Assembly (NCBI RefSeq): GCF_011682145.1
Contig: NZ_WHJH01000038.1
Span: 1-64,000 of the forward strand
From: Massilia mucilaginosa
Lineage (GTDB): Bacteria > Pseudomonadota > Gammaproteobacteria > Burkholderiales > Burkholderiaceae_D
Length of the DNA stretch: 64,000 nucleotides
Direction: 5' to 3'
Shown here piece after piece: positions 1 through 64,000 of the stretch. Within the stretch, counting starts at the first letter, position 1, and every line of letters starts with the position of its first letter. The position numbers were made by a program, and so were the translations under genes. The notes below the pieces were generated by a model. The model had not been told where the DNA came from, ran no database searches, and was given only the letters and a program-made list of their open reading frames with translations.

Positions 1-156
1 GCCTTCGTAAGCCCGGATGCTATTACCGTCATGATGAACCTCGCTGCAACGAGTGGATCAATCATTGACTACGCATTCGGGCTTACGTTCCCTTCGTCCA
101 TCGCTCACAAATGGACAAAGTCAAGCTTAGGGGGTAACGAAAATCAGCGCAATTGA
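1..156 (+). CDS. C-terminal fragment of an unknown protein (cut by window edge)
   Basis: A reading frame enters from the window edge and ends at a TGA at 154-156, giving 51 visible residues and no start. The peptide mixes a moderately hydrophobic part (IIDYAFGLTF) with a basic tail (HKWTKSS). I recognise no family. Base composition is clearly more AT-rich than the flagellar genes that follow. A 15-bp inverted repeat lies inside it (6-20 and 73-87). It may be the end of an acquired gene or simply a chance open frame; the upstream sequence would decide. Confidence 0.35.
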   Translation, partial: AFVSPDAITVMMNLAATSGSIIDYAFGLTFPSSIAHKWTKSSLGGNENQRN

Positions 157-271
157 TATTCTAAATGCAATCTTGTACATTCATCATTGTATACGATGTT
201 GAACGGCAGACCTCAAAACCGAGCTGATGTTGACGATCTGCTGTCTTGCAGGCCCCCCTGCAAGGCCCGGC

Positions 272-1144
272 TCAGCGCTGCTGGGCCGGCGTGCCTTCAA
301 CCGGTCCGCCCGGTAGCGCAGCAGGCCTGTCAGCGCGCGCTGGTGTGGCAGGGGCCTGCGGCGTGGCCGCCAGGCGCGGCACCCGGCGCGCCGTTTCAAT
401 GCCCTGGTTGAACAGCACCTGGAACGGATTGCCCAGGTAAGGCAGCACCATCACGATCACCAGCATGCCGACCCCGAGTGTGATCGGAAAGCCAATCCCG
501 AAGATGTTCAACTGCGGCGCCGCGCGCGTCAAAATCCCCAGCGCCACCTGGGTAATGAGCAGCGCCGCCACGATCGGCAGCGACAGATGCAGCCCCGCGC
601 TGAAAATCAGCCCGCCCCATTTGGCCATCTCCCACGCCGCCGACGACGACATCGGCGTGGCTGAAATGGGCATCGTGATAAAACTCTCGGCCAGCGCTTC
701 GAGCAGCACCAGGTGCGCGTTGGCGGCCAAAAACGCCATGGTCGCGATCAGCGCCAGGAACTGGCTCACGGCCGAGGAACGCCCCTTGGTCAGCGGATCG
801 AAAAAGCTGGCGAAGCCCAGCCCCATGGTCAGGCTGCAGATTTCGCCGGCCATTTCGATGGCGGCGAACACCAGGCGGATGGCAAAGCCCATCGCCACCC
901 CGATCAGCAGTTCCTGCACCAGGATCAACAGGCCCGCCATCGACAGCGGATCGGCGGCCGGCAGCGCCGGAATGGCCGGCGCGATAATACTCGCCAGCAG
1001 CACGCCGAGCGCGATCTTCACCGGTACCGGCACGCTGGCGTTCCCAAACAGCGGCGCTGCGGTAATCAGCCCGAGAATGCGGGTCAGCGGCCACAGCAGG
1101 CCGGCGATCCACGCATTCATCTCGATGCTGGTAATGGTGATCAT
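272..1144 (-). CDS. fliR: Flagellar type III export protein FliR
   Basis: Inner-membrane component of the flagellar export gate, which assembles with FliP and FliQ into the secretion pore. The 290-residue product starts MITITSIEMNAWIAGLLWP and has the family's hydrophobic segments and conserved stretches (PLTRILGLITAAPLFGN, GLGFASFFDP). The last 30 or so residues are a Pro/Ala/Arg-rich tail beyond the usual length of about 260, so the C-terminus is extended. It is the last gene of the minus-strand fliL-M-N-O-P-Q-R run and sits 29 nt after fliQ. About 115 nt of downstream sequence to the next upstream ORF shows no clear terminator. Confidence 0.97.
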   Translation of the reverse strand: MITITSIEMNAWIAGLLWPLTRILGLITAAPLFGNASVPVPVKIALGVLLASIIAPAIPALPAADPLSMAGLLILVQELLIGVAMGFAIRLVFAAIEMAGEICSLTMGLGFASFFDPLTKGRSSAVSQFLALIATMAFLAANAHLVLLEALAESFITMPISATPMSSSAAWEMAKWGGLIFSAGLHLSLPIVAALLITQVALGILTRAAPQLNIFGIGFPITLGVGMLVIVMVLPYLGNPFQVLFNQGIETARRVPRLAATPQAPATPARADRPAALPGGPVEGTPAQQR

Positions 1145-1173
1145 GCTTGCTCGAAAAGGCCGACGCGGGCGCG

Positions 1174-1443
1174 TCAGTTAACCAGGCCGGGAATGCCGGT
1201 AAACACCTGGCGCATGTAGTCGAGCATGACCGCCAGCATCCACGGTCCGGCCACGATCAGGGCGACAAAAATGCCGACCAGCTTCGGAATGAAGGACAGG
1301 GTCGCTTCATTGATCTGGGTGGCGGCCTGGAAGATGCTGACGATCAGGCCGATGATCAGCGCCACCAGCAGCATGGGCGCGGCCACCATCAGGGTCACTT
1401 CCATGGCCGTGCGGCCCATTGTCATTACGCTTTCGGGAGTCAT
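1174..1443 (-). CDS. fliQ: Flagellar type III export protein FliQ
   Basis: Small export-gate subunit of 89 residues with the two transmembrane helices of the family: roughly residues 17-38 (LMVAAPMLLVALIIGLIVSIFQAATQINE) and 50-72 (VGIFVALIVAGPWMLAVML, after FIPKLVG). The Q-A-x-T-Q-I-N-E loop is diagnostic for FliQ/SpaQ proteins. It lies 11 nt downstream of fliP and upstream of fliR on the same strand, the standard fliPQR order. Nothing is unusual in length or motif. Confidence 0.97.
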   Translation of the reverse strand: MTPESVMTMGRTAMEVTLMVAAPMLLVALIIGLIVSIFQAATQINEATLSFIPKLVGIFVALIVAGPWMLAVMLDYMRQVFTGIPGLVN

Positions 1444-1454
1444 CGGCAGCCTCG

Positions 1455-2231
1455 CTAGTAGAAACTCTGCGCGAGCGAGCCGAGCAGCAGTTGCCAGCCA
1501 TCGACCAGCACGAACAGCATCAGCTTGAAGGGCAGCGAAATGACCGCCGGCGACATCATCATCATCCCCATCGACATCAGCACCGACGCCACCACCATGT
1601 CGATGATGAGGAAGGGAATGAAGATGGCAAAGCCGATCTGGAACGCGGTTTTCAGTTCACTGGTCACAAACGCTGGAATCAGTATGCGCAGCGGAATGTC
1701 TTCCGGTCCCTGCAAGGCGGCCGAGCGCGAAATCTTGACGAACATGGCCAGGTCGGCCTGGCGCGTCTGGCGGATCATGAAGGTTTTCAGCGGCGCCACG
1801 GCACGCTCCATGGCGACGTTCATTTCGATCTTGTTTTCCTGCAGCGGCTGGTAGGCATCCACGTAAATCTTGTCGAACACCGGACCCATCACAAACAGGG
1901 TCAGGAACAGCGCCAGCCCCACCATGACCTGGTTGGGCGGGGCCGACTGGGTGCCGATCGCCTGGCGCAGCAGCGACAGCACGATGATAATGCGGGTAAA
2001 ACTGGTCATCATCAGCAGCACCGCCGGAATGAACGACAGCGCCGTCATCAACAGCAGCGTCTGGACCGGCAGCGAGTAGGCGGTGCCGCCGCCCGGCGCC
2101 GGCGCGCTGGTGAAGGTCGGGATGCCCGGCGCGGCCACGGCCAGCGCCGGCAGGCCGAGGGCCAGCAGCGCCAGCAGTGGCAAAGCGCGCCGCGCGTGAT
2201 GCGTCAACAGGTAAGTCCGCTTAGCGTCCAT
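1455..2231 (-). CDS. fliP: Flagellar type III export protein FliP
   Basis: Core protein of the flagellar export gate, 258 residues. An N-terminal cleavable signal peptide is visible ([18 protein letters not shown]), followed by four hydrophobic segments. Family signatures include [14 protein letters not shown], the [15 protein letters not shown] loop and the C-terminal [17 protein letters not shown]. The start overlaps the end of fliO by 11 nt, so translation is probably coupled. Flanking fliO and fliQ are in the expected order. Confidence 0.98.
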
Positions 2232-2895
2232 TGCGTTTGTCGATCGTCTGTTTCAGCCATTCGGCAAAGGTGCCGGACGCTGGGCCGTTGGCCAGCACCG
2301 CGGGGCCGCCCGGGGTTTCCTGCTTGGGCATGGTGGCCAGCGCGTTGATGCGGCCGGGCGAGGCGCCCACCACGATCCACTGGTCGCCCACTTCGATGAC
2401 GATGACCCGTTCGCGCCCACCGAGGCTGAGCGCGCCGATGGTGCGCATCTGGGCGGCGCCGGCGGCGGCCTGCGGGCCGAAGCGCTTCATGAACCAGACC
2501 ATGGCGCCCAAGAGGGCCAGCACCAGGGTCAGGGCGAAAATGGTTTGCAGCAGGTTGCCGGCCGACGGTCCCGCCATCGGACCGGGCGCCGCCGGCACGG
2601 CGGTGGCGGCGGGCAGGGTGGCGACAGGCGCCGGGGCAGCAACCACGGGCACGCTTGCCTGCGGCTCGGCGGTGGCGGGAACCGATGCGGCGGGAGCGGA
2701 AGCGGAAGCGGCCGGCCCAGGCGCAAGCGGAGCCGATGCAGCCGGAACCGATGCGGCAGCAGGAGCCGACGCGGCCGGCGCAGGCGCAAGCGGCGCCGAT
2801 GCCGCCGGCGCAGCGGCGCCAGCAGCCTGGGCGGCAACCATCCCCGGCGCCAGGCTGCACGCCAGCGCCACGGCGGCAATCAGGCGCGCCCTCAT
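2221..2895 (-). CDS. fliO: Flagellar biosynthesis protein FliO with long Ala/Pro/Ser-rich N-terminus
   Basis: FliO helps assemble FliP in the inner membrane. The 224-residue product has a signal-like N-terminus (residues 1-21), then about 90 residues almost wholly of Ala, Pro, Ser and Val with internal repeats of the ASAPLAP / PAASVPA type (22-110). One transmembrane helix (114-137) and a cytoplasmic FliO domain follow ([24 protein letters not shown]). Enterobacterial FliO is about 120 residues, so the extra length is the low-complexity part. It overlaps fliN by 4 nt (ATGA) and fliP by 11 nt. Confidence 0.93.
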
Positions 2896-3305
2896 TTATT
2901 GAGTTTTCGAATCCGTTCGGACGGCGTGATGATGTCCGTCAGGCGAATACCGAATTTATCGTTCACCACCACCACCTCGCCCTGGGCGATCAGGCAGCCG
3001 TTGACCAGCACATCCATCGGCTCGCCCGCCAGGCCGTCGAGCTCGACCACCGAACCCTGGGCCAGTTGCAGCAGGTTCTTGATGGCGATCTTGGTCCGTC
3101 CCAGCTCCACCGTCAGCTGGACCGGGATGTCGAGGATGAAGTCGATATCGTTCGGCGTGTCGGGCTTGGTGCCCTTGTTCGAAAAGTCCTTGAACACGGC
3201 CGCGCTGGCTGCCTGGCTTTGCAGGGCTTCGGCTTCCGCCTTGGCCTGCTCGGCAATGGCCGCGCCCCAGTCGTCCATTGCGTCGTCATCGGTAGTATCG
3301 GACAT
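2892..3305 (-). CDS. fliN: Flagellar motor switch protein FliN
   Basis: C-ring component that, with FliM, forms the rotor base and takes part in export-cargo docking. The 137-residue protein has a variable acidic N-terminus and a complete SpoA (surface presentation of antigens) domain at about residues 55-130: VELGRTKIAIKNLLQLAQG, then DVLVNGCLIAQGEVVVV and KFGIRLTDI. It lies 14 nt after fliM and its stop overlaps the fliO start. Length and motifs are normal for the family. Confidence 0.98.
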   Translation of the reverse strand: MSDTTDDDAMDDWGAAIAEQAKAEAEALQSQAASAAVFKDFSNKGTKPDTPNDIDFILDIPVQLTVELGRTKIAIKNLLQLAQGSVVELDGLAGEPMDVLVNGCLIAQGEVVVVNDKFGIRLTDIITPSERIRKLNK

Positions 3306-3319
3306 AGTGCTCTCCTAAA

Positions 3320-4297
3320 TTATTTGGTGTCCGCATTGGCGAGCAGTTTCTCGACCTTTAGCGCATATTGTCCGTTGAGCACGCCATACGTGCAATCCAT
3401 CACCGGCACCCCATCGACGGTGGCCTGGATCTGTTCGGGTACGTTGAGGGGGACGATGTCGCCCACCTTGAAATTGAGAATCTCGTCGAACGAGGCGCGC
3501 GCCGTGCCCAGCACCGCCACCAGCTCGACTTCGGCGATCTGGATCTGCTGCGTCATCAGGCGGATCCAGCGCTTGTCGACTTCCAGCGCCTCGCCCTGCA
3601 GGCTGGAGGTGAGCGTGTCGCGGATCGGTTCGATCATCGAATACGGCATGCAGATGTGGATCTGGCCGCTCACCGAGCCGAGCTCGATGGTGAACGTGGA
3701 CGATACCACCACCTCGTTCGGGGTGGCGATGTTGGCGAACTGGGTATTCATCTCGGAGCGGATGTACTCGAACTCGACCGGATACACCGGTTCCCACGAT
3801 TTCGCATACGAATCGAATACGATATCGAGGATGCGCAAGATGATGCGCTGCTCGGTCTGGGTAAAATCGCGCCCCTCGACCCGGGTATGAAAGCGTCCGT
3901 CGCCGCCGAACAGATTATCGACCAGCAAAAACACCAGGCCCGGATCGAACACGATCAGGGCCGTGCCGCGCAGCGGCTTCATGTGGACCAGGTTCAGGTT
4001 GGTCGGCACCACCAGGTTGCGGATGAATTCGCTGTATTTCGAGACCCGCACCGAACCCACCGACACTTCGGCGCTGCGGCGGATGTAGTTGAACAGCCCG
4101 ACCCGCAGCAAGCGCGCGAAACGCTCGTTGATGATTTCGAGCGTCGGCATGCGGCCGCGCACGATCCGTTCTTGCGTGGCCAGGTTGTAGGTGCGTACGC
4201 CCGTGTTGTCTTCGGGCGCGGAAGCTTCGTCGGCGTCGCCGTTGACGCCCTTGAGCAGCGCATCGACTTCTTCCTGCGAGAGAAAATTATCGGCCAT
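3320..4297 (-). CDS. fliM: Flagellar motor switch protein FliM
   Basis: Rotor switch protein of 325 residues. The N-terminal FLSQEEVDALLKG segment (residues 5-17) is the conserved binding site for phosphorylated CheY. The middle domain carries the GxxRxS-type FliM core (RSAEVSVGSVRVSKY, GGDGRF), and a SpoA domain closes the protein (ARASFDEILNFKVGDIVPLNVPE). It lies 6 nt after fliL in the operon and directly ahead of fliN. All features expected for chemotaxis-controlled rotation are present; no che genes occur in this window. Confidence 0.98.
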   Translation of the reverse strand: MADNFLSQEEVDALLKGVNGDADEASAPEDNTGVRTYNLATQERIVRGRMPTLEIINERFARLLRVGLFNYIRRSAEVSVGSVRVSKYSEFIRNLVVPTNLNLVHMKPLRGTALIVFDPGLVFLLVDNLFGGDGRFHTRVEGRDFTQTEQRIILRILDIVFDSYAKSWEPVYPVEFEYIRSEMNTQFANIATPNEVVVSSTFTIELGSVSGQIHICMPYSMIEPIRDTLTSSLQGEALEVDKRWIRLMTQQIQIAEVELVAVLGTARASFDEILNFKVGDIVPLNVPEQIQATVDGVPVMDCTYGVLNGQYALKVEKLLANADTK

Positions 4298-4303
4298 GGA
4301 GGA

Positions 4304-4834
4304 TCACTGGATGATGAACTGGGTGAACATGACTTCGTTGACTTCCTGGGGCTCTTCGTTCTCGGAGAACGGCTTCTTGATCGCTTCCATGACTTCCTCG
4401 GCCAGCTTGGTCTTGCCTTCGACCGTGGTCAGCTCCGACGACTTCTTGGCCGACAGCAGCAGCAGCACGCGGCTGCGCACCTTCGGCATATTGTTCTTGA
4501 CCAGGTCGGCCTGTTCCTGGCCGGCCATCTCCAGGGTGATCGACACCTGCAGCATGTGCTCTTCTTCGGCGTCCGGTTGCAGATTGACGGTAAATACTTC
4601 GAGCGGGGCGAACACCGGCGGCGCCACCACCTTGGCCTTTTTCTTCTTCTTGGCCGGCTTGGCGCTTTCTTCGGCTTCCTCGCCACCCTTGCTCTGCGTG
4701 AAATACCAGCCAGCACCGCCACCGCCCAGCACCAGCACGGCCACGATCGCGCCGATCATGGCCATTTTCTTCGACGGCGGCTTCGCGGCCGCATCAGGGG
4801 GGGCTGCAGCTTTCATGTTTGCTTTCGCTTTCAA
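4304..4834 (-). CDS. fliL: Flagellar basal body-associated protein FliL
   Basis: Single-pass inner-membrane protein that supports stator function near the basal body. The 176 residues comprise a short cytoplasmic Lys/Ala-rich N-terminus, one transmembrane helix (24-45, ending in WYFTQ), a Lys-rich linker (EEAEESAKPAKKKKKAK) and a periplasmic FliL domain (FTVNLQPDAEEEHMLQVSITLEM). It heads the fliL-R run. About 200 nt separate it from fliK, so a promoter for fliL probably lies at 4835-5036, but no confident consensus could be read there. Confidence 0.95.
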   Translation of the reverse strand: MKAKANMKAAAPPDAAAKPPSKKMAMIGAIVAVLVLGGGGAGWYFTQSKGGEEAEESAKPAKKKKKAKVVAPPVFAPLEVFTVNLQPDAEEEHMLQVSITLEMAGQEQADLVKNNMPKVRSRVLLLLSAKKSSELTTVEGKTKLAEEVMEAIKKPFSENEEPQEVNEVMFTQFIIQ

Positions 4835-5036
4835 AGTACCTCAAGACGACGTCGGTGGATCATGCCGTCATTATGTCATTATCGCGAGGAAATGAGCGGG
4901 CAGATGCGTGGAAAACAGGGCCGATCGCGGCCCAACTCGTGGCTTGGCATCGACATCCGATGCGCTTTTCATACGCCGCCTTGCGCGCATGGCCGGGAAG
5001 GCTAGGCAAATCGACAAGTCCGGATGCCTGGCGTTA

Positions 5037-6467
5037 TCAGGCGAAGGTGTCGACCAGGCCCGGAGCGCCGCCTTGCACCGGCGTCCTGGCGGCCAGGCGC
5101 TCGTTGGCGTCGGCCGCGCTGCCGTTGATCACGCCGCCCAGGCCGTCGCTGCCGCCGTTGCCGGCGCTGGCGCGCTCACCCTGGTCCTGGCGCTGCTCCG
5201 GCATGCCCGCGTTGACGCTGGCGTTGCCCAGCGAGATGCCGCTCTCGTCCATCATGTCGCGCAGCTTCGGCATGGCGTTTTCCAGCGCCTGGCGTACTTC
5301 CAGCTCGCCCGACGAGAACGTCACGCTGGCGTTGTCGCCGCTGATGTTCAGCACCACCTGGACCGGGCCGAGATCGGGCGGGTTCAGGGTGAGGGTGGCG
5401 CTTTGTTCCTTGCCGGCCACCATCCAGACGATTTTCTGGCCGATCTGGTTGTCCCAGGCCGGGGTGCCGACCCGTGCCGAGAGCTTGTCGGCGCCGGCGT
5501 TGGCCGTCTGCGCCAGGCCGACTGCGGCCTGTTGCAATGGCGCGGCCACCGGCGTCGCTTCGGTCGCGCTGGTGTCGACGGCGCTGATGGCGTCCGGCAG
5601 CTCGCGCGCGCCTGGCGCCAGCCTGGCGGCGTCGCTTGGGACGGCGGCCGTTTGCAGCGCCGCCGTTTGCCCCGGTGTCGTCTGGCCCTGGGCGGTGTCG
5701 GTGGTGGCGCCGGCGGCGCGCGGCATGGCGCCTTCGAGCAGGGCGCGCAGGTCGCCTTGCGGGGCGGCGTCGGACGCCGTTGTCAGCGCCGGGTCGGTTG
5801 GCAGGCCAAGTGCGCCGACTGCGGGCGCGGTGGGGGCGCCGTCGACCGTCGCGAAGCGGCCGGCCGCAGCCATGGCCGGCGCGGTCAACGCGGCCAGCGC
5901 GGCCTCCATCGCCAGGCCAGGATCGGCGGCGGCAGTGGTGCTGGCGGCGCGGCTCGACGCCAGCGTGCTCCAGGCCGGGTCGAGAGCGACCGGCGTGGCG
6001 GCCGCTTGCGCCGGCTGGGTCAGGCTGGCGACCAGGGCCAGCATGTCGGCCACCGGCAGTTCGGCGCGCGCGGCCGCGGCGGCGGCACTGTCGGCGGCGG
6101 CTGCCGCCGCGGCGCTGTCGTCGCTGGCCGGGGCGCTGCCTTTGTCGCCGGATTGCGCCTGGGCGCTGGTGTTGTTCGCTGGCGCCGCCGGGCGGGCCGG
6201 CGCGGCGTCCGGCGCAGGCGCTGCGGCCTGCTCGGCTTTGGCGCCCTGTTCCACACGCGGGGCAGGGGCTTTGTCGGCCGGGCGCGGCGCGGCCGCTTTG
6301 GCGGCGGCCGCGGCCGGCTGCTGGCTCATGCTCTGGCGCTGCGCGATCTCGCGCGAGAGCGTCTGGCCGAACTGCACCGCCGGTTGCGCGGCGGCGGCAT
6401 TGCTGCGCGCCGGCGCCGGGTTGGCGTTCAGGGCGGCCAGTTGCTGGGCGATGGGAGAAGTGGACAT
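5037..6467 (-). CDS. fliK: Flagellar hook-length control protein FliK
   Basis: Secreted molecular ruler that sets hook length and switches export specificity. The 476-residue protein is very rich in Ala and Pro, with homopolymeric Ala runs around residues 118-137. The conserved C-terminal Flg_hook domain is at about residues 325-420 (WDNQIGQKIVWMVAGKEQSATLTLNPPDLGPVQV is its start, with the LNPPDLGPV signature). It follows fliJ on the same strand. A second FliK-like protein is encoded at 18684-19916. The gene ends about 200 nt before fliL. Confidence 0.93.
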   Translation of the reverse strand: MSTSPIAQQLAALNANPAPARSNAAAAQPAVQFGQTLSREIAQRQSMSQQPAAAAAKAAAPRPADKAPAPRVEQGAKAEQAAAPAPDAAPARPAAPANNTSAQAQSGDKGSAPASDDSAAAAAAADSAAAAAARAELPVADMLALVASLTQPAQAAATPVALDPAWSTLASSRAASTTAAADPGLAMEAALAALTAPAMAAAGRFATVDGAPTAPAVGALGLPTDPALTTASDAAPQGDLRALLEGAMPRAAGATTDTAQGQTTPGQTAALQTAAVPSDAARLAPGARELPDAISAVDTSATEATPVAAPLQQAAVGLAQTANAGADKLSARVGTPAWDNQIGQKIVWMVAGKEQSATLTLNPPDLGPVQVVLNISGDNASVTFSSGELEVRQALENAMPKLRDMMDESGISLGNASVNAGMPEQRQDQGERASAGNGGSDGLGGVINGSAADANERLAARTPVQGGAPGLVDTFA

Positions 6468-6506
6468 GGCGGGCGATCGGTTAGTTATTGAGTGGCGGCG
6501 GGTGCG

Positions 6507-6947
6507 TCAACGTTTGTAATACGCCTGGCGGGCGGCGTGTTCGTCCATCTGTTTCTGGTCGCGCTTGTTTTCCAGGCGCAGTGCTTCGGTGGCGGCGCGC
6601 TCGCCCAGGGTGCGGTACGACACCCGCTTGCGCTCGCTGGCCTGCCACAAGCCCTTTTCCACCGCGCTCCTGTGGTGCGCGTGCTTGACGATCTCGCGCT
6701 GGCCCATGATGGCGTGCTCCAGCTTGCCGATGAAGGCGATGAAATTGGCGTACGCCATCGGCGTGATGCCGTTGCGCTGCGCCGCGTCCAGCTTTTGCGC
6801 GTAATCTTCCAGGTAGCCCAGCAGCATTTGCAGCTTTTGTTCGGTTTCCTCGGCCGCCTTGAGCGCCACCCCCAGCCGCTTGGCGGCATCGTCGGTGTCG
6901 CGCTGGGCCAGTTCGAGCAGGGTATCGAGGATGGTTTGTTTTGCCAT
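6507..6947 (-). CDS. fliJ: Flagellar export protein FliJ
   Basis: Soluble coiled-coil protein that couples the FliI ATPase to the FlhA gate. The 146-residue product is almost entirely predicted helix, rich in Lys, Glu, Gln and Ala (LLELAQRDTDDAAKRLGVAL, then long heptad-like stretches), matching the FliJ family in size and composition. It lies 35 nt downstream of fliI and upstream of fliK. Sequence conservation in this family is weak, so the position in the cluster is the stronger evidence. Confidence 0.92.
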   Translation of the reverse strand: MAKQTILDTLLELAQRDTDDAAKRLGVALKAAEETEQKLQMLLGYLEDYAQKLDAAQRNGITPMAYANFIAFIGKLEHAIMGQREIVKHAHHRSAVEKGLWQASERKRVSYRTLGERAATEALRLENKRDQKQMDEHAARQAYYKR

Positions 6948-6982
6948 AATGCATCATTATAGGCATCCCGTCCGCTATCCCA

Positions 6983-8398
6983 TCACGAGAACAGAGAGGT
7001 CAATTCGGCCAAGCTCTGCGGCATGCCGATGTTGTCGCCGATCTCCTGGCACAGGAAGGCTTCGATCTTGTCGTTCAGGGCGATGGCCTGGTCGAGCACC
7101 GGATCGCTGCCGTGGGCGTAGGCGCCGACCGTGATCAGGTCGCGCGAGCGCTCGAAGCGCGAATACAGCTGCTTCAAGCGGCGCGCCGCGTGCTGGTGCT
7201 CGGTGGTGGTGATGGTGTGCATGGCGCGGCTGATCGATTGCTCGATGTCGATGGCCGGATAGTGCCCGGACTCGGCCAGGCGCCGGTTGAGCACGAAGTG
7301 GCCGTCCAGAATGGCGCGCGCCGAGTCGGCGATCGGGTCCTGCTGGTCGTCGCCCTCGGTCAGCACGGTGTAGAAGGCGGTGATCGAGCCGCCGCCTTGC
7401 AGGCCGTTGCCGGCCCGTTCCACCAGCACCGGCAGCTTGGCGAACACCGACGGCGGATAGCCCTTGGTGGCGGGCGGCTCGCCGATGGCCAGGGCGATTT
7501 CGCGCTGCGCCATGGCGTAGCGGGTCAGCGAATCCATGATCATGAGCACGTTCTTGCCCTGATCGCGGAAATGTTCGGCAATCGCCGTGGTGTAGGCCGC
7601 GCCTTGCAGGCGCATCAGCGGCGGCGTGTCGGCCGGGGCCGCCACGACGGCGGCGCGCGCCAGGCCTTCCGGCCCGAGGATGTGTTCGATGAACTCCTTG
7701 ACCTCGCGGCCGCGTTCGCCGATCAGGCCGACCACCACCACGTCGGCCTTGGTGTAGCGCGCCATCATTCCCAGCAGTACCGACTTACCGACGCCGGAAC
7801 CGGCGAACAGGCCCAGGCGCTGGCCACGGCCGACAGTCAGCATGGCGTTGATCGCGCGAATGCCGACGTCGAGCGTTTCCACGATCGGGGCGCGGTCGAG
7901 CGGATTGGCGGGGCGCACGTTGATCGGCCCGCTGTCGTCGGTCAGCAGGGGGCCGAGGCCGTCCAGGGGCCGGCCGGCGCCGTCGACCACCCGGCCCAGC
8001 AGGCCCATGCCGACCGGCAGATGGCGCGCGCGGTCGCTCGGGCGCCGCCGGGGATGGGCCACCGAACCAGGTCGCGGCAGGGTCGCTTCCACCGGCAGCA
8101 CCTTGGTGCCGGGCACGATGCCTTCGACATCGCTTTGCGGCATCAGGAACAGGCGGTCGCCGTCGAAACCGACCACTTCGGCCTCGACCCGGTTGCCGGC
8201 CGGCATAGGGATGGTGCAGGCGCTGCCGACCGCCAGCTTGAGGCCCACGCATTCCATCACCAGCCCGGCCACGCGGGTGATGCGGCCCGAGACTTGCTGC
8301 GGTTCGACGAAGCCGACCAGGGTGCTGCAGTCGCGCAGGTAGGCGGACCAGCGCGCAGTGTGCTTGTCGGGCGTGGCGGCGGGATCGGATTCGCTCAT
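6983..8398 (-). CDS. fliI: Flagellum-specific ATPase FliI
   Basis: Export ATPase related to F1 beta subunit. The start is placed at 8398 because that ATG overlaps the fliH stop (ATGA); an in-frame ATG 12 nt upstream would add MAGP. The 471-residue product has the Walker A loop [11 protein letters not shown] near residues 196-206, the Walker B segment [21 protein letters not shown] and the type III signature [25 protein letters not shown] (in two parts around residue 320). It forms the fliHIJ ATPase complex with its neighbours. Confidence 0.97.
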
Positions 8399-9093
8399 CG
8401 GACCAGCCACTCCACCTCGTCCTTGCCGAGCGCGTGCGCCAGGCGCTGCCAGCGCACTTCGGCCTGGGCGTCGATCTGGTTGCTGGCGGTATCGATCTTG
8501 CAGCCGCCACGGCCGATCTGGGCGTCGTCGACCAGGCGCCAGCCGCCCTTGTCGAGTTCTTCGCCGATCTGTTCGCGCACCAGGCGCGCATCGTCCGGAT
8601 TGAGCATGAGCAAGGCCGGCTGTTGCAGTACCGGCAGGTAAGAGATGGCGTCGCGCACCACTGGAATGATCAGCTCGGGCTTGACCTCGAGCGCGATGCG
8701 CAGCATGTTCTTGGCCAGGTGCAGGCTAAGCTCCAGCATATCGTTGGCGATGCTCTCGTCGGCCTGCGCCAGCGCCTGGCCGAAGGTGGCGGCGATCGAT
8801 TGCAGGTTGGCCAGTTCAGCCGCGCTTTCCTCGCGTCCGAGCGCGTGCGCATCGGCATAGCCGGCTTCGTGGCCGGCCGCGTGGCCCGCATCGAAGCCTT
8901 CCTGGCGCGCCTGTTCGCGGATGGCGGCGATGTCGTCGTCGGTGGGCCAATCGGGCGCGCTCGGCGCTTGCGGCGGCGCTTCTTGCTCGGGCGAGGTGTC
9001 GAGAAACACCGGTTCCGGCTCCGGAACACGGTCGAAGGAATTCATTTCCCAGCGCTGGTACGCGGTTTGCAGTTCTTTTGGAAGGGTAGCCAT
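8395..9093 (-). CDS. fliH: Flagellar assembly protein FliH
   Basis: Regulatory partner of FliI that holds the ATPase at the C-ring through FliN. The 232-residue protein has a charged, Pro-rich N-terminal part, a helical segment with repeated small-residue heptads ([20 protein letters not shown], the GxxxG-type repeat typical of FliH) and the C-terminal FliH domain ([20 protein letters not shown]). Its start shares one base with the fliG stop (TGATG) and its end overlaps fliI by four bases, so the block is translationally coupled. Confidence 0.95.
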
Positions 9094-10085
9094 CAGACGA
9101 AGGAATCCTCACCTTTGCCGAGCACGATCTGGCCTTCGTCGGACAGGCGGCGCACGATCTGCAGGATTTGTTTTTGCTGGGTTTCGACTTCGGACAGGCG
9201 CACCGGTCCTTTCGATTCGAGGTCTTCGCGCATCATCTCGCCGGCGCGCGCCGACATGTTGCGGAAGATCTTCTCGCGCAGTTCCTGCGAGGCGCCCTTG
9301 AGCGCCATGATCAGCATTTCGGACTGCACTTCGCGCAGCAGCAACTGGATGCCGCGGTCGTCGATGTCGATAATGTTGTCGAACACGAACATCTCGTCCA
9401 TGATCTTCTGGGCCATGTCGTTGTCGTAGTTCTTGATGTTGTCCATCACCGAACCTTCTTGCTCGCCGCTCATGAAGTTGAGGATCTCGGCCGCCGCGCG
9501 CACGCCGCCCAGCGACGATTTCTTGATGTTTTCGTTACCCGACAAGAGCTTGGTCAGCACGTCGTTCAGTTCGCGCAGGGCGGCCGGCTGCACGCCGTCC
9601 AGGGTGGCGATGCGCAGCACCACGTCGTTGCGCAGGCGGTCGGTGAAATTGCCCAGGATTTCGCACGCCTGGTCGCGTTCGAGGTGGACCAGGATGGTGG
9701 CGATGATCTGCGGGTGCTCGTTGCGGATCAGTTCCGACACCGACGAGGCGTCCATCCACTTCAGGCTTTCGATGCCCGACGCATCCTTGCCGCCCAAAAT
9801 GCGCGACAGCAGCACCGAAGCCTTGTCGTCGCCCAGCGCCTTGGTCAGCACCTGGCGGATGTACTCGTCCGAATCGAGGCCGACCGTGGAAATGAGTTCG
9901 GTCTGCTCGCGAAACGAGTCGAGCACCGTGACCACCTGTTCGTGCTGCACGTTCTTCATGGTGGCCATGGCCGCGCCGAGTTTGAGCACCTCGCGCGGGC
10001 CGAGGAAGCGCATCACTTCGGCCGCCTCGGATTCGCCGATGGCGAGCATCAGGATGGCTGCCTTCTGGATTCCATTATCATTCAT
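9093..10085 (-). CDS. fliG: Flagellar motor switch protein FliG
   Basis: Torque-generating rotor protein of 330 residues that contacts FliF, FliM and the MotA stator. The conserved armadillo EHPQ motif is present (NEHPQIIATILVHL), as are the C-terminal charged helices (NIIDIDDRGIQLLLREVQ) and the end segment MSARAGEMMREDLE followed by SKGPVRLSEVE. It overlaps fliF by 8 nt upstream and fliH by one base downstream. Standard length and order. Confidence 0.98.
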   Translation of the reverse strand: MNDNGIQKAAILMLAIGESEAAEVMRFLGPREVLKLGAAMATMKNVQHEQVVTVLDSFREQTELISTVGLDSDEYIRQVLTKALGDDKASVLLSRILGGKDASGIESLKWMDASSVSELIRNEHPQIIATILVHLERDQACEILGNFTDRLRNDVVLRIATLDGVQPAALRELNDVLTKLLSGNENIKKSSLGGVRAAAEILNFMSGEQEGSVMDNIKNYDNDMAQKIMDEMFVFDNIIDIDDRGIQLLLREVQSEMLIMALKGASQELREKIFRNMSARAGEMMREDLESKGPVRLSEVETQQKQILQIVRRLSDEGQIVLGKGEDSFV

Positions 10086-11784
10086 TTGTACCTACCCATG
10101 CCTTGATGACGTTTGCGACGATGCGCGGATCTTCCTGCGCCAGTTTCTTGGCCAGCGCCAGGTTGGCCCGGTAGCTGTGGTCCTGCGCCGATTCGGCTTC
10201 CGCCTCGGCTTCGGCCTGGGCCGCGGCCACTTGCGCTTCGCTGGCCTCGTCGGCCTTTTCTTCCTCTTCCGCGGTCGGCTCGGGCGGCAATTCGTGGGCC
10301 TTGTCGAACTTGGTCATGACCGGGCGCAGCATCGGACGCAGCAGGCGGAAGTACAGGAACGCAATGATAGCGGCAACGAACAGGTACTTGGCGATATCCT
10401 TGGCCAGCGGCAGGTTGGCCGGGTCGCGCCACCAGTCGAGCGTCGGCGCCGGCACGTCCGGCTTGTCGACGCCGTCGAACGCGGCATTGGTCACGTTGAG
10501 GGTGTCGCCACGGTCCTTGTTGTAGCCCATCGCTTCCTTGACCAGGTCGTTGATCTGGGCCACCTGGGCGGCCGACAGCGGCGTCACCGTGACCTTGCCG
10601 GTCCTGGCGTCGACCGAGCGGCGGTGGTTGACCAGCACGCCGACCGTCAGGCGCTTGACCAGGCCCATCGGGCGCTGCTCGTAGCGGATCGTCTTGTCGA
10701 CTTCAAAATTGGTGGTGGTGTCCTTGCGGGTCGGGCCGCTGACCACGGCCGGGGCCGCGCCTGGCGCGCCGGCGGCGTTCAGGGGCGCGGTGGCCAGGCC
10801 CGGGGGCTGGTTGGAGAGCGCGCCCGGCACGCCGGCCGGGTTGACAGTGCCGGGACCGTTCGCTTCCGAGGTCTGCTGGCTGCGGATCGATTGCGGCTCC
10901 GGCGGCGAATTCGGCTTGTAGACTTCGGCGGCGGTATCGACCTGGGCGAAATCGATATCGGCGGTCGCTTCGGCGCGCACATTGCCGGGGCCGACCAGCG
11001 GCGTAATCAGCGACTCGACCTGCTTGATGATGTTTTTCTGGATCGCTTCGACGTATTTGAGCTGGTTGGGGTCGAGCTTGCGGGCGTTGTTGCTCTTGTC
11101 GGGGTCCGACAGCAGGTTGCCGGCCTGGTCGACCACGGTCACGTTCGAGACCGGCAATTCGGACACGCTCGAGGCCAGCAGGTGGACGATGGCGTTGACC
11201 TGGGCCTGGTCGATCACGCGCCCGGTTTGCAGGTTCAACAAGACCGAGGCGGTCGGTTTTTGCTGTTCGCGCACGAAGACCGACGGTTTCGGCAGCGCCA
11301 GGTGCACGCGCGCCGAGCTGACGGCGGCGATCGACTCGATCGAACGCGCCAGTTCGCCTTCGAGCGAGCGCTGGTAATTGACTTGTTCGTGGAACTGGGA
11401 CACGCCCAGTTTCTGGTTTTCCATCAGCTCGAAGCCGACCGTGCCGCCCTTCGGCAAGCCTTGCGCGGCCAGCTTGAGACGCACGCCGTGGACCTGGTCC
11501 TCGGGCACCATGATCGAGGCGCCGCCGTCCGAGAACTTGTACGGCACCGCCATCTGGTCGAGCGAAGCGGTGATGGCGCCGCCATCCTTGTCGCTGACGT
11601 TGGCAAACAGGATACGGTATTCGACGCGCTGGCTCCACATCCAGACGGCCAGCATCAAGGCCAGCACCAGGGCGATGCCGAGACCACGGATGAAATTCTT
11701 TCCGAGCGGAGTCTGCAGGAACGTCGGGGGCGGCGTGTCCTGTTGGGGGATATCGACGAGTTCTTCTGCGGTTGCAGCTGCCAT
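10078..11784 (-). CDS. fliF: Flagellar MS-ring protein FliF
   Basis: Forms the membrane MS ring, the first structure in basal-body assembly. The 568-residue protein has transmembrane helices near residues 30-50 (GLGIALVLALMLAVWMW) and 455-475 (YLFVAAIIAFLYFRLL), a periplasmic ring-building region between them (SVFVREQQKPTASVLLNL; LVNHRR), and a C-terminal acidic FliG-binding tail rich in Glu and Ala. It is the first gene of the minus-strand block and is divergent from fliE, with 242 nt between the starts. Confidence 0.98.
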   Translation of the reverse strand: MAAATAEELVDIPQQDTPPPTFLQTPLGKNFIRGLGIALVLALMLAVWMWSQRVEYRILFANVSDKDGGAITASLDQMAVPYKFSDGGASIMVPEDQVHGVRLKLAAQGLPKGGTVGFELMENQKLGVSQFHEQVNYQRSLEGELARSIESIAAVSSARVHLALPKPSVFVREQQKPTASVLLNLQTGRVIDQAQVNAIVHLLASSVSELPVSNVTVVDQAGNLLSDPDKSNNARKLDPNQLKYVEAIQKNIIKQVESLITPLVGPGNVRAEATADIDFAQVDTAAEVYKPNSPPEPQSIRSQQTSEANGPGTVNPAGVPGALSNQPPGLATAPLNAAGAPGAAPAVVSGPTRKDTTTNFEVDKTIRYEQRPMGLVKRLTVGVLVNHRRSVDARTGKVTVTPLSAAQVAQINDLVKEAMGYNKDRGDTLNVTNAAFDGVDKPDVPAPTLDWWRDPANLPLAKDIAKYLFVAAIIAFLYFRLLRPMLRPVMTKFDKAHELPPEPTAEEEEKADEASEAQVAAAQAEAEAEAESAQDHSYRANLALAKKLAQEDPRIVANVIKAWVGTNE

Positions 11785-11944
11785 GGTGGTGGGTGTCCGA
11801 CGGGCCGGGGCCCGAAACTGGGTAGGAATTTCCCAAACCTGCGCAAAGGCTGGGGCTCAGACGCCATTATGTGGGGGAGGGCCCCCGCTCAAAGCATCGA
11901 ACAGAGCGCGCTTTCCGGCCCTGCTCGACGGCCCGGCTCGCCAC

Positions 11945-11967
11945 CAGGGTGCTATTCTGGCACCCTG
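11945..11967. promoter_or_regulatory. 8-bp inverted repeat in the fliF-fliE divergent control region
   Basis: A perfect inverted repeat, cagggtgc - 7 nt - gcaccctg, lies in the 242-nt region between the divergent fliF and fliE starts, 60 nt upstream of the fliE ATG. Its position suggests an operator for a flagellar regulator or a small hairpin in a leader. No master-regulator site can be named from sequence alone. A sigma-54 reading of the adjacent bases fails on spacing. Confidence 0.35.
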
Positions 11968-12026
11968 ACTTCGCTGGTATACATATTGCGTATTGTACGC
12001 CCGGCGGTCTGAACAGAGGAAACGAC

Positions 12027-12377
12027 ATGAATGTGAACGGAATCGGATCGGACCGGATCGAAGCCATGATGGCCCAGCTCAAGGCGGCGGCGACGCGCCC
12101 GGCCGGCGGTGTCGGGCCGGCGGTCAAGGTCACGCCCGAGCCGGCCGTCGCCAAGGTCGATTTCGCCGATGCGCTCAAGAATTCCATCGCCCAGGTCAGC
12201 GACGCCCAGCTCAAGGCCGGCGAGCAGGGCAAGGCCTTCACCATGGGCGACGACAGGGTCAGCCTGTCGGATGTGATGGTGTCGATGCAGAAAGCCAGTA
12301 TCGGGTTCCAGGCCACCGTGCAGGTGCGCAATAAGCTGGTGTCGGCGTATCACGAGATCATGAATATGCAGGTGTAA
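12027..12377 (+). CDS. fliE: Flagellar hook-basal body complex protein FliE
   Basis: Small rod-MS ring adaptor, 116 residues. The start at 12027 (MNVNGIGSDRIEAMMAQLKA) is preceded by a purine-rich ribosome site (gaggaaacgac) and gives the family's normal length; longer upstream starts are not supported. The C-terminal half is diagnostic: DRVSLSDVMVSMQKASIGFQ then VQVRNKLVSAYHEIMNMQV. It is divergent from fliF, the common arrangement in Betaproteobacteria. Confidence 0.96.
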   Translation: MNVNGIGSDRIEAMMAQLKAAATRPAGGVGPAVKVTPEPAVAKVDFADALKNSIAQVSDAQLKAGEQGKAFTMGDDRVSLSDVMVSMQKASIGFQATVQVRNKLVSAYHEIMNMQV

Positions 12378-12517
12378 GGTCCGGGCGTGGCGGCGGCTCC
12401 CGTCAACGAACCGGATGGCTGGCATGGCTGAACCGGCATCGATATTGAATTTATTGCACGTATTTGGTTTATGCTTGGCGTACCGCAAGCTCGCGGCGAT
12501 GTCGTGAAAGGTCGATC

Positions 12518-13327
12518 ATGTCCAAGCAGCCCTCCCGCTTGCCTGCGCGCTTGTTCCTTGCCGGCTTATTACTTTCACCCCTCGCAGCCCACGCCTTGAC
12601 GGCGACTTCCAGCGTGCAAGTCCGCCAGCTCAGCATCGAAGTGATCGATCTGCGTCCCGACGATGGCGTGGCGCCCGTCGTCGAGTTCGGGCGCCCCTAC
12701 GTCACGTCGCGCGTGGCGTACAGCGTTGATCTGGAAGCAAACGATCCGTTCTTGCAATATGGCTACGGCGCCCTAGAACATACCTGGACGGTCGGCGCCG
12801 CGCAGACGTCCACCGAGCCGACCGCGCTGACGGCATCGACGGTCTATCACGGGCCGGCCCTGAGCAACCGGTCCATTCATGCCGGCAATACCTACGGTGT
12901 GTCTTTCTCGCTCTCGCCGCACACCGCCGTGCGCTTCAGCGCAGCGGTCGACCTTACCGCCTCGCCGCCCGACGCTACGGCGCTCGCATCGAGCGTGGCC
13001 ATCTTCAGCGGTCAGCTTGAGGAAGAGCGGTTCATCTATTCAAGTTTCAATTCCTATTACAGTTCAGTCGATAACGGAACCGGTACCAATTTGTTTTCCA
13101 GAACCTTGCAGACCGGAGAACATCGCGGCACGGGCGGGTTCACTTTCTGGGCCAACGCCTATGCGGGTATCTACGGCGTGCCGTCGATGCCGGAACCGGC
13201 GACGTACGCGATGCTGCTCGCGGGCCTGGGACTGGTGCTCTGGCGCCGGCGTGGCGCAGCCAGTGCCGACGCGTACGGCCCGACATACGCCGGCCGGCTG
13301 CCCCTGACTGGCCGCACACGTGCCTAG
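12518..13327 (+). CDS. PEP-CTERM sorted exported protein (family member 1)
   Basis: Predicted secreted protein of 269 residues of unknown function. It has a signal peptide (LPARLFLAGLLLSPLAAHA) and a C-terminal PEP-CTERM sorting signal: PEPATYAMLLAGLGLVLWRRR near residues 223-243. Unusually for the class, about 25 further residues follow the Arg cluster. The N-terminal part (SIEVIDLRPDDGVAPVVEFG) is clearly related to the two PEP-CTERM proteins at 41968-42741 and 42813-43580 (IDLDLTDNISPSITF; VDLDLNDGIDASITF). Members of this class are anchored or released through exosortase and often linked to exopolysaccharide; no exosortase is in the window. Confidence 0.8.
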   Translation: MSKQPSRLPARLFLAGLLLSPLAAHALTATSSVQVRQLSIEVIDLRPDDGVAPVVEFGRPYVTSRVAYSVDLEANDPFLQYGYGALEHTWTVGAAQTSTEPTALTASTVYHGPALSNRSIHAGNTYGVSFSLSPHTAVRFSAAVDLTASPPDATALASSVAIFSGQLEEERFIYSSFNSYYSSVDNGTGTNLFSRTLQTGEHRGTGGFTFWANAYAGIYGVPSMPEPATYAMLLAGLGLVLWRRRGAASADAYGPTYAGRLPLTGRTRA

Positions 13328-13345
13328 CGGTTTTGTATATTCACT

Positions 13346-13831
13346 ATGGCCATTGACCTGAGTAACGGCTCGCTCGCGCTCGACGCGGATCGCACGATCG
13401 GCGGCGACACCCTGCGCGGCGAGTTTGCATCGCGCCTGGCGTCGAAAAATGACATCGATAAAGGAAATCTGAATGGATGCCATGTCTATTTTACCGACCT
13501 GGTTTTATGGGGGCGGAACTTCGGCGGCGCGCTGCGTTTTGAGAATGAACGCCTGCATGTCATCGATCTGGTATGGCGCGACGGCCCGGTGAGCCGCTTG
13601 GGTAACGACGCCACGCCGGACGACTTGCTCAAGGAAAAACGTCAACTGAGCAGGATGCTGGCCACGGCATGGGCGCGCGAGGCGACCGATTCCACCACGG
13701 GCGTCGATTATTTTCAGTTTTCCTGGGGACTGGTCATGGTCAGGGCAGACCTGCGTTCCACCTTGTGCAGCGTGACGATCGATTATTTTTCGAGAAAGGA
13801 CGCCTTATCGGGGCCGGGCGGACCATCCTGA
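13346..13831 (+). CDS. Hypothetical protein, possibly 5' part of a disrupted gene
   Basis: An open frame of 161 residues starting MAIDLSNGSLALDADRTIGG and containing well-behaved protein-like sequence up to VTIDYFSRKDAL, then a short GPGGPS end. No ribosome site is obvious. Its stop shares one base with the ATG of the next frame (TGATG), which could mean translational coupling. Alternatively a frameshift near 13800 has split one longer gene, because the next frame reads through the junction as GRLIGAGRTILMAVARFDLE. No recognised domain. Confidence 0.5.
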   Translation: MAIDLSNGSLALDADRTIGGDTLRGEFASRLASKNDIDKGNLNGCHVYFTDLVLWGRNFGGALRFENERLHVIDLVWRDGPVSRLGNDATPDDLLKEKRQLSRMLATAWAREATDSTTGVDYFQFSWGLVMVRADLRSTLCSVTIDYFSRKDALSGPGGPS

Positions 13832-14172
13832 TGGCCGTCGCCCGGTTCGATCTGGAGCATGTGCTGGTCGACGGGACGATGGTGGCGCCGTTGTCGCGCA
13901 CGGATTTTCTGGCGGCGATCGACACCGGACGGCTGCGGTGCGATGCGGCGACAAGGCAAGCGGACCGGCCTTCGTACGGCATGCGGGTCACCCTGCACGG
14001 CCAGGATTTCTACATGAGCGACTATCAGCGCGACGTTTTCGCTTCGCGTGGGGTTACTTGTCCAGCAGCGCATCGCTGCACGGGATGGCGGTCAACCGGG
14101 GCATCGGATGGTCGATCCAGCCGCAGAAAAACCGTTGTAACCGATCGTCTTTCGATTTCTTGCTTGCAATAA
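13831..14172 (+). pseudogene. Hypothetical ORF, probable frameshifted 3' part
   Basis: 113 residues from an ATG overlapping the previous stop. The first 70 residues look like real protein (MAVARFDLEHVLVDGTMVAP; MRVTLHGQDFYMSDYQRDVF). After about 14040 this frame degenerates to Arg/Thr/Cys-rich sequence, while the third frame becomes protein-like (WGYLSSSASLHGMAVNRGI) and stays open to 14285. I infer a one-base frameshift near 14040, or a sequencing error there. The product of an intact version is not recognised. Confidence 0.4.
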
Positions 14173-14239
14173 CTCCTCACATCGCGTTTACTCGTGCTTT
14201 TGCGCGGCTTGAGTGCCGGGAAAGCACGATTGCCGATTC

Positions 14240-15058
14240 ATGGATGAGAAACACGAAACCTTCCCGAACGCGCTGGAAGCGCTGATGCTGGTCATCGCGT
14301 TGTACATGGCCGAGTACCTGGTGGGTGCGGCGCTGTACGACGTGCGCGGCGCCTTGTCGATGGAACCGCGCGACCTGGGCGGCATGATCATGGTGCTCGG
14401 CTATGGCATCGTCTTCACCGGGCTGATGGGCTATAAAAACCTTAGCTATCGCGAACTGTTCCATTCTTCGCGCGCAGGGGGACGACCCGCGCTGTTGGTG
14501 CTGTTGCCGGCACTTTCCCTGACGCTGCCATTGCTCTTCATTTCCATGGTCACGCTGGACGCGGCGCTGCTGGCGCTGTTGCCCATGACGTCGCAGGACC
14601 GGGCGCTGCTGGCCAGCCTGAATGCCGACAGCGTCACCATGCTCGTGGCCATCTGCCTGCTGGGGCCGGTGCTCGAGGAAATGCTGTTTCGCGGAATTAT
14701 CCTGCGCAGCTTCCTGGGCCAGTATCCGAAATGGGCCGCCATCCTGGCCTCGGCCGGCCTGTTCGGCTTTGCCCACATGAATATCTATCAATATGTCGGC
14801 GCTGTGATCATCGGCGTGTTTCTCGGCTGGCTGTACGAGCGCACCAGGTCGCTGATACCGTGTATCGCGCTGCACGCCGCCTACAATACCGCCTGCGTCA
14901 CCGTCGACTGGGACGACGCCGGCAGGGCACAGGACAGCTTTCCGCTGTTCGCCCCCTCGACCTGGTTGCTGGCGATGTTGCTGGGCGCTGTAGGGATGAC
15001 CATCTTGTACCGTATATTGCAGGTGCCGGCAGGGCGGCGCGGCCCGGCCGATCGGTGA
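14240..15058 (+). CDS. CPBP-family intramembrane metalloprotease
   Basis: Predicted polytopic membrane protease of the CPBP (CAAX protease/bacteriocin-processing, Abi) family, 272 residues from MDEKHETFPN. The three conserved motifs are present: EEMLFR (146-151, the EExxxR glutamates), FAHMN (177-181) and LHAAYN (211-216). Six or more hydrophobic segments surround them. The start at 14240 is preferred to 14213 because the extra residues are non-conserved. Bacterial members are variously linked to bacteriocin immunity or peptide maturation; nothing nearby identifies the substrate. Confidence 0.85.
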   Translation: MDEKHETFPNALEALMLVIALYMAEYLVGAALYDVRGALSMEPRDLGGMIMVLGYGIVFTGLMGYKNLSYRELFHSSRAGGRPALLVLLPALSLTLPLLFISMVTLDAALLALLPMTSQDRALLASLNADSVTMLVAICLLGPVLEEMLFRGIILRSFLGQYPKWAAILASAGLFGFAHMNIYQYVGAVIIGVFLGWLYERTRSLIPCIALHAAYNTACVTVDWDDAGRAQDSFPLFAPSTWLLAMLLGAVGMTILYRILQVPAGRRGPADR

Positions 15059-15186
15059 ATGCCGCCACCGCGGGTTTTCCCGGCACGGCAATGTCGATGA
15101 TATCGCCCTTTGCCGGATTCATGGCCCGTCCATGATAATGCCCGTTATGATGCCGACTTGATGCCCCGTTCGAGCAGGAGTTACCG

Positions 15187-15507
15187 ATGGAACTTAGAAA
15201 CAGGCTCGATCAAATCAAGATCGATCTTGCCGCGTATTATGCTTCGGACTTTACGAATGCCGAAGACGATACAAGAGAAAACCAATCGCTGAAGTCAAGG
15301 ATGCGCGAAGTGATATTCGCTGCCTACGACCAGCATGAGCATGAGCTGTTTAACGATGCGTTCGATGTTCTTTCAAAGAGTACCGGATGCGCGGAGGATT
15401 ATGCTATTTTCGTCGAGATAACCGATGTGCTGGTCGATAAAAATATGATCACGCTCGATCGATTCCGGGAGCTTTTGCATGGCTCTCCTTGCAACCGATG
15501 GTTGTGA
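15187..15507 (+). CDS. Small acidic hypothetical protein
   Basis: 106-residue protein (MELRNRLDQIKIDLAAYYAS...), with a strong ribosome site (AGGAG, 7 nt ahead of the ATG). It is predicted helical and acidic, with no signal peptide or membrane segment. GC content is visibly lower than in the flagellar genes, which suits acquired accessory DNA. No family recognised; size and setting resemble small accessory or immunity-type genes, but that is only a guess. Confidence 0.6.
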   Translation: MELRNRLDQIKIDLAAYYASDFTNAEDDTRENQSLKSRMREVIFAAYDQHEHELFNDAFDVLSKSTGCAEDYAIFVEITDVLVDKNMITLDRFRELLHGSPCNRWL

Positions 15508-15592
15508 GCGCGCCGCCGCAGTGCAGCGGCGCGCTGCTGCCCGCCTGGCGCCTGCCCGGCCCCGGCGAATGACCGATCAATGAAAGGCACCC

Positions 15593-15901
15593 ATGTTCTG
15601 GAATCTGGATATAGGGAAGGGCGTGGTCGTGTACGACCAGATTTCCCATCTGCCCGATGCGTTTGACGTGGCCGTGCATGTCGGCTGTCTCAGGGAAGAC
15701 ATGCTGCAAATCCGATTCGGCGATCATCTGTTGCTCGATGTCGGCTGGTATCCTTCGTTCAACGAACAGGGCCGCTTTCTCCTGCTGCTGGTGAAAGATC
15801 AGGCATGGGACGAGCCGCTTGAAAAAGCCAGGTTCAAGCATGTGGTCTCGCTCAAACAGCGGATCGTCCGCATCGCCCGCAAGCTTGCTTGCCCACTTTG
15901 A
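15593..15901 (+). CDS. Small hypothetical protein
   Basis: 102 residues starting MFWNLDIGKGVVVYDQISHL, with a ribosome site (GAAAGG) at suitable distance. The protein is mostly predicted beta strand (VAVHVGCL; LQIRFGDHLLLDVGWYP) with a basic C-terminus (KQRIVRIARKLA). No signal peptide, membrane span or recognised motif. It lies 85 nt after the previous small gene and 13 nt before the next, so the three may be cotranscribed. Confidence 0.6.
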   Translation: MFWNLDIGKGVVVYDQISHLPDAFDVAVHVGCLREDMLQIRFGDHLLLDVGWYPSFNEQGRFLLLLVKDQAWDEPLEKARFKHVVSLKQRIVRIARKLACPL

Positions 15902-15914
15902 AACGGAAACCCAT

Positions 15915-16271
15915 ATGTCCACCTGTTTTCGACAACTGCTGCCTGGCGCGCTCCTGACGCTTGCCGCGGCGAGCGCCAGCGCGACCAGCCCTTGCGAGGA
16001 CCCGGAAGGATGCCTGGACAAGTGGCCGGTCATGATACTTATTTTGATGGAAACACAATTGGCATACTGTCCGGCGTTGGTCTCCCTGACTGACGCTCAA
16101 AAAGAGGAACTGGTGCAGGAGAACTTCAAATCCGGAGGCACTCCCGGCTACCTTGCGCGTTTGCGCGCTACCGAACACTATGCCCATCGTCCCGATATCG
16201 CCGCCCAGATCAAGGAAAAGCCGGAGCTCATCGAGGAGATGTGCAAGGAATTGATGATCAAGCCAAAGTGA
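15915..16271 (+). CDS. Small exported hypothetical protein
   Basis: 118 residues beginning MSTCFRQLLPGALLTLAAAS with a cleavable signal peptide (cut likely after ASA near residue 23). The mature part is about 95 residues, has four Cys (CEDPEGC, AYC, EEMC) that could form disulfides, and ends in a charged helix. The start at 15915 is chosen because it places the signal peptide at the N-terminus; the longer frame to 15819 overlaps the previous gene. Function unknown. It is convergent with the lipoprotein gene at 16310. Confidence 0.65.
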   Translation: MSTCFRQLLPGALLTLAAASASATSPCEDPEGCLDKWPVMILILMETQLAYCPALVSLTDAQKEELVQENFKSGGTPGYLARLRATEHYAHRPDIAAQIKEKPELIEEMCKELMIKPK

Positions 16272-16309
16272 GGAGGGGGGGCCAGCGCCGCCGCCAACCC
16301 TCCGCAAGG

Positions 16310-17461
16310 TCAGTTGCCGCAACCTTCCAGCGCCGGTTCGCCGCAGGCGATCAAGCGCTGCACCGTGGCATTGCGCGGATAATCCGTGTGCGCGCTGGTC
16401 GGCAGTTCCAGCAGTCCCAGATACGTGGGCGCGTTCGACACCACCACGTCGATGATCGGATAGGTGGCGCGCGCGGCGAAGGGGCTGTTCACCAGGGTGT
16501 ACGCCAGCACGTCGTTCGGATCGGTGAACGCCACCACGGTCGGCACATTGGTCGGCTTGCCCACGCCTTGCACGCGGTTGCGCTCGACGAGCGCCTGGAT
16601 CGGATCGGCCGGAAAGTCATTCGGCCCGCGCGGCGCCATGCTGCCGTCGAGATCCATTTCCGCCAGCCGCAGCAGCGGCAACTGGTTGGCGCGCATGAAC
16701 ACCAGCGAGGTGCGGTTGAACACTTGCAGCGCCGTCACCGACTGCGCCGGCGTGCCGGACAGCCGGAACAGGGCGTCGAAGGTCACTTTGCTGCCCAGGC
16801 TGTCCGTGATGAGCACCAGCGGCAGCGGTTCCGGCGGGACCTGGCCGCCGCCCGGCACCAGCGCCGCACCGGTCCCGTTGCCGCCGCCCACCGCTTGCAG
16901 GATGGCCGTCTGCATGCGCTGGCTGATGGCCTCGCGCGCCTTGCCCTGGTAAATCACGGCGTCGGACAGGCAATCGTCGAGCAGCTTGTCTTTCAGCGCG
17001 CGGTTGAGCGCGGCGCGCTTGTACGGATAGGCGGGCTGGTCCGCCGGGCAGGTGGCGGATTTGTTGCTCTGGTCGTAGCACAGCTCGGCCTTGAGCGGCG
17101 TCGTCAGCGGCGACCACAGGAGCGCGTTGATGTTGACCGGGCCGCCCGCCAGCGACAGGCTCTGACGGTACAGCACGATGCCGGTGTCGCCCACATCGCT
17201 GCGCGACAGCGCCACCTGGGCCGTGTCGCCGCCCAGGCCGGTAACCAGTTGCTCCACCGACTCCCTGGCCCAGGACTCGTCCTGGGTGCAGATGCCATGC
17301 ACCAGCAGCACGTCGAGCGCGCGCTCCGGCTTGAGCAGGCTGGCCACGCCCGCAAAGGTCGGCAAGGTGGCCGGGGTGGCGTCGAGCACGGGGGTGCGGT
17401 AGGGGCTGGAACAGGCCACCAGGCAGGCCAGGGTGGCTGACAGCACGAGTGTACGTTTCAT
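16310..17461 (-). CDS. Lipoprotein with alpha/beta-hydrolase features
   Basis: Predicted lipoprotein of 383 residues. Three ATGs stand in tandem; the third (17461) is chosen because a GGAGA ribosome site sits 6 nt upstream of it and directly abuts the first. The N-terminus MKRTLVLSATLACLVACSS has a lipobox with Cys17. The mature protein contains ALDVLLVHGICTQDESW, typical of the first strand and oxyanion loop of alpha/beta hydrolases, and LVLITDSLGSKVTFDALF, which may hold the nucleophile elbow (DSLGS). No substrate can be inferred. It separates the two flagellar blocks. Confidence 0.7.
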   Translation of the reverse strand: MKRTLVLSATLACLVACSSPYRTPVLDATPATLPTFAGVASLLKPERALDVLLVHGICTQDESWARESVEQLVTGLGGDTAQVALSRSDVGDTGIVLYRQSLSLAGGPVNINALLWSPLTTPLKAELCYDQSNKSATCPADQPAYPYKRAALNRALKDKLLDDCLSDAVIYQGKAREAISQRMQTAILQAVGGGNGTGAALVPGGGQVPPEPLPLVLITDSLGSKVTFDALFRLSGTPAQSVTALQVFNRTSLVFMRANQLPLLRLAEMDLDGSMAPRGPNDFPADPIQALVERNRVQGVGKPTNVPTVVAFTDPNDVLAYTLVNSPFAARATYPIIDVVVSNAPTYLGLLELPTSAHTDYPRNATVQRLIACGEPALEGCGN

Positions 17462-17586
17462 CATCATTCTCCGAAAAAGTCCGCGGTGAACTTGAAACAT
17501 ACGCCCTCGGGCCAGGCCGTGCCCGGCTATCGGCACGCTGTTGGCCGCCCGTCAATCAGGCTGCTGCCGGGTGGATATTTCTTGGC

Positions 17587-18345
17587 TCAGCCCAGCCCCG
17601 CCAGGCGCGCGTTGCGTTCGCGTTCGAGCTTGGTGATGTACTTCTGCACGCTGGCAAGGCCGCCGCGCGAGATGTCGACGAAGGCGCAGCCGAGACGGCG
17701 GTTGGTCTTGTCGTTGAGCAGGGTCAGGTCGACCGAGTTGCGGATCATCAGGGTGGTCTGGACCGCGCCCACGTCCGGCAAGTCGATGCGGCAAGCGGTG
17801 TAGCTGTGGCCGATGGTGTTGCCGAGCACCAGCTTGTTGTCGAGAATGGCGATGCCGCCGCAGCTGATATCGGCCAGCGGAAACACATGGGTGCCGCCGC
17901 CCAGGTCTTGCGGCAGGCGGATCACCACCGACACCGGGTTGCTGACCGGCGTGATCATGCGGTAGAACTCGCGCCGTTGCAGGCGAATCATGGTTTCCGG
18001 GAGCGGCATCACGAAGGCCGGGGTATCCTCGAAGGTGCCGGCCTGCACTGCTTCGGACGAGAACAGGATGCGGATCTTGTCGAGCGACGTCTCGAACATG
18101 ATCCGGCCGACATTGGCGAAGCGGCGATGCTGCTCGGGGTCGGCCGAGCCGTCCAGGGTGACCGTGTTGTTGTCGGGATCGACATCGAGAATGGCCGAGA
18201 CGCACACTTCGGTGCCGCGCCGGATGACCATGCGCACCAGCTGGCGCTTCTCGCCGATGCTGCGCAACAGTGCGATGATTTCCTTGCGCGAGGCGACTTC
18301 GAAGTCGTGCCAGCTTTCTATATCGGAATCATTGGTTGATTGCAT
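17587..18345 (-). CDS. YcgR-type c-di-GMP flagellar brake protein
   Basis: 252 residues from MQSTNDSDIESWHDFEVASR, with an N-terminal YcgR domain and a C-terminal PilZ domain. The PilZ c-di-GMP ligands are visible: RLQRREFYR (121-129, supplying the RxxxR arginines) and ADISCGG (158-164, the D/NxSxxG motif). YcgR proteins bind c-di-GMP and slow the motor. It overlaps the end of the FlhB-like gene by 17 nt, so it belongs to the late flagellar operon. The diguanylate cyclase at 37.6 kb is a possible local source of the ligand. Confidence 0.92.
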   Translation of the reverse strand: MQSTNDSDIESWHDFEVASRKEIIALLRSIGEKRQLVRMVIRRGTEVCVSAILDVDPDNNTVTLDGSADPEQHRRFANVGRIMFETSLDKIRILFSSEAVQAGTFEDTPAFVMPLPETMIRLQRREFYRMITPVSNPVSVVIRLPQDLGGGTHVFPLADISCGGIAILDNKLVLGNTIGHSYTACRIDLPDVGAVQTTLMIRNSVDLTLLNDKTNRRLGCAFVDISRGGLASVQKYITKLERERNARLAGLG

Positions 18346-18691
18346 CTTTGTCTGCCGCTTCTTGTGGTCGGTCGATGAAAAGGGCTGCGTCCGGTGGGGC
18401 GGGCAGGGGGCCGCCGGTGGCCTGGGCGGCTTCAATATGATATAGCCAGGCCAGCAGTTCCGCAATCGCCCGATACAGGCCGGGCGGGATCTGGCTGTCC
18501 AGGTCCACCCCCATCAGCAGCGCCACCAGTTCTTTCGATTCGTGCACGAAGACGCCGGCATCCTTGGCGCGCTCGATGATCTGGGCGGCGATCAGGCCCT
18601 TGCCCTTGGCCACCACCTTGGGCGCCGGATCGCCATTGTTGTAGGCCAGCGCGACCGCCGACCGGGCGCGTTTCGGCGGCGCCTCAGCCAT
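18329..18691 (-). CDS. Stand-alone FlhB C-terminal domain protein (FlhX-like)
   Basis: 120-residue soluble protein matching only the cytoplasmic domain of the export switch FlhB: AVALAYNNGDPAPKVVAKGK, then LIAAQIIERAKDAGVFVHES and IPPGLYRAIAELLAWLYHIE. It begins just after the point where FlhB is autocleaved, so the NPTH motif and the membrane part are absent. Such free FlhB_C proteins are known in several bacteria and can partly replace the cleaved FlhB fragment. It overlaps the second FliK gene by 8 nt; pairing an export switch domain with a ruler protein is suggestive. Confidence 0.88.
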   Translation of the reverse strand: MAEAPPKRARSAVALAYNNGDPAPKVVAKGKGLIAAQIIERAKDAGVFVHESKELVALLMGVDLDSQIPPGLYRAIAELLAWLYHIEAAQATGGPLPAPPDAALFIDRPQEAADKDAINQ

Positions 18692-19916
18692 TGCCGGGCT
18701 CCGCCGTGCGGATCACCAGCGAGGCCAGCGCCGTGCCGGACACGTCCAGCGCCGAGGTCAGTTCGCCGGCGCGCGCGCGCAGGGCTTCGCCCGTGCCTTC
18801 GCTGGCGGTGCGCAGTTCGATGTGGACCTTGTCGCCGGTGGTGACGATGGTCGCCTCGATCTCGCCCAGCAGCGGAAAGCGCAGGCGCATGCCGCTGCGC
18901 CACACCGGGGCGCTGTCTTCCCCGGCGCCGCGTCCGCGCTGCTCGGGCGCGTCTTTATGGATTTCCCACTGCAAGTCCTGGCCCGGCGCCAGCTGGCCCT
19001 GCCAGCTCACGCGCGCCTGTTCGTGGGTCGTCAGTTGCAGGTTGATGAGCTGGGCGCTGGCCAGTTCCGCCGCCGCCGAACCCGGCTTGGCGCCGGGCGT
19101 ACTCATGCCTTGCTGCATCTGCGGTTCGCGCTGCAGTTCGCTCAAGGGGCGCTTGCCGTCGGCCCATTCGGCCACGTGCGATTCGTAGAACACGCCGCTG
19201 CCGCTGATGGTCTGTTCCAGCTTGCGCGCCAGTTCGGCCGCTGGCGGCACGCCGTTTTTCGGGTCGATCAGGGGCGCCGCGCCGGCAATCGCGGGCGGCT
19301 TGCCCGAGACCGGATGGCCGATGTCGAGTATGCGCGCGAGCAGTTGTCCGGTATTGCTGATCCTGGCCGGCAGGGTGTTGGCGTCGAGCTTGGGCAGGTC
19401 GGCGCTGGCGGTCATGGGCGACTTGCCGAGCAGGGTCGCGGCCAGGCTGGTGGTGCGCCCGGCCATGTTGGCCGATGGCGCGCCCTTGCTTTCCTGCGGC
19501 GCCGCTTGCGGCAAAACGGGCGGCGGCACGGGCGCGCGTTCCGGCGTGGCGGCCGCCGGCAGGGCAGCGCCCGGCAAGGGGGTCTGGGGCGTGCCGGCAG
19601 GCTGGCCCGGCAACTGGGCCGGCTGGCCGGTGTCCAGGCGGAACTGCGGACGCGGCGTGATGGAAATCAGGGTCATCGGCACTTCGGTGCCGGCTTGCGC
19701 CCCCTGGGGCAGGCTCATGCGGGCTTGTTCGCCCGCCACCCTGACCAGAAAGGTGCCGTCGGTGAACCTGGACAGCACCGCCACCTGCATCGACTTGCCG
19801 ACTTCGGTCGAAAGGACGCGGGTGAGCGCTTCCTGGCGCGCATCGCCGACCCCGGGCGCGGGGCGTGCCGGGTCGATCCTGCCGACTTGCCCCGGTCCGT
19901 CGGTACGCGCCAGCAT
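18684..19916 (-). CDS. Second FliK-like hook-length control domain protein
   Basis: 410-residue protein with a Pro/Gln/Ala-rich middle and a C-terminal domain resembling the FliK Flg_hook domain (LINLQLTTHEQARVSWQGQL, MRLRFPLLGEIEATIVTTGD, VHIELRTASEG). It differs clearly from the canonical FliK at 5037. It lies between fliT and the FlhB-like gene in the late operon; FlhB and FliK are partners in switching export specificity, so this gene pair may modify the switch. It could also be a diverged paralogue with another role. Confidence 0.75.
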   Translation of the reverse strand: MLARTDGPGQVGRIDPARPAPGVGDARQEALTRVLSTEVGKSMQVAVLSRFTDGTFLVRVAGEQARMSLPQGAQAGTEVPMTLISITPRPQFRLDTGQPAQLPGQPAGTPQTPLPGAALPAAATPERAPVPPPVLPQAAPQESKGAPSANMAGRTTSLAATLLGKSPMTASADLPKLDANTLPARISNTGQLLARILDIGHPVSGKPPAIAGAAPLIDPKNGVPPAAELARKLEQTISGSGVFYESHVAEWADGKRPLSELQREPQMQQGMSTPGAKPGSAAAELASAQLINLQLTTHEQARVSWQGQLAPGQDLQWEIHKDAPEQRGRGAGEDSAPVWRSGMRLRFPLLGEIEATIVTTGDKVHIELRTASEGTGEALRARAGELTSALDVSGTALASLVIRTAEPGNG

Positions 19917-19927
19917 CGCGAGGACGA

Positions 19928-20275
19928 CTAGACGCCGCCGTAGGCGTTATTCAGGCGGCGCGAGGTGCCGCTGCTGTTGATCAGTTGCGACAGCTGCGCC
20001 ATCCAGGGCGTGGTCAGGTCGCGGATGGTGCGGTCATAGGCCAGCAACTGCTTGATGATCGCCACTTTCTTGACCCGGCTGGCGCCGTCCAGCAAGATCT
20101 GCTGGTCGTTGGCCTGCAAGGCGCTGGCGTGCGCGCCGACCCGTTTTTCGAGCAGGCTCAGTTCATCCCACTCGCCGCTTTCGGCCGCGGCCACCATCTG
20201 TTCGGACAGGGCCAGCATGGCTTCGTAGGTGGAGAGCACGTCGTCGTTGGTCATCGCGTTGGTCATGGTCATCAT
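19928..20275 (-). CDS. fliT: Flagellar export chaperone FliT
   Basis: 115-residue helical protein (MTNDDVLSTYEAMLALSEQM; EWDELSLLEKRVGAHASALQ) with the size and composition of FliT, the chaperone of the filament cap FliD. The start is uncertain among three close ATGs (residues 1, 2, 4 and 8 are Met). It abuts fliS with no spacer and follows fliD-fliS, the usual order. FliT sequence conservation is low, so context carries much of the weight. Confidence 0.85.
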   Translation of the reverse strand: MMTMTNAMTNDDVLSTYEAMLALSEQMVAAAESGEWDELSLLEKRVGAHASALQANDQQILLDGASRVKKVAIIKQLLAYDRTIRDLTTPWMAQLSQLINSSGTSRRLNNAYGGV

Positions 20276-20728
20276 TCAGGCGCTCATCAGGTTGGACATG
20301 CGGTTGGGCGCCATTTCGGACGCGGGATTGACGGCCGGCGCCGCGCCGATGGCGTTCCAGGTCTCGCGCAGCTCGGTCAGCAAGCCCTGGATTTCGACCA
20401 TGATCTCGGTATCGTTTTTCAGGTTCGCCGCCAGCAGGCGCGCGCTCATGTATTCGTACAGGGCGTCGAGGTTCTCGGCGATCTGGCCGCCGGCTTTTTT
20501 GTCGAGGCTGGCGCGCAGGCCATTGTCGATGATCTGGATGGCTTTCGAGATCGCCTTGCCTTTTTCCGGGATGTTGCCCGACTTCATGTGCATCAGGCCG
20601 GTCAGCACCGCCACCAGCGCGCCGTCGAACAGCATGACGATCAGCTTGTGCGGGGATGCCGCCACCACACTCGTTTCCAGGCCGACTTTGGCGTAGCTGC
20701 TTGCGCCCCTGTTGGGAGATCCAAACAT
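20276..20728 (-). CDS. fliS: Flagellin chaperone FliS
   Basis: 150-residue secretion chaperone that keeps flagellin unpolymerised before export. Diagnostic sequence: YAKVGLETSVVAASPHKLIV followed by MLFDGALVAVLTG, and the C-terminal EIQGLLTELRETWNAIG. It lies 26 nt downstream of fliD and immediately upstream of fliT. Its substrates are presumably the two flagellins at 23.4 and 25.2 kb. Confidence 0.97.
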   Translation of the reverse strand: MFGSPNRGASSYAKVGLETSVVAASPHKLIVMLFDGALVAVLTGLMHMKSGNIPEKGKAISKAIQIIDNGLRASLDKKAGGQIAENLDALYEYMSARLLAANLKNDTEIMVEIQGLLTELRETWNAIGAAPAVNPASEMAPNRMSNLMSA

Positions 20729-20754
20729 AATTAATGTCCTCTTTTTGAATGCGA

Positions 20755-22764
20755 CTATCGAAGGCTGTTAAGGGATGCGAGCTGCTGCGCAAGGAAGTTA
20801 CTGGTCGAACTCATGCCCGAGAGCATCACGTCGAGCGAAGAATATTGCTTGCGCAAGTCTTTTTCGGTCTGGGTCAGGCGCACATTCAGGGCCGTGCGCT
20901 GCTTGGCGATATCGGCCAGGCTGGCGTTGATGCCGGCGTTCTTGCCTGCGATGGTGCCCTTGGCATTCGCAAAACTGTCGATCAGCTCGGTGAACTGGGC
21001 GCCCACCCCTTTCGAGATGTTCACCGTGCCGCGTTCGCCGATGGCGCCGCCCGTCACCTGGATCTGGATGCCGGAACTGGCCGAGCCGACGTTGCCCGTC
21101 AGGTTCTGGCCGCTGCCGGTGGCGGCGGCGCCGCCGATGGTGCCGGCCACGTCGAGGCCGTCGACCAGGGTCGGCGTGCCCAAAAGGCTGTTGGCGCCGC
21201 TGCCGGTGATGCTTATTTTCGAGGTCGAGCCGAACTTGTTCGAGGTGATCGTGAAGATCCCGTTGTCCTGCTTGACCAGCACCCCGGTGCCGCTGGTGGC
21301 GCTGGCGCTGGTGGCGCCGACCGCGCCGTTGATGATCGACTGCACGTGGCTGGCCAGGCTGGCCGCCGTGTAATTGCCGGCCAGCAGGGTGGCGGTCGAG
21401 GTCACGCCGTTGATGGTCAGCGACAACTGGTCGTTCACGCCCTTGGTGATGCTGGTATCGGCGGCGACGCTGCCGGTGGCGCTGCCTTGCGTGGCCAGCT
21501 GGCTGATCACCACTGCCTTGGTGCCGACCGTGCTGTTGGTGGTGGAGCCGACGAAGCTGACCAGGCTGTCCGTAGTCGAGCCGACCGTGCTGAGCAGCTT
21601 GGAGACGTCGTCCAGGTTGCTGTCCAGCGCTTTTTGCAGCTTGGTGCTGTCGAGCTTGAGGGAGCCGTCGGCCTGGAACGACACGCCCAGCTGGCTCATG
21701 CTGCTGATGTCGCCGTCCATGCCCGGCACCGGCGTGAAGAATGTCTTGCGCAGGCTCGATTGCAGGTTGCGCACGGTGGCGTCGCCCAGCAGCACGCCGG
21801 CACCCTTGCCTTCGCTGGCCTTGGGCGCCGTGGTCAGGCCGGCGATCGTCGTGTTCAGCTCGTTGTAAGCCTTGATGAAATTGTTGATCGCCGTTTTCGC
21901 GCCGCTGCTGTCGCTGGTGATGTTGACGGTGCTGGTGCCGATCTTGAGCGCGCTGATGGTCACGCCCTGGATCGCTTCCGAGACGTTGTTGCTCTGGCTG
22001 CTGATGGCCACGCCGTTGATGGTCAGCTTGGTGTTTTGCGCCGCGCTGTTCTGGGTCATGTTCTGGGTGCCGTCGGCGGCGTAGCCGAGCAGGCTGCCGA
22101 TGGCCGGGTCGCCCGAGACGCCAATGCGCATGCTCGAGGTTTCGCCGGTCTGGGCCGAGGTCAGCACCAGGCGGTTGGGGCTGGCGCTGCCGTCCGAAAT
22201 GATGGACGCGGTCACGCCCACATTGGCCTTGTTGATGGCGTCGCGGATGCCTTGCAGCGAATTGTTGCTCGCGTCCAGGGTCACGGTGCGCGCCGAGCGC
22301 GTGGCGTCCTGGGCGAAGGTGGCGCCGGTGTAGGCGCCGTTGGCCAGGGTGCCGCCCGTGATGCTGCCGAATTCGAAGGTCAGGGTGGTGGCCGCGCCGC
22401 TGCCGATGAGGGCGGTGGTGCTGGCCTGGCCGGCCGAGGTGAGGGTTTGCGCCTGCGACAGCTGGCTCACGTTGACGCTGTAACTGCCCTTGATCGTATC
22501 CTTGCCGGCGGTCGCGGTCAGGATGGCCGAGTCGGACGACGAGGCGCCGATGGTCTTGAACTTGGTCGGGTCGGCCAGACCCGTGACGGCGGTCTGGAAG
22601 CCGTTCAGGGAACCGCTGAGCGAGCCGTAGGCCGCCAGCTTGGCGGTGTACGCCTTTTCCTTGTCCTGCATGGCGACGAAAGGCCGGCTCTCCGCCACCA
22701 TCAATTTATTGACGATGTCGTTGACGTCGATAGAGCCGCCTGAACTGACGGATGAAATGGCCAC
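20755..22764 (-). CDS. fliD: Flagellar filament cap protein FliD (large form)
   Basis: Caps the growing filament and folds incoming flagellin. The 669-residue product starts MAISSVSSGGSIDVNDIVNK and ends in the conserved helical region (FTELIDSFANAKGTIAGKNA; SSLDVMLSGMSSTSNFLAQQ). It is about 200 residues longer than enteric FliD; the extra part (about residues 420-570) contains a flagellin-IN-like stretch (LSLTINGVTSTATLLAGNYT). A sigma-28 promoter lies at 22799-22825, making fliD-S-T a late operon. Confidence 0.95.
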   Translation of the reverse strand: MAISSVSSGGSIDVNDIVNKLMVAESRPFVAMQDKEKAYTAKLAAYGSLSGSLNGFQTAVTGLADPTKFKTIGASSSDSAILTATAGKDTIKGSYSVNVSQLSQAQTLTSAGQASTTALIGSGAATTLTFEFGSITGGTLANGAYTGATFAQDATRSARTVTLDASNNSLQGIRDAINKANVGVTASIISDGSASPNRLVLTSAQTGETSSMRIGVSGDPAIGSLLGYAADGTQNMTQNSAAQNTKLTINGVAISSQSNNVSEAIQGVTISALKIGTSTVNITSDSSGAKTAINNFIKAYNELNTTIAGLTTAPKASEGKGAGVLLGDATVRNLQSSLRKTFFTPVPGMDGDISSMSQLGVSFQADGSLKLDSTKLQKALDSNLDDVSKLLSTVGSTTDSLVSFVGSTTNSTVGTKAVVISQLATQGSATGSVAADTSITKGVNDQLSLTINGVTSTATLLAGNYTAASLASHVQSIINGAVGATSASATSGTGVLVKQDNGIFTITSNKFGSTSKISITGSGANSLLGTPTLVDGLDVAGTIGGAAATGSGQNLTGNVGSASSGIQIQVTGGAIGERGTVNISKGVGAQFTELIDSFANAKGTIAGKNAGINASLADIAKQRTALNVRLTQTEKDLRKQYSSLDVMLSGMSSTSNFLAQQLASLNSLR

Positions 22765-22798
22765 GAACGCCTCCTGGTAAAAGCATGAATATACTAAG

Positions 22799-22825
22799 TT
22801 AACGGCATCTTCTATCCATACTTTA
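22799..22825 (-). promoter_or_regulatory. Sigma-28 (FliA) promoter of fliD
   Basis: Reading the minus strand: TAAAGTAT, 11 nt, GCCGTTAA. This matches the FliA consensus TAAAGTTT-N11-GCCGATAA at 13 of 16 positions or better, with exact spacing, about 35 nt upstream of the fliD ATG at 22764. It lies between flaG and fliD and directs transcription of fliD-fliS-fliT and perhaps the downstream fliK-like, FlhB-like and ycgR genes. Confidence 0.85.
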
Positions 22826-22897
22826 GAGGGGTAATCCGGTGCTTGTTCGGTTTATGCCCGGATTGCGCACGATTCAGGCGCTTTTTCGCCAATTCCA

Positions 22898-23293
22898 TCA
22901 GGCAACCTGGCTGATCAGCAAACCCTGGACTTTTTCCAGCGCCTTGCCGATTTCGAGCGCTTCGGCGCTGGGCATCTGGCGGATCACTTCCTTGGTGGTC
23001 TGGTCGATGATCTTGACCACGGTGCGCTTGCTGTCGGTATCGATCGAAAACTCGATATTGCGCGACAGGGCCTGCATCGCCACGTTGATCTGGCCGACCA
23101 CCTTGCTCACTTCGGCCGGGTCCGGCTCGGCCGCCTCTTTGGCGGGGTCGGTCTTGCCGGTCGCGGCCAGCGCCGCCGTCCTGACGCTAGTGGTGCTGGT
23201 GGCCGCGCCGGCGCCGCCAGCGGCCGTGGCGGCCGGGGCAGCCGGACGGGGCAGAGGAGCGCCTGCCGTGTTCTCCAGGGGACGAAGTTCCAT
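22898..23293 (-). CDS. flaG: FlaG family flagellar protein
   Basis: 131-residue protein; FlaG proteins influence filament length and are usually placed between flagellin and fliD, as here. The C-terminal domain is typical: VVGQINVAMQALSRNIEFSI, then DSKRTVVKIIDQTTKEVIRQ and MPSAEALEIGKALEKVQG. The N-terminal 50 residues are Ala/Pro-rich and variable. It follows the flagellin gene at 23365 after a hairpin, and precedes the fliD promoter. Confidence 0.92.
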   Translation of the reverse strand: MELRPLENTAGAPLPRPAAPAATAAGGAGAATSTTSVRTAALAATGKTDPAKEAAEPDPAEVSKVVGQINVAMQALSRNIEFSIDTDSKRTVVKIIDQTTKEVIRQMPSAEALEIGKALEKVQGLLISQVA

Positions 23294-23311
23294 GACCGTA
23301 TTCCTTTAACG

Positions 23312-23343
23312 AAAATTCCCCGGCGCGCAAAAAGCGGCCGGGG
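23312..23343 (-). terminator. Rho-independent terminator after first flagellin
   Basis: On the minus strand the flagellin gene is followed by a CCCCGGC...GCCGGGG hairpin (arms 23337-23343 and 23318-23324, 12-nt loop) and then an AATTTTCGTT stretch. A hairpin in the same place follows the second flagellin. It probably ends most flagellin transcripts while allowing some reading into flaG. Confidence 0.65.
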
Positions 23344-23364
23344 AGTGCAGCGAAGCGGGGCCGG

Positions 23365-24807
23365 TTAGCCGCGCAGCAGGGACAACACCCCGTTTGGCAA
23401 CTGGTTGGCCTGGGCCAGCATGGCCGTGCCTGCCTGTTGGAGAATCTGGCCGCGCGTCAATTTGGCCGTTTCCGACGCGAAATCGGTGTCCTGGATGCGG
23501 CTGCGCGAGGCGGACAGGTTTTCCGAGGTCGATTGCAGGTTGGTGACCGCGGTTTCAAAACGCGACTGCAGGGCGCCGAACGATGCGCGCTGGCTGTTGA
23601 CGTTGGCCAGGGCCGAGTCGAGCACTTTCAGTGCGTCCGATGCACCCTTGGCGGTCGAGACGTCCACAGCGGCCACGGTATTGAGCGTTGCCGCCGTGTT
23701 CAGCGTGACTGCGTTCGAACCGGTGCTGCCGATCGAGAAACCCTTGTCCGAGTTCATCGACACATAACCCATCGAGGTCGAGGTGGTGCCGGTCGCCATT
23801 GGCACCCCGGCTGCCACCGTGCCGGCCGAGTTGATGGCCGAACCGGTAATCGATGCCGATGCACTGTTGTTGGCGAGGGTGATGTTGTTGCCAGCGGCAT
23901 TGGTCAGGATCAGGCCGTCGTTGCTGCTGTTCAGTTTGGCGGTAACGCCGGTTTTCGACGACACATCGTTAAATGCGCTCACCGCCGATGCCAGGCCGGA
24001 GGCATTCAGGGCCGCGCCGACCGTGAAGGTGACGTTGGCGGGAGCGCTGTTGTCGGATGTGACAGCCAGCGAGTACACGCCGGCGGCGGTCAGGCTGATC
24101 GCTTCTTCGGTTTTGGCGTCGGCGGTCACGCCGGTGGTGGCCGAGGCGCCGTTGATGGTGGCGGCCAGCGACTGCGCGGTATCGGTCGCGGTAACGGCGA
24201 TGTTGGTGGTGGCCAGGCCTTGCAGTGCGAACGAGCCGGCGGTGTAGGCAGTATTGGTGGTGGCGGTGGTCGCTGGCGCCGTGGTCGACACTTCGTTATT
24301 GCCGTAGTTATTGGTACGGAAGTTGGCGGTGGTCGCCTGGATGGTCTGGCCGGCATTCGCGCCCACCTGGAAGGTGGCGGTGCCAAAGCTGCCGTCGAGC
24401 AGTTTGAGGCCGTTGAATTCCGAGGTCTGGGAGATACGGTCGGCTTCCGACAACAGCTGGCCAACCTCGGCCTGGATCGCTTTGCGGTCGCCGGCGGAGT
24501 TGGTGGCGTTCGACGATTGCACCGCCAGTTCACGCACACGCTGCAGGATGTTACCGGTCGATTGCAGGGAGCCTTCCGCCGTTTGCAGCATCGACACACC
24601 ATCGTTGGCATTGCGCCGGGCCTGGTCCAGGCCGCGGATCTGCGACGTGAAACGTTCGGAAATGGCCAGGCCAGCCGCGTCATCCTTGGCACTGTTGATA
24701 CGCAAACCGGACGACAGGCGCTGCAGCGACGTCGCCAGCGAGGAGCCCGAAGTGGTCAGGTTGCGTTGTGCGTTGAGGGAGGCGATGTTGGTGTTGATGA
24801 CGCTCAT
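23365..24807 (-). CDS. fliC: Flagellin (copy 1)
   Basis: Filament subunit of 480 residues. The conserved D0/D1 ends are intact ([20 protein letters not shown] at the start; [20 protein letters not shown] and [11 protein letters not shown] at the end). The central exposed domain (about 175-390) is rich in Ser, Thr and Ala, well suited to O-glycosylation. A strong ribosome site (AAGGAG) and a sigma-28 promoter precede it. It is nearly identical in layout and length to the copy at 25201, with a 98-bp stretch (24266-24363) identical to 26102-26199. Confidence 0.98.
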
Positions 24808-24883
24808 GGTAGTACTCCTTGCAATTACATTTTATTCATGTTGGCTCTGTGCCGTTCGCCTTGGAGTGCCCCTTTCGTTCCGA

Positions 24884-24904
24884 GACAATCACACCGCAGT
24901 CCTT
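24884..24904 (-). promoter_or_regulatory. Conserved flagellin leader element, copy 1
   Basis: A 21-nt block identical to 26718-26738, just downstream of the -10 box, so at the very start of the transcript (core GGACTGCGGTGTGATTGTC on the minus strand). The rest of the two leaders diverges, so this block is under selection or recently homogenised. It may govern mRNA stability or bind a regulator. Confidence 0.5.
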
Positions 24905-24908
24905 ATAT

Positions 24909-24935
24909 GTAACGGATTGCGGTCTGGAAAGTTTA
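24909..24935 (-). promoter_or_regulatory. Sigma-28 (FliA) promoter of flagellin copy 1
   Basis: Minus strand: TAAACTTT, 11 nt, TCCGTTAC, about 100 nt upstream of the flagellin start. Spacing is exact for FliA promoters and the boxes resemble those of copy 2 (TAAACTTT-N11-CCCGTTAC) and fliD (TAAAGTAT-N11-GCCGTTAA), which gives a local consensus TAAAnTnT-N11-nCCGTTAm. Confidence 0.8.
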
Positions 24936-25140
24936 GGGGGATTTTGGGTGTATATTTTTTGTTTTGGGTCTCAAGGCGTGACGCTGCCCGGCGCTAGACG
25001 ACAGCGTTTTCCCGAACTTGAGGGCAAAACAAAATCTATTTGGCGCTCATGAGCGAGGCCGGGGAGTCGGAAATCGGGCATTGCGCCGCGATTTTATTGC
25101 ATGTGAAACAAGAAGTTACTGCCGGGAGGGTCTGCTTGCG

Positions 25141-25174
25141 GTAAATTCCCCAGCCGGCCGAGAGCCGGCCGGGG
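25141..25174 (-). terminator. Rho-independent terminator after second flagellin
   Basis: A GC-rich hairpin lies 27 nt past the flagellin stop: minus strand CCCCGGCCGGC, 5-nt loop, GCCGGCTGGGG (25174-25148), followed by AATTTAC. The arms pair at 10 of 11 positions. It parallels the terminator after copy 1. Confidence 0.7.
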
Positions 25175-25200
25175 ATGCAAGGAGCTTGCTACGCTGGCGC

Positions 25201-26643
25201 TTAACCGCGCAGCAGGGACAACACGCCGTTCGGCAGCGAGTTGGCCTGGGCCAGCATCGCGGTACCTGCCTGCTGCAGGATCTGGCCGCGCGTCAGTTTG
25301 GCTGTTTCCGAAGCGAAGTCGGTATCCTGGATCCGGCTGCGCGAAGCAGACAGGTTTTCGGAAGTCGACTGCAGGTTGCTGACTGCGGTTTCGAAGCGCG
25401 ACTGCAGTGCGCCGAAGGAAGCGCGCTGGCTGTTGACGTTGGCCAGGGCCGAGTCCAGCACTTTCAGCGCATCCGAAGCGCCTTTGGCGGTCGAGACATC
25501 GACACCGGACACAGTATTGAGCGTTGCCGCCGTGTTCAACGTGACTGCGTTCGAACCGGTGCTGCCGATCGAGAAACCCTTGTCCGAGTTCATCGCGACA
25601 TAGCCCATCGAGGTCGACGTGGTGCCGGTCGCCATTGGCACACCGGCTGCTACCGTGCCGGCCGCGTTGATGGCCGAACCGGTAACCGATGCCGACGCAC
25701 TGTTGTTGGCGATGGTGATGTTGTTACCGGCCGCGTTGGTCAGGACCAGGCCATCGTTGGTGCTGTTCAGCTTGGCGGTAACGCCGGTTTTCGACGACAC
25801 ATCGTTAAATGCGCTCACTGCCGATGCCAGGCCGGAGGCATTGGTCGCTGCGCCGACCGTGAAGGTGACGTTGGCGGCGGTGCTGTTATCGGACGTCACG
25901 GCCAGCGCGTAGACGCCGCCGGCAGTCAGGCTGATCGCTTCTTCGGTCTTCGCATCGGCGGTCACGCCGGTGGTGGCCGAGGCGCCGTTGATGGTGGCGG
26001 CCAGCGATTGCGCGGTGTCGGTCGCGGTGACGGCGATGTTCTTGGTTGCCAGGCCCTGCAGCGCGAAACTGCCGGCGGTGTAGGCGGTGCTGGTGGTGGC
26101 CGTGGTCGCTGGCGCCGTGGTCGACACTTCGTTATTGCCGTAGTTATTGGTACGGAAGTTGGCGGTGGTCGCCTGGATGGTCTGGCCGGCATTCGCGCCG
26201 ACCTGGAAGGTAGCGGTACCGAAGCTGCCGTCGAGCAGTTTCAAGCCGTTGAATTCCGAGGTCTGGGAGATACGGTCGGCTTCCGACAACAGTTGACCAA
26301 CCTCAGCCTGGATCGCCTTGCGGTCACCGGCGGAGTTCGTTGCATTCGAGGACTGCACAGCCAGTTCACGCACACGCTGCAGAATATTGCCCGTCGATTG
26401 CAGGGAACCCTCAGCCGTTTGCAACATCGACACGCCATCATTGGCATTGCGCTTGGCCTGGTCGAGGCCGCGGATCTGGGACGTGAAGCGTTCCGAAATG
26501 GCCAGGCCGGCGGCATCGTCTTTCGCGCTGTTAATACGCAGGCCGGAAGAGAGGCGCTGCAGCGAGGTCGACAGTGCGGAGGCCGAGGTGCCCAGGTTGC
26601 GTTGTGCATTCAGCGATGCGACGTTGGTGTTAATGACGCTCAT
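25201..26643 (-). CDS. fliC: Flagellin (copy 2)
   Basis: Second 480-residue filament subunit, starting [20 protein letters not shown] and ending [11 protein letters not shown]. It differs from copy 1 by scattered substitutions, mostly near the N-terminus and in the central domain; the flanking D0/D1 domains are practically the same. It has its own sigma-28 promoter (26743-26769), the same leader block and its own terminator, so both copies should be expressed independently. The Ser/Thr-rich middle is a plausible target of the glycosylation operon at 28.8-37.5 kb. Confidence 0.98.
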   Translation of the reverse strand: MSVINTNVASLNAQRNLGTSASALSTSLQRLSSGLRINSAKDDAAGLAISERFTSQIRGLDQAKRNANDGVSMLQTAEGSLQSTGNILQRVRELAVQSSNATNSAGDRKAIQAEVGQLLSEADRISQTSEFNGLKLLDGSFGTATFQVGANAGQTIQATTANFRTNNYGNNEVSTTAPATTATTSTAYTAGSFALQGLATKNIAVTATDTAQSLAATINGASATTGVTADAKTEEAISLTAGGVYALAVTSDNSTAANVTFTVGAATNASGLASAVSAFNDVSSKTGVTAKLNSTNDGLVLTNAAGNNITIANNSASASVTGSAINAAGTVAAGVPMATGTTSTSMGYVAMNSDKGFSIGSTGSNAVTLNTAATLNTVSGVDVSTAKGASDALKVLDSALANVNSQRASFGALQSRFETAVSNLQSTSENLSASRSRIQDTDFASETAKLTRGQILQQAGTAMLAQANSLPNGVLSLLRG

Positions 26644-26717
26644 GGTATTACTCCTTGCAGATACTACTTATACATGTTGGCAACTTGCCTTCGCTTTGGT
26701 CTGCCCCTTCGGTCCGG

Positions 26718-26738
26718 GACAATCACACCGCAGTCCTT
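26718..26738 (-). promoter_or_regulatory. Conserved flagellin leader element, copy 2
   Basis: 21 nt identical to 24884-24904, immediately downstream of the -10 box of this flagellin promoter. See the copy-1 entry for its possible role. Confidence 0.5.
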
Positions 26739-26742
26739 TTTT

Positions 26743-26769
26743 GTAACGGGTTACCAGCCGGAAAGTTTA
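26743..26769 (-). promoter_or_regulatory. Sigma-28 (FliA) promoter of flagellin copy 2
   Basis: Minus strand: TAAACTTT, 11 nt, CCCGTTAC, 100 nt upstream of the ATG at 26643, the same distance and box sequence as the copy-1 promoter. Confidence 0.8.
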
Positions 26770-27019
26770 GTGAAATCAGGCAGGTATATTTTTTATTTCA
26801 CCCCTCAAGCGCAGCGCGATCGCGGCGCTTGACGGCAGGGGGGGACGGAACTTGAGGGTAAAAAGTCGAAATATCCGGCTTTTTTCGGGTCCTTGCGCGG
26901 GCCGCGCAGCGCCCAAAGCATGTTGCTTTGATAAACAATGCTGCCTTCCCGTAACGGCAGCGGGAGGGGGAACGGGTGAACGGGTAGAATTCGTCTGATA
27001 TTGCCAAAAATCATTAACT

Positions 27020-28012
27020 ATGTCGAAACACTCCATGGATCACCGCGCCACTGCGCCCGACCGGACGGTCGAGCGCGTCGACCTGTTTGCCAACATCGCT
27101 CTCGGCATCGACTTCCTGCTGCCGCTCGTGGCGGCGCTGAACGGGAAAGGCGACGCCTACCAGGCCGGGCGCTTCCTCGGCGCCAGCGGCTTGGGTGTGC
27201 TGATTGCCCTGGTGATCCTGAAAGGCCTGTTGAAAACCCATCCGCCGATCCGCATGGCCGGTGCCAAGCTGGCGATCGGGGTCGTGCTGATCGTGTGGGG
27301 CGTGCGCCAGATCAGCGGCATGGAGCGTGACTTGCAAGCCATCCGCGAAGCGGGGCGGCATATGGTGGCGACCATGAGCGGCAAGGATGATGCGGGAGCG
27401 GCGCCGGCCCCGGCGGCGAGCGAGGAAGTGCGCAAGGTGGTGGCAGTGATGAACGGCGCGAATGCCTTGCTCAAACGCCAGACGGCGCAGAGCGAAGCAT
27501 TCAACCAGGAGTTCGAAAAACTCGACATGAGCGGCGCGCTCACGCCGGCCGGCCTGACATCGTACGCGGCGATCGACGCATCGCGCGCCAAGCTGGTGCG
27601 TTTCGGCGAGCTGATCGACGAGCGCAACCGCCTGATCCCCGCCGCGCTCAGCGAGGGGCAGACGTATCTGCGCAATGCGGACGTGCCTGAAAAGTACCGC
27701 GCTCCCGCCTTGGCCAGGACCGAGAAGATCGGCCAGCAGACGCTCGACATGAATGCGGAATTGTGCGCGGCGCAGAAAGACTTCATCAAGCACATGAGCG
27801 CGATGCTCGACTTCTGCGAAACGCAACTGGGCAAGACCGAGATCCATCGGGGCGAGCTGATGTTTGCGGGCGAGCGCGAGCTTCCCACCTACCGCACCCT
27901 ACTGGAAGCGATCGACAGGACCGCCACCCGCGAAGAAGAGATACTCGCCAAATTCGCTGCCCACACGCAAAAAATGAAAGACGACGCCGCCAAGGCACTC
28001 AAGCCGTACTGA
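27020..28012 (+). CDS. Hypothetical inner-membrane protein with coiled-coil C-terminal domain
   Basis: 330 residues, start MSKHSMDHRATAPDRTVERV (a second ATG at residue 6 is possible). Two adjacent hydrophobic segments (about 27-75: IDFLLPLVAALNG, ASGLGVLIALVILKGLL; and 80-98: LAIGVVLIVWGVRQI) anchor a large, charged, mostly helical C-terminal region of about 230 residues. No domain is recognised. It is divergent from flagellin copy 2 and on the opposite strand from everything around it. Codon use is like its neighbours, so it looks like a genuine host gene. Confidence 0.75.
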   Translation: MSKHSMDHRATAPDRTVERVDLFANIALGIDFLLPLVAALNGKGDAYQAGRFLGASGLGVLIALVILKGLLKTHPPIRMAGAKLAIGVVLIVWGVRQISGMERDLQAIREAGRHMVATMSGKDDAGAAPAPAASEEVRKVVAVMNGANALLKRQTAQSEAFNQEFEKLDMSGALTPAGLTSYAAIDASRAKLVRFGELIDERNRLIPAALSEGQTYLRNADVPEKYRAPALARTEKIGQQTLDMNAELCAAQKDFIKHMSAMLDFCETQLGKTEIHRGELMFAGERELPTYRTLLEAIDRTATREEEILAKFAAHTQKMKDDAAKALKPY

Positions 28013-28050
28013 TGCAACGGCCCACCCCGGCACACCGCCGCCACCCCACA

Positions 28051-28208
28051 CCGGGGTCAGAGCTCTAAACAGAAATATTGTGACATCGGGAGCTGCCCCC
28101 TTGCAGGCGGACCTGCGCGCTGCCGCCATCCGTGGGGCGAGATGGACATCGCTGTCGTTTCAACGCTACAAACTGTGAAATGTTTCGAGTCAGAGCTCTG
28201 ACCCCGGT
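28051..28208. repeat. 158-bp element bounded by inverted ggggtcagagctct repeats
   Basis: The left end (28051-28066) reads ccggggtcagagctct and the right end (28193-28208) is its reverse complement, agagctctgaccccgg. The unit resembles a REP/MITE-like non-coding element; nothing in its 158 bp codes for a protein. Its right end is also copy 1 of the direct repeat that flanks the macro-domain gene. Confidence 0.6.
28178..28206 (+). repeat. 29-bp direct repeat, left of macro-domain gene
   Basis: Identical 29 bp to 28754-28782, containing the palindromic core tcagagctctga and the tail tgacccc. The two copies stand 576 bp apart and enclose the macro-domain gene exactly, like the ends of a cassette. 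Confidence 0.7.
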
Positions 28209-28220
28209 TGTAGGAAACGA

Positions 28221-28688
28221 TCAGGTTTTTGCGGCAGCAACAAACTCCACGAACGTGTGATCCTCGCCCGCCAGTTCCTCTTCAATGATGGGAACGATGC
28301 GCGCCCAGTCGCCGCCGGCCAGACCGGCGCCGATCTTGGGGTAGCCGATCCGCTTGCCCTGGAACTGCTTTTTGACCTCGCTCATCACCCCCGCGATGGC
28401 GGCGTAATCGGCCTTATCGCCGTCGCCGCGCCAGTGACATTGCGTGTAGCCGTTGACGATAAAGAACGTTCGTCCATCCCGCTGGATCTGCGCGACCGAG
28501 ATCGTCCCGAGTTTCCCGGCATCGCCTTTGGCGGTCGACTGGTCGGCCGCGAACGCTTCCGGAAATAGCCGTTTGATCGACAGCGCAATCCCCTTGCCCA
28601 TCTGGCACTGGCAGTTGCAGCCGTGGACGATGACGTCGAAGCTGCCATCGAGTGCAAGCTGGAGGAGGTCGCCGGTGATTGTCTTCAT
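28221..28688 (-). CDS. Macro-domain protein, probable ADP-ribose-1''-phosphate phosphatase or deacylase
   Basis: 155-residue single macro domain. The ligand-binding loops are present: VIVHGCNCQCQMGKGIALSI (residues 19-38) and GYPKIGAGLAGGDW (115-128), which match the Poa1p/ALC1-type branch that removes ADP-ribose 1''-phosphate or related groups. It has no signal peptide and stands alone, though a 29-bp direct repeat lies at each side. Macro proteins can counter ADP-ribosylating toxins or process RNA-ligation by-products; no toxin partner is seen next to it. Confidence 0.88.
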   Translation of the reverse strand: MKTITGDLLQLALDGSFDVIVHGCNCQCQMGKGIALSIKRLFPEAFAADQSTAKGDAGKLGTISVAQIQRDGRTFFIVNGYTQCHWRGDGDKADYAAIAGVMSEVKKQFQGKRIGYPKIGAGLAGGDWARIVPIIEEELAGEDHTFVEFVAAAKT

Positions 28689-28753
28689 TGTTTTTCAGGT
28701 CGTCGTTGGCGCGGTTCGCGTCGGGCCGCCGATTGTACGCTAATGGCAAACGA

Positions 28754-28782
28754 GAAATGTTTCGAGTCAGAGCTCTGACCCC
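28754..28782 (+). repeat. 29-bp direct repeat, right of macro-domain gene
   Basis: Second copy of the 28178-28206 repeat. It overlaps the 3' end of the acetyltransferase gene (28767-29426): the repeat supplies the stop codon and the last residues (GSEL), so this gene's C-terminus has been rewritten by the insertion of the repeat. Confidence 0.7.
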
Positions 28783-29426
28783 CGGCGGAAGAAATCGTCG
28801 ATCAGGGGCCGCTTCGCCGTTTTGATGGTCAGCTCGCCCGCCGTGCCGGCGAACACCATGCAGTTGCCCGGCGTGTCGCGGTTGATCACGCCCGTGCCTT
28901 GCGATACCGCCGTGTTGGCGCCGATCCGGCAGCGGCCGATGATGGCGCTGTTGGGATACAGAATCACGCCTGCGCCGAGCACCGGCGCCACGCCGTGGTT
29001 CTTGCCGACCGTGGAATTTTGGTACAGCACCAGATAGTTGCCGTACGTTGCCTTGGCCAGCACGATGCCGACCGAGTGCCCGATAAAGAACACCTCCGGC
29101 ATCTCGATCTCGTAAAACAGGTCGATGCCGTTGAGCGCCTTGTTGAGCAGGAACAGCCGCGTCGCCACGCCCAGCGCTTCCTCGCTGCGCTCTTCACGCC
29201 AGATCGTATTCGACAAAAAGTACAGGTACTGGCAGTACTGGCTCGAATTGAGATGGTTGAATTGCCCCTGCGGCCACATCTTCACCCGGTCGATGCAGGC
29301 TTGCAGCCGCGCCATGGCCGTGTCCCAATGGCGCGCGATGATACCTTGCAGCACGGCCGGCTCCATGCCGGGGAAAAACGTGCCGACCTGCTGGCAGGTG
29401 TAGGCGATCAGGTGTTCGTGGGCCAT
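28767..29426 (-). CDS. Serine acetyltransferase-like hexapeptide acyltransferase
   Basis: 219 residues. The C-terminal half is a left-handed beta-helix of hexapeptide repeats (IGHSVGIVLAKATYGNYLVL, VLGAGVILYPNSAIIGRCRI, GANTAVSQGTGVI), as in acetyltransferases that use acetyl-CoA. The N-terminal half is helical. It ends the glycan operon, 7 nt after the GNAT gene, and so probably adds an acetyl group to a sugar amine or hydroxyl. The last four residues and the stop codon come from a repeat element, which suggests that the natural C-terminus has been lost. Confidence 0.8.
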   Translation of the reverse strand: MAHEHLIAYTCQQVGTFFPGMEPAVLQGIIARHWDTAMARLQACIDRVKMWPQGQFNHLNSSQYCQYLYFLSNTIWREERSEEALGVATRLFLLNKALNGIDLFYEIEMPEVFFIGHSVGIVLAKATYGNYLVLYQNSTVGKNHGVAPVLGAGVILYPNSAIIGRCRIGANTAVSQGTGVINRDTPGNCMVFAGTAGELTIKTAKRPLIDDFFRRGSEL

Positions 29427-29433
29427 GCCGCGC

Positions 29434-30066
29434 CTACTCCGGTGCCTGGTAGCGCATGTAGACCAGCGCCGGCGCGTCCTCGCCCGCCGCCGGGTCTTCG
29501 ACCCAGGTCACCTGGCCATCGGCGCTGCTGCTGGCCAGCGGCACGCGCTTGACTTCGCTAAAGCCCGCCTTCTGGTAAAACGCCAGCGCCGGGTTGTCCG
29601 AGCGCACCCGCACCCAGGCGTCAGGCAGCCCCAGGCCGGCCCGCGCCCAGTGCAGCAGCGCTTGCAGGGCGGCCGTCATCAGACCCTTGCGGCAGTCGCC
29701 GCCGCGCACGATGGCGTCCGCTTCCACGTAGCCCTGGTCCCAGTCGATGAAGCCGAGCCCCACGTGCCCGACCGAGCGGCCGTCGAGGGTGTCGACCATG
29801 AACAGGATCTTGCCCGGATCGCGCGCAACCGCCGTGGCCAGCCAGTTGGCGGTGCGCGTTTCGTGCGAGTCGAATTCGGTCAGGAACGATGTGACGAAGC
29901 GGTTGCGCCATTCGCTGAGCAGGCTCGCGTCGTTCAGCTTGATGTGGGCGCTGTTTGTTGCGATCGGACGCAGCAGCGCTTCGACCGGCTGCCCCACGGG
30001 AATGATCAGGTCGGCCCCGGCGCCGGCCGCCTGCTTGTACGCGGCAAACAGGGCTTGCCCGCTCAT
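29434..30066 (-). CDS. GNAT-family N-acetyltransferase of the glycan operon
   Basis: 210 residues from MSGQALFAAYKQAAGAGADL; the start ATG at 30066 overlaps the aminotransferase stop (ATGA). The GNAT fold is recognisable: VGHVGLGFIDWDQGYVEADA, then GGDCRKGLMTAALQALLHWA with the acetyl-CoA loop, and DNPALAFYQKAGF near the end. Coupled to the aminotransferase, it probably acetylates the amino sugar made by that enzyme, as PseH does in pseudaminic acid synthesis, though the overall sequence is not close to PseH. Confidence 0.82.
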   Translation of the reverse strand: MSGQALFAAYKQAAGAGADLIIPVGQPVEALLRPIATNSAHIKLNDASLLSEWRNRFVTSFLTEFDSHETRTANWLATAVARDPGKILFMVDTLDGRSVGHVGLGFIDWDQGYVEADAIVRGGDCRKGLMTAALQALLHWARAGLGLPDAWVRVRSDNPALAFYQKAGFSEVKRVPLASSSADGQVTWVEDPAAGEDAPALVYMRYQAPE

Positions 30067-31193
30067 GCTGCTTTGCCCGCGAAATACAGGCCGATCTGGC
30101 GGCACACTTCGTCGACCAGGGCCAGGTCCATGCGCGAGTGCAGCGGCAAGGACAGGATTTCATTGCCGACCCGGTCGGTCACGCTCAGGTCGCCCGCGCG
30201 GCAGTTTTTCCACAGCGAGAACCAGTGCCCCGGCTGCCAGTGGATGCCGGTGTCGACCCCGTTCTCCTTCAAGAATTTGCGCAGGTCGTCGCGGTCGTCG
30301 GCCGGTACGCGGATGTAGTACAGAAACGGGTTGACGTCGGCAAAGTCGGTCAGCGGCGTGCGCACTTGTTCGAGGCCGGCCAGCAGGGCGTTGTACTTGA
30401 TGCAGGCGTCGCGCCGGCTGCTGGCAATCAGTTCCAGCTTGGACAGCTGGGCCAGCCCGATGGCGGCGTGCATATTGAGCATGTGGTAGCGGTAGCCGAC
30501 CCGTTCGACATCGAAGGTCCAGGCGCGCTGGTTCTGGTACATGACCGAGGCCGGCTGCTGCATGCCGAGCAGGCGCAGTTCGTGCACCATGGCCAGTTCT
30601 TCCTTGGTCTTGACGACGATCGTGCCGCCGTCGAGGCAGGTGATGGTTTTGACCGGGTCGTGGCTGAACACGCAGATGTCGGAAAAGCTGCCGACCGGCT
30701 TGCCCTTGTACCGGGAGCCGAAGGAGTGCGCGGCGTCGTGGATCACGCGCAGCTTGTGCGTGGCGGCAAATGCGGCAATCTCGTCATGATCGCAGAGGAT
30801 GCAATCGTAATCCATGACGATGATGGCTTTGGTCTTGGACGTGACGAGGGTGGCGGCCTGTGTCATGTCGATCGCCAGGGTGTCGTCGAGGCAGTCGCAG
30901 AAGACGATCTCGGCACCCACCCACGAAATGGCCTGGAAATCGGCCGAGCAGTTGAAGGAGGACACGATCACTTCGTCGCCCGGACCGACGCCGGCGATCA
31001 GCAGGGCCACGTGCAGCCCGGCGGTGCCGGTACTGAGGGCGGCGACGTGGCGCTCTTCGGTGCCGAGGATTTCCTTGACCTTGTTTTCGAATCCAGACAC
31101 ATAGCTGCCCATGCCGAGCCAGCCCATTTCGAGCGATTCACGGCTGGCGTCGATTTCTTCTTTTTCGATCAGCGGCTTAAAAACGGGAATCAT
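30063..31193 (-). CDS. DegT/DnrJ/EryC1-family sugar aminotransferase
   Basis: PLP-dependent enzyme of 376 residues that aminates a keto-sugar nucleotide. The active-site lysine is Lys182 in SHDPVKTITCLDGG, and Asp153 in IHDAAHSFGSRY contacts the PLP nitrogen. The substrate-side segment (GIHWQPGHWFSLWKN) is normal for the family. It lies between the epimerase and the GNAT gene with short spacing (24 nt; ATGA). It should produce an amino-deoxyhexose on the CDP-sugar made by the upstream genes; the amination position cannot be read from sequence. Confidence 0.9.
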   Translation of the reverse strand: MIPVFKPLIEKEEIDASRESLEMGWLGMGSYVSGFENKVKEILGTEERHVAALSTGTAGLHVALLIAGVGPGDEVIVSSFNCSADFQAISWVGAEIVFCDCLDDTLAIDMTQAATLVTSKTKAIIVMDYDCILCDHDEIAAFAATHKLRVIHDAAHSFGSRYKGKPVGSFSDICVFSHDPVKTITCLDGGTIVVKTKEELAMVHELRLLGMQQPASVMYQNQRAWTFDVERVGYRYHMLNMHAAIGLAQLSKLELIASSRRDACIKYNALLAGLEQVRTPLTDFADVNPFLYYIRVPADDRDDLRKFLKENGVDTGIHWQPGHWFSLWKNCRAGDLSVTDRVGNEILSLPLHSRMDLALVDEVCRQIGLYFAGKAA

Positions 31194-31216
31194 GGCGTTC
31201 CTTCACAAGGAGGTTG

Positions 31217-31765
31217 TCAGGTAAGGGCGGCCAACAGCGGCCATGCCCGGTCATTGTCGGAGATCGTGCGCGCCGTCCCCGCCGCACAGGCCGGCCAGGG
31301 AATCGCCAAGGCCGCATCATCCCAGCGCAGGCCGCGCGCCGAGGCGGGGCGGAAAGGCGTACTCATCTGATACAGGACTTCGGTGCCGGGGTGCAGGCTC
31401 TGGAAGCCATGCGCCATGCCGGCGGGAATGTACAACTGGCGCCGGTTCTCGGCCGACAGTTCGGTGTGGAAGGCCTTGCCAAACGTGGCCGAGTCCGGCC
31501 GCAGGTCGACGATGGCGTCGAATATCGCGCCGCGCGTGACCCGCACCAGCTTGATTTCTTGATCCGGCGCAATCTGAAAGTGCAAGCCGCGCACGGTGCC
31601 GGCCTGCGGGTTCCACGACACGCTTTGCTGCACGAAGCGGCCGACCAGGCCGTGCCGCGCGAACTCATCCTCGCAGACGGTGCGGGCGAACAGGCCGCGC
31701 GCGTCTTCGACCGGGTCGATGTCGATGAGAAAAGCGCCGGCCAGCGGTGTCGGGGTGAATCGCAT
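31217..31765 (-). CDS. dTDP-4-dehydrorhamnose 3,5-epimerase-like enzyme (RmlC/RfbC family)
   Basis: 182 residues from MRFTPTPLAGAFLIDIDPVE. The cupin catalytic residues are visible: His62 in GTVRGLHFQ and His119 in AGMAHGFQSL. The start overlaps the methyltransferase stop by four bases (ATGA). The enzyme epimerises a 4-keto-6-deoxy sugar nucleotide, here presumably CDP-linked. An apparent 654-residue open frame through this point is not one gene; the upstream part is a shadow of the methyltransferase. Confidence 0.9.
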   Translation of the reverse strand: MRFTPTPLAGAFLIDIDPVEDARGLFARTVCEDEFARHGLVGRFVQQSVSWNPQAGTVRGLHFQIAPDQEIKLVRVTRGAIFDAIVDLRPDSATFGKAFHTELSAENRRQLYIPAGMAHGFQSLHPGTEVLYQMSTPFRPASARGLRWDDAALAIPWPACAAGTARTISDNDRAWPLLAALT

Positions 31766-33006
31766 CAGGCCACCACGTGGATGTGCGGGTTGGCCAGCAG
31801 GAATTGCCCGCCCCAGCCGCGGATGCCGGCCATCTGGCTCATCAATTCTTCCTTGATGTTCCACGGCAGGATCAAGAGGTAGTCGGGACGCGTTTCGAAC
31901 ACGGCGTCCGGCGCGCGCACCGGAATGCGGCTGCCGGGCAGGAGCCGGCCTTGTTTGGCGGGGTTGCTGTCGACCACGTAATCGATGATGTCGGCGCCGA
32001 TGCCGCAGTAGTTGAGCAGGGTGTTGCCCTTGGCGGCGGCGCCGTAGGCGGCGATGCGCTTGCCCTGGTCCTTGGCGTCGATCAGGAAGCGTTGCAGCGC
32101 GCGTTTGGTGGCGCGCATGCGCTCGCCAAAGCCGGTGTAGGTGTCCAGGCGCATCAGGCCGGCTGCCTGTTCCTGTTCCAGGCACGCGGCGACCTGCGCC
32201 GTGGTGGCATGCGCCGCCGCTTGCAGGCAGGCATAGACGCGCAGGCTGCCGCCGTGGGTCGCCAGGTGCTCGATGTCGAACACGCGCAGGCCGGCGCGCG
32301 CGAAGATGGGCATCAAGGCCGTCAGGGACAGGTAGGAATAATGTTCGTGGTAAATCGTGTCGAACTGCTGGTCGGCGATCAGGCGCAGCAGGTGCGGGAA
32401 TTCCAGGGTGACCACAGCCTGCGGTTTCATCACGGCCGGCATGGCGCCGACGAAATCGTGCAAGTCGGGCACGTGGGCCAGCACGTTGTTGCCCAGTAAC
32501 AGGTCGACCTGTTCGCCCTGCGCCGCCAGCGCGCTGGCGCTGGCGCGGTGGAAGAACAGTTCGCGCGTGTCGACGCCGCGTGCGCGCGCCGCCGCCGCCG
32601 TGTTGCCGCTCGGTTCGATGCCGATTGCCGGAATGCCCGCTTGCACGAAGTATTGCAGCAGATAGCCGTCGTTGCTGGCGATTTCCATCACGCGGCTGGT
32701 CCCGTCCAGGCCAAGGCGCGCCGTCATCTGGTCCACGTAGGCGCGCGCGTGCGCCAGCCAGCTGCTCGAAAATGAGGAGAAATAGACGTAGTTGGCGTGG
32801 AAATGCAGCTCGGCGCGGGTGGCGTCGGCCAGTTGCACCAGCCAGCATCCGGCGCACACCATGGCGTGCAGCGGATAGAACATCTCGCCGTCGGCCGCCT
32901 TGTCCGGCGCGACAAAGGCATTCGACACGGGTGAGAGGCCCAGGTCGGCAAAGCTGTGGTGCAGCGCTGCGCCGCAGGCGCGGCATGGGCGGGCGGGCGT
33001 GCTCAT
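31765..33006 (-). CDS. Class I SAM-dependent sugar C-methyltransferase
   Basis: 413 residues from MSTPARPCRACG. The N-terminal zinc-binding domain is shown by CxxC pairs (Cys8/11 and Cys51/54), followed by the SAM-binding motif VMEIASNDGYLL (107-118) and a C-terminal domain with GAAAKGNTLLNYCGIG. This three-part layout is that of NDP-hexose C-methyltransferases such as the TylCIII type, which methylate a keto-sugar carbon. The ATG at 33006 overlaps the dehydratase stop (33003). It is followed by the epimerase. Confidence 0.87.
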   Translation of the reverse strand: MSTPARPCRACGAALHHSFADLGLSPVSNAFVAPDKAADGEMFYPLHAMVCAGCWLVQLADATRAELHFHANYVYFSSFSSSWLAHARAYVDQMTARLGLDGTSRVMEIASNDGYLLQYFVQAGIPAIGIEPSGNTAAAARARGVDTRELFFHRASASALAAQGEQVDLLLGNNVLAHVPDLHDFVGAMPAVMKPQAVVTLEFPHLLRLIADQQFDTIYHEHYSYLSLTALMPIFARAGLRVFDIEHLATHGGSLRVYACLQAAAHATTAQVAACLEQEQAAGLMRLDTYTGFGERMRATKRALQRFLIDAKDQGKRIAAYGAAAKGNTLLNYCGIGADIIDYVVDSNPAKQGRLLPGSRIPVRAPDAVFETRPDYLLILPWNIKEELMSQMAGIRGWGGQFLLANPHIHVVA

Positions 33007-34070
33007 GCGCAGAAATGCTCCAGTTGCTGTTCGGTAAAGGCGCGCATGTCGGCGGACGCGTGCGCCGCCGCGTACCAGGCGGCCGTCCGGGCGATGCCGG
33101 TCGCCAGCGGCCAGCGCACCTGCCAGCCGAGCTCGTGGCGCGCCTTGCTCGAATCGAGGTAGAGCAGGGCGGCTTCCTTGGCGGCATGCTGTTCGCCGTC
33201 GAGGCGCCATGCCAGCTGCGGCCAGTGGCTTTGCAAGCCGGTCAGCAAGCTTGCGACCGACAGGTTGTCGGCGGCGTCGGGGCCGAAGTTGTAGGGGCCG
33301 GCGCAGGAGGCGTCGCCAGAGAGCAGGCGCGCGGCCAGCAGCAGGTAGCCGTGCAGCGGTTCGAGCACGTGCTGCCAGGGCCGGGTGGCGTTGGGACTTC
33401 TGACCGGCAGCGCGCTGCCTTGCCGCATGGCGCGCACGGCGTCGGGAATCAGGCGGTCCGCGCTCCAGTCGCCGCCGCCGATCACGTTGCCGGCGCGCGC
33501 GGTGGCGATCAGCGGGCCGCCGCCGGCAAAGAAGCTGCTGCGGTAGCTGTGCGCCACCAGTTCGGCGCCGGCCTTGCTGGCGCTGTACGGGTCATGCCCG
33601 CCGAGGCGGTCGTTTTCGCGGTAGCCCCAGGGCCAGTGCTGGTTGTCGTAGCATTTGTCGGTGGTCACCACCAGCGCGGCGCGCGCGCTCGGGCAGGCGC
33701 GCAGCGCTTCGAGCACGTGCACGGTGCCCATCACGTTGGTCGACCAGGTCGTTACCGGATCGGCGTAGCTGTGCCGCACCAGCGCCTGGGCCGCCAGGTG
33801 CAGCACCAGTTCGGGCGCGGCCTCGACCATGGCGGCGCTCAGGGCGGCCTGGTCGCGCACGTCGCCGATGTGGTGGCGCTCCAACGTGTCGCCCACGCGC
33901 GCCAGCTCGAACATGGTCGGCGTACCCGATGGCGCCAGCGCGTAGCCGGTCACGCGCGCGCCCAGCCGCGCCAGAAACAGGCACAGCCAGGCGCCCTTGA
34001 AGCCGGTGTGGCCGGTGACGAACACGCGCCGCCCGTGAAAGGCGTGGGTGAGCGCGTCCATGCCGCTCAT
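33003..34070 (-). CDS. rfbG: CDP-glucose 4,6-dehydratase
   Basis: 355-residue short-chain dehydrogenase-type enzyme, converting CDP-glucose to CDP-4-keto-6-deoxyglucose. NAD-binding loop GHTGFKG at 20-26, and the RfbG signatures VVTTDKCYDNQHWPWGYREN and DPYSASKAG are conserved (the latter carries the YxxxK pair). The start at 34070 overlaps the rfbF stop by four bases. It forms the classical RfbF-RfbG pair, but no RfbH-type E1 dehydrase follows, so the product should stay a 6-deoxy rather than a 3,6-dideoxy sugar. Confidence 0.95.
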   Translation of the reverse strand: MSGMDALTHAFHGRRVFVTGHTGFKGAWLCLFLARLGARVTGYALAPSGTPTMFELARVGDTLERHHIGDVRDQAALSAAMVEAAPELVLHLAAQALVRHSYADPVTTWSTNVMGTVHVLEALRACPSARAALVVTTDKCYDNQHWPWGYRENDRLGGHDPYSASKAGAELVAHSYRSSFFAGGGPLIATARAGNVIGGGDWSADRLIPDAVRAMRQGSALPVRSPNATRPWQHVLEPLHGYLLLAARLLSGDASCAGPYNFGPDAADNLSVASLLTGLQSHWPQLAWRLDGEQHAAKEAALLYLDSSKARHELGWQVRWPLATGIARTAAWYAAAHASADMRAFTEQQLEHFCA

Positions 34071-34840
34071 GGCCACAGCTTCCATGGCGCCGTGCCGGAT
34101 TGCCACATGTCTTCCAGCAGGTTCTTTTCGCGCAGGGTGTCCATCGGTTGCCAGAAACCGGCGTGTTCGTAGGCCATCAGCTGCTGTTGCGCGGCCAGCG
34201 CCTGCATCGGTTCGACTTCCCAGCTGCAACCGTCGCCGTCGATCAGGTCGATCACATCGGGTTGCAGCACGAAGAAGCCGCCGTTGATCCAGCCGCCGTC
34301 GCCCTGCGGTTTTTCCATGAAGGCGGTGACGGCGTCGCCCTGGCGTACCAGCGCGCCGTAGCGCCCGGGCGGCTGCACCGCCGCCACCGTGGCCAGGCGG
34401 CCGTGGGCGCGGTGAAAGGCGATTTCGGCCGCGATGTCGATGTCGGCCACGCCGTCGCCGTAGGTGAAGCAGAATGGTTTGCCCGGTTCCAGGTATTCGC
34501 GTACCCGCTTCAGGCGTCCGCCGGTGAGGGTGTCGGCGCCGGTGTCGACCAGGGTCACGCGCCACGGTTCGGCGTGCCGTTCGTGCACTTCCATCCGGTT
34601 GTTCCGCATGTCGAAGGTGACGTCCGACATGTGCAGGAAGTAGTTGGAAAAGAATTCCTTGATCAGGTAACCCTTGTAGCCGACGCAGATGATGAATTCG
34701 TTCACGCCGTGGTGCGAGAACACTTTCATGATGTGCCAGAGCATGGGTTTGCCGCCGATTTCGATCATCGGTTTCGGCTTCAGGTGGCTTTCTTCCAGAA
34801 TTCGCGTGCCGAGCCCGCCTGCCAGGATGACCGCTTTCAT
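34067..34840 (-). CDS. rfbF: Glucose-1-phosphate cytidylyltransferase
   Basis: 257-residue nucleotidyltransferase making CDP-glucose from glucose 1-phosphate and CTP. It has the nucleotide loop GGLGTR (8-13), KPKPMIEIGGKPMLWHIMK (21-39), and YGDGVADID with the metal-binding Asp, then EKPQGDGGWINGGFFVL and FWQPMDTLREKNLLEDMW, all as in RfbF. The stop overlaps the rfbG start and its ATG overlaps the glycosyltransferase stop by four bases. It is the committed step of the operon. Confidence 0.96.
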   Translation of the reverse strand: MKAVILAGGLGTRILEESHLKPKPMIEIGGKPMLWHIMKVFSHHGVNEFIICVGYKGYLIKEFFSNYFLHMSDVTFDMRNNRMEVHERHAEPWRVTLVDTGADTLTGGRLKRVREYLEPGKPFCFTYGDGVADIDIAAEIAFHRAHGRLATVAAVQPPGRYGALVRQGDAVTAFMEKPQGDGGWINGGFFVLQPDVIDLIDGDGCSWEVEPMQALAAQQQLMAYEHAGFWQPMDTLREKNLLEDMWQSGTAPWKLWP

Positions 34841-37539
34841 GCTGGCGCTCCTTCAGCGCTGTCGCACCAACGCTGCCACATGCCGCGGTAGGCTTCTTCC
34901 AGATGGTGCGTGAAGCGCGCCATGTCCATCAGCGGACTGGCGCGGGTGCGTTCGCGCAGGCCTTCGCGCAGGCGGCGCAGGCGCGCCGGGTCGCGCGCCA
35001 GGTCGACCGCAATGCGCACGTAAGCCGCTTCGTCTTCGCCGATCAGTTCGTCCAGGCCGCCGTTGTGCAGAATCGTCACGCCCAGGCGCGAGATGAAATT
35101 GCTGCCGGCCAGGGTAACGAAAGGCACGCCCATCCACAGGGTGTCGAAGCTGGTGGTGCCGCCGTTGCACGGGAACGGGTCGAGCGCGATGTCGATGCTG
35201 TTGTACAGCACGAACTGGTTCTTGCGCTCGTTGGCGATCAGGATCAGGCGCGCCGGGTCGATGCCGAGGCGCGCGAAACGCGCTTGCACGCCCTCGCGCA
35301 TGCCGGGGTTGTCCAGCCCCAGGATTTCCAGCATCAAACGCGACGCGGGCACCTGCTCGAGGATTGCGGCCCACAGCACGATGGCCGGGTCGCTCACCTT
35401 GGCGTAATTGTTGAAGCAGCCGAAGGTGAGGTAGCCGTTGTCGTCGCTCGGCGGATGGTCGATCACGGCCGGGCTGTTGGCATGCGCGGCGTAGCAGCAA
35501 AACACTTCCGGCAGGCGCCACAGGGTTTCCACGTTGACGTGCTCGCTCTGGCCGGGCGGCTCGGCCCAGGCATCGGTCAGGCGGTAATCCATGCTGGACA
35601 GGCCGGTGGTGGACGGGTAGCCGATGTAGGTCAGCTGCACCGGCGCCGGTTTGCGGGCAAACGCGAGCAGGCGATTGCCCGCGGTGTGGCCGGCCAGGTC
35701 GACCAGGATGTCGATGCCGTCGGCGTGGATGCGTTCGGCCAGTTGCTGGTCGGACATGCTGCGGCACGGGATCCAGTGGTCGGCATCGGCGCGGATGCGC
35801 GCCGTGAAGTCGTCGTTGACGACGTGGCTGTAGTAGCAGAACACTTCGACCTGCGCCTTGTCGTGGCGCGCCAGGATCGGTTCGATGAAAAACGCCACCG
35901 CGTGGCGCCGGAAGTCGGGCGAGACGTAGCCGATTTTCAGGCGCTTGCCAGGGTCACGTCCCGGCGCATGGGTAAAGCGCTCGGCCGCCAGGCCTGGTTC
36001 GAACTGGGCGGCGAAGCGCAGGTGGAGCTGGAACAATTGTTCCTGGCTGATGCCGGCCGCGTACTGCATCGACAGCAGCAGGTTGTTGTGGGCCGCCGCG
36101 TAGTCGGGGGCGATGGCGATGGCGCGCTCGTACATCTGGCGCGAGGCGTCGGGTTTGCCCTGGTCTTTCAATGCGCTGCCCAGATTGTTGTAGGCTTCGG
36201 CGAAACCCTCGCGCAAGCCGATCGCGTGCTCGAAGGCGGCCACCGCTTCGTCGAAGCGGCCCAGTTCCTTGAAGGCCACGCCGAGGTTGTTCCAGGCGTC
36301 GGCGAACGCGGGTTTGCGCGCGATGGCTTGCTGGAACGAGGCGATGGCCTCGCCCACGCGGTTCATGTTGGCGAACGCCACGCCCAGGTTGAAGTGGGCG
36401 GCGGCGCTGTCGGGCCACATGGCCAGGGTCTTTTCGCACCAGCCCAGCGCCTGCACGTGGCGTTGCAGGTCGGCGTTGGTCAGGGCCAGCATGGCGTACG
36501 GGTCGGCGAATTCCGGTTTCAGGTACACCGCGTTCTCGAAGCAGACCAGCGCTTCTTCCTGGCGGAAGTCGGCCTTGTAGGCGATACCCAGGTTGCAGTA
36601 GGCTTCGGCGTAGTCGGGCCGCACGGTCACGGCGTGCTCGAAGCATTCGATGGCGTCCCCGATGCTGCGCTGGTCGAGCAGGGCGCCGCCGAGATTGTTG
36701 AGCGCTTCGGCGAAGTCGGGCGCCAGCGCCAGCGCGGCCTGGTAGGCGGCGATCGCGTCCTCGGGCCGCCCCAGTTCGCGCAGCGCGATGCCCATGTTGT
36801 TGTAGGCCTGGGCAAAGCCGGGATGGAGCGCCAGCGCGCGCTGGTAGCAGGCCAGCGCCTGCTCCAGCGCACCCTGTTGCTGGCGCGTCACACCGAGGTT
36901 GTAGTGGGCCGTCGCCAGGTCCGGTTGCAGGGCCAGCGCGGCCTCGAAATGCGCGGCCGACAAGGCCCATTGTTCCTGCTGCTGGTAGAGCGAGCCCAGG
37001 TTGTTGTGCACTTCGGCAAAGCCGGGCTGGAGTTCGAGCGCCTTGACGTAGCAGACCCGGGCTTCGTCCAGGTTGCCCATCAGTTTCAGGGTGTCGCCCA
37101 GATTGCTGTAGGCCTCGGCATGCTCGGGCCGCAGCGCCAGCACCGCCAGGTAGCTGCCGAGGGCATTGGGCAACTGGCCGCCGTCGCGCAGGGCGTGGCC
37201 GAGTTGCAGGTGGGCGTCAATGTTGTCCGGCAGCAGTTTCAGCAGGCGCTCGTAGCTGGCCTGCAGTTCGGGCAGCATGTCCAGGGCGCGGCAGCTTTGG
37301 TCGAGCGCGAAGTAATAGGCCGGGCGGCCCGGCTCCTTGTCGATCGCGCGCCCGAGGGCGTCGATGGCCTCGGCGTGGCGTCCGCTTTGCTGGTAAAGCA
37401 GGCCGAGCAGGTGCAGGGCCTCGGCCTTGTTGTCGAGTTTGCGGTACAGCGCTTCCGCCTGCGCCAGCCGTCCCGCCCGGTGATGCTCCATGGCGATATC
37501 GAGAGGGGAGGGCGGGGCGTAGGAAGCGGTTTTTTTCAT
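34837..37539 (-). CDS. TPR/SPINDLY-type O-linked glycosyltransferase
   Basis: 900-residue soluble protein related to eukaryotic O-GlcNAc transferase. Residues about 10-510 are tandem TPR repeats with the AYNNLGVALKELGRFDEAV pattern. The C-terminal catalytic half (about 535-895) has the conserved GYVSPDFRRHAVAFF (His near 545), DLAGHTAGNRLLAF, YIGYPSTTG, and NERKNQFVLYNSIDIALDPF followed by CNGGTTSFDTLWMGVP. It lies at the head of the nucleotide-sugar operon, with rfbF starting within its stop codon. A homologous arrangement glycosylates surface proteins or flagellin in other bacteria; here the flagellins 8 kb away are the best candidate substrates. Confidence 0.9.
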   Translation of the reverse strand: MKKTASYAPPSPLDIAMEHHRAGRLAQAEALYRKLDNKAEALHLLGLLYQQSGRHAEAIDALGRAIDKEPGRPAYYFALDQSCRALDMLPELQASYERLLKLLPDNIDAHLQLGHALRDGGQLPNALGSYLAVLALRPEHAEAYSNLGDTLKLMGNLDEARVCYVKALELQPGFAEVHNNLGSLYQQQEQWALSAAHFEAALALQPDLATAHYNLGVTRQQQGALEQALACYQRALALHPGFAQAYNNMGIALRELGRPEDAIAAYQAALALAPDFAEALNNLGGALLDQRSIGDAIECFEHAVTVRPDYAEAYCNLGIAYKADFRQEEALVCFENAVYLKPEFADPYAMLALTNADLQRHVQALGWCEKTLAMWPDSAAAHFNLGVAFANMNRVGEAIASFQQAIARKPAFADAWNNLGVAFKELGRFDEAVAAFEHAIGLREGFAEAYNNLGSALKDQGKPDASRQMYERAIAIAPDYAAAHNNLLLSMQYAAGISQEQLFQLHLRFAAQFEPGLAAERFTHAPGRDPGKRLKIGYVSPDFRRHAVAFFIEPILARHDKAQVEVFCYYSHVVNDDFTARIRADADHWIPCRSMSDQQLAERIHADGIDILVDLAGHTAGNRLLAFARKPAPVQLTYIGYPSTTGLSSMDYRLTDAWAEPPGQSEHVNVETLWRLPEVFCCYAAHANSPAVIDHPPSDDNGYLTFGCFNNYAKVSDPAIVLWAAILEQVPASRLMLEILGLDNPGMREGVQARFARLGIDPARLILIANERKNQFVLYNSIDIALDPFPCNGGTTSFDTLWMGVPFVTLAGSNFISRLGVTILHNGGLDELIGEDEAAYVRIAVDLARDPARLRRLREGLRERTRASPLMDMARFTHHLEEAYRGMWQRWCDSAEGAPA

Positions 37540-37582
37540 GGGACGCGGTCAGTTCCTGAGTGAGCTGGGGACGCTACGGCGG

Positions 37583-39181
<1,599 letters not shown>

Positions 39182-39318
39182 GGTGGAGCGGTGCCTCAGT
39201 CAGGTTTGGCCTTTGATGTGCCAATGATAAGCGAGTTTGTTTCCTGCCATCTCAGGAAAAGAGGCGGGTAAAGCATCTTACTCTAGAGCATTAACTTGGC
39301 GAACAGCATTGGAAAAAC

Positions 39319-39966
39319 TTATTCGATCAACTGGTTTTTGATCGCATAGTGCGTCAATTCGGCACTGTTCTTCAGTTTCATCTTGACAAGCAGGCGCGAG
39401 CGGTATTCGCTGATGGTCTTCACCGACAGCGACAATTCCTTGGCGATCGCGCCGACCGTCTTGCCCGAGGCGATCATGGTCAGGGTCTGGTATTCGCGGT
39501 CCGACAGGGTGTCGTGCAGGGGCGTGTCGTGGTTCTCGCCGACCGCGCTGGCCAGTTCCTGGGCCAGCGCCGCGCTGACGTACTTTTGCCCGGCGGCGAC
39601 CTGGCGAATGGCGGTGACCAGTTCGCGCGGGGCGCTCTGCTTGGTCAGGTAGCCGGCCGCGCCGGCCTTGAGCGAGCGGATCGCGTACTGGTCTTCGCGG
39701 TGCATCGACAGCATCAGCACGGCCAGCTCGGGATGCTCCTTCTTGACCAGCTTGAGCACCTCGATGCCGCTGCGGTCGGGCAGGGAGATGTCGAGCAGCA
39801 TGACGTGGCACTTGGCCTTGCGCACATGCTTGATCGCGTCGACCCCGTCTTCGGCCTCGCCGGCGACGATGATGTCGGGCGACTCTGCCAGGATTTGTTT
39901 CAATCCTTCGCGCACGATCGCATGATCGTCGGCGATGAACACCCGGATGATGGCTTTGTCGGTCAT
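39319..39966 (-). CDS. NarL/FixJ-family response regulator
   Basis: 215 residues: receiver domain with acceptor Asp59 (MLLDISLPDRSG) and acidic pair DD at 13-14, and a LuxR-type DNA-binding domain at about 148-210 (LSDREYQTLTMIASGKTVGA, then AKELSLSVKTISEYRSRLLV). The ATG overlaps the stop of the sensor kinase by four bases (39963), so the two form a pair. Its targets are unknown; the cyclase and glycan genes downstream on the same strand are the nearest candidates. Confidence 0.93.
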   Translation of the reverse strand: MTDKAIIRVFIADDHAIVREGLKQILAESPDIIVAGEAEDGVDAIKHVRKAKCHVMLLDISLPDRSGIEVLKLVKKEHPELAVLMLSMHREDQYAIRSLKAGAAGYLTKQSAPRELVTAIRQVAAGQKYVSAALAQELASAVGENHDTPLHDTLSDREYQTLTMIASGKTVGAIAKELSLSVKTISEYRSRLLVKMKLKNSAELTHYAIKNQLIE

Positions 39967-41135
39967 GGTGCTTCTTGTTCGCTTACGTGGTCAAGGTCGG
40001 TATCGCCCGCTGCCGCTGCGGCGGCGTCGGCGCTCTGATCCGCCATTATCGTCGCTTTAGCCGAACTGAGCCGGATTTTGATGGTCACCACCGTGCCGCC
40101 GCCGGGGGCGTGCGCCAGGGTCATTGTGCCGCCCAGGGCCTGGGCCCGTTCGCTCATGCCGCGCAGGCCGAACGATTGCGGCTTGTGGCGGTCGGCCTGG
40201 GCGATGCCGGCGCCGTTGTCGGCGATCGTCAATACAATGTGCTGGCGCAGCAATTGCAGGCGCACCCCGACCCGGCTGGCGTGCGCGTGCTTGGCGATAT
40301 TCGTCAGCGCTTCCTGGAAAATCCGGAACAGCGCGGTCGCGTGGTCCAGGTGCAGGTCGATCTCCTTGTCGGTGCAGGCAAAGCTGCAGGCGATGCCGTT
40401 CTGCTTCTCGAATTCCTTGACCTGCCATTCGAGCGCCGCGACGATGCCGAAGTCGAGCATCGAGGGGCGCAGGTCGAGCGAAATGCGGTGCACCGCGTCG
40501 ATGGTGCGGTCCACCAGCGAGTCGACATAGGCGGCCCGTTCGGCCAGCTGCGGCTGGTCGGGCGGCAGGCGCTGGGTCAGCATCATCAGGGCCATCTTGA
40601 TGGCGGTCAGGTTGCCGCCCAGGTCGTCGTGGATTTCGCGCGCGATGCGGGTGCGTTCCTGCTCCTTGACGTGCTCCATGTGCGCCGCCAGTTCGGCCAG
40701 GCGGGCGCGCGAGCGCGTCACTTCCAGCTGTTCGAGCTTGCTGGCGGTGATGTTGGTCATCAAGCCTTCCCAGTGCACGCCGCCCGGATGCTCGGGCATG
40801 GCGCGCGGGGTCGAGCGCAGGTTGATCCATTTCTGGTCCTTGTATTCGTGGATCCAGACCCGCCCTTCCCAGTTCCAGCCCGACAGGCTGGCGGCCGAGG
40901 CATGCATGGCGTCTAGGTAGCTCTTGCGGTCTTCCGGCACGATCAGGTCGATGAAGCGCTGCGGCTCGGCCTGCAGTTCGGCGGCGGACAGGCCGAGCAG
41001 GGCGGCGCAGCCGTCGCTGACGTAGGGAAAAGCCACGCGCCCGCCCGCATGCAGCTCGAACTGGTATACCAGTGCCGGGGTGTTGCTGACGAACGCTTTC
41101 ATGGCATGGGCGATGGTGGGTGGGACGGGACTCAT
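39963..41135 (-). CDS. PAS-containing NarL-type sensor histidine kinase
   Basis: 390 residues from MSPVPPTIAHAMKAFVSNTP (an earlier ATG at 41240 would add residues that overlap the divergent gene, so it is disfavoured). An N-terminal PAS fold (about 15-135; FPYVSDGCAALLGLSAAELQ; WEGRVWIHEYKDQKWINLRS) is followed by a HisKA_3 dimerisation domain with EIHDDLGGNLTAIKMALMML (His near 169) and an HATPase domain with ADNGAGI and GLRGMSERAQALGG. It has no transmembrane segment, so it senses a cytoplasmic signal. Confidence 0.9.
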   Translation of the reverse strand: MSPVPPTIAHAMKAFVSNTPALVYQFELHAGGRVAFPYVSDGCAALLGLSAAELQAEPQRFIDLIVPEDRKSYLDAMHASAASLSGWNWEGRVWIHEYKDQKWINLRSTPRAMPEHPGGVHWEGLMTNITASKLEQLEVTRSRARLAELAAHMEHVKEQERTRIAREIHDDLGGNLTAIKMALMMLTQRLPPDQPQLAERAAYVDSLVDRTIDAVHRISLDLRPSMLDFGIVAALEWQVKEFEKQNGIACSFACTDKEIDLHLDHATALFRIFQEALTNIAKHAHASRVGVRLQLLRQHIVLTIADNGAGIAQADRHKPQSFGLRGMSERAQALGGTMTLAHAPGGGTVVTIKIRLSSAKATIMADQSADAAAAAAGDTDLDHVSEQEAP

Positions 41136-41238
41136 CTGGACTCGGCACAGGAAACAATGCCTGGAATCATACGGGAAAATGGCCGGGGCCGGCAGCATGC
41201 GCGTGCGCGGGCGCATCGGGCTTCGGTACAATAGGCCC

Positions 41239-41946
41239 ATGAAAAAGACCCTGTCCGCCCTGATGCTGTGCCTGTCCGTCGCGCTGTGCCATGCGGCCGA
41301 TCCGCGTTATACGGTGGTGACGGTCGATCCGGCGCGCCAGGACCTGCGCCTGTTCCTCAACGACGAGGCCGGCCAGCCCTTCAAGGGCTTCGCCCGCCTG
41401 CAGGAATGGCTGCAGGGGCGCAAGCAGCGCCTGGTGTTCGCGGTCAACGCCGGCATGTACCATCCCGGTTTCGCCCCGGTGGGCCTGCATGTGGAAAACG
41501 GCAGGGAGCTGGCGCCGCTCAACCTGGACGAGGGCAGGGGCAATTTTTTCATGAAGCCGAACGGCGTGTTCGTGCTGGGCAAGGGCGGAGCGGCGGTGGT
41601 CGAGTCCTCGGCGTATCCGTCGCACGCGGCCAAGGCCGTGGAGGTGCGCCTGGCCACCCAGTCCGGTCCGATGCTGGTGATCGACGGCCAGCTGCATCCG
41701 CGCTTCGACCCCGACTCGCCGTCGCGCTACGTGCGCAACGGCGTCGGCGTGGCCGATGGCAAGGCGATTTTTGTGATCAGCAACGTGCCGGTCACCTTCC
41801 ACGAATTCGCCACCTACTTCCGCGATACCTTGCATTGCAAGAATGCACTCTATCTGGACGGCTCGATCTCGAGCCTGTTTTCGACCGCACTCGGGCGCGC
41901 CGATGCCGCCGCGCCGCTGGGGCCGATGCTCGGCGTGGTGGAGTAA
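41239..41946 (+). CDS. Periplasmic phosphodiester glycosidase family protein (NAGPA-like)
   Basis: 235 residues; signal peptide MKKTLSALMLCLSVALCHAA, then a domain of the NAGPA/DUF2233 phosphodiester glycosidase family: AVNAGMYHPGFAPVGLHVEN, GNFFMKPNGVFVL, TQSGPMLVIDGQLHP and NALYLDGSISSLF. The ATG at 41239 is followed directly by the signal sequence. The enzyme class removes GlcNAc-like phosphodiesters or acts on cell-wall polymers. It is divergent from the sensor kinase, with 103 nt between starts. Confidence 0.85.
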   Translation: MKKTLSALMLCLSVALCHAADPRYTVVTVDPARQDLRLFLNDEAGQPFKGFARLQEWLQGRKQRLVFAVNAGMYHPGFAPVGLHVENGRELAPLNLDEGRGNFFMKPNGVFVLGKGGAAVVESSAYPSHAAKAVEVRLATQSGPMLVIDGQLHPRFDPDSPSRYVRNGVGVADGKAIFVISNVPVTFHEFATYFRDTLHCKNALYLDGSISSLFSTALGRADAAAPLGPMLGVVE

Positions 41947-41967
41947 GTCCCCCGGCGGGCGGGAAAA

Positions 41968-42741
41968 TCAGGCCTGGCGGGTCTGGCGTGAATGCGCGCG
42001 CCGATTGCGGCGCGCGATGCCGCCCACCACCAGCAGGCCGGCCAGCAACATGCCATAGGTTTCCGGTTCAGGCACTGCGGAGGTGAAATGGGTAAATGAG
42101 GTATAGGTGCTGGCCGACAGCGTTCCAGTCCCGACTCCCGTTCCCGTGTCGAGCGCGCCGCGCAGGAACTCGCTGCCCGATCCCGTGCGACGATCGAGCG
42201 TGGACATGAACTGTTCGTAGCCATAGACCCCGTTGATCTCGCTCGAGAGATAGCCTTCCAGGGTGGCGATGGCGTACGATTGCAGCATCCCTTGTTGCTC
42301 GACGCCGGCGTCGGCCTGGGCCGTGAACAGCAGCCTGGTGGACGGCGACAGGGTGAAGTTGAGCTCCTGGCGGGCGTAGACAGTCGAGCTCAGGTCGCGT
42401 GGGGCCGGGCTGGCATGCAGGTCGGCACGCATGCTGGTCGGTCCGTTCTGCAAGCTGCCGCTGCCGAAGGTGAACACCCTGTCGAGGCTCTCGAAACCGG
42501 ACGAATACGTCTTCTCATTGACGCCGGCGAAGTAAGAGTAAGAGTCAAGGCGGCCGCTGGCGCTGGTGCTGGTGAAGGTAATGCTCGGGCTGATGTTGTC
42601 GGTCAGGTCCAGGTCGATCAGCTCGAACTTGATATTGTCCAGGCTGGCGGTAGCGTTGCCATAGGCGGCCTGGGCGGGTGCGCAGGCCAGCAGGCCGGCG
42701 GCAAACAGGCCGGCGACGATCTTGAGTGGATGGGCAAGCAT
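41968..42741 (-). CDS. PEP-CTERM sorted exported protein (family member 2)
   Basis: 257 residues from MLAHPLKIVAGLFAAGLLAC with a signal peptide ending at AQA. The C-terminal signal is PEPETYGMLLAGLLVVGGIARRNRR (quoted in two parts: PEPETYGMLLAGLL and GIARRNRR). The body contains ASLDNIKFELIDLDLTDNIS and LNFTLSPSTRLLFTAQADAG, the latter shared with member 1 (FSLSPHTAVRFSAAVDLTA) and member 3 (FILSPNTELIFTAVGKVEQ). Function unknown. It is convergent with the glycosidase gene (41946) and 71 nt after member 3. Confidence 0.8.
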   Translation of the reverse strand: MLAHPLKIVAGLFAAGLLACAPAQAAYGNATASLDNIKFELIDLDLTDNISPSITFTSTSASGRLDSYSYFAGVNEKTYSSGFESLDRVFTFGSGSLQNGPTSMRADLHASPAPRDLSSTVYARQELNFTLSPSTRLLFTAQADAGVEQQGMLQSYAIATLEGYLSSEINGVYGYEQFMSTLDRRTGSGSEFLRGALDTGTGVGTGTLSASTYTSFTHFTSAVPEPETYGMLLAGLLVVGGIARRNRRAHSRQTRQA

Positions 42742-42769
42742 GGGGTTCTTTCGATGAAAATGGTGCTGC

Positions 42770-42786
42770 CCGGCCGCTGCGGCCGG
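42770..42786 (-). terminator. Possible terminator hairpin after PEP-CTERM member 3
   Basis: A perfect CCGGCCG - 3 nt - CGGCCGG stem-loop lies just downstream of the 42813-43580 stop on the minus strand, with an ATTTTC stretch a few bases beyond. It may end transcription or act as an attenuator before member 2. Confidence 0.4.
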
Positions 42787-42812
42787 GGTGGAATGGTGGG
42801 GGCGGGGCCGCT

Positions 42813-43580
42813 TCATGCCGCCGCGGCCACGGCGGCCTTGCGGCGGCGGCGCGCGACGGCGCCCAGCACGAAGGTGCCGGCCAGTAGCATGGCGTAGGTG
42901 GACGGTTCCGGCACAGGGGTGACCGGTCCCCACAGGCGGGTCTCGACCTCGAGCGAGAATTGGCCTTGGCGTGCCTTCGCATCCGATATCAGCGAGCCAT
43001 ACAGATTGACGCTGGCCGAGCCCGAATGGTAGCCGAGGCTGTACTCCTTGTAGAATTGTTTCGGCCGCCCCGCGCCAGCGTCGGCAAAAAGAGCACCTTG
43101 CATGCGGACTCGGCTTCCGCTCTGGAAGAAGCGGCCATCGAGTTGCTGCTCGACCTTGCCGACGGCGGTGAAGATCAACTCGGTATTCGGGCTCAGGATG
43201 AATTCGGTGACGCGGCTGCCCTGGTTGAGAAAGCTCAGCGGCGTGTCATCGTACGGCACCGTATGGGTCATGCTCGAATGCGCGAGCAGGGCGGTATCGG
43301 ACAGCGTGCCGCCGGCCGAGCCGGATGCGGTCACGAGCGAGGTGCTTCCCGATGTGCTCAGCTGCTGGATTTGCCCGGCAGCTTCGGTGTAGAGCGAGCG
43401 GATGTCGGTGCCGAAGGTGATCGAGGCATCGATGCCATCGTTCAGGTCGAGGTCGACGAGGCGGTACTGGAATTGCTCGATGCTGGCGCTCGCGGTGCTG
43501 GTGTTGGCCTGGGCGGGCGCCCAGGCGGCGGCCAGCGCGGCCAGGGTGCACAGGGTGCGTTTGTTGACATATTGATGCAT
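42813..43580 (-). CDS. PEP-CTERM sorted exported protein (family member 3)
   Basis: 255 residues from MHQYVNKRTLCTLAALAAAW with signal peptide cut after AQA. PEP-CTERM end: PEPSTYAMLLAGTFVLGAVARRRR (PEPSTYAMLLAG, then VARRRRKAA). The first mature part reads STASASIEQFQYRLVDLDLN DGIDASITFG, matching members 1 and 2 at the same place. The middle part FILSPNTELIFTAVGKVEQQ is the second shared block. A plausible upstream promoter region separates it from the histidine kinase gene. Function unknown. Confidence 0.8.
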   Translation of the reverse strand: MHQYVNKRTLCTLAALAAAWAPAQANTSTASASIEQFQYRLVDLDLNDGIDASITFGTDIRSLYTEAAGQIQQLSTSGSTSLVTASGSAGGTLSDTALLAHSSMTHTVPYDDTPLSFLNQGSRVTEFILSPNTELIFTAVGKVEQQLDGRFFQSGSRVRMQGALFADAGAGRPKQFYKEYSLGYHSGSASVNLYGSLISDAKARQGQFSLEVETRLWGPVTPVPEPSTYAMLLAGTFVLGAVARRRRKAAVAAAA

Positions 43581-43687
43581 GCTTGCCTTTGGGAGCTAGT
43601 GAGTCTGCCGACGGCCGGCAGGATGTTGACTAGAATACATTGCACCGCATCGGTTTAGCATGCTTTTTATGTAACACTGCATGCATG

Positions 43688-45043
43688 TCATGCCATGACG
43701 GCCGACAAGCGCACTTCGAAGCCGCAGCCCTTGCCGCCGAGGCCGGCGACCAGCCGGACGTCGCCGCGCAGGCGCGCGCAAGCTTGCCTGACGATCGCCA
43801 GGCCCAGCCCGGAGCCTGGGGCGTCGTGTCCGCGCCCCCGGTAAAAGCGCTCGAACAGGTGCGGGCGCTGGTCTGGCGCAATGCCGGGGCCGTCGTCGGC
43901 GATCCACAAAACCAGGTCGGCGCCGTCGCGCCGCAGGCCGACCTGCACGCAGCCGCCGGGCGGCACATAGCGCAGGCTATTCTCGAGCAGGTTGATGACG
44001 ATCGAGTGAAACGCGGGCAGCTCCACCGGCCAGTCCAGCCGGTCGGGCGCATCGAGCGACAGGTCCATGCGGCGCGCCAGGGCCAGCGTCATTTGCTGCG
44101 CCAGCAACTGGCGCACGCTGCCGGCCACATCGACCAGTTCGAGCGTGGCCGGCGCCATCTCGTCGAGGGTGGCCAGTTCGAGCAGTTGGCCGGTCAGGTG
44201 CGATGCGCGCGCAATGGCCAGGTTCAGGTGGTCCTGCGCCTGCCGGCGTTCGGCCGGGTCGGCCGCGCGCGCGATGACATGCGCCTGGGTCGAGATCACC
44301 GCCATCGGCGTGCGCAGTTCGTGCGCCGCATCCTCGATGAAGGCGCGTTCGCGCTGGACCTTGCTGCGCAACCTGGCCAGCAGTTCGTCGAAGGCCGCCA
44401 CCAGCGGGCGCAATTCGGCGTAGTGCGGGTCCATCCCGATTGGCGAAAGATCATCGCGCTGGCGCGCACCGATGCGCTCGGCCAGCAGGCGCAAGGGGCG
44501 CAAGCCCTGGCGCACGGCCAGCCACAGGGGCAACACCACGCAGGGCAGGGAAATGAGCAGGTAGGGAACCAGGCCCATCCCCAGGCCGCCGAGGGTGGCC
44601 GTGCTGGCCGGCTTGGGTTCGGCGATGCGCAGCGACCAGGCGGCGGCGTCATGCCGGTAGATCCAGAAAGCGGCGTTGCCGCTGCCGGCGTGGCCTTGCC
44701 GCGCTGCCGGCGGGTCCGATGCGTCCGACGCATACAGCAGGCGGCCCTGGCGGTCCCACAGCGTGAACACCAGGTCGCCCGGCAATATGTTGGCGTCGCG
44801 CCGCACCAGGTTGAGCCAGGTCGCGGTGGTGGCGACCGCGCTGGCCACCTGCCGCGGATCGTCCAGGTCGAGCAGCGCGGCGGACAGGGCCGCCCCGACC
44901 GTGTGCACGCCCGCGTGGCGGTCGGTGTCCCGCTTGAGCTGGACGTATTCGTAAGCCAGCAGCATGCACCACACCAGGAAAAACGCCATGCCCAGCGCGA
45001 CCAGCACGCGCCGCACCAAGGTCGGACGCGGCCAGGCCCTCAT
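43688..45043 (-). CDS. OmpR-type sensor histidine kinase
   Basis: 451 residues from MRAWPRPTLVRRVLVALGMA; this start overlaps the response regulator stop (ATGA at 45040). Two transmembrane segments (about 11-30 and 170-190) bracket a periplasmic sensor region. HAMP-like linker, then HisKA with EDAAHELRTPMAV (His near 240), N-box NLLENSLRYV, and the ATP lid DDGPGIAPDQR and GSGLGLAIV. It should sense an extracytoplasmic signal and phosphorylate the adjacent regulator. An apparent longer frame to 45613 is an overlap artefact. Confidence 0.92.
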   Translation of the reverse strand: MRAWPRPTLVRRVLVALGMAFFLVWCMLLAYEYVQLKRDTDRHAGVHTVGAALSAALLDLDDPRQVASAVATTATWLNLVRRDANILPGDLVFTLWDRQGRLLYASDASDPPAARQGHAGSGNAAFWIYRHDAAAWSLRIAEPKPASTATLGGLGMGLVPYLLISLPCVVLPLWLAVRQGLRPLRLLAERIGARQRDDLSPIGMDPHYAELRPLVAAFDELLARLRSKVQRERAFIEDAAHELRTPMAVISTQAHVIARAADPAERRQAQDHLNLAIARASHLTGQLLELATLDEMAPATLELVDVAGSVRQLLAQQMTLALARRMDLSLDAPDRLDWPVELPAFHSIVINLLENSLRYVPPGGCVQVGLRRDGADLVLWIADDGPGIAPDQRPHLFERFYRGRGHDAPGSGLGLAIVRQACARLRGDVRLVAGLGGKGCGFEVRLSAVMA

Positions 45044-45696
45044 GGCAGCAGCAGGTAGCCGATGCCGCGCGCGGTATGGATGCGCTCGGCGCCGATCTTG
45101 CGCCGCAGGTTGGATATATGCACTTCGATCGCGGCGAAATCGACCGGCTCGCCGAGCGGTTCGAGCCGTTGCGCCAGGGCGCCCTTGGCCACCACCGCGC
45201 CCGGTTCGCGCGCCAGCTCCAGCAAGAGCTGGAATTCGCGCGGCGACAGCTTGAGCGCCTGCCCGCCGAGCTGCGCCAGATGGCGGCGCGGCTCGATCGT
45301 CAGGGTCCCGATGGTCCATTGCTCGCTGGCCTGGCGCGCATAGCGCCGCAGCACCGCGCGCACGCGCGAGATCAATTCTTCGGTGGCAAAGGGTTTGACG
45401 ATCACATCGTCGGCGCCGCCGTCCAGGCCGGCGAGCCGGTCCGCCAGGCTTGAGCGCGCCGTCAACACGATCACCGGCACCGCGCTGGCAGCGCCGCGCC
45501 AGCGCGCCAGCAGGTCGAAACCGCAGCCATCGGGCAGCGACAGGTCGAGCAGCACGCAGTCGACCGCGGTGCCGTGGAAACACGGGGGCGCGTCGGCGGC
45601 GCGGCGCAGCCATTCGCTGCTGATCCCCTCGGCCCGCAGGGCGCCTTGCAGGGCGCGCCCGAAATCGAGATCGTCTTCAATGAGGAGTAGGTGCAT
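45040..45696 (-). CDS. OmpR/PhoB-family response regulator
   Basis: 218 residues; receiver with phospho-acceptor Asp51 (VLLDLSLPDGCGFDLL), Lys in VIVKPF near residue 101, and a winged-helix DNA-binding domain (about 125-215; KLSPREFQLLLELAREPGAV; VHISNLRRKIGAERIHTARG). It is divergent from the lipoprotein hydrolase gene (45860) with 163 nt between starts, so that gene is a possible target along with the pair itself. Confidence 0.94.
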   Translation of the reverse strand: MHLLLIEDDLDFGRALQGALRAEGISSEWLRRAADAPPCFHGTAVDCVLLDLSLPDGCGFDLLARWRGAASAVPVIVLTARSSLADRLAGLDGGADDVIVKPFATEELISRVRAVLRRYARQASEQWTIGTLTIEPRRHLAQLGGQALKLSPREFQLLLELAREPGAVVAKGALAQRLEPLGEPVDFAAIEVHISNLRRKIGAERIHTARGIGYLLLP

Positions 45697-45859
45697 GCGC
45701 CGATTATACCGAGCGCTACCTTAATGCCAGCCAAAGGCCGCGCCGGCGCCGGTCTTTGGGAATCGCAAAGGTTGGCGTTTGCATAATGCACTTGCCGCCT
45801 GCGTCGCCAGGCGCACTTTCGACCAGATCAGCCATGTTTGTTCACTTACCGGAGGCACG

Positions 45860-47404
45860 ATGCCACACGCAATCCCCTTGACCCGCTTTTCGCTACCCAG
45901 CCTGCTACCCGGCGCCGCGCTGGCCCTCCTGCTGGCGGGCTGCGGCGGTTCGTCTTCCCAGACTGCCCAGCCTTCCCGGCCCGGCAAGGACGACAATGCC
46001 TCCGGGCGCGGCGCGCTGCTGCGCAATGCGCCGACCCGCCTGTTGTCGCTGGACCTGGCCGGCGTCGGCACGCAACTGAACAAATTCGGCCCGGCATTGC
46101 TGGAGATGGCCGGTGCACCCCGGTGCGGCATCGATTTTCTGCATATTGCGTACAACACGGTGGGGGCGGCGGGCGAACCGACCACGGCGTCGGCCGCGCT
46201 GATGCTCCCCAGCGGCGCCGATGCCGCCTGCAGCGGTGCCCGCCCGCTGGTGCTGTACGGGCATGGCAGCTCGTTCCAGCGCAAGCTGAACATGGCCGAC
46301 ATCACCGACCTCGGCAACGAAGGCGCGGGCCGGGCCAGCACGCCGGCGGCCCTGTACGCCGCACAGGGCTACATCGTGGTCGCGCCCAACTATGCGGGCT
46401 ACGACAGTTCGGCGTTGAATTACCATCCGCACCATATCGCCGATCAGCAAGCGCAGGACATGATCGACGCCCTCGCCGCCGCGCGCACGGCGCTGGCGCA
46501 ATTGCCACGGCCGGTGGCCGGGAACGGCAAGCTGTTTATCACCGGCTATTCCGAAGGCGGCTACGCGGCCATGGCCACCCACCGCGCCATGCAGGCGGCC
46601 GGCATCACGGTGACGGCGTCGGCGCCGCAAAGCGGCAGCTACGCCGAGAGCCTCGATTACGAGGCGCTCGGAACACCCGGCGCACTGGACGAGCTCGGCG
46701 GGTTTTCGCTGGTCACCCAGCTCCAGCTGGTCATGCAGATCACGGCCTGGCAAAAAGCCTACGGCAATCTGTATGCGGCGCCGGCGGAGGTGTATTCCCC
46801 CGTCTACGCCGGGGCGATGGAAACGCTGTTGCCGTCGACCGGCATGTTGAACACGCTGGTGGCCGACGGAAAATTTCCGAAGTATTTCCTGAGCAATGAG
46901 ATGGCCCATTACGCCGGCCTCGACGCCGCGCAGAAGGCCTACTTCGGCACGCCGGCGCAAAGCCTGATGAACGCCGGCTACCTGGGCCGCGTGCTGGCCG
47001 ACATCGCCGCCAACCCATGCCCGGTGACGTCGGCGCTGGCGCCGCTGGCATGCGCGTCGGCCAATCCGATGCGCGCCGCGTGGCTCAGGAACGACTTGCG
47101 CACCTGGACGCCGACGGCGCCGATGCTGCTGTGCGGCGGCAATGGCGATCCGGAAGTCAGTTTCGCGCATACACGCCTGACGCACGCTTACTTTCAAGCC
47201 CACGGCGGCACGGCGCAGCTGCTCGACGTGGACTCGCCGGCTGGGGCGAACGACCCGTATGCGCGCCCGAAGACGATCTTTGCGTACATCAAACAGGCGC
47301 TGATCGCCAACGGCGACGATCCGGACACAAGCGACAATTACCATGGTTTCGCGGCCAAGGTGGCGTGCGAACTGGCGGCGCGCGATTTCTTCAGCCGCTT
47401 TTAG
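45860..47404 (+). CDS. Lipoprotein alpha/beta hydrolase
   Basis: 514 residues; start chosen at 45860 because a GGAGG ribosome site lies 7 nt upstream. The N-terminus has a lipobox (LALLLAGCGG, Cys28), so the protein is membrane anchored outside the cytoplasm. The nucleophile elbow is GYSEGG (Ser near 231), and PLVLYGHGSSFQRK supplies the oxyanion region; SYAES and the C-terminal LCGGNGDPEVSFAHT region fit the acid and base of the triad. It resembles secretory lipase/esterase-like hydrolases. The substrate is not known. Confidence 0.85.
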   Translation: MPHAIPLTRFSLPSLLPGAALALLLAGCGGSSSQTAQPSRPGKDDNASGRGALLRNAPTRLLSLDLAGVGTQLNKFGPALLEMAGAPRCGIDFLHIAYNTVGAAGEPTTASAALMLPSGADAACSGARPLVLYGHGSSFQRKLNMADITDLGNEGAGRASTPAALYAAQGYIVVAPNYAGYDSSALNYHPHHIADQQAQDMIDALAAARTALAQLPRPVAGNGKLFITGYSEGGYAAMATHRAMQAAGITVTASAPQSGSYAESLDYEALGTPGALDELGGFSLVTQLQLVMQITAWQKAYGNLYAAPAEVYSPVYAGAMETLLPSTGMLNTLVADGKFPKYFLSNEMAHYAGLDAAQKAYFGTPAQSLMNAGYLGRVLADIAANPCPVTSALAPLACASANPMRAAWLRNDLRTWTPTAPMLLCGGNGDPEVSFAHTRLTHAYFQAHGGTAQLLDVDSPAGANDPYARPKTIFAYIKQALIANGDDPDTSDNYHGFAAKVACELAARDFFSRF

Positions 47405-47745
47405 ACTTCAGGCGCTTCCGGGCAGGGCCGGCGTCGGACCCGGCAAGGGTGCGCGCCGGGCTGCGGTTTTCCTTGCGAGAAGGGTTGGGAGGATGGCCGG
47501 CCGCCCCCGTGCGGCAAACTGTCTCGTTCGGACGTCTCGTTTTGTCTCATTCTGTCTCGTTTTGTCTCGTTTTCGTTCGCCTTTGCGCGCCGAAAAAATG
47601 AGACAAAACGAGACAAAACGAGACAAGATGAGACAGCAAAACGAGACAGTTTGCCGCAGGGGGGCGTACCGGCAATACCCTCAGGTGTCCGACGGAATGT
47701 TGATTTGACGTAAGCGCGGATGGCCCCGTGCCCGCGCGGCGCGGC
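47405..47745. other. Intergenic region between convergent hydrolase and membrane-protein genes
   Basis: 341 nt between convergent stops. About half is taken by the long palindrome at 47502-47666; the remaining flanks (47405-47501 and 47667-47745) show no gene, promoter or further repeat. Confidence 0.7.
47502..47666. repeat. 165-bp mirror-symmetric palindrome carrying ten GTCTC/GAGAC units
   Basis: Left arm 47502-47574 and right arm 47591-47666 are imperfect reverse complements with a 16-nt loop. Each arm carries five copies of GTCTC (left) or GAGAC (right), placed 13, 10, 10, 10 nt apart in the left arm and 10, 10, 10, 13 in the right, so the spacing is mirror-symmetric. The outer ends (gcggcaaactgtctcgtt and its complement) are perfect. 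It may be a bidirectional terminator, a nucleoprotein binding site with helical phasing, or a fold-back element. Protein coding across it is not supported. Confidence 0.75.
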
Positions 47746-48327
47746 TTATCGGCGCCGGGCGCGCCACATGGCGGCGAAACGGCGCAGGAAGCGGGCCGGG
47801 CGCGGGCTGTGGCGCCCGCTTTTTGCGCGCTGGCGCCATGCCGCGAACGCGCCGCGCAGGCCCAGCACGCTGCGGCTGGTGCGCCGGTACGCCAGGGTGG
47901 CCTTGAGCGCGCCCACCCATCGATCCTTGAAAGCCATGAACACGCCATGCCAGCGCGCGAACCACGCCAGGGTCAGCAGGCTGGGCAGGGTCAGCGCGTA
48001 CAGCCGCGTGACCGCCGCCGCACCGCCGATCTTGGCCAGCACGATCGTCAGCACGCCGGTGACCATGTGGCCGTTGGCAATGGCGAGCAGGGCCAGCAGT
48101 TTCAGCGGAAACAGCAAGATGGCCGGCAGCACGAAGGCGCACAGGGCCGCGTACGGCGGCAGCGCCCGGATGCGCGCGTCGAGTCCGCGCACCAGCGGCC
48201 AGGCCGCGATGATGGCGCCGAGCCGTTTGCCGGTATCCCACAGCCATTCTTCCAGCAGCAGGGTCAGCGCCGCCAGGTACAGCAGCGGGGCGAGCAGGCG
48301 CGCGCGGGAGCGCTTGGGTTGAGTCAT
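47746..48327 (-). CDS. Hypothetical inner-membrane protein
   Basis: 193 residues from MTQPKRSRARLLAPLLYLAA; the start at 48327 has a GGGAGG ribosome site 4-9 nt upstream. Three or four hydrophobic segments (about 11-30, 64-85, 85-110 and 120-135) and a strongly basic C-terminus (WRQRAKSGRHSPRPARFLRR, then RAR). No family recognised. It is divergent from greB and convergent with the hydrolase lipoprotein. Confidence 0.7.
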   Translation of the reverse strand: MTQPKRSRARLLAPLLYLAALTLLLEEWLWDTGKRLGAIIAAWPLVRGLDARIRALPPYAALCAFVLPAILLFPLKLLALLAIANGHMVTGVLTIVLAKIGGAAAVTRLYALTLPSLLTLAWFARWHGVFMAFKDRWVGALKATLAYRRTSRSVLGLRGAFAAWRQRAKSGRHSPRPARFLRRFAAMWRARRR

Positions 48328-48424
48328 GGTCCTCCCTTTGATTTCATGATACGTGAAAAGATTGCCTGCGCCCAAAACAGGTATCGCCCGGACAGGATGC
48401 GCGCGCGCCATTACAATGGACTGC

Positions 48425-48988
48425 ATGAATAAAGCATTTGTCAAAGAATCGGATAACGACGACGAGGAAGCCATTGCGCTCGCGCAAGCCATTCCTGCGG
48501 GCGCCAAGAATTACATCACCCCGGCTGGCTACCAGCGCATCAAGGATGAGCTGCTGCAACTGATCGACGTCGAACGGCCCGAGGTGGTCAAGGTGGTGCA
48601 CTGGGCGGCGTCCAACGGCGACCGCTCTGAAAACGGCGATTACATCTACGGCAAGCGGCGCCTGCGCCAGATCGACGGGCGCATCCGCTTCCTGACCAAG
48701 CGCATGGATTCGGCCGCCGTGGTCGATCCCAGCGTCCAGCATGGCAACGACCAGATCTTCTTCGGCGCCACTGTCACCTACTGCAACAGTGCGGGCGAGG
48801 AGCACACCGTCACCATCGTCGGCATCGACGAGCTCGATCCGCTGAACGGCAAGATCAGCTGGGTCTCGCCGGTGGCGCGCGCGCTGACCAAGGCGCGCGA
48901 GGGCGATGTGATCACCCTGCAGACGCCGCTCGGCCCCGACGAGCTCGAAGTGCTCGGCGTGCGCTATCCGGCCCCCGCCGCGGACTGA
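48425..48988 (+). CDS. greB: Transcription elongation factor GreB
   Basis: 187 residues; start placed at 48425 (MNKAFVKESDNDDEEA), with an ATG 6 nt earlier as an alternative. The coiled-coil N-terminal domain has YQRIKDELLQLIDVERPEVV and NGDRSENGDYIYGKRRLRQI, with the acidic tip residues that reach the polymerase active site; the C-terminal FKBP-like domain follows (IVGIDELDPLNGKISWVSPV). GreB rescues backtracked RNA polymerase. It lies 24 nt before the DUF3422 gene on the same strand. Confidence 0.93.
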   Translation: MNKAFVKESDNDDEEAIALAQAIPAGAKNYITPAGYQRIKDELLQLIDVERPEVVKVVHWAASNGDRSENGDYIYGKRRLRQIDGRIRFLTKRMDSAAVVDPSVQHGNDQIFFGATVTYCNSAGEEHTVTIVGIDELDPLNGKISWVSPVARALTKAREGDVITLQTPLGPDELEVLGVRYPAPAAD

Positions 48989-49012
48989 TTTTTCATTTTT
49001 AGCGAGTTGCCG

Positions 49013-50344
49013 ATGTCGATTTCCCATGCCACTTTCAACCACGCACTACGAATACCGCTGGCCGCCGAAGTCCATTCGCGCCCCTCGCTGCGCCTGAACG
49101 GCCCCGAAACCTTGACCCACCTGGCGGTGTATGCGCGCCACGGCGACGACGCCGAGGCGCACCAGCTGGCGTCGCAGAACCAGTTGCTGGCCCGCCTGTG
49201 CCTGCATTTCGGGGTGGCGCCGCCGCACCCGGAGGCGCGCTATTTCTTCCACGACTTCGGCAGCTTTCGCCTGCAATGGGAGTCGCACACGGAGTTTTCG
49301 ACCTACACCTTCGCAGAACGGCGCGCGCATCCGGTCGCCGCCGAGCACGCGTTCGATCAGGTGCCGCTGCGCCATGTTCCCGATGAATGGCAGCTGGAAC
49401 TGGAGGGCAAGGTCATGGCCGCCACCCACGTCACCTTGCAGCAGGTGAGCGCCTCGCTGACCGAGATGCGCCATGTGTTTGCCGGCAACCTGCTGGTCGG
49501 CTGCGACAGCCAGAATTTCGCCAAGGTGTGGACCGATTTCGCGATTGCGCCGGACGGCTTCGGCAGGGTGGTGATCCAGGACCTGGGCATGCAGTACCAG
49601 CAGGCTGGCCGCCTGGTGCAGCGCGTGCTGGAAATCGAAACCTACCGCATGATGGCGCTGCTCGGCTTGCCGCAGGCGCAGCTGGCGGCGCCGGTGCTCA
49701 ACGGCATCGAGTCGGAGCTGGCACGGCTGTCGGCCGGCATGAGCGATGGCGGCGACGCGGTATCGGATGCGCTGGCCGACGCGCCCGACAACGAGCGCGA
49801 GCTGCTGCACAAGATCACGGTGCTGGCGGCGCGCATGGAAAAGCTGGCGCTGGAAAACAGTTACCGCTTTGCCGCTTCAAAAGCGTATTACCGGCTGGTG
49901 CAGGCGCGCATCGACGAATTGCGCGAAACGCGCATTCCGGGCGTGCCGACCATCCGCGAATTCATGGACCGGCGCCTGGCCCCGGCCATGAACACCTGCG
50001 AATCGACCGAGCGGCGCCAGCAGGCGCTGGCCGAGCGCATCGGGCGCAGCAACGACCTGCTGCGCACCCGCGTGGGCATCGTGCAGGAGCAGCAGAACCG
50101 CCGCATCCTCGAGTCGCTCAACGCCCGCGCGGCCCAGCAGTTGCGCCTGCAGCAGGCGGTCGAGGGCTTGTCGGTGGTGGCGATTTCCTACTATTCGATC
50201 GGACTGATCGCGTATGCCGGCAAGGCCATGAAGGCGGCCGGCGTGCCGCTCAATCCCGACCTGCTGACCGGCGCGGCCATGCCGGTGATGCTGGCCATCG
50301 TCTGGCTGGGATTGCGGCGCATGCATCACCACGTGAGCCGCTGA
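49013..50344 (+). CDS. DUF3422 family membrane protein
   Basis: 443 residues from MSISHATFNHALRIPLAAEV (an in-frame TTG two codons earlier is not needed). The N-terminal half has the DUF3422 hallmark phrases (HSRPSLRLNGPETLTHLAVY; FHDFGSFRLQWESHTEFSTY) and the C-terminal end has two hydrophobic segments (VEGLSVVAISYYSIGLIAYA and LTGAAMPVMLAIVWLGL). The family is widespread in Proteobacteria and uncharacterised. Its gene directly follows greB and ends immediately against the convergent Asp-box gene. Confidence 0.85.
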   Translation: MSISHATFNHALRIPLAAEVHSRPSLRLNGPETLTHLAVYARHGDDAEAHQLASQNQLLARLCLHFGVAPPHPEARYFFHDFGSFRLQWESHTEFSTYTFAERRAHPVAAEHAFDQVPLRHVPDEWQLELEGKVMAATHVTLQQVSASLTEMRHVFAGNLLVGCDSQNFAKVWTDFAIAPDGFGRVVIQDLGMQYQQAGRLVQRVLEIETYRMMALLGLPQAQLAAPVLNGIESELARLSAGMSDGGDAVSDALADAPDNERELLHKITVLAARMEKLALENSYRFAASKAYYRLVQARIDELRETRIPGVPTIREFMDRRLAPAMNTCESTERRQQALAERIGRSNDLLRTRVGIVQEQQNRRILESLNARAAQQLRLQQAVEGLSVVAISYYSIGLIAYAGKAMKAAGVPLNPDLLTGAAMPVMLAIVWLGLRRMHHHVSR

Positions 50345-51721
50345 TTATTCCCGTACCAGGCTGGCGCGTCCCGGCTGCTGGTCGGGGGTTTTGCCGGAGG
50401 TGAAGATCCAGGAAGTCTTGGCGACGGCCAGGTCCGACCAGCTCAGGCCGTTGTCGTGCGATTCGCTGCGCATCACCGCGCCAATCGGGCAGGCCGGTGG
50501 TTCGCCGCGCCGGACGGCGCTGATGCAGGCTTGCGACACCAGCGGATATTCCAGGGCGAGCACCCTGGCGCGACGGGTGAGGGCGGCGCCCATGCTGTAG
50601 GTCAGTTGCTCGCGCATCAGCGTCGCGCTCACCTTGCGCGGCGGCTCGCTCGGGTACCAGATCTTGTCCGGAAACGGAAAATGGGTGAAGCGCTTGCCGC
50701 CCTGGTCGAGCAAGCTGATGCCGATATACGGAACGCCATTGGCCAGGCCGGCGCTGTTGCAGACCTGTTCCTGCTGCGGACCTGGCGCGGTCGGCAAGCC
50801 CATGATCAAGGACAGCTCCCGGTCCACGCCGATGGCGGCGCGGCCCGGCGCGGCCACGTACGCGACCGAGGCGACCGGCACGAACGGCGGCAGCTTGCCG
50901 CCCGACTGGCGCTGCAAGTCTTCCTCATTGGGCAGCGCTCCGGAGAACACGAATTCGGAGCGGTCGGGCAGGCGGCAGCGCAGCACCAGCTGCTTGCCCT
51001 GGGCCTGCAGGTCGAGCCGTTGCTGGCGCTTGTCGGCGATGACTGCCGCGCCGGGCCTGGCGGCATCGGGCTGGTCCAGCGCCGAGGCGCCGATGGTAAA
51101 CAGCCTGGACGAGCTGGTGATGAGCGGCGCACTCCAGCTTTTGCCCTCGTCGGTGGAGCTCGTCTGCGACACGTGCGACAGCGGTGTGCGGTAAAAATCG
51201 ACATCGGCGTAGTGGCCCCAATGCCAGCGCGTCAGCGCTTCCTCGACCACCCAGGTCCCGCCCAGCACGGCCATGCGCGTATAGCCGGGACGGCTCAGCG
51301 CCTGGCGTGCCGATGCGCGCTCGGCCTGCTGTTCCACAGCGTCGTCGTAATGGGGCTTCGCTTCCAGCGCGCTCAGCTTGCCCTGCACGACGGTGCGGTA
51401 TTGCCCATACGCGGCCCCGCCCGCATGCACGGCGCCGTCCCGCACATGGAAATTGGCGCACATTTCCGCCGGCGTGCCCGAATCGTCGGTGCGGCGCATG
51501 GACGTGATGCCCAGTTCGACCGGCGCGGCCCCGTTCGGCCCCAGATAGCGCGTGGCGTACTGCGTGTCGCAGGTTTCAGGACGATAGCCGGAGGGCGATT
51601 CGCACGGTCCTTCCATCAGGATGCGGCCGCCCTGCGGCAGCAGGCATTCGAGGCGGTCCTGGGCAAAACCCGGCTGGGCGTGCAGGCCCAGCACCAGCGC
51701 GGTCAGGAGGGACGTTTTCAT
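50345..51721 (-). CDS. Secreted Asp-box (BNR-like) protein 1
   Basis: 458 residues from MKTSLLTALVLGLHAQPGFA, which is a signal peptide; two earlier ATGs only lengthen it. Two or more Asp-box motifs (S-x-D-x-G-x-x-W): SSTDEGKSWSAP near residue 200 and SHDNGLSWSDLA near 420, each in a beta-hairpin context. Such motifs occur in beta-propeller proteins including sialidases, but the catalytic residues of sialidases are not seen, so no enzyme activity is inferred. The ATG overlaps the stop of the related protein 2 by four bases. Confidence 0.7.
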   Translation of the reverse strand: MKTSLLTALVLGLHAQPGFAQDRLECLLPQGGRILMEGPCESPSGYRPETCDTQYATRYLGPNGAAPVELGITSMRRTDDSGTPAEMCANFHVRDGAVHAGGAAYGQYRTVVQGKLSALEAKPHYDDAVEQQAERASARQALSRPGYTRMAVLGGTWVVEEALTRWHWGHYADVDFYRTPLSHVSQTSSTDEGKSWSAPLITSSSRLFTIGASALDQPDAARPGAAVIADKRQQRLDLQAQGKQLVLRCRLPDRSEFVFSGALPNEEDLQRQSGGKLPPFVPVASVAYVAAPGRAAIGVDRELSLIMGLPTAPGPQQEQVCNSAGLANGVPYIGISLLDQGGKRFTHFPFPDKIWYPSEPPRKVSATLMREQLTYSMGAALTRRARVLALEYPLVSQACISAVRRGEPPACPIGAVMRSESHDNGLSWSDLAVAKTSWIFTSGKTPDQQPGRASLVRE

Positions 51722-52521
51722 TCGGTGCATTTTTTCGGGCATGGCTGCTCAGGCGGTCTCGGGTCGTTCGCATCGCGGTTGCGATAATTGCTCAGGCTGC
51801 GCGCGGAAGGGCGGGCCACGCCGGCTTGCCGCATCAGCGCCAGGCCGGTCTTGAAGAAATAGGGCGCGGTCTCGATGCTGGCCGCCTGCCAGGTGTCGCC
51901 GCGGTCGCTTGAGGTGCTGCGCAGCACGGCGCTGACGGGGCACGCTTCGCCGTCGCCGTCGCCTTCGGCGCAGGCGGGCGCGGCTGTCGCGAACAGCGGC
52001 ACTTCGCGCACCAGCGTGCCCTGACGCAGGACCAGGACGCGGGTCTTGCCCAGCACCGCCAGGCCGCGCTGCGTCAATGCGGCTTCGACGCGGCCTTGTT
52101 CAATCTTGTCGGGGTCGCTCATCGAGGGGGGCGCCGTATCCCAGAAGCGCTGTTCGCCGGGCAGGCGCAGGGAAGAGCCGGTACCCGGCTGTCCTTCGTA
52201 CAGTCCCAGGCGGGCGCACAGGTTCTCCAGATGGCGACCTTGATCGAGAGGCTTGTATTCCAGTGTCTCGCCCGTATCCACCAGCTTCTGTGCGGCGCGC
52301 GCGCGGTACGCCACCTTGAAACGGTGCTGGTCGGTGCGGCTGCTGCCGTGGCGCGTGAACACTGCGAGCGGCGCCCAGTCGTGGCGGGCCTGCAGCACGA
52401 AGGCGCTACCGTCCGGCAAGTCACATTCGACCGTTTCGGTGCGCTCGACGGCGCTGGCCGTCCCGCTCAGCGCGAGGGCCAGCCAGAACGGCAGCGTGTG
52501 AAGAAAACGGCGATATCCCAT
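51718..52521 (-). CDS. Secreted Asp-box (BNR-like) protein 2
   Basis: 267 residues from MGYRRFLHTLPFWLALALSG with a signal peptide. One Asp-box is clear (TSSDRGDTWQAAS near 220). Its C-terminal part (ACPVSAVLRSTSSDRGDTWQ) lines up with the same part of protein 1 (ACPIGAVMRSESHDNGLSWS), so the two are paralogues made by duplication. Both lie on the minus strand and overlap by four bases (ATGA), suggesting joint translation. Function unknown. Confidence 0.7.
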   Translation of the reverse strand: MGYRRFLHTLPFWLALALSGTASAVERTETVECDLPDGSAFVLQARHDWAPLAVFTRHGSSRTDQHRFKVAYRARAAQKLVDTGETLEYKPLDQGRHLENLCARLGLYEGQPGTGSSLRLPGEQRFWDTAPPSMSDPDKIEQGRVEAALTQRGLAVLGKTRVLVLRQGTLVREVPLFATAAPACAEGDGDGEACPVSAVLRSTSSDRGDTWQAASIETAPYFFKTGLALMRQAGVARPSARSLSNYRNRDANDPRPPEQPCPKKCTE

Positions 52522-52687
52522 GGAGTGGCATAAAAAGTTGGCAAGGTTGTAAATACTAACACATGATTGCCGTGTGGAAGCTTTGGATGGATGAGGCATC
52601 AAGGAGTTGAATCCGAATCCGCATTGCAGCCGAATAAGCTTGCGTTGCGCTTGTTCCAGCGCCCCCTTTTCGATCACAGGCCACCCC

Positions 52688-54718
52688 ATGCACGATTATC
52701 GCCTTGTCCTGCGCCCCTTGAGCGCCTTGCTGCTGGGCGCCTCGGCCCTGGTCCACGCGGGCGAGGCCGCCGAGCCCGTGCCCCAGGTGGTGGTGGCCGC
52801 CTCGCGCGTCAGCCAGCTCGGCGTGGCCGACTCGGCCAATGCGGGCCTGGTCACCCGGCAGCAACTGGCGGCGCGCTCGGTGTACCGTCCCGGCGAACTG
52901 CTGGAAGCGACGCCCGGCCTGATCGTCAGCCAGCACAGCGGCGAAGGCAAGGCCAACCAGTTCTACCTGCGCGGTTTCAACCTCGACCATGGCACCGACC
53001 TGCGCACCACGGTCGACGGCATGCTGGTCAACCAGCGCAGCCACGCCCACGGGCAGGGCTGGACCGACCTGAATTTCCTGATTCCCGAACTGGCCGAGCG
53101 GCTGGAATACCGCAAGGGCCCGTATTACGCCGACGAGGGTGACTTCGCCGCCGCCGGCGCGCTGGCGGTGCGCTACGCCGACACGCTGGCGGAAGGCGTC
53201 GCCAGTGTCGGCCTGGGCCAGAACGGCTACCGGCGCGTCCTGCTGGCCGACTCGCCCAAGGCGGGCGAAGGCAATCTGCTGTACGCCTTGGAGGCGTTCC
53301 ATAACGACGGGCCATTTACGCGCGGCGACGATTTCAATAAGCTCAACGGCGTGCTGCGGTACAGCCAGGGCGACGCCGCCAACGGCTTCAAGCTCGCCGC
53401 CATGGCTTACCGCGCTGCTTGGCGCGCGAGCGACCAGATTCCCCGGCGCGCAGTGGACGACGGCCGCCTCGGGCGCTTCGACACGGTCGACGCCAGCGAC
53501 GGCGGTGTTGCGCGCCGCTACAGCGTGTCCGGCGGCTGGCATGCCGCATCCGGGGCGGGCGTGACCAGGGTCAATGCCTCGGTGGTGGCCAACCGGCTCG
53601 CACTGTATTCGAACTTCACGTATTTCCTGGACGATCCGGTCAACGGCGACCAGTTCAGCCAGCCGGACCGGCGCGTCACCAGCGCCATCAACGCCGAGCA
53701 TCGCTGGGGCAGTCACCGGGCCGGCTTTCAGTTCCAGAACGACAATATCCACAACGGCCTGTACGACACCGTCGCGCGCCGGCGCCGCGCCACCACGCGC
53801 GAGGATCATCTTGTGGAGACCAGCGCCGCTGTGTTCTACGACAACAGCACGCGCTGGACGCCGATGTTCCGTACGGTGGCCGGGGTGCGCGTCGACCACT
53901 ATCGCTTCGATGTCGACAGCAATCTGCCTGAGAACAGCGGCCGCGCCAGCGCCCACCGCGCCAGTCCGACCCTGAGTCTGATTGTCGGCCCGTGGAGCAA
54001 GACGGAGTTGTATCTGAACGCCGGTACCGGTTTCCACAGCAACGATGCGCGCGGCGCCACCATCCGCACCGATCCGAAAAGCGGCGAAGCCACCGGGCGC
54101 GTGACGCCGCTGGTCAAGGCCAGGGGTGTCGAAGTGGGCTTGCGCACCGAAGCGCTGGCGGGATTGCAGAGTTCCTTCTCCCTGTACCAGCTCGATTTTG
54201 ATTCGGAACTGGTGTTCGTGGGCGACGCCGGCACCACCGAGGCTGGCCGGCCGAGCCGCCGCAGCGGCTTCGAGTTTTCCAGTTACTACAAGCCGAATGC
54301 GTACATGACGCTGGACGCCGACGTGGCGTTTGCGCGCGCGCGTTTCAGGAATGCCGATGCGGGCGGACGGCGCATTCCCGGCGCGGTCGAGGGCGTCGCC
54401 TCGCTGGCGCTGGCGCTCGATCGCCTGGGGCCGTGGTTCGGCGCCTTGCAGCTGCGCTATTTTGGGCCGCGTCCGCTGATCGAAGACAAGCGCGTGCGCT
54501 CGGGCCCGACGACGACCCTGAACGGGCGCATCGGCTACAAGCTGGGCAAGCGCTTCAAGCTCGAACTGGAAGGCTTCAACCTGGCCAACCGGCGCAGTTC
54601 GGCGATCGATTACTTTTACGAATCGCGCCTGCGAGGAGAGGACGAGGCGGTCGAGGACATCCATTTTCATCCGACCGAATCGCGCTCGTTCCGGCTGACC
54701 CTCGGTGCGGCGTTTTAA
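52688..54718 (+). CDS. TonB-dependent outer-membrane receptor
   Basis: 676 residues from MHDYRLVLRPLSALLLGASA with a signal peptide. An N-terminal plug domain (about 35-150: LEATPGLIVSQHSGEGKANQ, then FYLRGFNLDHGTDL) is followed by a beta-barrel ending in FRLTLGAAF with the C-terminal aromatic residue. No TonB box is obvious. The gene is followed on the same strand by a heme oxygenase, so heme or hemin-type iron uptake is the most likely substrate, but siderophore uptake is not excluded. Confidence 0.88.
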   Translation: MHDYRLVLRPLSALLLGASALVHAGEAAEPVPQVVVAASRVSQLGVADSANAGLVTRQQLAARSVYRPGELLEATPGLIVSQHSGEGKANQFYLRGFNLDHGTDLRTTVDGMLVNQRSHAHGQGWTDLNFLIPELAERLEYRKGPYYADEGDFAAAGALAVRYADTLAEGVASVGLGQNGYRRVLLADSPKAGEGNLLYALEAFHNDGPFTRGDDFNKLNGVLRYSQGDAANGFKLAAMAYRAAWRASDQIPRRAVDDGRLGRFDTVDASDGGVARRYSVSGGWHAASGAGVTRVNASVVANRLALYSNFTYFLDDPVNGDQFSQPDRRVTSAINAEHRWGSHRAGFQFQNDNIHNGLYDTVARRRRATTREDHLVETSAAVFYDNSTRWTPMFRTVAGVRVDHYRFDVDSNLPENSGRASAHRASPTLSLIVGPWSKTELYLNAGTGFHSNDARGATIRTDPKSGEATGRVTPLVKARGVEVGLRTEALAGLQSSFSLYQLDFDSELVFVGDAGTTEAGRPSRRSGFEFSSYYKPNAYMTLDADVAFARARFRNADAGGRRIPGAVEGVASLALALDRLGPWFGALQLRYFGPRPLIEDKRVRSGPTTTLNGRIGYKLGKRFKLELEGFNLANRRSSAIDYFYESRLRGEDEAVEDIHFHPTESRSFRLTLGAAF

Positions 54719-54744
54719 GGCGTGCGCGCGGCAAGGCTGATAGA

Positions 54745-54765
54745 CTGTAGGAAAATGCCCTACAG
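54745..54765 (+). promoter_or_regulatory. Perfect 7-bp hairpin between the TonB receptor and heme oxygenase genes
   Basis: ctgtagg - 7 nt - cctacag, 26 nt past the receptor stop and about 15 nt upstream of the possible ATT start of heme oxygenase. It could be a weak terminator, a leader structure or a regulator site. No Fur box is recognisable. Confidence 0.4.
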
Positions 54766-54815
54766 AACAGGAATAGTCCATTAACCAACATCCCAACCGC
54801 GCGCTCGGCGACGCC

Positions 54816-55367
54816 TTGAGCGCACTGCGCATCGCCACGGCCGACCGTCACGCCGTCCTCGACACCGGCATGCCGCTGGCCCTGCCGGACGCCGGCTTGC
54901 AGCATTACAGCGACCATTTGCACATGCTGCGGCGCTGGCTGGCGCCGCTGGAGGCGTGGCTGGGGCGTTACGCCGACGGTCCGCAGGGCGAGGCGCGTTT
55001 GCCGGCGGTGGCGCGGGTGGCGCTGATCGATGCCGACCTGGCCGATCCGGCGCTGGCCGGGGTGCGTGCCGATGCGCGGCCCGAGGACGCTGGCGTGTGG
55101 CCGGATGGCGCCAGCCCGGCCTACCGCTGGGGTGTGACGTACGTGATCGAAGGTTCGCAACTGGGCGGGGCGGTGCTGTACCAGCGCCTGGCGGGGCCGC
55201 TGGCGCCGCATCCGCTGCGCTATCTGCGCAGCGGGGCGGAAGGCCCGGGTCCGCGCTGGCGCAGCTTCATGCTGGCGCTGAGGGACAACGTGAAAAGCGA
55301 AGGGGAAATTGCCGACGCGTGCCGGGGGGCGTGCGATGCGTTCGACCGGATTCTGGCGATGCGGTAG
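54816..55367 (+). CDS. Biliverdin-producing heme oxygenase
   Basis: At least 183 residues, reading MSALRIATADRHAVLDTGMP if a TTG at 54816 is the start. In-frame sequence runs upstream to a stop at 54774-54776, and an ATT at 54780 (INQHPNRALGDALSALRIAT) has AGGA 8 nt before it, so the real start may be ATT with 12 more residues. His in TADRHAVLD is the likely proximal heme ligand; GVTYVIEGSQLGGAVLYQRL and RWRSFMLAL are family features. Heme oxygenase opens heme to biliverdin, freeing iron. It is 97 nt after the TonB receptor. Confidence 0.87.
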   Translation: MSALRIATADRHAVLDTGMPLALPDAGLQHYSDHLHMLRRWLAPLEAWLGRYADGPQGEARLPAVARVALIDADLADPALAGVRADARPEDAGVWPDGASPAYRWGVTYVIEGSQLGGAVLYQRLAGPLAPHPLRYLRSGAEGPGPRWRSFMLALRDNVKSEGEIADACRGACDAFDRILAMR

Positions 55368-55391
55368 GGGGTAAGCCCTGCCGACATCCTC

Positions 55392-55425
55392 AAGACCGTC
55401 TTTCCCGCCTCCGCGGGAATGACGG
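55392..55425. repeat. Inverted-repeat element (ttcccgc...gcgggaa)
   Basis: Contains ttcccgc and gcgggaa as an inverted pair and resembles the elements at 58824, 58891 and 62684. It lies just past the heme oxygenase stop, between two convergent genes. Confidence 0.5.
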
Positions 55426-55493
55426 CGTTGAGGGCAGAGGTGAAAAATGCGCTCATGGGACGTATCGGAAACATGCGTCTTTAGGCGAACAAG

Positions 55494-57743
55494 CTAATTG
55501 CGCTCCCGCTCCACCCTGGTCACCCCGACCACGCGGCGCAGATTCCTGATCAAGTGCGCCAGATGCACGCGGTCCTTGATCTGGATCGTAAACCGCAGCT
55601 GGGTCATGACGTGTTCTTCATCCTCGTCCATGCCCACATACGAAATGTTCGCATCGGACTCGCCAATCTCGGCCGCCACGCGCGCCAGGATGCCTTTTTC
55701 ATTATTGATCAGCAGCCTGATCCGGCAATCGAAGCGGCGGTTCAGTTCCCCGCCCCACTGCACGGCGATCCAGCGGTCCGGTTCCTTGCCGCGCAAGCGC
55801 TTGGCGCTGGCGCAATCGCTGGTGTGCACGATCAAACCCTGGTCGCGCCGCAACTGGCCGATAATCTGGTCGCCCGGAATCGGCAGGCAGCACGGCGCCA
55901 ACTGCACCGACACGCCTTCGCTGCCATAAATCGTGACCGGATCGAGCTCGCCCGGCGTGGCGTTCGGATTGGCCGGCAAACTCACCAGGTCGTCATCGAC
56001 CAGGCCGAAAATATGCCGCGCCACCAGTGCCGCCATGCGCTTGCCGATGCCGATGTCGGCATACAGCTCATCCATCGACTTGGCCGACGATTCGTTGAGC
56101 AGCTTCTCGACCGCCGGTTCCGGCAGATCGGGCTGGATGTTCAGGGCGGTCAGGGCCTGCGCCAGCAACTCGCGGCCCAGTTCGACCGACTCGTTCAGGT
56201 TGATCGTGCGCAAATGATGGCGGATCGCCGAACGGGCCTTGCCGGTGCGCACAAACGCCAGCCATGTCGGACTTGGCTTGGAATCCGGATTGGTCACGAT
56301 CTCGACAATGTCGCCGTTGCGCAACTCGGTGCGCAGCGAGGCCGGCTCGTTGTTGATCTTGACCGACACGGTATGGTCGCCGATGCCGGTGTGAATCGTG
56401 TAGGCGAAGTCGAGCGCCGTGGCGCCGCGCGGCAGGGCGATGATCTTCGATTTCGGCGTGAACACGTACACCGAGTCCGGAAACAGGTCGACCTTGACGT
56501 GCTCCAGGAACTCGGCCGAGTCGCCGGTCTGCTGCTGGATGTCGAGCAGCGACTGCAGCCACGCGTGCGTCTTCTGCTGCAAGTCCGACAGGTTCGCCTC
56601 GCCATTCTTGTACAGCCAGTGCGCCGCCACGCCGGACTCGGCGGTGCGATGCATTTCCTGGGTGCGGATCTGGAACTCGACCGGCGTGCCGTACGGGCCG
56701 ATCAGGGTCGTGTGCAGCGACTGGTAGCCGTTGAGCTTGCGGATCGCGATGTAATCCTTGAACTTGCCCGGCATCGGCTTGTACAGGCCGTGCAGGGTGC
56801 CCAGCGCCACGTAACAATTGGCGAAGCTGTCGACCACCACCCGGAAACCGTACACATCGAGCACCTGCGAGAACGACAAATGCTTGCTGCGCATCTTCTT
56901 GTAGATGCCGTACAGGGTCTTTTCGCGCCCGTATACTTCGGCCGGCAGTTCGGCCGTGGCGAGCGTGTTCTTGACCGATTCGAGGATCTTCTTGACCACT
57001 TCGCGGCGGTTGCCGCGCGCCGCCTTGACCGCTTTGGAGAGGGTGCGGTAACGCACCGGATACAGGTGCGAAAACGCCAGGTCCTGCAATTCGCGGTAAA
57101 TATTGTTCAGGCCCAGGCGGTGCGCGATCGGCACGTACACTTCCATGGTTTCGGAGGCGATGCGGCGCTTCTTGGCCGGCGTCATGTGCTCGAGCGTGCG
57201 CATATTGTGCAGGCGGTCGGCCAGCTTGATGAGAATGACGCGCACGTCCGACGCCATGGCCAGCAGCATCTTGCGGAAGTTTTCCGCCTGCGCTTCGATC
57301 AGGGTCTGGAATTCGATTTTTTCAAGCTTGGACAGGCCGTCGACAAGGCTGGCGACGGGGGCGCCGAAGCGCTCGATCAGCTCATCCTTCTTGACGTCCT
57401 GGTCTTCCATCACATCGTGCAGCAGCGCGGCCATGATGGCCTGGGCGTCGAGCTTCCAGTCGGCGCAGATTTCCGCCACGGCGATGGGATGGGAAATATA
57501 CGGTTCGCCCGACTTGCGGACTTGTCCAAGGTGCATCTCGTCGGAAAAACGATACGCTTCCTTGACTTTTTTGAGTTCGGAGGGAGTGAGGTACTCGGAG
57601 AGCTTGGCCGATAAGTGCGAGACCGATGCCACGCCCGGAGCGGGTGTGACAGGGACCTCGGCCTCTTGCGCCTTGGTGGCGGCGCGCGAAGACCGGGTCT
57701 TGGGTGTGCCTGAGAGTGTCGTATCCGGAGGAATCAGATTCAT
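55494..57743 (-). CDS. spoT: Bifunctional (p)ppGpp synthetase/hydrolase SpoT/Rel
   Basis: 749 residues from MNLIPPDTTLSGTPKTRSSR (a GTG/ATG 12 nt upstream is possible). The HD hydrolase domain has His71, His85 and HD at 109-110 (ALLHDVMEDQ); the synthetase domain has GKFKDYIAIRKLNGYQSLHT, whose basic KFKD is the form typical of bifunctional enzymes; TGS (KIIALPRGATALDFAYTIHT) and C-terminal ACT (FDCRIRLLINNEKGILARVA) domains follow. It ends the gmk-rpoZ-spoT operon. It controls the stringent response. Confidence 0.96.
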   Translation of the reverse strand: MNLIPPDTTLSGTPKTRSSRAATKAQEAEVPVTPAPGVASVSHLSAKLSEYLTPSELKKVKEAYRFSDEMHLGQVRKSGEPYISHPIAVAEICADWKLDAQAIMAALLHDVMEDQDVKKDELIERFGAPVASLVDGLSKLEKIEFQTLIEAQAENFRKMLLAMASDVRVILIKLADRLHNMRTLEHMTPAKKRRIASETMEVYVPIAHRLGLNNIYRELQDLAFSHLYPVRYRTLSKAVKAARGNRREVVKKILESVKNTLATAELPAEVYGREKTLYGIYKKMRSKHLSFSQVLDVYGFRVVVDSFANCYVALGTLHGLYKPMPGKFKDYIAIRKLNGYQSLHTTLIGPYGTPVEFQIRTQEMHRTAESGVAAHWLYKNGEANLSDLQQKTHAWLQSLLDIQQQTGDSAEFLEHVKVDLFPDSVYVFTPKSKIIALPRGATALDFAYTIHTGIGDHTVSVKINNEPASLRTELRNGDIVEIVTNPDSKPSPTWLAFVRTGKARSAIRHHLRTINLNESVELGRELLAQALTALNIQPDLPEPAVEKLLNESSAKSMDELYADIGIGKRMAALVARHIFGLVDDDLVSLPANPNATPGELDPVTIYGSEGVSVQLAPCCLPIPGDQIIGQLRRDQGLIVHTSDCASAKRLRGKEPDRWIAVQWGGELNRRFDCRIRLLINNEKGILARVAAEIGESDANISYVGMDEDEEHVMTQLRFTIQIKDRVHLAHLIRNLRRVVGVTRVERERN

Positions 57744-57822
57744 ACGCAAAGTCAATCAGCCGACATGTGAAAAAAGTAAATCAGGATGGCTTGTTGACAC
57801 CGTTCGGGCACGAAAACACAAA

Positions 57823-58026
57823 TTACATCGGAACCTTTTTCAGCATCTCGATACCGACCTTGCCGGCAGCGATTTCACGCAGGGCGACAACGGTTGGCTT
57901 GTCCTTGGCTTCCACCTTGGGAGTGTGGCCTTGCAACAACTGACGCGCGCGATAAGTTGCGGCCAGGGTCAGTTGAAAGCGGTTAGGGATGTGCTTCAAG
58001 CAATCTTCAATGGTAATGCGGGCCAT
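57823..58026 (-). CDS. rpoZ: RNA polymerase omega subunit
   Basis: 67 residues: [20 protein letters not shown], then [14 protein letters not shown] and a short acidic-to-basic tail. The length and N-terminal motif are those of omega, which aids polymerase assembly and binds ppGpp in many proteobacteria. It lies between gmk (44 nt away) and spoT (79 nt away), the standard order, linking polymerase, ppGpp synthesis and guanylate metabolism. Confidence 0.97.
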
Positions 58027-58069
58027 GGTTTTTCCTCAATATGACGGTGTGTGCCGTGTCACGATTGTT

Positions 58070-58717
58070 TCACGATTGTTGCGCATGGATACCCAGTTGG
58101 GCAAATAGCGAGGCGTTACGCGCAGCTTGTTGTGCAAAACGGCTGCGTGTCGCTCTGACAATCGCGCTTATCTCTGACAAGGCGACGTTGAACTCTTCAT
58201 TGATAATAACATACTCGAACTCGGGAGCGTGAGCGATCTCGCCGCCGGCGGCCAGCAGGCGGCGTTCGATGATGTGCGGTTCGTCCTGCCCGCGCTTGTT
58301 CAAACGCTCGGACAAGGCGGCGATCGAGGGCGGCAAAATGAAGATCCCGGCGGCCTGGGGAAACTGCTTGCGCACCTGGCGCGCGCCTTGCCAGTCGATT
58401 TCCAGAAGGATGTCGGTGCCGGCTTTCATTTCCTTTTCGACCATCAGGCGCGAGGTGCCGTAGTAATTACCGTGCACTTCGGCCCATTCGAGGAATTCCT
58501 CGCGGCCGGCGCGTTCGACGAAGTCGTCGGCGGTGGTGAAATGGTACTCGCGGCCATCCTGTTCGCCCGGGCGGGGAGGGCGCGTGGTGGTCGAGATCGA
58601 CAGCTTGATGCCAGGTTCCTGCGCGAGCAGGGCGTTGACCAGGGTTGATTTACCGGCGCCGGAAGGCGCGGCGACAACGAACAGGCTGCCTGAAAAACCG
58701 GGGGTAGGAGATGGCAT
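58070..58717 (-). CDS. gmk: Guanylate kinase
   Basis: 215 residues; GMP to GDP with ATP. The P-loop is [10 protein letters not shown] (17-26), and GMP-contact sequence includes [19 protein letters not shown] and [21 protein letters not shown]-terminal segment [19 protein letters not shown] is typical. It is the first gene of the gmk-rpoZ-spoT operon. The start at 58717 is followed by a short non-conserved 8-residue extension common in this group. Confidence 0.97.
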
Positions 58718-58823
58718 AAGTGTCTTTCTTGAGTACGGGTTGGTGCGTTATTGCGATTATTTACGACGAAAATACGGTGACAAAGTACCAGGGCTGGCGC
58801 AGTGTCTTGCTACGCTACCCCTA

Positions 58824-58853
58824 AAACCGTCGTTCCCGCGAAGGCGGGAACTC
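58824..58853 (+). repeat. Inverted-repeat element aaccgtcgttcccgcg type, copy A
   Basis: Reads aaccgtcgttcccgcg then aaggcgggaac; the stem is ttcccgc/gcgggaa. It is in inverted orientation to copy B (58891-58915) and shares its left flank (cgctacc, taaaacc) with the copy at 62684, so the dispersed unit extends a little beyond the stem. Confidence 0.6.
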
Positions 58854-58890
58854 AAGTTCGTCACATAGCCATTGGCTGCGCAAGTAACTT

Positions 58891-58915
58891 GGGTTCCCGC
58901 CTGCGCGGGAACGAC
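58891..58915 (-). repeat. Inverted-repeat element, copy B
   Basis: gggttcccgcctgcgcgggaacgac, i.e. the reverse orientation of copy A 40 nt away. Together they could fold into a long hairpin between gmk and yicC. Confidence 0.6.
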
Positions 58916-58964
58916 GTGCTAGCGGGTGGCGACAAGCTAGCGGCGGTGAGGTGTCGGGTAAAAA

Positions 58965-59852
58965 CTACTCCAGATTCTGCACCTGCTCGCGCATCTGTTC
59001 GATCAGCAGCTTCAATTCCATCGACGCGTCGGCCAGTTCCTTCACCGACGCCTTGGCGCCCAGGGTATTGGCTTCGCGGTTCAGTTCCTGCATCATGAAA
59101 TCGAGCCGCTTGCCGACCTGGCCGCCCTTTTTGAGGATATGCCGCGTCTCGGTCAGGTGCGCCGACAAACGCGACAACTCTTCCGACACATCGATCCGGA
59201 TCCCGTACAAGGTCACTTCCTGGCGAATCCGCTCGAACGCTTCCTGGCGCGTGAGTGTCGACGGCGTGCCATGCCCGGCCAGTCCCAATGCATCCTGCAT
59301 GCGCTCGACGGCCTTTTGCTGGAACTGCGAGATCACCTGGGGGATGAGCGGCGTGATGCGCTTGACGATGACATCCATGGCATCGATGCGCGAAACGAGC
59401 ATCGCTTCGAGCGCCGCGCCCTCGCGCCGGCGGCTGTCGACGAACGCCGCCACGGTGGTGGCGGTCAGCGCGGCCACGTCGGCCTGCAGCGACTCCTGGC
59501 CAACCTGGGCTTCCTCGACCACACCGGGCCAACGCAGCAGCTCGGCCACCGTCATCAAGGGCGCCGAGACAAAATGCTTGGTCACTTCGTTCTGCAAACG
59601 CGCCAGATCGGCCAGCATGGCCGCATTGAGCGCTTGCGAGCCGCCGGCGACCTTGCGCCCGAAAGAGAGGCGTGCCTCGACCTTGCCACGCGTGATGGCG
59701 GCCATGATCGCGGCGCGCAGGTCCGGTTCAAGCGCGCGCAACTCGTCGTTGATGCGGAACTGCAGGTCCAGAAAGCGCGAATTAACGCTCTTGATTTCAA
59801 TTGTAAGGGTGCCCGCCGCGCCTTCGCTGGTGGCCACCGCGTAACCTGTCAT
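58965..59852 (-). CDS. yicC: YicC family endoribonuclease/stress-induced protein
   Basis: 295 residues if started at the ATG at 59852 (MTGYAVATSEGAAGTLTIEI); upstream ATG/TTG codons extend it only into non-conserved sequence. The family opening (SMTGYA), the KSVNSRFLDLQFRINDELRA block and the C-terminal FMMQELNREANTLGAKASVK segment are all present. YicC proteins are reported as endoribonucleases in other bacteria. It is divergent from the Ser/Thr kinase gene, with 99 nt between starts. Confidence 0.92.
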   Translation of the reverse strand: MTGYAVATSEGAAGTLTIEIKSVNSRFLDLQFRINDELRALEPDLRAAIMAAITRGKVEARLSFGRKVAGGSQALNAAMLADLARLQNEVTKHFVSAPLMTVAELLRWPGVVEEAQVGQESLQADVAALTATTVAAFVDSRRREGAALEAMLVSRIDAMDVIVKRITPLIPQVISQFQQKAVERMQDALGLAGHGTPSTLTRQEAFERIRQEVTLYGIRIDVSEELSRLSAHLTETRHILKKGGQVGKRLDFMMQELNREANTLGAKASVKELADASMELKLLIEQMREQVQNLE

Positions 59853-59951
59853 GCTAGAAATGCTCAATGGAGTCCCCGGTATTTTTATCTTTTCTTTACA
59901 AAGCCGTGATTTATCCACACAATCGCCGTGTTAAGCAAGGAACACACACTG

Positions 59952-60947
59952 ATGGCTGCACAAAATAACGCTCCCCTGCCCGATGGACTTGAAATTGCCG
60001 GATATCGCATTGTAAAGAAAATTGCGTCCGGTGGGTTCAGTATTGTATATCTCGCTTACGACGCCGAGGGGAACGCGGTCGCCATCAAAGAGTACCTGCC
60101 GAGCTCCCTCGCTTTGCGCCAGCCCGGCGAGCTCGTCCCGGTGATTTCGCCGCCCAACCTGCCCGTTTTCCGCATCGGCCTGAAGTGCTTTTTCGAGGAG
60201 GGAAGGGCGCTCGCGCTGATCTCCCACCCGAACGTGGTGCGCGTGCTGAATTTTTTCCGCGCCAACGACACCGTGTACATGGTGATGGGCTACGAATCGG
60301 GCCACTCGTTGCAGGAACACATCGCCCGCCTCGGCAGCAAGGGCAGCCGCCTGTCGGAAGCCTTCATCCGCCAGATTTTCCTGGGCGTGTGCGGCGGCCT
60401 GCGCGAAGTGCACGCCAACAAGCTGCTGCACCTCGACCTGAAACCGGCCAATATTTACCTGCGCACCGACGGCTCGCCGATCCTGCTCGACTTCGGCGCC
60501 GCGCGCCAGACCATCAACGCCGACATTCCCAAACTCACGCCCATGTACACGCCGGGCTTCGCCCCGCCGGACCTGTACTCGAAGACGGCGGCGCTGGGAC
60601 CATGGTCGGATATTTACAGCATCGGCGCGACCATGTTCGCCTGCATGGCCGGCGCCCCGCCGCAGCCGGCCGACCAGCGCAAGACCGAAGACAAGATGCC
60701 GGGCTACTATGCGCGCCTGGAAGGCAGCTTTTCGCCGGCCTTGATCGGCATGGTCAAGAACTGCCTCGACATGGACCCGCTGGCGCGTCCGCAAAGCCTG
60801 TTCGCGCTGCAAAAGGAACTGGCGCTGCCGCCGCCCAAGAAGCCGGAAGCGCCGCGCGGCCTGGAGAAGATCGGCGGCCAGGTACGCGGCCTGGTCGACC
60901 GTCTGGGTAGTCTCGGCCGCAAAAAAGTCAACGATAAAAACACCTGA
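59952..60947 (+). CDS. Serine/threonine protein kinase
   Basis: 331 residues from MAAQNNAPLPDGLEIAGYRI (an ATG 24 nt upstream is less likely). All kinase hallmarks are there: glycine loop ASGGFSIVY (25-33), catalytic Lys46 in AIKEYL, HLDLKPAN (Asp near 161) and DFG near 180 (LLDFGAARQ). It has no transmembrane segment, so it is a soluble kinase. The PP2C phosphatase gene follows after 15 nt, making a kinase-phosphatase pair next to rph. Confidence 0.92.
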   Translation: MAAQNNAPLPDGLEIAGYRIVKKIASGGFSIVYLAYDAEGNAVAIKEYLPSSLALRQPGELVPVISPPNLPVFRIGLKCFFEEGRALALISHPNVVRVLNFFRANDTVYMVMGYESGHSLQEHIARLGSKGSRLSEAFIRQIFLGVCGGLREVHANKLLHLDLKPANIYLRTDGSPILLDFGAARQTINADIPKLTPMYTPGFAPPDLYSKTAALGPWSDIYSIGATMFACMAGAPPQPADQRKTEDKMPGYYARLEGSFSPALIGMVKNCLDMDPLARPQSLFALQKELALPPPKKPEAPRGLEKIGGQVRGLVDRLGSLGRKKVNDKNT

Positions 60948-60962
60948 TCCAGAAAGATATCT

Positions 60963-61913
60963 ATGCAATTTTCCGTTTATCAGGAAAGCCAGCTCGGCGG
61001 CCGCAAGGTCAACCAGGACCGGATGGGATACAGCTTCACGCGCGACGCGCTGCTGCTGGTCCTGGCGGACGGCATGGGCGGCCACCTGCGCGGCGAAATG
61101 GCCGCGGCCATCACGCTCCAGACCATGTCGAGCATGTTCCAGCAGCACGCCACGCCGTATGTACGCAAGCCGGAGCGCTTTCTGGAAGAGGCGTTTCTCG
61201 AAGCGCACGATGAAATCCATCGCTACCGCATCGCCAACAACATGCCCGACACGCCGCGCACCACGGTGGTGGCCTGCCTGATCCAGCACAACACCGCGAT
61301 CTGGGCCCACTGCGGCGACTCGCGCCTGTACTGGCTGCGGCGCGGGCAGATTTTGGGCCGCACGCGCGACCACTCGCACATCGAGCACCTGATCGCCCAG
61401 GGTTTGGCCGATCCGGCCGAACGCGCGACCCACCCGGACCGCAACAAGCTGTATAACTGCATCGGCGCTTCCTCGCTGCCGAAGATCGAAGTCTCGCGCC
61501 AGGTCAGCTTGTTGACGGGCGACGTGGTCATGCTGTGCTCCGACGGCTTGTGGTCGATGCTGCCGGACGAAGAGATCGTCCATCGCCTCTCGACCCAGAC
61601 CATCGTGCGCGCGATTCCCGACATGATCAGCACCGCGATCACCATCGGTGGCGATACCTGCGACAACACGACCGCGCTGGCGATCATGTGGCAAGGTTCG
61701 CCCGAAGTGGAAACGGCGGGCGTGAACACCGACGGCAGCGCCGCGGTCATTTCGACCATGATGCTGCCCGAGAACCTGGTCAGCACCACGATCCTGAGCG
61801 CCCCGGAGCCGGAACAGCCGCTCGAAATCGACGCCTTCAACGACGACGAGATCGAAAAGGCGATTGCCGAGATCCGCGACGCCATCGAAAAATCATCCCA
61901 GGTTTTGAAGTAA
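60963..61913 (+). CDS. PP2C-family protein phosphatase
   Basis: 316 residues; metal-binding motifs NQDRMG (18-23) and [13 protein letters not shown] (about 36-48), [11 protein letters not shown] near 118 and [10 protein letters not shown] near 240 agree with the PPM/PP2C fold. The last 70 residues are an acidic tail. It should reverse phosphorylation by the upstream kinase. It ends 22 nt before rph. Confidence 0.92.
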
Positions 61914-61935
61914 GCCTGCTTTTACAAGGTACTAC

Positions 61936-62664
61936 ATGACATTTGAATCACGTCCGAGCGGCCGCGCCGTCGACCAGCTGCGCGACATCGTCCTGACGCG
62001 CCAGTACACCAAGCATGCCGAAGGATCGGTATTGATCGAGTGCGGCGACACCAAGGTCATTTGCACGGCCAGCATCGAAGAGAAAGTGCCGGGCTTTTTG
62101 AAGGGCAAAGGGCAGGGCTGGCTGACGGCCGAATATGGCATGCTGCCGCGTTCGACTCACACGCGCATGGACCGGGAAGCGGCGCGCGGCAAGCAAAGCG
62201 GCCGCACGCAAGAGATCCAACGTTTGATCGGCCGCTCGCTGCGCGCCGCGTTCGACCTGGAAGCGTTCGGCGAGCGTACCTTGAATCTGGATTGCGATGT
62301 GATCCAGGCCGATGGCGGCACGCGTACGGCGTCGATTACCGGCGCCATGGTGGCCGCGTATGACGCGTTCAGCAAACTGGTGGCCAGCGGTGCGATTCCG
62401 AAGGTGCCGGTGAAGAGCTTTGTGGCGGCGATTTCGGTCGGCGTGTACAAGGGCATGCCGGTGCTCGACCTTGACTACGTCGAGGATTCGGGCTGCGACA
62501 CCGACATGAACGTGGTGATGACCGAAGCCGGGCACTTTATCGAAGTGCAGGGCACGGCCGAAGGCGCGGCGTTCGACCGGGCCGGGATGAACCGTTTGCT
62601 GGACCTGGCGCAGGCGGGGATCGCGGACATTATCGCGCTGCAGAAGAAGGCGCTGGGGATTTAA
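61936..62664 (+). CDS. rph: Ribonuclease PH
   Basis: 242 residues; phosphate-dependent 3' exoribonuclease that trims tRNA ends. Signature sequences: [60 protein letters not shown] and [14 protein letters not shown], plus [20 protein letters not shown] for the active site. It begins 22 nt after the phosphatase. A repeat element follows its stop. Confidence 0.97.
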
Positions 62665-62683
62665 GCGTTCCCGCTACCTTTAA

Positions 62684-62725
62684 AACCGTCGTTCCCGCGC
62701 CAAGGCGGCCCTCGGCGGGAACGAC
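62684..62725 (+). repeat. Inverted-repeat element, copy C
   Basis: aaccgtcgttcccgcg followed by an insertion and ggcgggaacgac; the same unit as 58824-58853 but with a longer loop. It lies between the rph stop and the convergent DUF3616 gene. Confidence 0.55.
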
Positions 62726-62734
62726 AGGCGGCGG

Positions 62735-63688
62735 CTACAACACCACCGTAATACTCCTGAACGTCTGCTCTTCCTCCGCCATTTCCTTCACATGCGCTCC
62801 GCCGTCATCGCTCAGAATCTGCACCTTGCGGGTCCCGGGAATGGCAAACAGCGCCTCCGGCCGCACATCGTCAAAATCCTCGTGCACCAGTTGCTCCGGC
62901 GCGTCCTGCGCCTTGCCCGACCAGCGATACAGCGCAAACTCGCCATGATCTGCCGGCGGGCCCGCCACGATCATGTATGCCAGTCCCACCAGCTCCATGC
63001 TGCGAATCGCCAGCCCGCCCAGATCGAGCTCGAAGGCCTCGCCAAACTCGGCCCGCTCGCCCTCGACCACCTTTTCCGGGTTCAGCAAATGCACCACCAG
63101 CGCCTTGCCCTCGGGCGCCGGATTGCGCAAGCCAATCAGCAGCGTTCCTTCCGGCGTCGCCGCCAGCCCCTCGATATTGAAAGCGCCATCGGCTTCGGGG
63201 GTCTTCCCGGAGGCCTGCGCAATCGGATATTTTTTCAGCTGGCTGGACTCGATCATATCGTCCAGCAGGCCGCTGTAGGCCTGGCCGACCGGTTCCAGGC
63301 GCGCCTTTCCTTTGCCATTCGCTTTGCCCGCCTCGGTCGCAAAAAACCGGAAACGGCGCTCCTGCACCTCGCCCTTCTTGTTGCGGCCGTGCGAGGTAAT
63401 CCAGTAAATCCGAGCGCCGATGGTGGCCGCGCCTTCCAGGTCCGATTCCTTGTTCTTCTTGGTGCCCAAGAACTCCGACAGGTCGACCACCTCCACCGCA
63501 TCGGCCACGCCGCGCTGGTAGATCTTGAGCTGGTTGCGTTCGTCGTTGGCGACCACGAACAGGTCTTCCCCGAGCGCGGCGGCGGCCGAGGCGTCGCACA
63601 TGCCGCGATAGGTAAAATGGTCTTCCAGTCTGGGGTGCAGCGCGTCCGCGATCAGGGTGGCGCTGGTGCCTTCTTTGTGCTGTGTCAC
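62735..63688 (-). CDS. DUF3616 domain protein
   Basis: 317 residues, no signal peptide. The sequence MCDASAAAALGEDLFVVAND and repeated beta-strand blocks (GAATIGARIYWITSHGRNKK; NIEGLAATPEGTLLIGLRNP; RSMELVGLAYMIVAGPPADH) fit the DUF3616 family, probably a beta-propeller-like fold. Function is not established. It is convergent with rph and 38 nt from the next minus-strand gene. Confidence 0.75.
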   Translation of the reverse strand: MTQHKEGTSATLIADALHPRLEDHFTYRGMCDASAAAALGEDLFVVANDERNQLKIYQRGVADAVEVVDLSEFLGTKKNKESDLEGAATIGARIYWITSHGRNKKGEVQERRFRFFATEAGKANGKGKARLEPVGQAYSGLLDDMIESSQLKKYPIAQASGKTPEADGAFNIEGLAATPEGTLLIGLRNPAPEGKALVVHLLNPEKVVEGERAEFGEAFELDLGGLAIRSMELVGLAYMIVAGPPADHGEFALYRWSGKAQDAPEQLVHEDFDDVRPEALFAIPGTRKVQILSDDGGAHVKEMAEEEQTFRSITVVL

Positions 63689-63726
63689 GTCATTCTCCGG
63701 CGTTTGTCAAAACGCCATCATAAATG

Positions 63727-64000
63727 CTAACGCAGGCGCCGCGCCGCACGCGTGACCAGCCACCCCGCCACCACCGTAAACGTCGCGATGATCCCGGCGA
63801 TGATCCAGAAGCCGGCCGGGTGGTGCGACAGCGGAATGCCGCCCACGTTCATGCCCAGCATGCCGGCAATGATATTGATCGGCAGCGCGAGCACCGTCAC
63901 GATCGTCAGGATAAACAGGCTGCGCCCGGTTTCCTCGCTGACGCGGGCGGCGATTTCTTCCTGCAGCAGCTTGATGCGTTCCTGCAGCGACGACATGTCG
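63727..64000 (-). CDS. C-terminal part of a CorA/ZntB-type metal transporter (partial)
   Basis: The frame runs off the window's right end and stops at 63727, giving the last 90 residues. They hold the family's transmembrane helix, the loop motif GMNVGGIPL (the GMN signature of the CorA superfamily) and a second helix (FWIIAGIIATFTVVAGWLVT). The GMN-V-GG-P form is nearer ZntB-like zinc transporters than magnesium CorA, though this is not certain from the C-terminus. Confidence 0.85.
   Translation of the reverse strand, partial: DMSSLQERIKLLQEEIAARVSEETGRSLFILTIVTVLALPINIIAGMLGMNVGGIPLSHHPAGFWIIAGIIATFTVVAGWLVTRAARRLR

Follow-up and report, generated by a model that had tools for sequence, protein, structure and literature searches.

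Within the 64,000-nucleotide stretch of Massilia mucilaginosa DNA analysed here (the window), an operon for sugar-nucleotide synthesis headed by an OGT/SPINDLY-type (GT41) glycosyltransferase lies near two flagellin genes, raising the question of whether its sugar is destined for the flagellum of this soil-type bacterium. The operon is likely a flagellin glycosylation island that makes a CDP-linked C-methylated sugar, which its GT41 enzyme attaches to flagellin. It occupies positions 28767–37539 of the minus strand, and the eight-gene unit described in an earlier note on this DNA was confirmed, with all eight reading frames open and each assigned family recovered by Pfam and TIGRFAM models. 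Four of the seven junctions (GT/rfbF, rfbF/rfbG, rfbG/methyltransferase and aminotransferase/GNAT) are 4-base ATGA overlaps; the other three are a 1-base overlap and two gaps, measuring 23 and 7 bases. The statement that the genes mostly overlap by four bases thus holds by a narrow margin. A Pfam scan of the eight proteins found no flippase, polymerase, membrane transport protein or second glycosyltransferase.

Flagellar genes make up the left part of the window, namely fliR, fliO, fliM, fliK, fliJ, the ATPase gene, fliH, fliG, fliF, fliT, fliS, fliD, flaG and fliC. FlaG and FliD (20755–23293, minus strand; PF03646 and PF07195/PF02465) are followed on the same strand by two copies of FliC, the presumed acceptors: copy 1 at 23365–24807 (Flagellin_N 153.7 bits, Flagellin_C 92.0 bits) and copy 2, an open reading frame at 25201–26643 that shares 457 of 480 residues with copy 1. 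The distance of 8–11 kb given previously holds from the glycosyltransferase gene, but the 3' end of the operon is just 2.1 kb from the flagellins, with a plus-strand reading frame and a macro-domain gene between them. Likewise, the flagellin centres are Ser/Thr-rich as claimed, although the enrichment is mild (0.29 versus 0.20–0.21 in the ends). A shared box is present upstream of both flagellin genes, and three consensus patterns located no flagellar-type promoter before the operon. The opposite flank encodes a GGDEF protein, a response regulator and a PAS histidine kinase (37583–41240, minus strand; GGDEF and kinase by Pfam, the regulator named from sequence alone), a set that recurs in whole or in part in Massilia relatives and other genera. 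Glycosyltransferase and sugar-nucleotide genes are therefore placed together at a flagellin locus, as in a glycosylation island.

The first enzymes of the pathway are all encoded on the minus strand. RfbF (glucose-1-phosphate cytidylyltransferase, 34067–34840; TIGR02623, 461.8 bits against a cut-off of 300.25) and RfbG (CDP-glucose 4,6-dehydratase, 33003–34070; TIGR02622, 468.1 bits against 278.45) both exceed the equivalog cut-offs for the CDP-4-keto-6-deoxyglucose pathway, and RfbG is the one CDP-glucose dehydratase over the cut-off in the whole genome. RfbG carries TDK at 137 and YxxxK at 162, as in the CDP-Glc dehydratase fingerprint described in the available text of PMC8987622. The sugar C-methyltransferase of the TylC3/TcaB9 kind (31765–33006; Methyltransf_14 211.8 bits, Methyltransf_13 72.1 bits) matches ten full-length solved sequences end to end with 240–276 bits, including the D-mycarose 3-C-methyltransferase of PDB 4rv9 (E 6e-81). 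It possesses the Zn-binding N domain with four Cys, SAM domain and C domain of 3-C-methyltransferases and, at residue 219, the YHEH common to the aligned sequences; the methyl branch is probably at C3. Methyltransferases of this type in antibiotic sugar pathways act on dTDP sugars, whereas the operon here supplies a CDP sugar. The RmlC-like sugar 3/5-epimerase (31217–31765; dTDP_sugar_isom 194.2 bits) falls slightly under the RmlC model cut-off (154.2 versus 155.75) and retains His62 and Tyr132, presumably its catalytic residues.

The last three genes of the minus-strand operon encode finishing enzymes. The DegT/DnrJ/EryC1/StrS aminotransferase (30063–31193; PF01041, 288.3 bits) has a candidate PLP lysine, K182, in place. 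Its RfbH score, 99.6, is far below the cut-off of 423, and the cluster contains no RfbH; a 3,6-dideoxyhexose reading was rejected. A GNAT acyltransferase (29434–30066; Acetyltransf_3, 43.9 bits) is followed by the conserved last gene of the cassette, encoding a CysE-like hexapeptide acyltransferase (28767–29426). Its Hexapep score of 20.6 bits is under the Pfam cut-off of 27, and the assignment comes from the fold, the AlphaFold model (pLDDT 88.8) having serine acetyltransferases as its best Foldseek matches (TMq up to 0.70). The product predicted from these enzymes is a CDP-linked, C-methylated, acylated 4-amino-6-deoxyhexose. A search of the genome found no match to NeuB (PF03102) or to MptE-like/Maf proteins, and a nonulosonate reading was dropped on the absence of NeuB.

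The glycosyltransferase (900 aa, 34837–37539, minus strand) belongs to GT41, with a Glyco_transf_41 score of 202.5 bits against a curated cut-off of 25, an N-terminal TPR superhelix reaching to about residue 492 and a GT-B catalytic domain thereafter. Its closest solved relatives are Arabidopsis SPINDLY and Thermobaculum OGT, the catalytic domain aligning to SPINDLY across 410 residues (E 1.1e-83); the predicted model and fold match agree with the family, with a pTM of only 0.54. The segments FRRH, FNNYAK and NGGTTSFD align with those of OGT/SPINDLY, placing the His, Lys and Asp that we take to be the catalytic-site residues of OGT, and a Gly replaces the OGT His preceding the TT pair, as it does in SPINDLY. 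Like OGT and SPINDLY in fold, TPR arm and catalytic alignment, the enzyme would differ from them in its donor, which the operon predicts to be a CDP-sugar rather than UDP-GlcNAc or GDP-fucose. PDB titles name UDP-GlcNAc or GDP/GDP-fucose as the ligands of solved GT41 enzymes, the nearest solved relative binding GDP or GDP-fucose, and a CDP donor is documented for no GT41 enzyme in the evidence gathered here, which counts against CDP-sugar transfer. These known donors would suit a route in which GT41 first attaches GlcNAc, or a different sugar carried by UDP or GDP, to flagellin, after which a transferase encoded elsewhere adds the CDP-sugar on top of it, as would the suggestion, in the accessible part of De Maayer and Cowan 2016 (PMC4875605), of GlcNAc derivatives for enterobacterial GT41 islands, where wider specificity is allowed. 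However, the operon has a single glycosyltransferase, the sole GT41 found in a search of the genome, and such a two-step route is unlikely. In relatives, one to three or more GT41 modules occur beside the same cassette, a number that favours neither this route nor direct transfer.

Flagellin linkage was followed through the terminal hexapeptide gene, which at ≥40% identity was present in 24 different genomes from two partly overlapping searches (294 and 399 genomes). The rfbF, rfbG, methyltransferase and epimerase core accompanied it in 23 of these and a GT41 match in 21, with flagellin nearby in 18; of the other six loci, four were ended by contig ends, one lay in a polysaccharide locus (G239) and one in neither setting (G213). 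Weaker homologues of the terminal gene had neither flagellin nor the full core (0/7). In the family's 40 further GT41 neighbourhoods, flagellin was near all six with the core and 11 of the 34 without it, and of the 14 loci recovered by scanning the species collection with the methyltransferase, 11 contained flagellin. Five of six close relatives have the cassette next to fliC, as do other genera, and in the remaining close relative (G181) the locus is cut by a contig end; retention of the linkage across relatives is a second feature of an island. In Cupriavidus the cassette is on the other side of fliC-flaG-fliD and its GT41 is only 36–38% identical, so the linkage either outlived rearrangement or came by separate insertion.

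In eukaryotes, GT41 enzymes act on many cytoplasmic proteins, and 23 of the 40 other neighbourhoods, some on short contigs, have no flagellin. That the enzyme acts on proteins of the cytoplasm or on other exported ones, besides or instead of flagellin, is nevertheless quite improbable given the adjacency to fliC in close relatives and further genera. CDP-deoxysugars are also classic components of O-antigen, and three core loci among all searches are without flagellin, to which the sugar pathway is therefore not confined: that of G239, which sits among NeuB, GT2 enzymes and an ABC transporter and has no GT41; that of G213, with no flagellin in 53.8 kb of a 76.9-kb contig and a GT41 gene 7 kb away on the opposite strand; and that of G118, outside the 24-genome count, with core and GT41 and no flagellin in 55 kb. 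A cassette sugar made for surface polysaccharide (O-antigen or capsule), its flagellar position incidental, is very unlikely, since a polysaccharide locus surrounds one of the 24 cassettes against 18 with flagellin, the only transferase of the operon is of the soluble protein-O-glycosylation type, and the eight genes include none for membrane transport or polymerization. O-antigen neighbours in most relatives, which the earlier note had named as evidence against its proposal of flagellin glycosylation, were not found. That proposal is supported, the genome also lacking NeuB and having neither another GT41 nor another CDP-glucose dehydratase over the cut-off, and flagellin glycosylation appears to be much the best reading of the locus, ahead of polysaccharide synthesis and the other alternatives.

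A point absent from the earlier note is that the aminotransferase and GNAT genes form an exchangeable module (type A), in a slot from about 31219 to 29400 that lies before the hexapeptide gene. M. aquatica, the nearest core relative (core 95% identical), has an FkbM methyltransferase and a reductase in its place (type B). DNA identity between the window and M. aquatica is 86–98% in bins 34800 to 31400, gives way to no alignable DNA in bins 31200 to 29600 and returns to 81–94% in bins 29400 to 28400. The slot of relatives holds the FkbM methyltransferase and reductase or other pairs, content thus varying between close relatives as island content does. On a core tree of 33 loci with five module types, at least 12 module changes are needed, and the window locus adjoins a type-B locus (SH-aLRT 93). 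The aminotransferase of G275 is 79% identical to that of the window, yet its RfbG and methyltransferase are only 52% and 51% identical. The sugar had been predicted to be methylated, epimerised, aminated and acetylated; all these gene families are present, but amination and acetylation belong to the swappable module and are not fixed.

Seven Massilia loci (five of type A, two of type B; a close orthologue is present in 7 of 17 genus genomes) were compared by module type. The transferase has 14 fixed differences between the types, the next-highest two-versus-five split giving 6, and 12 of the 14 are within TPR residues 341–456, leaving two in the catalytic part. Because the region was picked with the sites already in view, the P of 8e-9 for their clustering cannot be taken as a fair test, and the same residues do not track module type in G100, G128 and G195; a TPR residue code for module type is not claimed. 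In the hexapeptide gene, the 14 fixed sites are all confined to the first 87 columns, adjoining the exchanged module, which is the pattern expected of a recombination tract. Flagellin has seven fixed sites in six loci and none with all copies counted, owing to an M. atriviolacea gene interrupted by a run of N.

The combination of a CDP-sugar with an OGT-type transferase had been thought unusual, but both elements are already described: published work on enterobacteria and Clostridium predicts flagellin islands of the GT41 and CDP-sugar kinds, in the portions available of PMC4875605 and PMC13317340, the latter for a CDP-paratose set. The former reports islands at the fliC locus of Enterobacteriaceae with GT41 SPINDLY-type enzymes in 14 of 42 island types and CDP-4-keto-6-deoxyglucose genes in one type (four strains), the accompanying glycosyltransferase not being stated in that portion; FkbM and SAM methyltransferases, DegT aminotransferases and acetyltransferases differ among strains. 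Sugar and glycosyltransferase genes are inserted at the fliC locus in both cases, but those islands lie between fliC and fliA, whereas this one is beside the kinase-regulator-GGDEF set and fliC, and its conserved core (rfbF, rfbG, C-methyltransferase, epimerase) is followed by one variable slot and then the hexapeptide gene; the words 'C-methyltransferase' and 'epimerase' are absent from the main text of PMC4875605 as available. The Clostridium butyricum island shares rfbF and rfbG, RfbH and RfbS being predicted to lead to CDP-paratose (PMC13317340, as available), while the present cluster is without RfbH and a C-methyl branch and 4-amino group are predicted. Caulobacter FlmG, as described in the available text of PMC7591256, is similarly a soluble flagellin O-glycosyltransferase with N-terminal TPRs that interact with flagellins and a C-terminal GT-B domain, but it has 596 residues rather than 900 and needs pseudaminic acid as donor, a nonulosonate that a genome without NeuB does not suggest. 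The open-licence literature searched named no Massilia or Cupriavidus flagellin island and no C-methylated CDP sugar on flagellin.

In the pathway we infer, RfbF would form CDP-glucose and RfbG would convert it to CDP-4-keto-6-deoxyglucose. The methyl branch, probably on C3, would come from the C-methyltransferase, and epimerisation at C5, or at C3 ahead of methylation, from the RmlC-like enzyme. Amination of the 4-keto group would fall to the aminotransferase, and one or two acylations to the GNAT and hexapeptide enzymes. The soluble TPR-GT41 enzyme, its TPR arm holding flagellin, would then move a single sugar from CDP to flagellin Ser/Thr in the cytoplasm, ahead of export. Because other pairs replace the aminotransferase and GNAT in relatives, we propose that similar flagellins may receive differently finished sugars from the same transferase core. 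By calculation, each type A residue (the type also of the close strain M. rubra CCM 8692) would add 159.09 to the flagellin mass as a C-methyl amino sugar, 201.10 if acetylated once and 243.11 if acetylated twice; a type B residue (M. aquatica CCM 8693) would add 160.07, or 174.09 if O-methylated and 216.10 if also acetylated, and acyl groups other than acetyl would change these values. We suggest tentatively, at slightly under even chances, that GT41 takes CDP-activated C-methyl-branched sugars while indifferent to the group at C4, and that module exchange (amine and acyl, hydroxyl and O-methyl, or others) re-coats flagellin, perhaps under phage or predator pressure.

If correct, a CDP-sugar donor would be added to the OGT/SPINDLY family, and a set of betaproteobacterial flagellin islands would be defined in which the core is conserved and a single finishing module can be exchanged. 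Matched natural pairs, such as the window strain and M. aquatica, would then be available to probe the donor selectivity of the glycosyltransferase.

The eight minus-strand genes claimed by the earlier note were borne out at 28767-37539, and Pfam and NCBIfam placed their families as a GT41 transferase with TPRs (900 aa, 34837-37539), a glucose-1-phosphate cytidylyltransferase (RfbF), a CDP-glucose 4,6-dehydratase (RfbG), a C-methyltransferase (Methyltransf_13/14), an RmlC-like epimerase, a DegT aminotransferase, a GNAT protein and a hexapeptide acyltransferase. ATGA overlaps occur at four of the seven junctions. RfbG has intact TDK and YxxxK motifs, the fingerprint listed for CDP-glucose dehydratases in PMC8987622, and the methyltransferase retains its YHEH and four cysteines; its best solved relatives bear the name 3-C-methyltransferases. 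The predicted model of the transferase has helices in a TPR rhythm to about residue 492 followed by a GT-B-like domain, and best matches SPINDLY (E 5.4e-41), with a pTM of 0.54 and parts of the catalytic half poorly predicted. Across the 7.70-Mb genome (416 contigs), one GT41 gene and one CDP-glucose dehydratase over the cut-off were found, and searches for NeuB and for an MptE-like/Maf domain found neither. The assembly therefore shows no rival source of the sugar and no NeuB-type nonulosonate pathway.

The window belongs to a 67-kb contig and was annotated up to 41.3 kb. Its left part holds a flagellar cluster, all on the minus strand, running from fliR to fliF and then through an FlhB-like fragment, a second FliK-like gene, FliT, FliS, FliD, FlaG and two flagellins. 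The FlhB C-terminal fragment (18329-18691) and the second FliK-like gene (18684-19916) adjoin FliT/FliS, and similar tandem flagellin genes occur in two to four copies among close relatives (loci L036 and L038, and the window). A near-identical box, TAAACTTTCC...CCGTTAC, stands upstream of both flagellins (24909-24935 and 26743-26769, minus strand), with a one-mismatch version upstream of fliD (22799-22825), and is a candidate promoter for the flagellar sigma factor of this clade. A plus-strand ORF with no Pfam match and a macro-domain gene (28221-28688) separate the flagellins from the operon. The macro-domain gene matches at 94% in M. aquatica and over a 31-residue piece only in M. rubra, and the stretches from the remaining four close relatives contain no match to it. 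The other flank (37583-41240) encodes a GGDEF protein, a histidine kinase and, judged by its sequence, a response regulator. All or part of this set recurs beside the GT41 locus in different genera (L046, L067-L070, L072, L052, L108, L110, L113 and L114), including at loci that lack the CDP core, and the position looks like a fixed insertion site.

Linkage to flagellin was followed from three queries. The transferase matched in 168 of 294 family genomes; the same island was present at all six close orthologues (87–92% identical), and flagellin followed it in five, the sixth (G181) ending at a contig end. The named Massilia relatives were M. rubra, M. aquatica, M. frigida and M. atriviolacea. 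The methyltransferase query of the species collection gave 14 loci (four Massilia, eight Cupriavidus, one labelled Ralstonia sp. and one actinobacterial MAG), 11 of them with flagellin; two others (L055 and L065) have GT41 and the cassette but are limited by their contigs, and the MAG locus has another context. The Cupriavidus island lies on the opposite side, downstream of fliD, with a GT41 that is only 36–38% identical.

The terminal hexapeptide gene was also used as a query, to avoid choosing by transferase. At E 1e-30 it matched in 22 of 294 family and 10 of 399 order genomes, or 31 different genomes since the own genome is in both; some of these loci come from the same genomes as the methyltransferase loci (e.g. 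L053-L056), so the two counts overlap. Twenty-four genomes matched at 40% identity or above and seven below. The rfbF-rfbG-methyltransferase-epimerase core was present in 23 of the 24, the exception being a 5.8-kb contig (G350), a GT41 match within the stretch read in 21 (all but G239, G339 and G350; in G213 it lies about 7 kb away on the opposite strand), and flagellin in 18. The six without visible flagellin are G181, G385, G461 and G350 (short contigs or contig ends), G213 (53.8 kb read) and G239. The seven weaker homologues had neither full core nor flagellin.

As background, 40 further family genomes were taken down the E-value list of the transferase query, excluding genomes already examined and two with very short contigs (G013, G091); being ranked by likeness to the window transferase, they are not a random draw. 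Flagellin was found in 16 of the 40 stretches as first read, some of them short. Six loci carried the core, with flagellin in five and, once more sequence was read, in the sixth (G119, L142); flagellin was found in 11 of the 34 without it. Among seven earlier GT41 stretches without the full cassette (L044, L045, L048-L052), one had flagellin (L052). The linkage is not exclusive: the G239 cassette stands among NeuB, GT2, ABC transporter and cytidylyltransferase genes and is a true counter-example, and G118 (L048), with core and GT41 and no flagellin in 55 kb, is a third locus against exclusivity after G239 and G213. At L071 and L090 the same CDP cassette is part of a polysaccharide locus that also carries NeuB, GT2 enzymes, an ABC transporter and a fusion of cytidylyltransferase and aldo/keto reductase.

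Between the core and the terminal hexapeptide gene, the cassette varies. M. aquatica (G159), M. atriviolacea (G111), G100 and G128 are without aminotransferase and GNAT and carry an FkbM methyltransferase and an NAD-dependent epimerase/reductase instead. Aligned with M. aquatica DNA in 200-base bins, the window was 86–98% identical from 34800 to 31400, had nothing alignable in bins 31200 to 29600, and was 81–94% identical from 29400 to 28400 and 76–92% in the TPR half of the transferase. The slots of 33 loci were sorted into aminotransferase plus GNAT (A, 8), FkbM plus reductase (B, 14), a second hexapeptide enzyme plus reductase (C, 6), another reductase (D, 2) and others (E, 3). On a quick maximum-likelihood tree of RfbF, RfbG and the methyltransferase, these five labels need 12 changes (minimum 4), and the nearest grouping places the window with M. 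aquatica, a type-B locus of 95% identity (SH-aLRT 93, not starred). Shuffled labels are less clustered (mean 17.1 changes), which indicates inheritance of modules alongside exchange. The G275 aminotransferase is 79% identical to that of the window, its RfbG 52% and its methyltransferase 51%, which points to module transfer. In seven Massilia transferases, most of the residues that distinguish type A from type B lie at 341–456 (window 36172-36519), in TPRs adjoining the catalytic domain, from an irregular TPR of poor predicted quality onward; this pattern did not hold in loci further away in relationship.

From established knowledge of the enzyme families, CDP-glucose would be made and converted to CDP-4-keto-6-deoxyglucose, C-methylated adjoining the ketone, epimerized, transaminated at C4 and acylated. 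Methylation at C3 is likelier than at C5, given the names of the solved relatives. The GT41 enzyme may then transfer the sugar to flagellin before export, its TPR arm holding the acceptor, by analogy with FlmG as described in PMC7591256. The single transferase of the operon favours a monosaccharide over a chain. In other genera, L039, L041, L046 and L047 have ORFs of 1549–2090 aa with two or three GT41 matches next to flagellin and the same sugar core; each module may serve one sugar of a chain.

Islands of this kind are already known from two reports. Of forty-two types of enterobacterial flagellin island, fourteen have GT41 and one (4 strains) has CDP-4-keto-6-deoxyglucose genes, and some strains differ in modifying enzymes only (PMC4875605); a CDP-paratose-like island is predicted in C. 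butyricum (PMC13317340). As far as the literature was searched, what is new is a predicted C-methyl-branched CDP sugar combined with GT41 beside the flagellin genes of Massilia and Cupriavidus, a conserved core that leaves a single slot variable, and a recent exchange among closely related strains.
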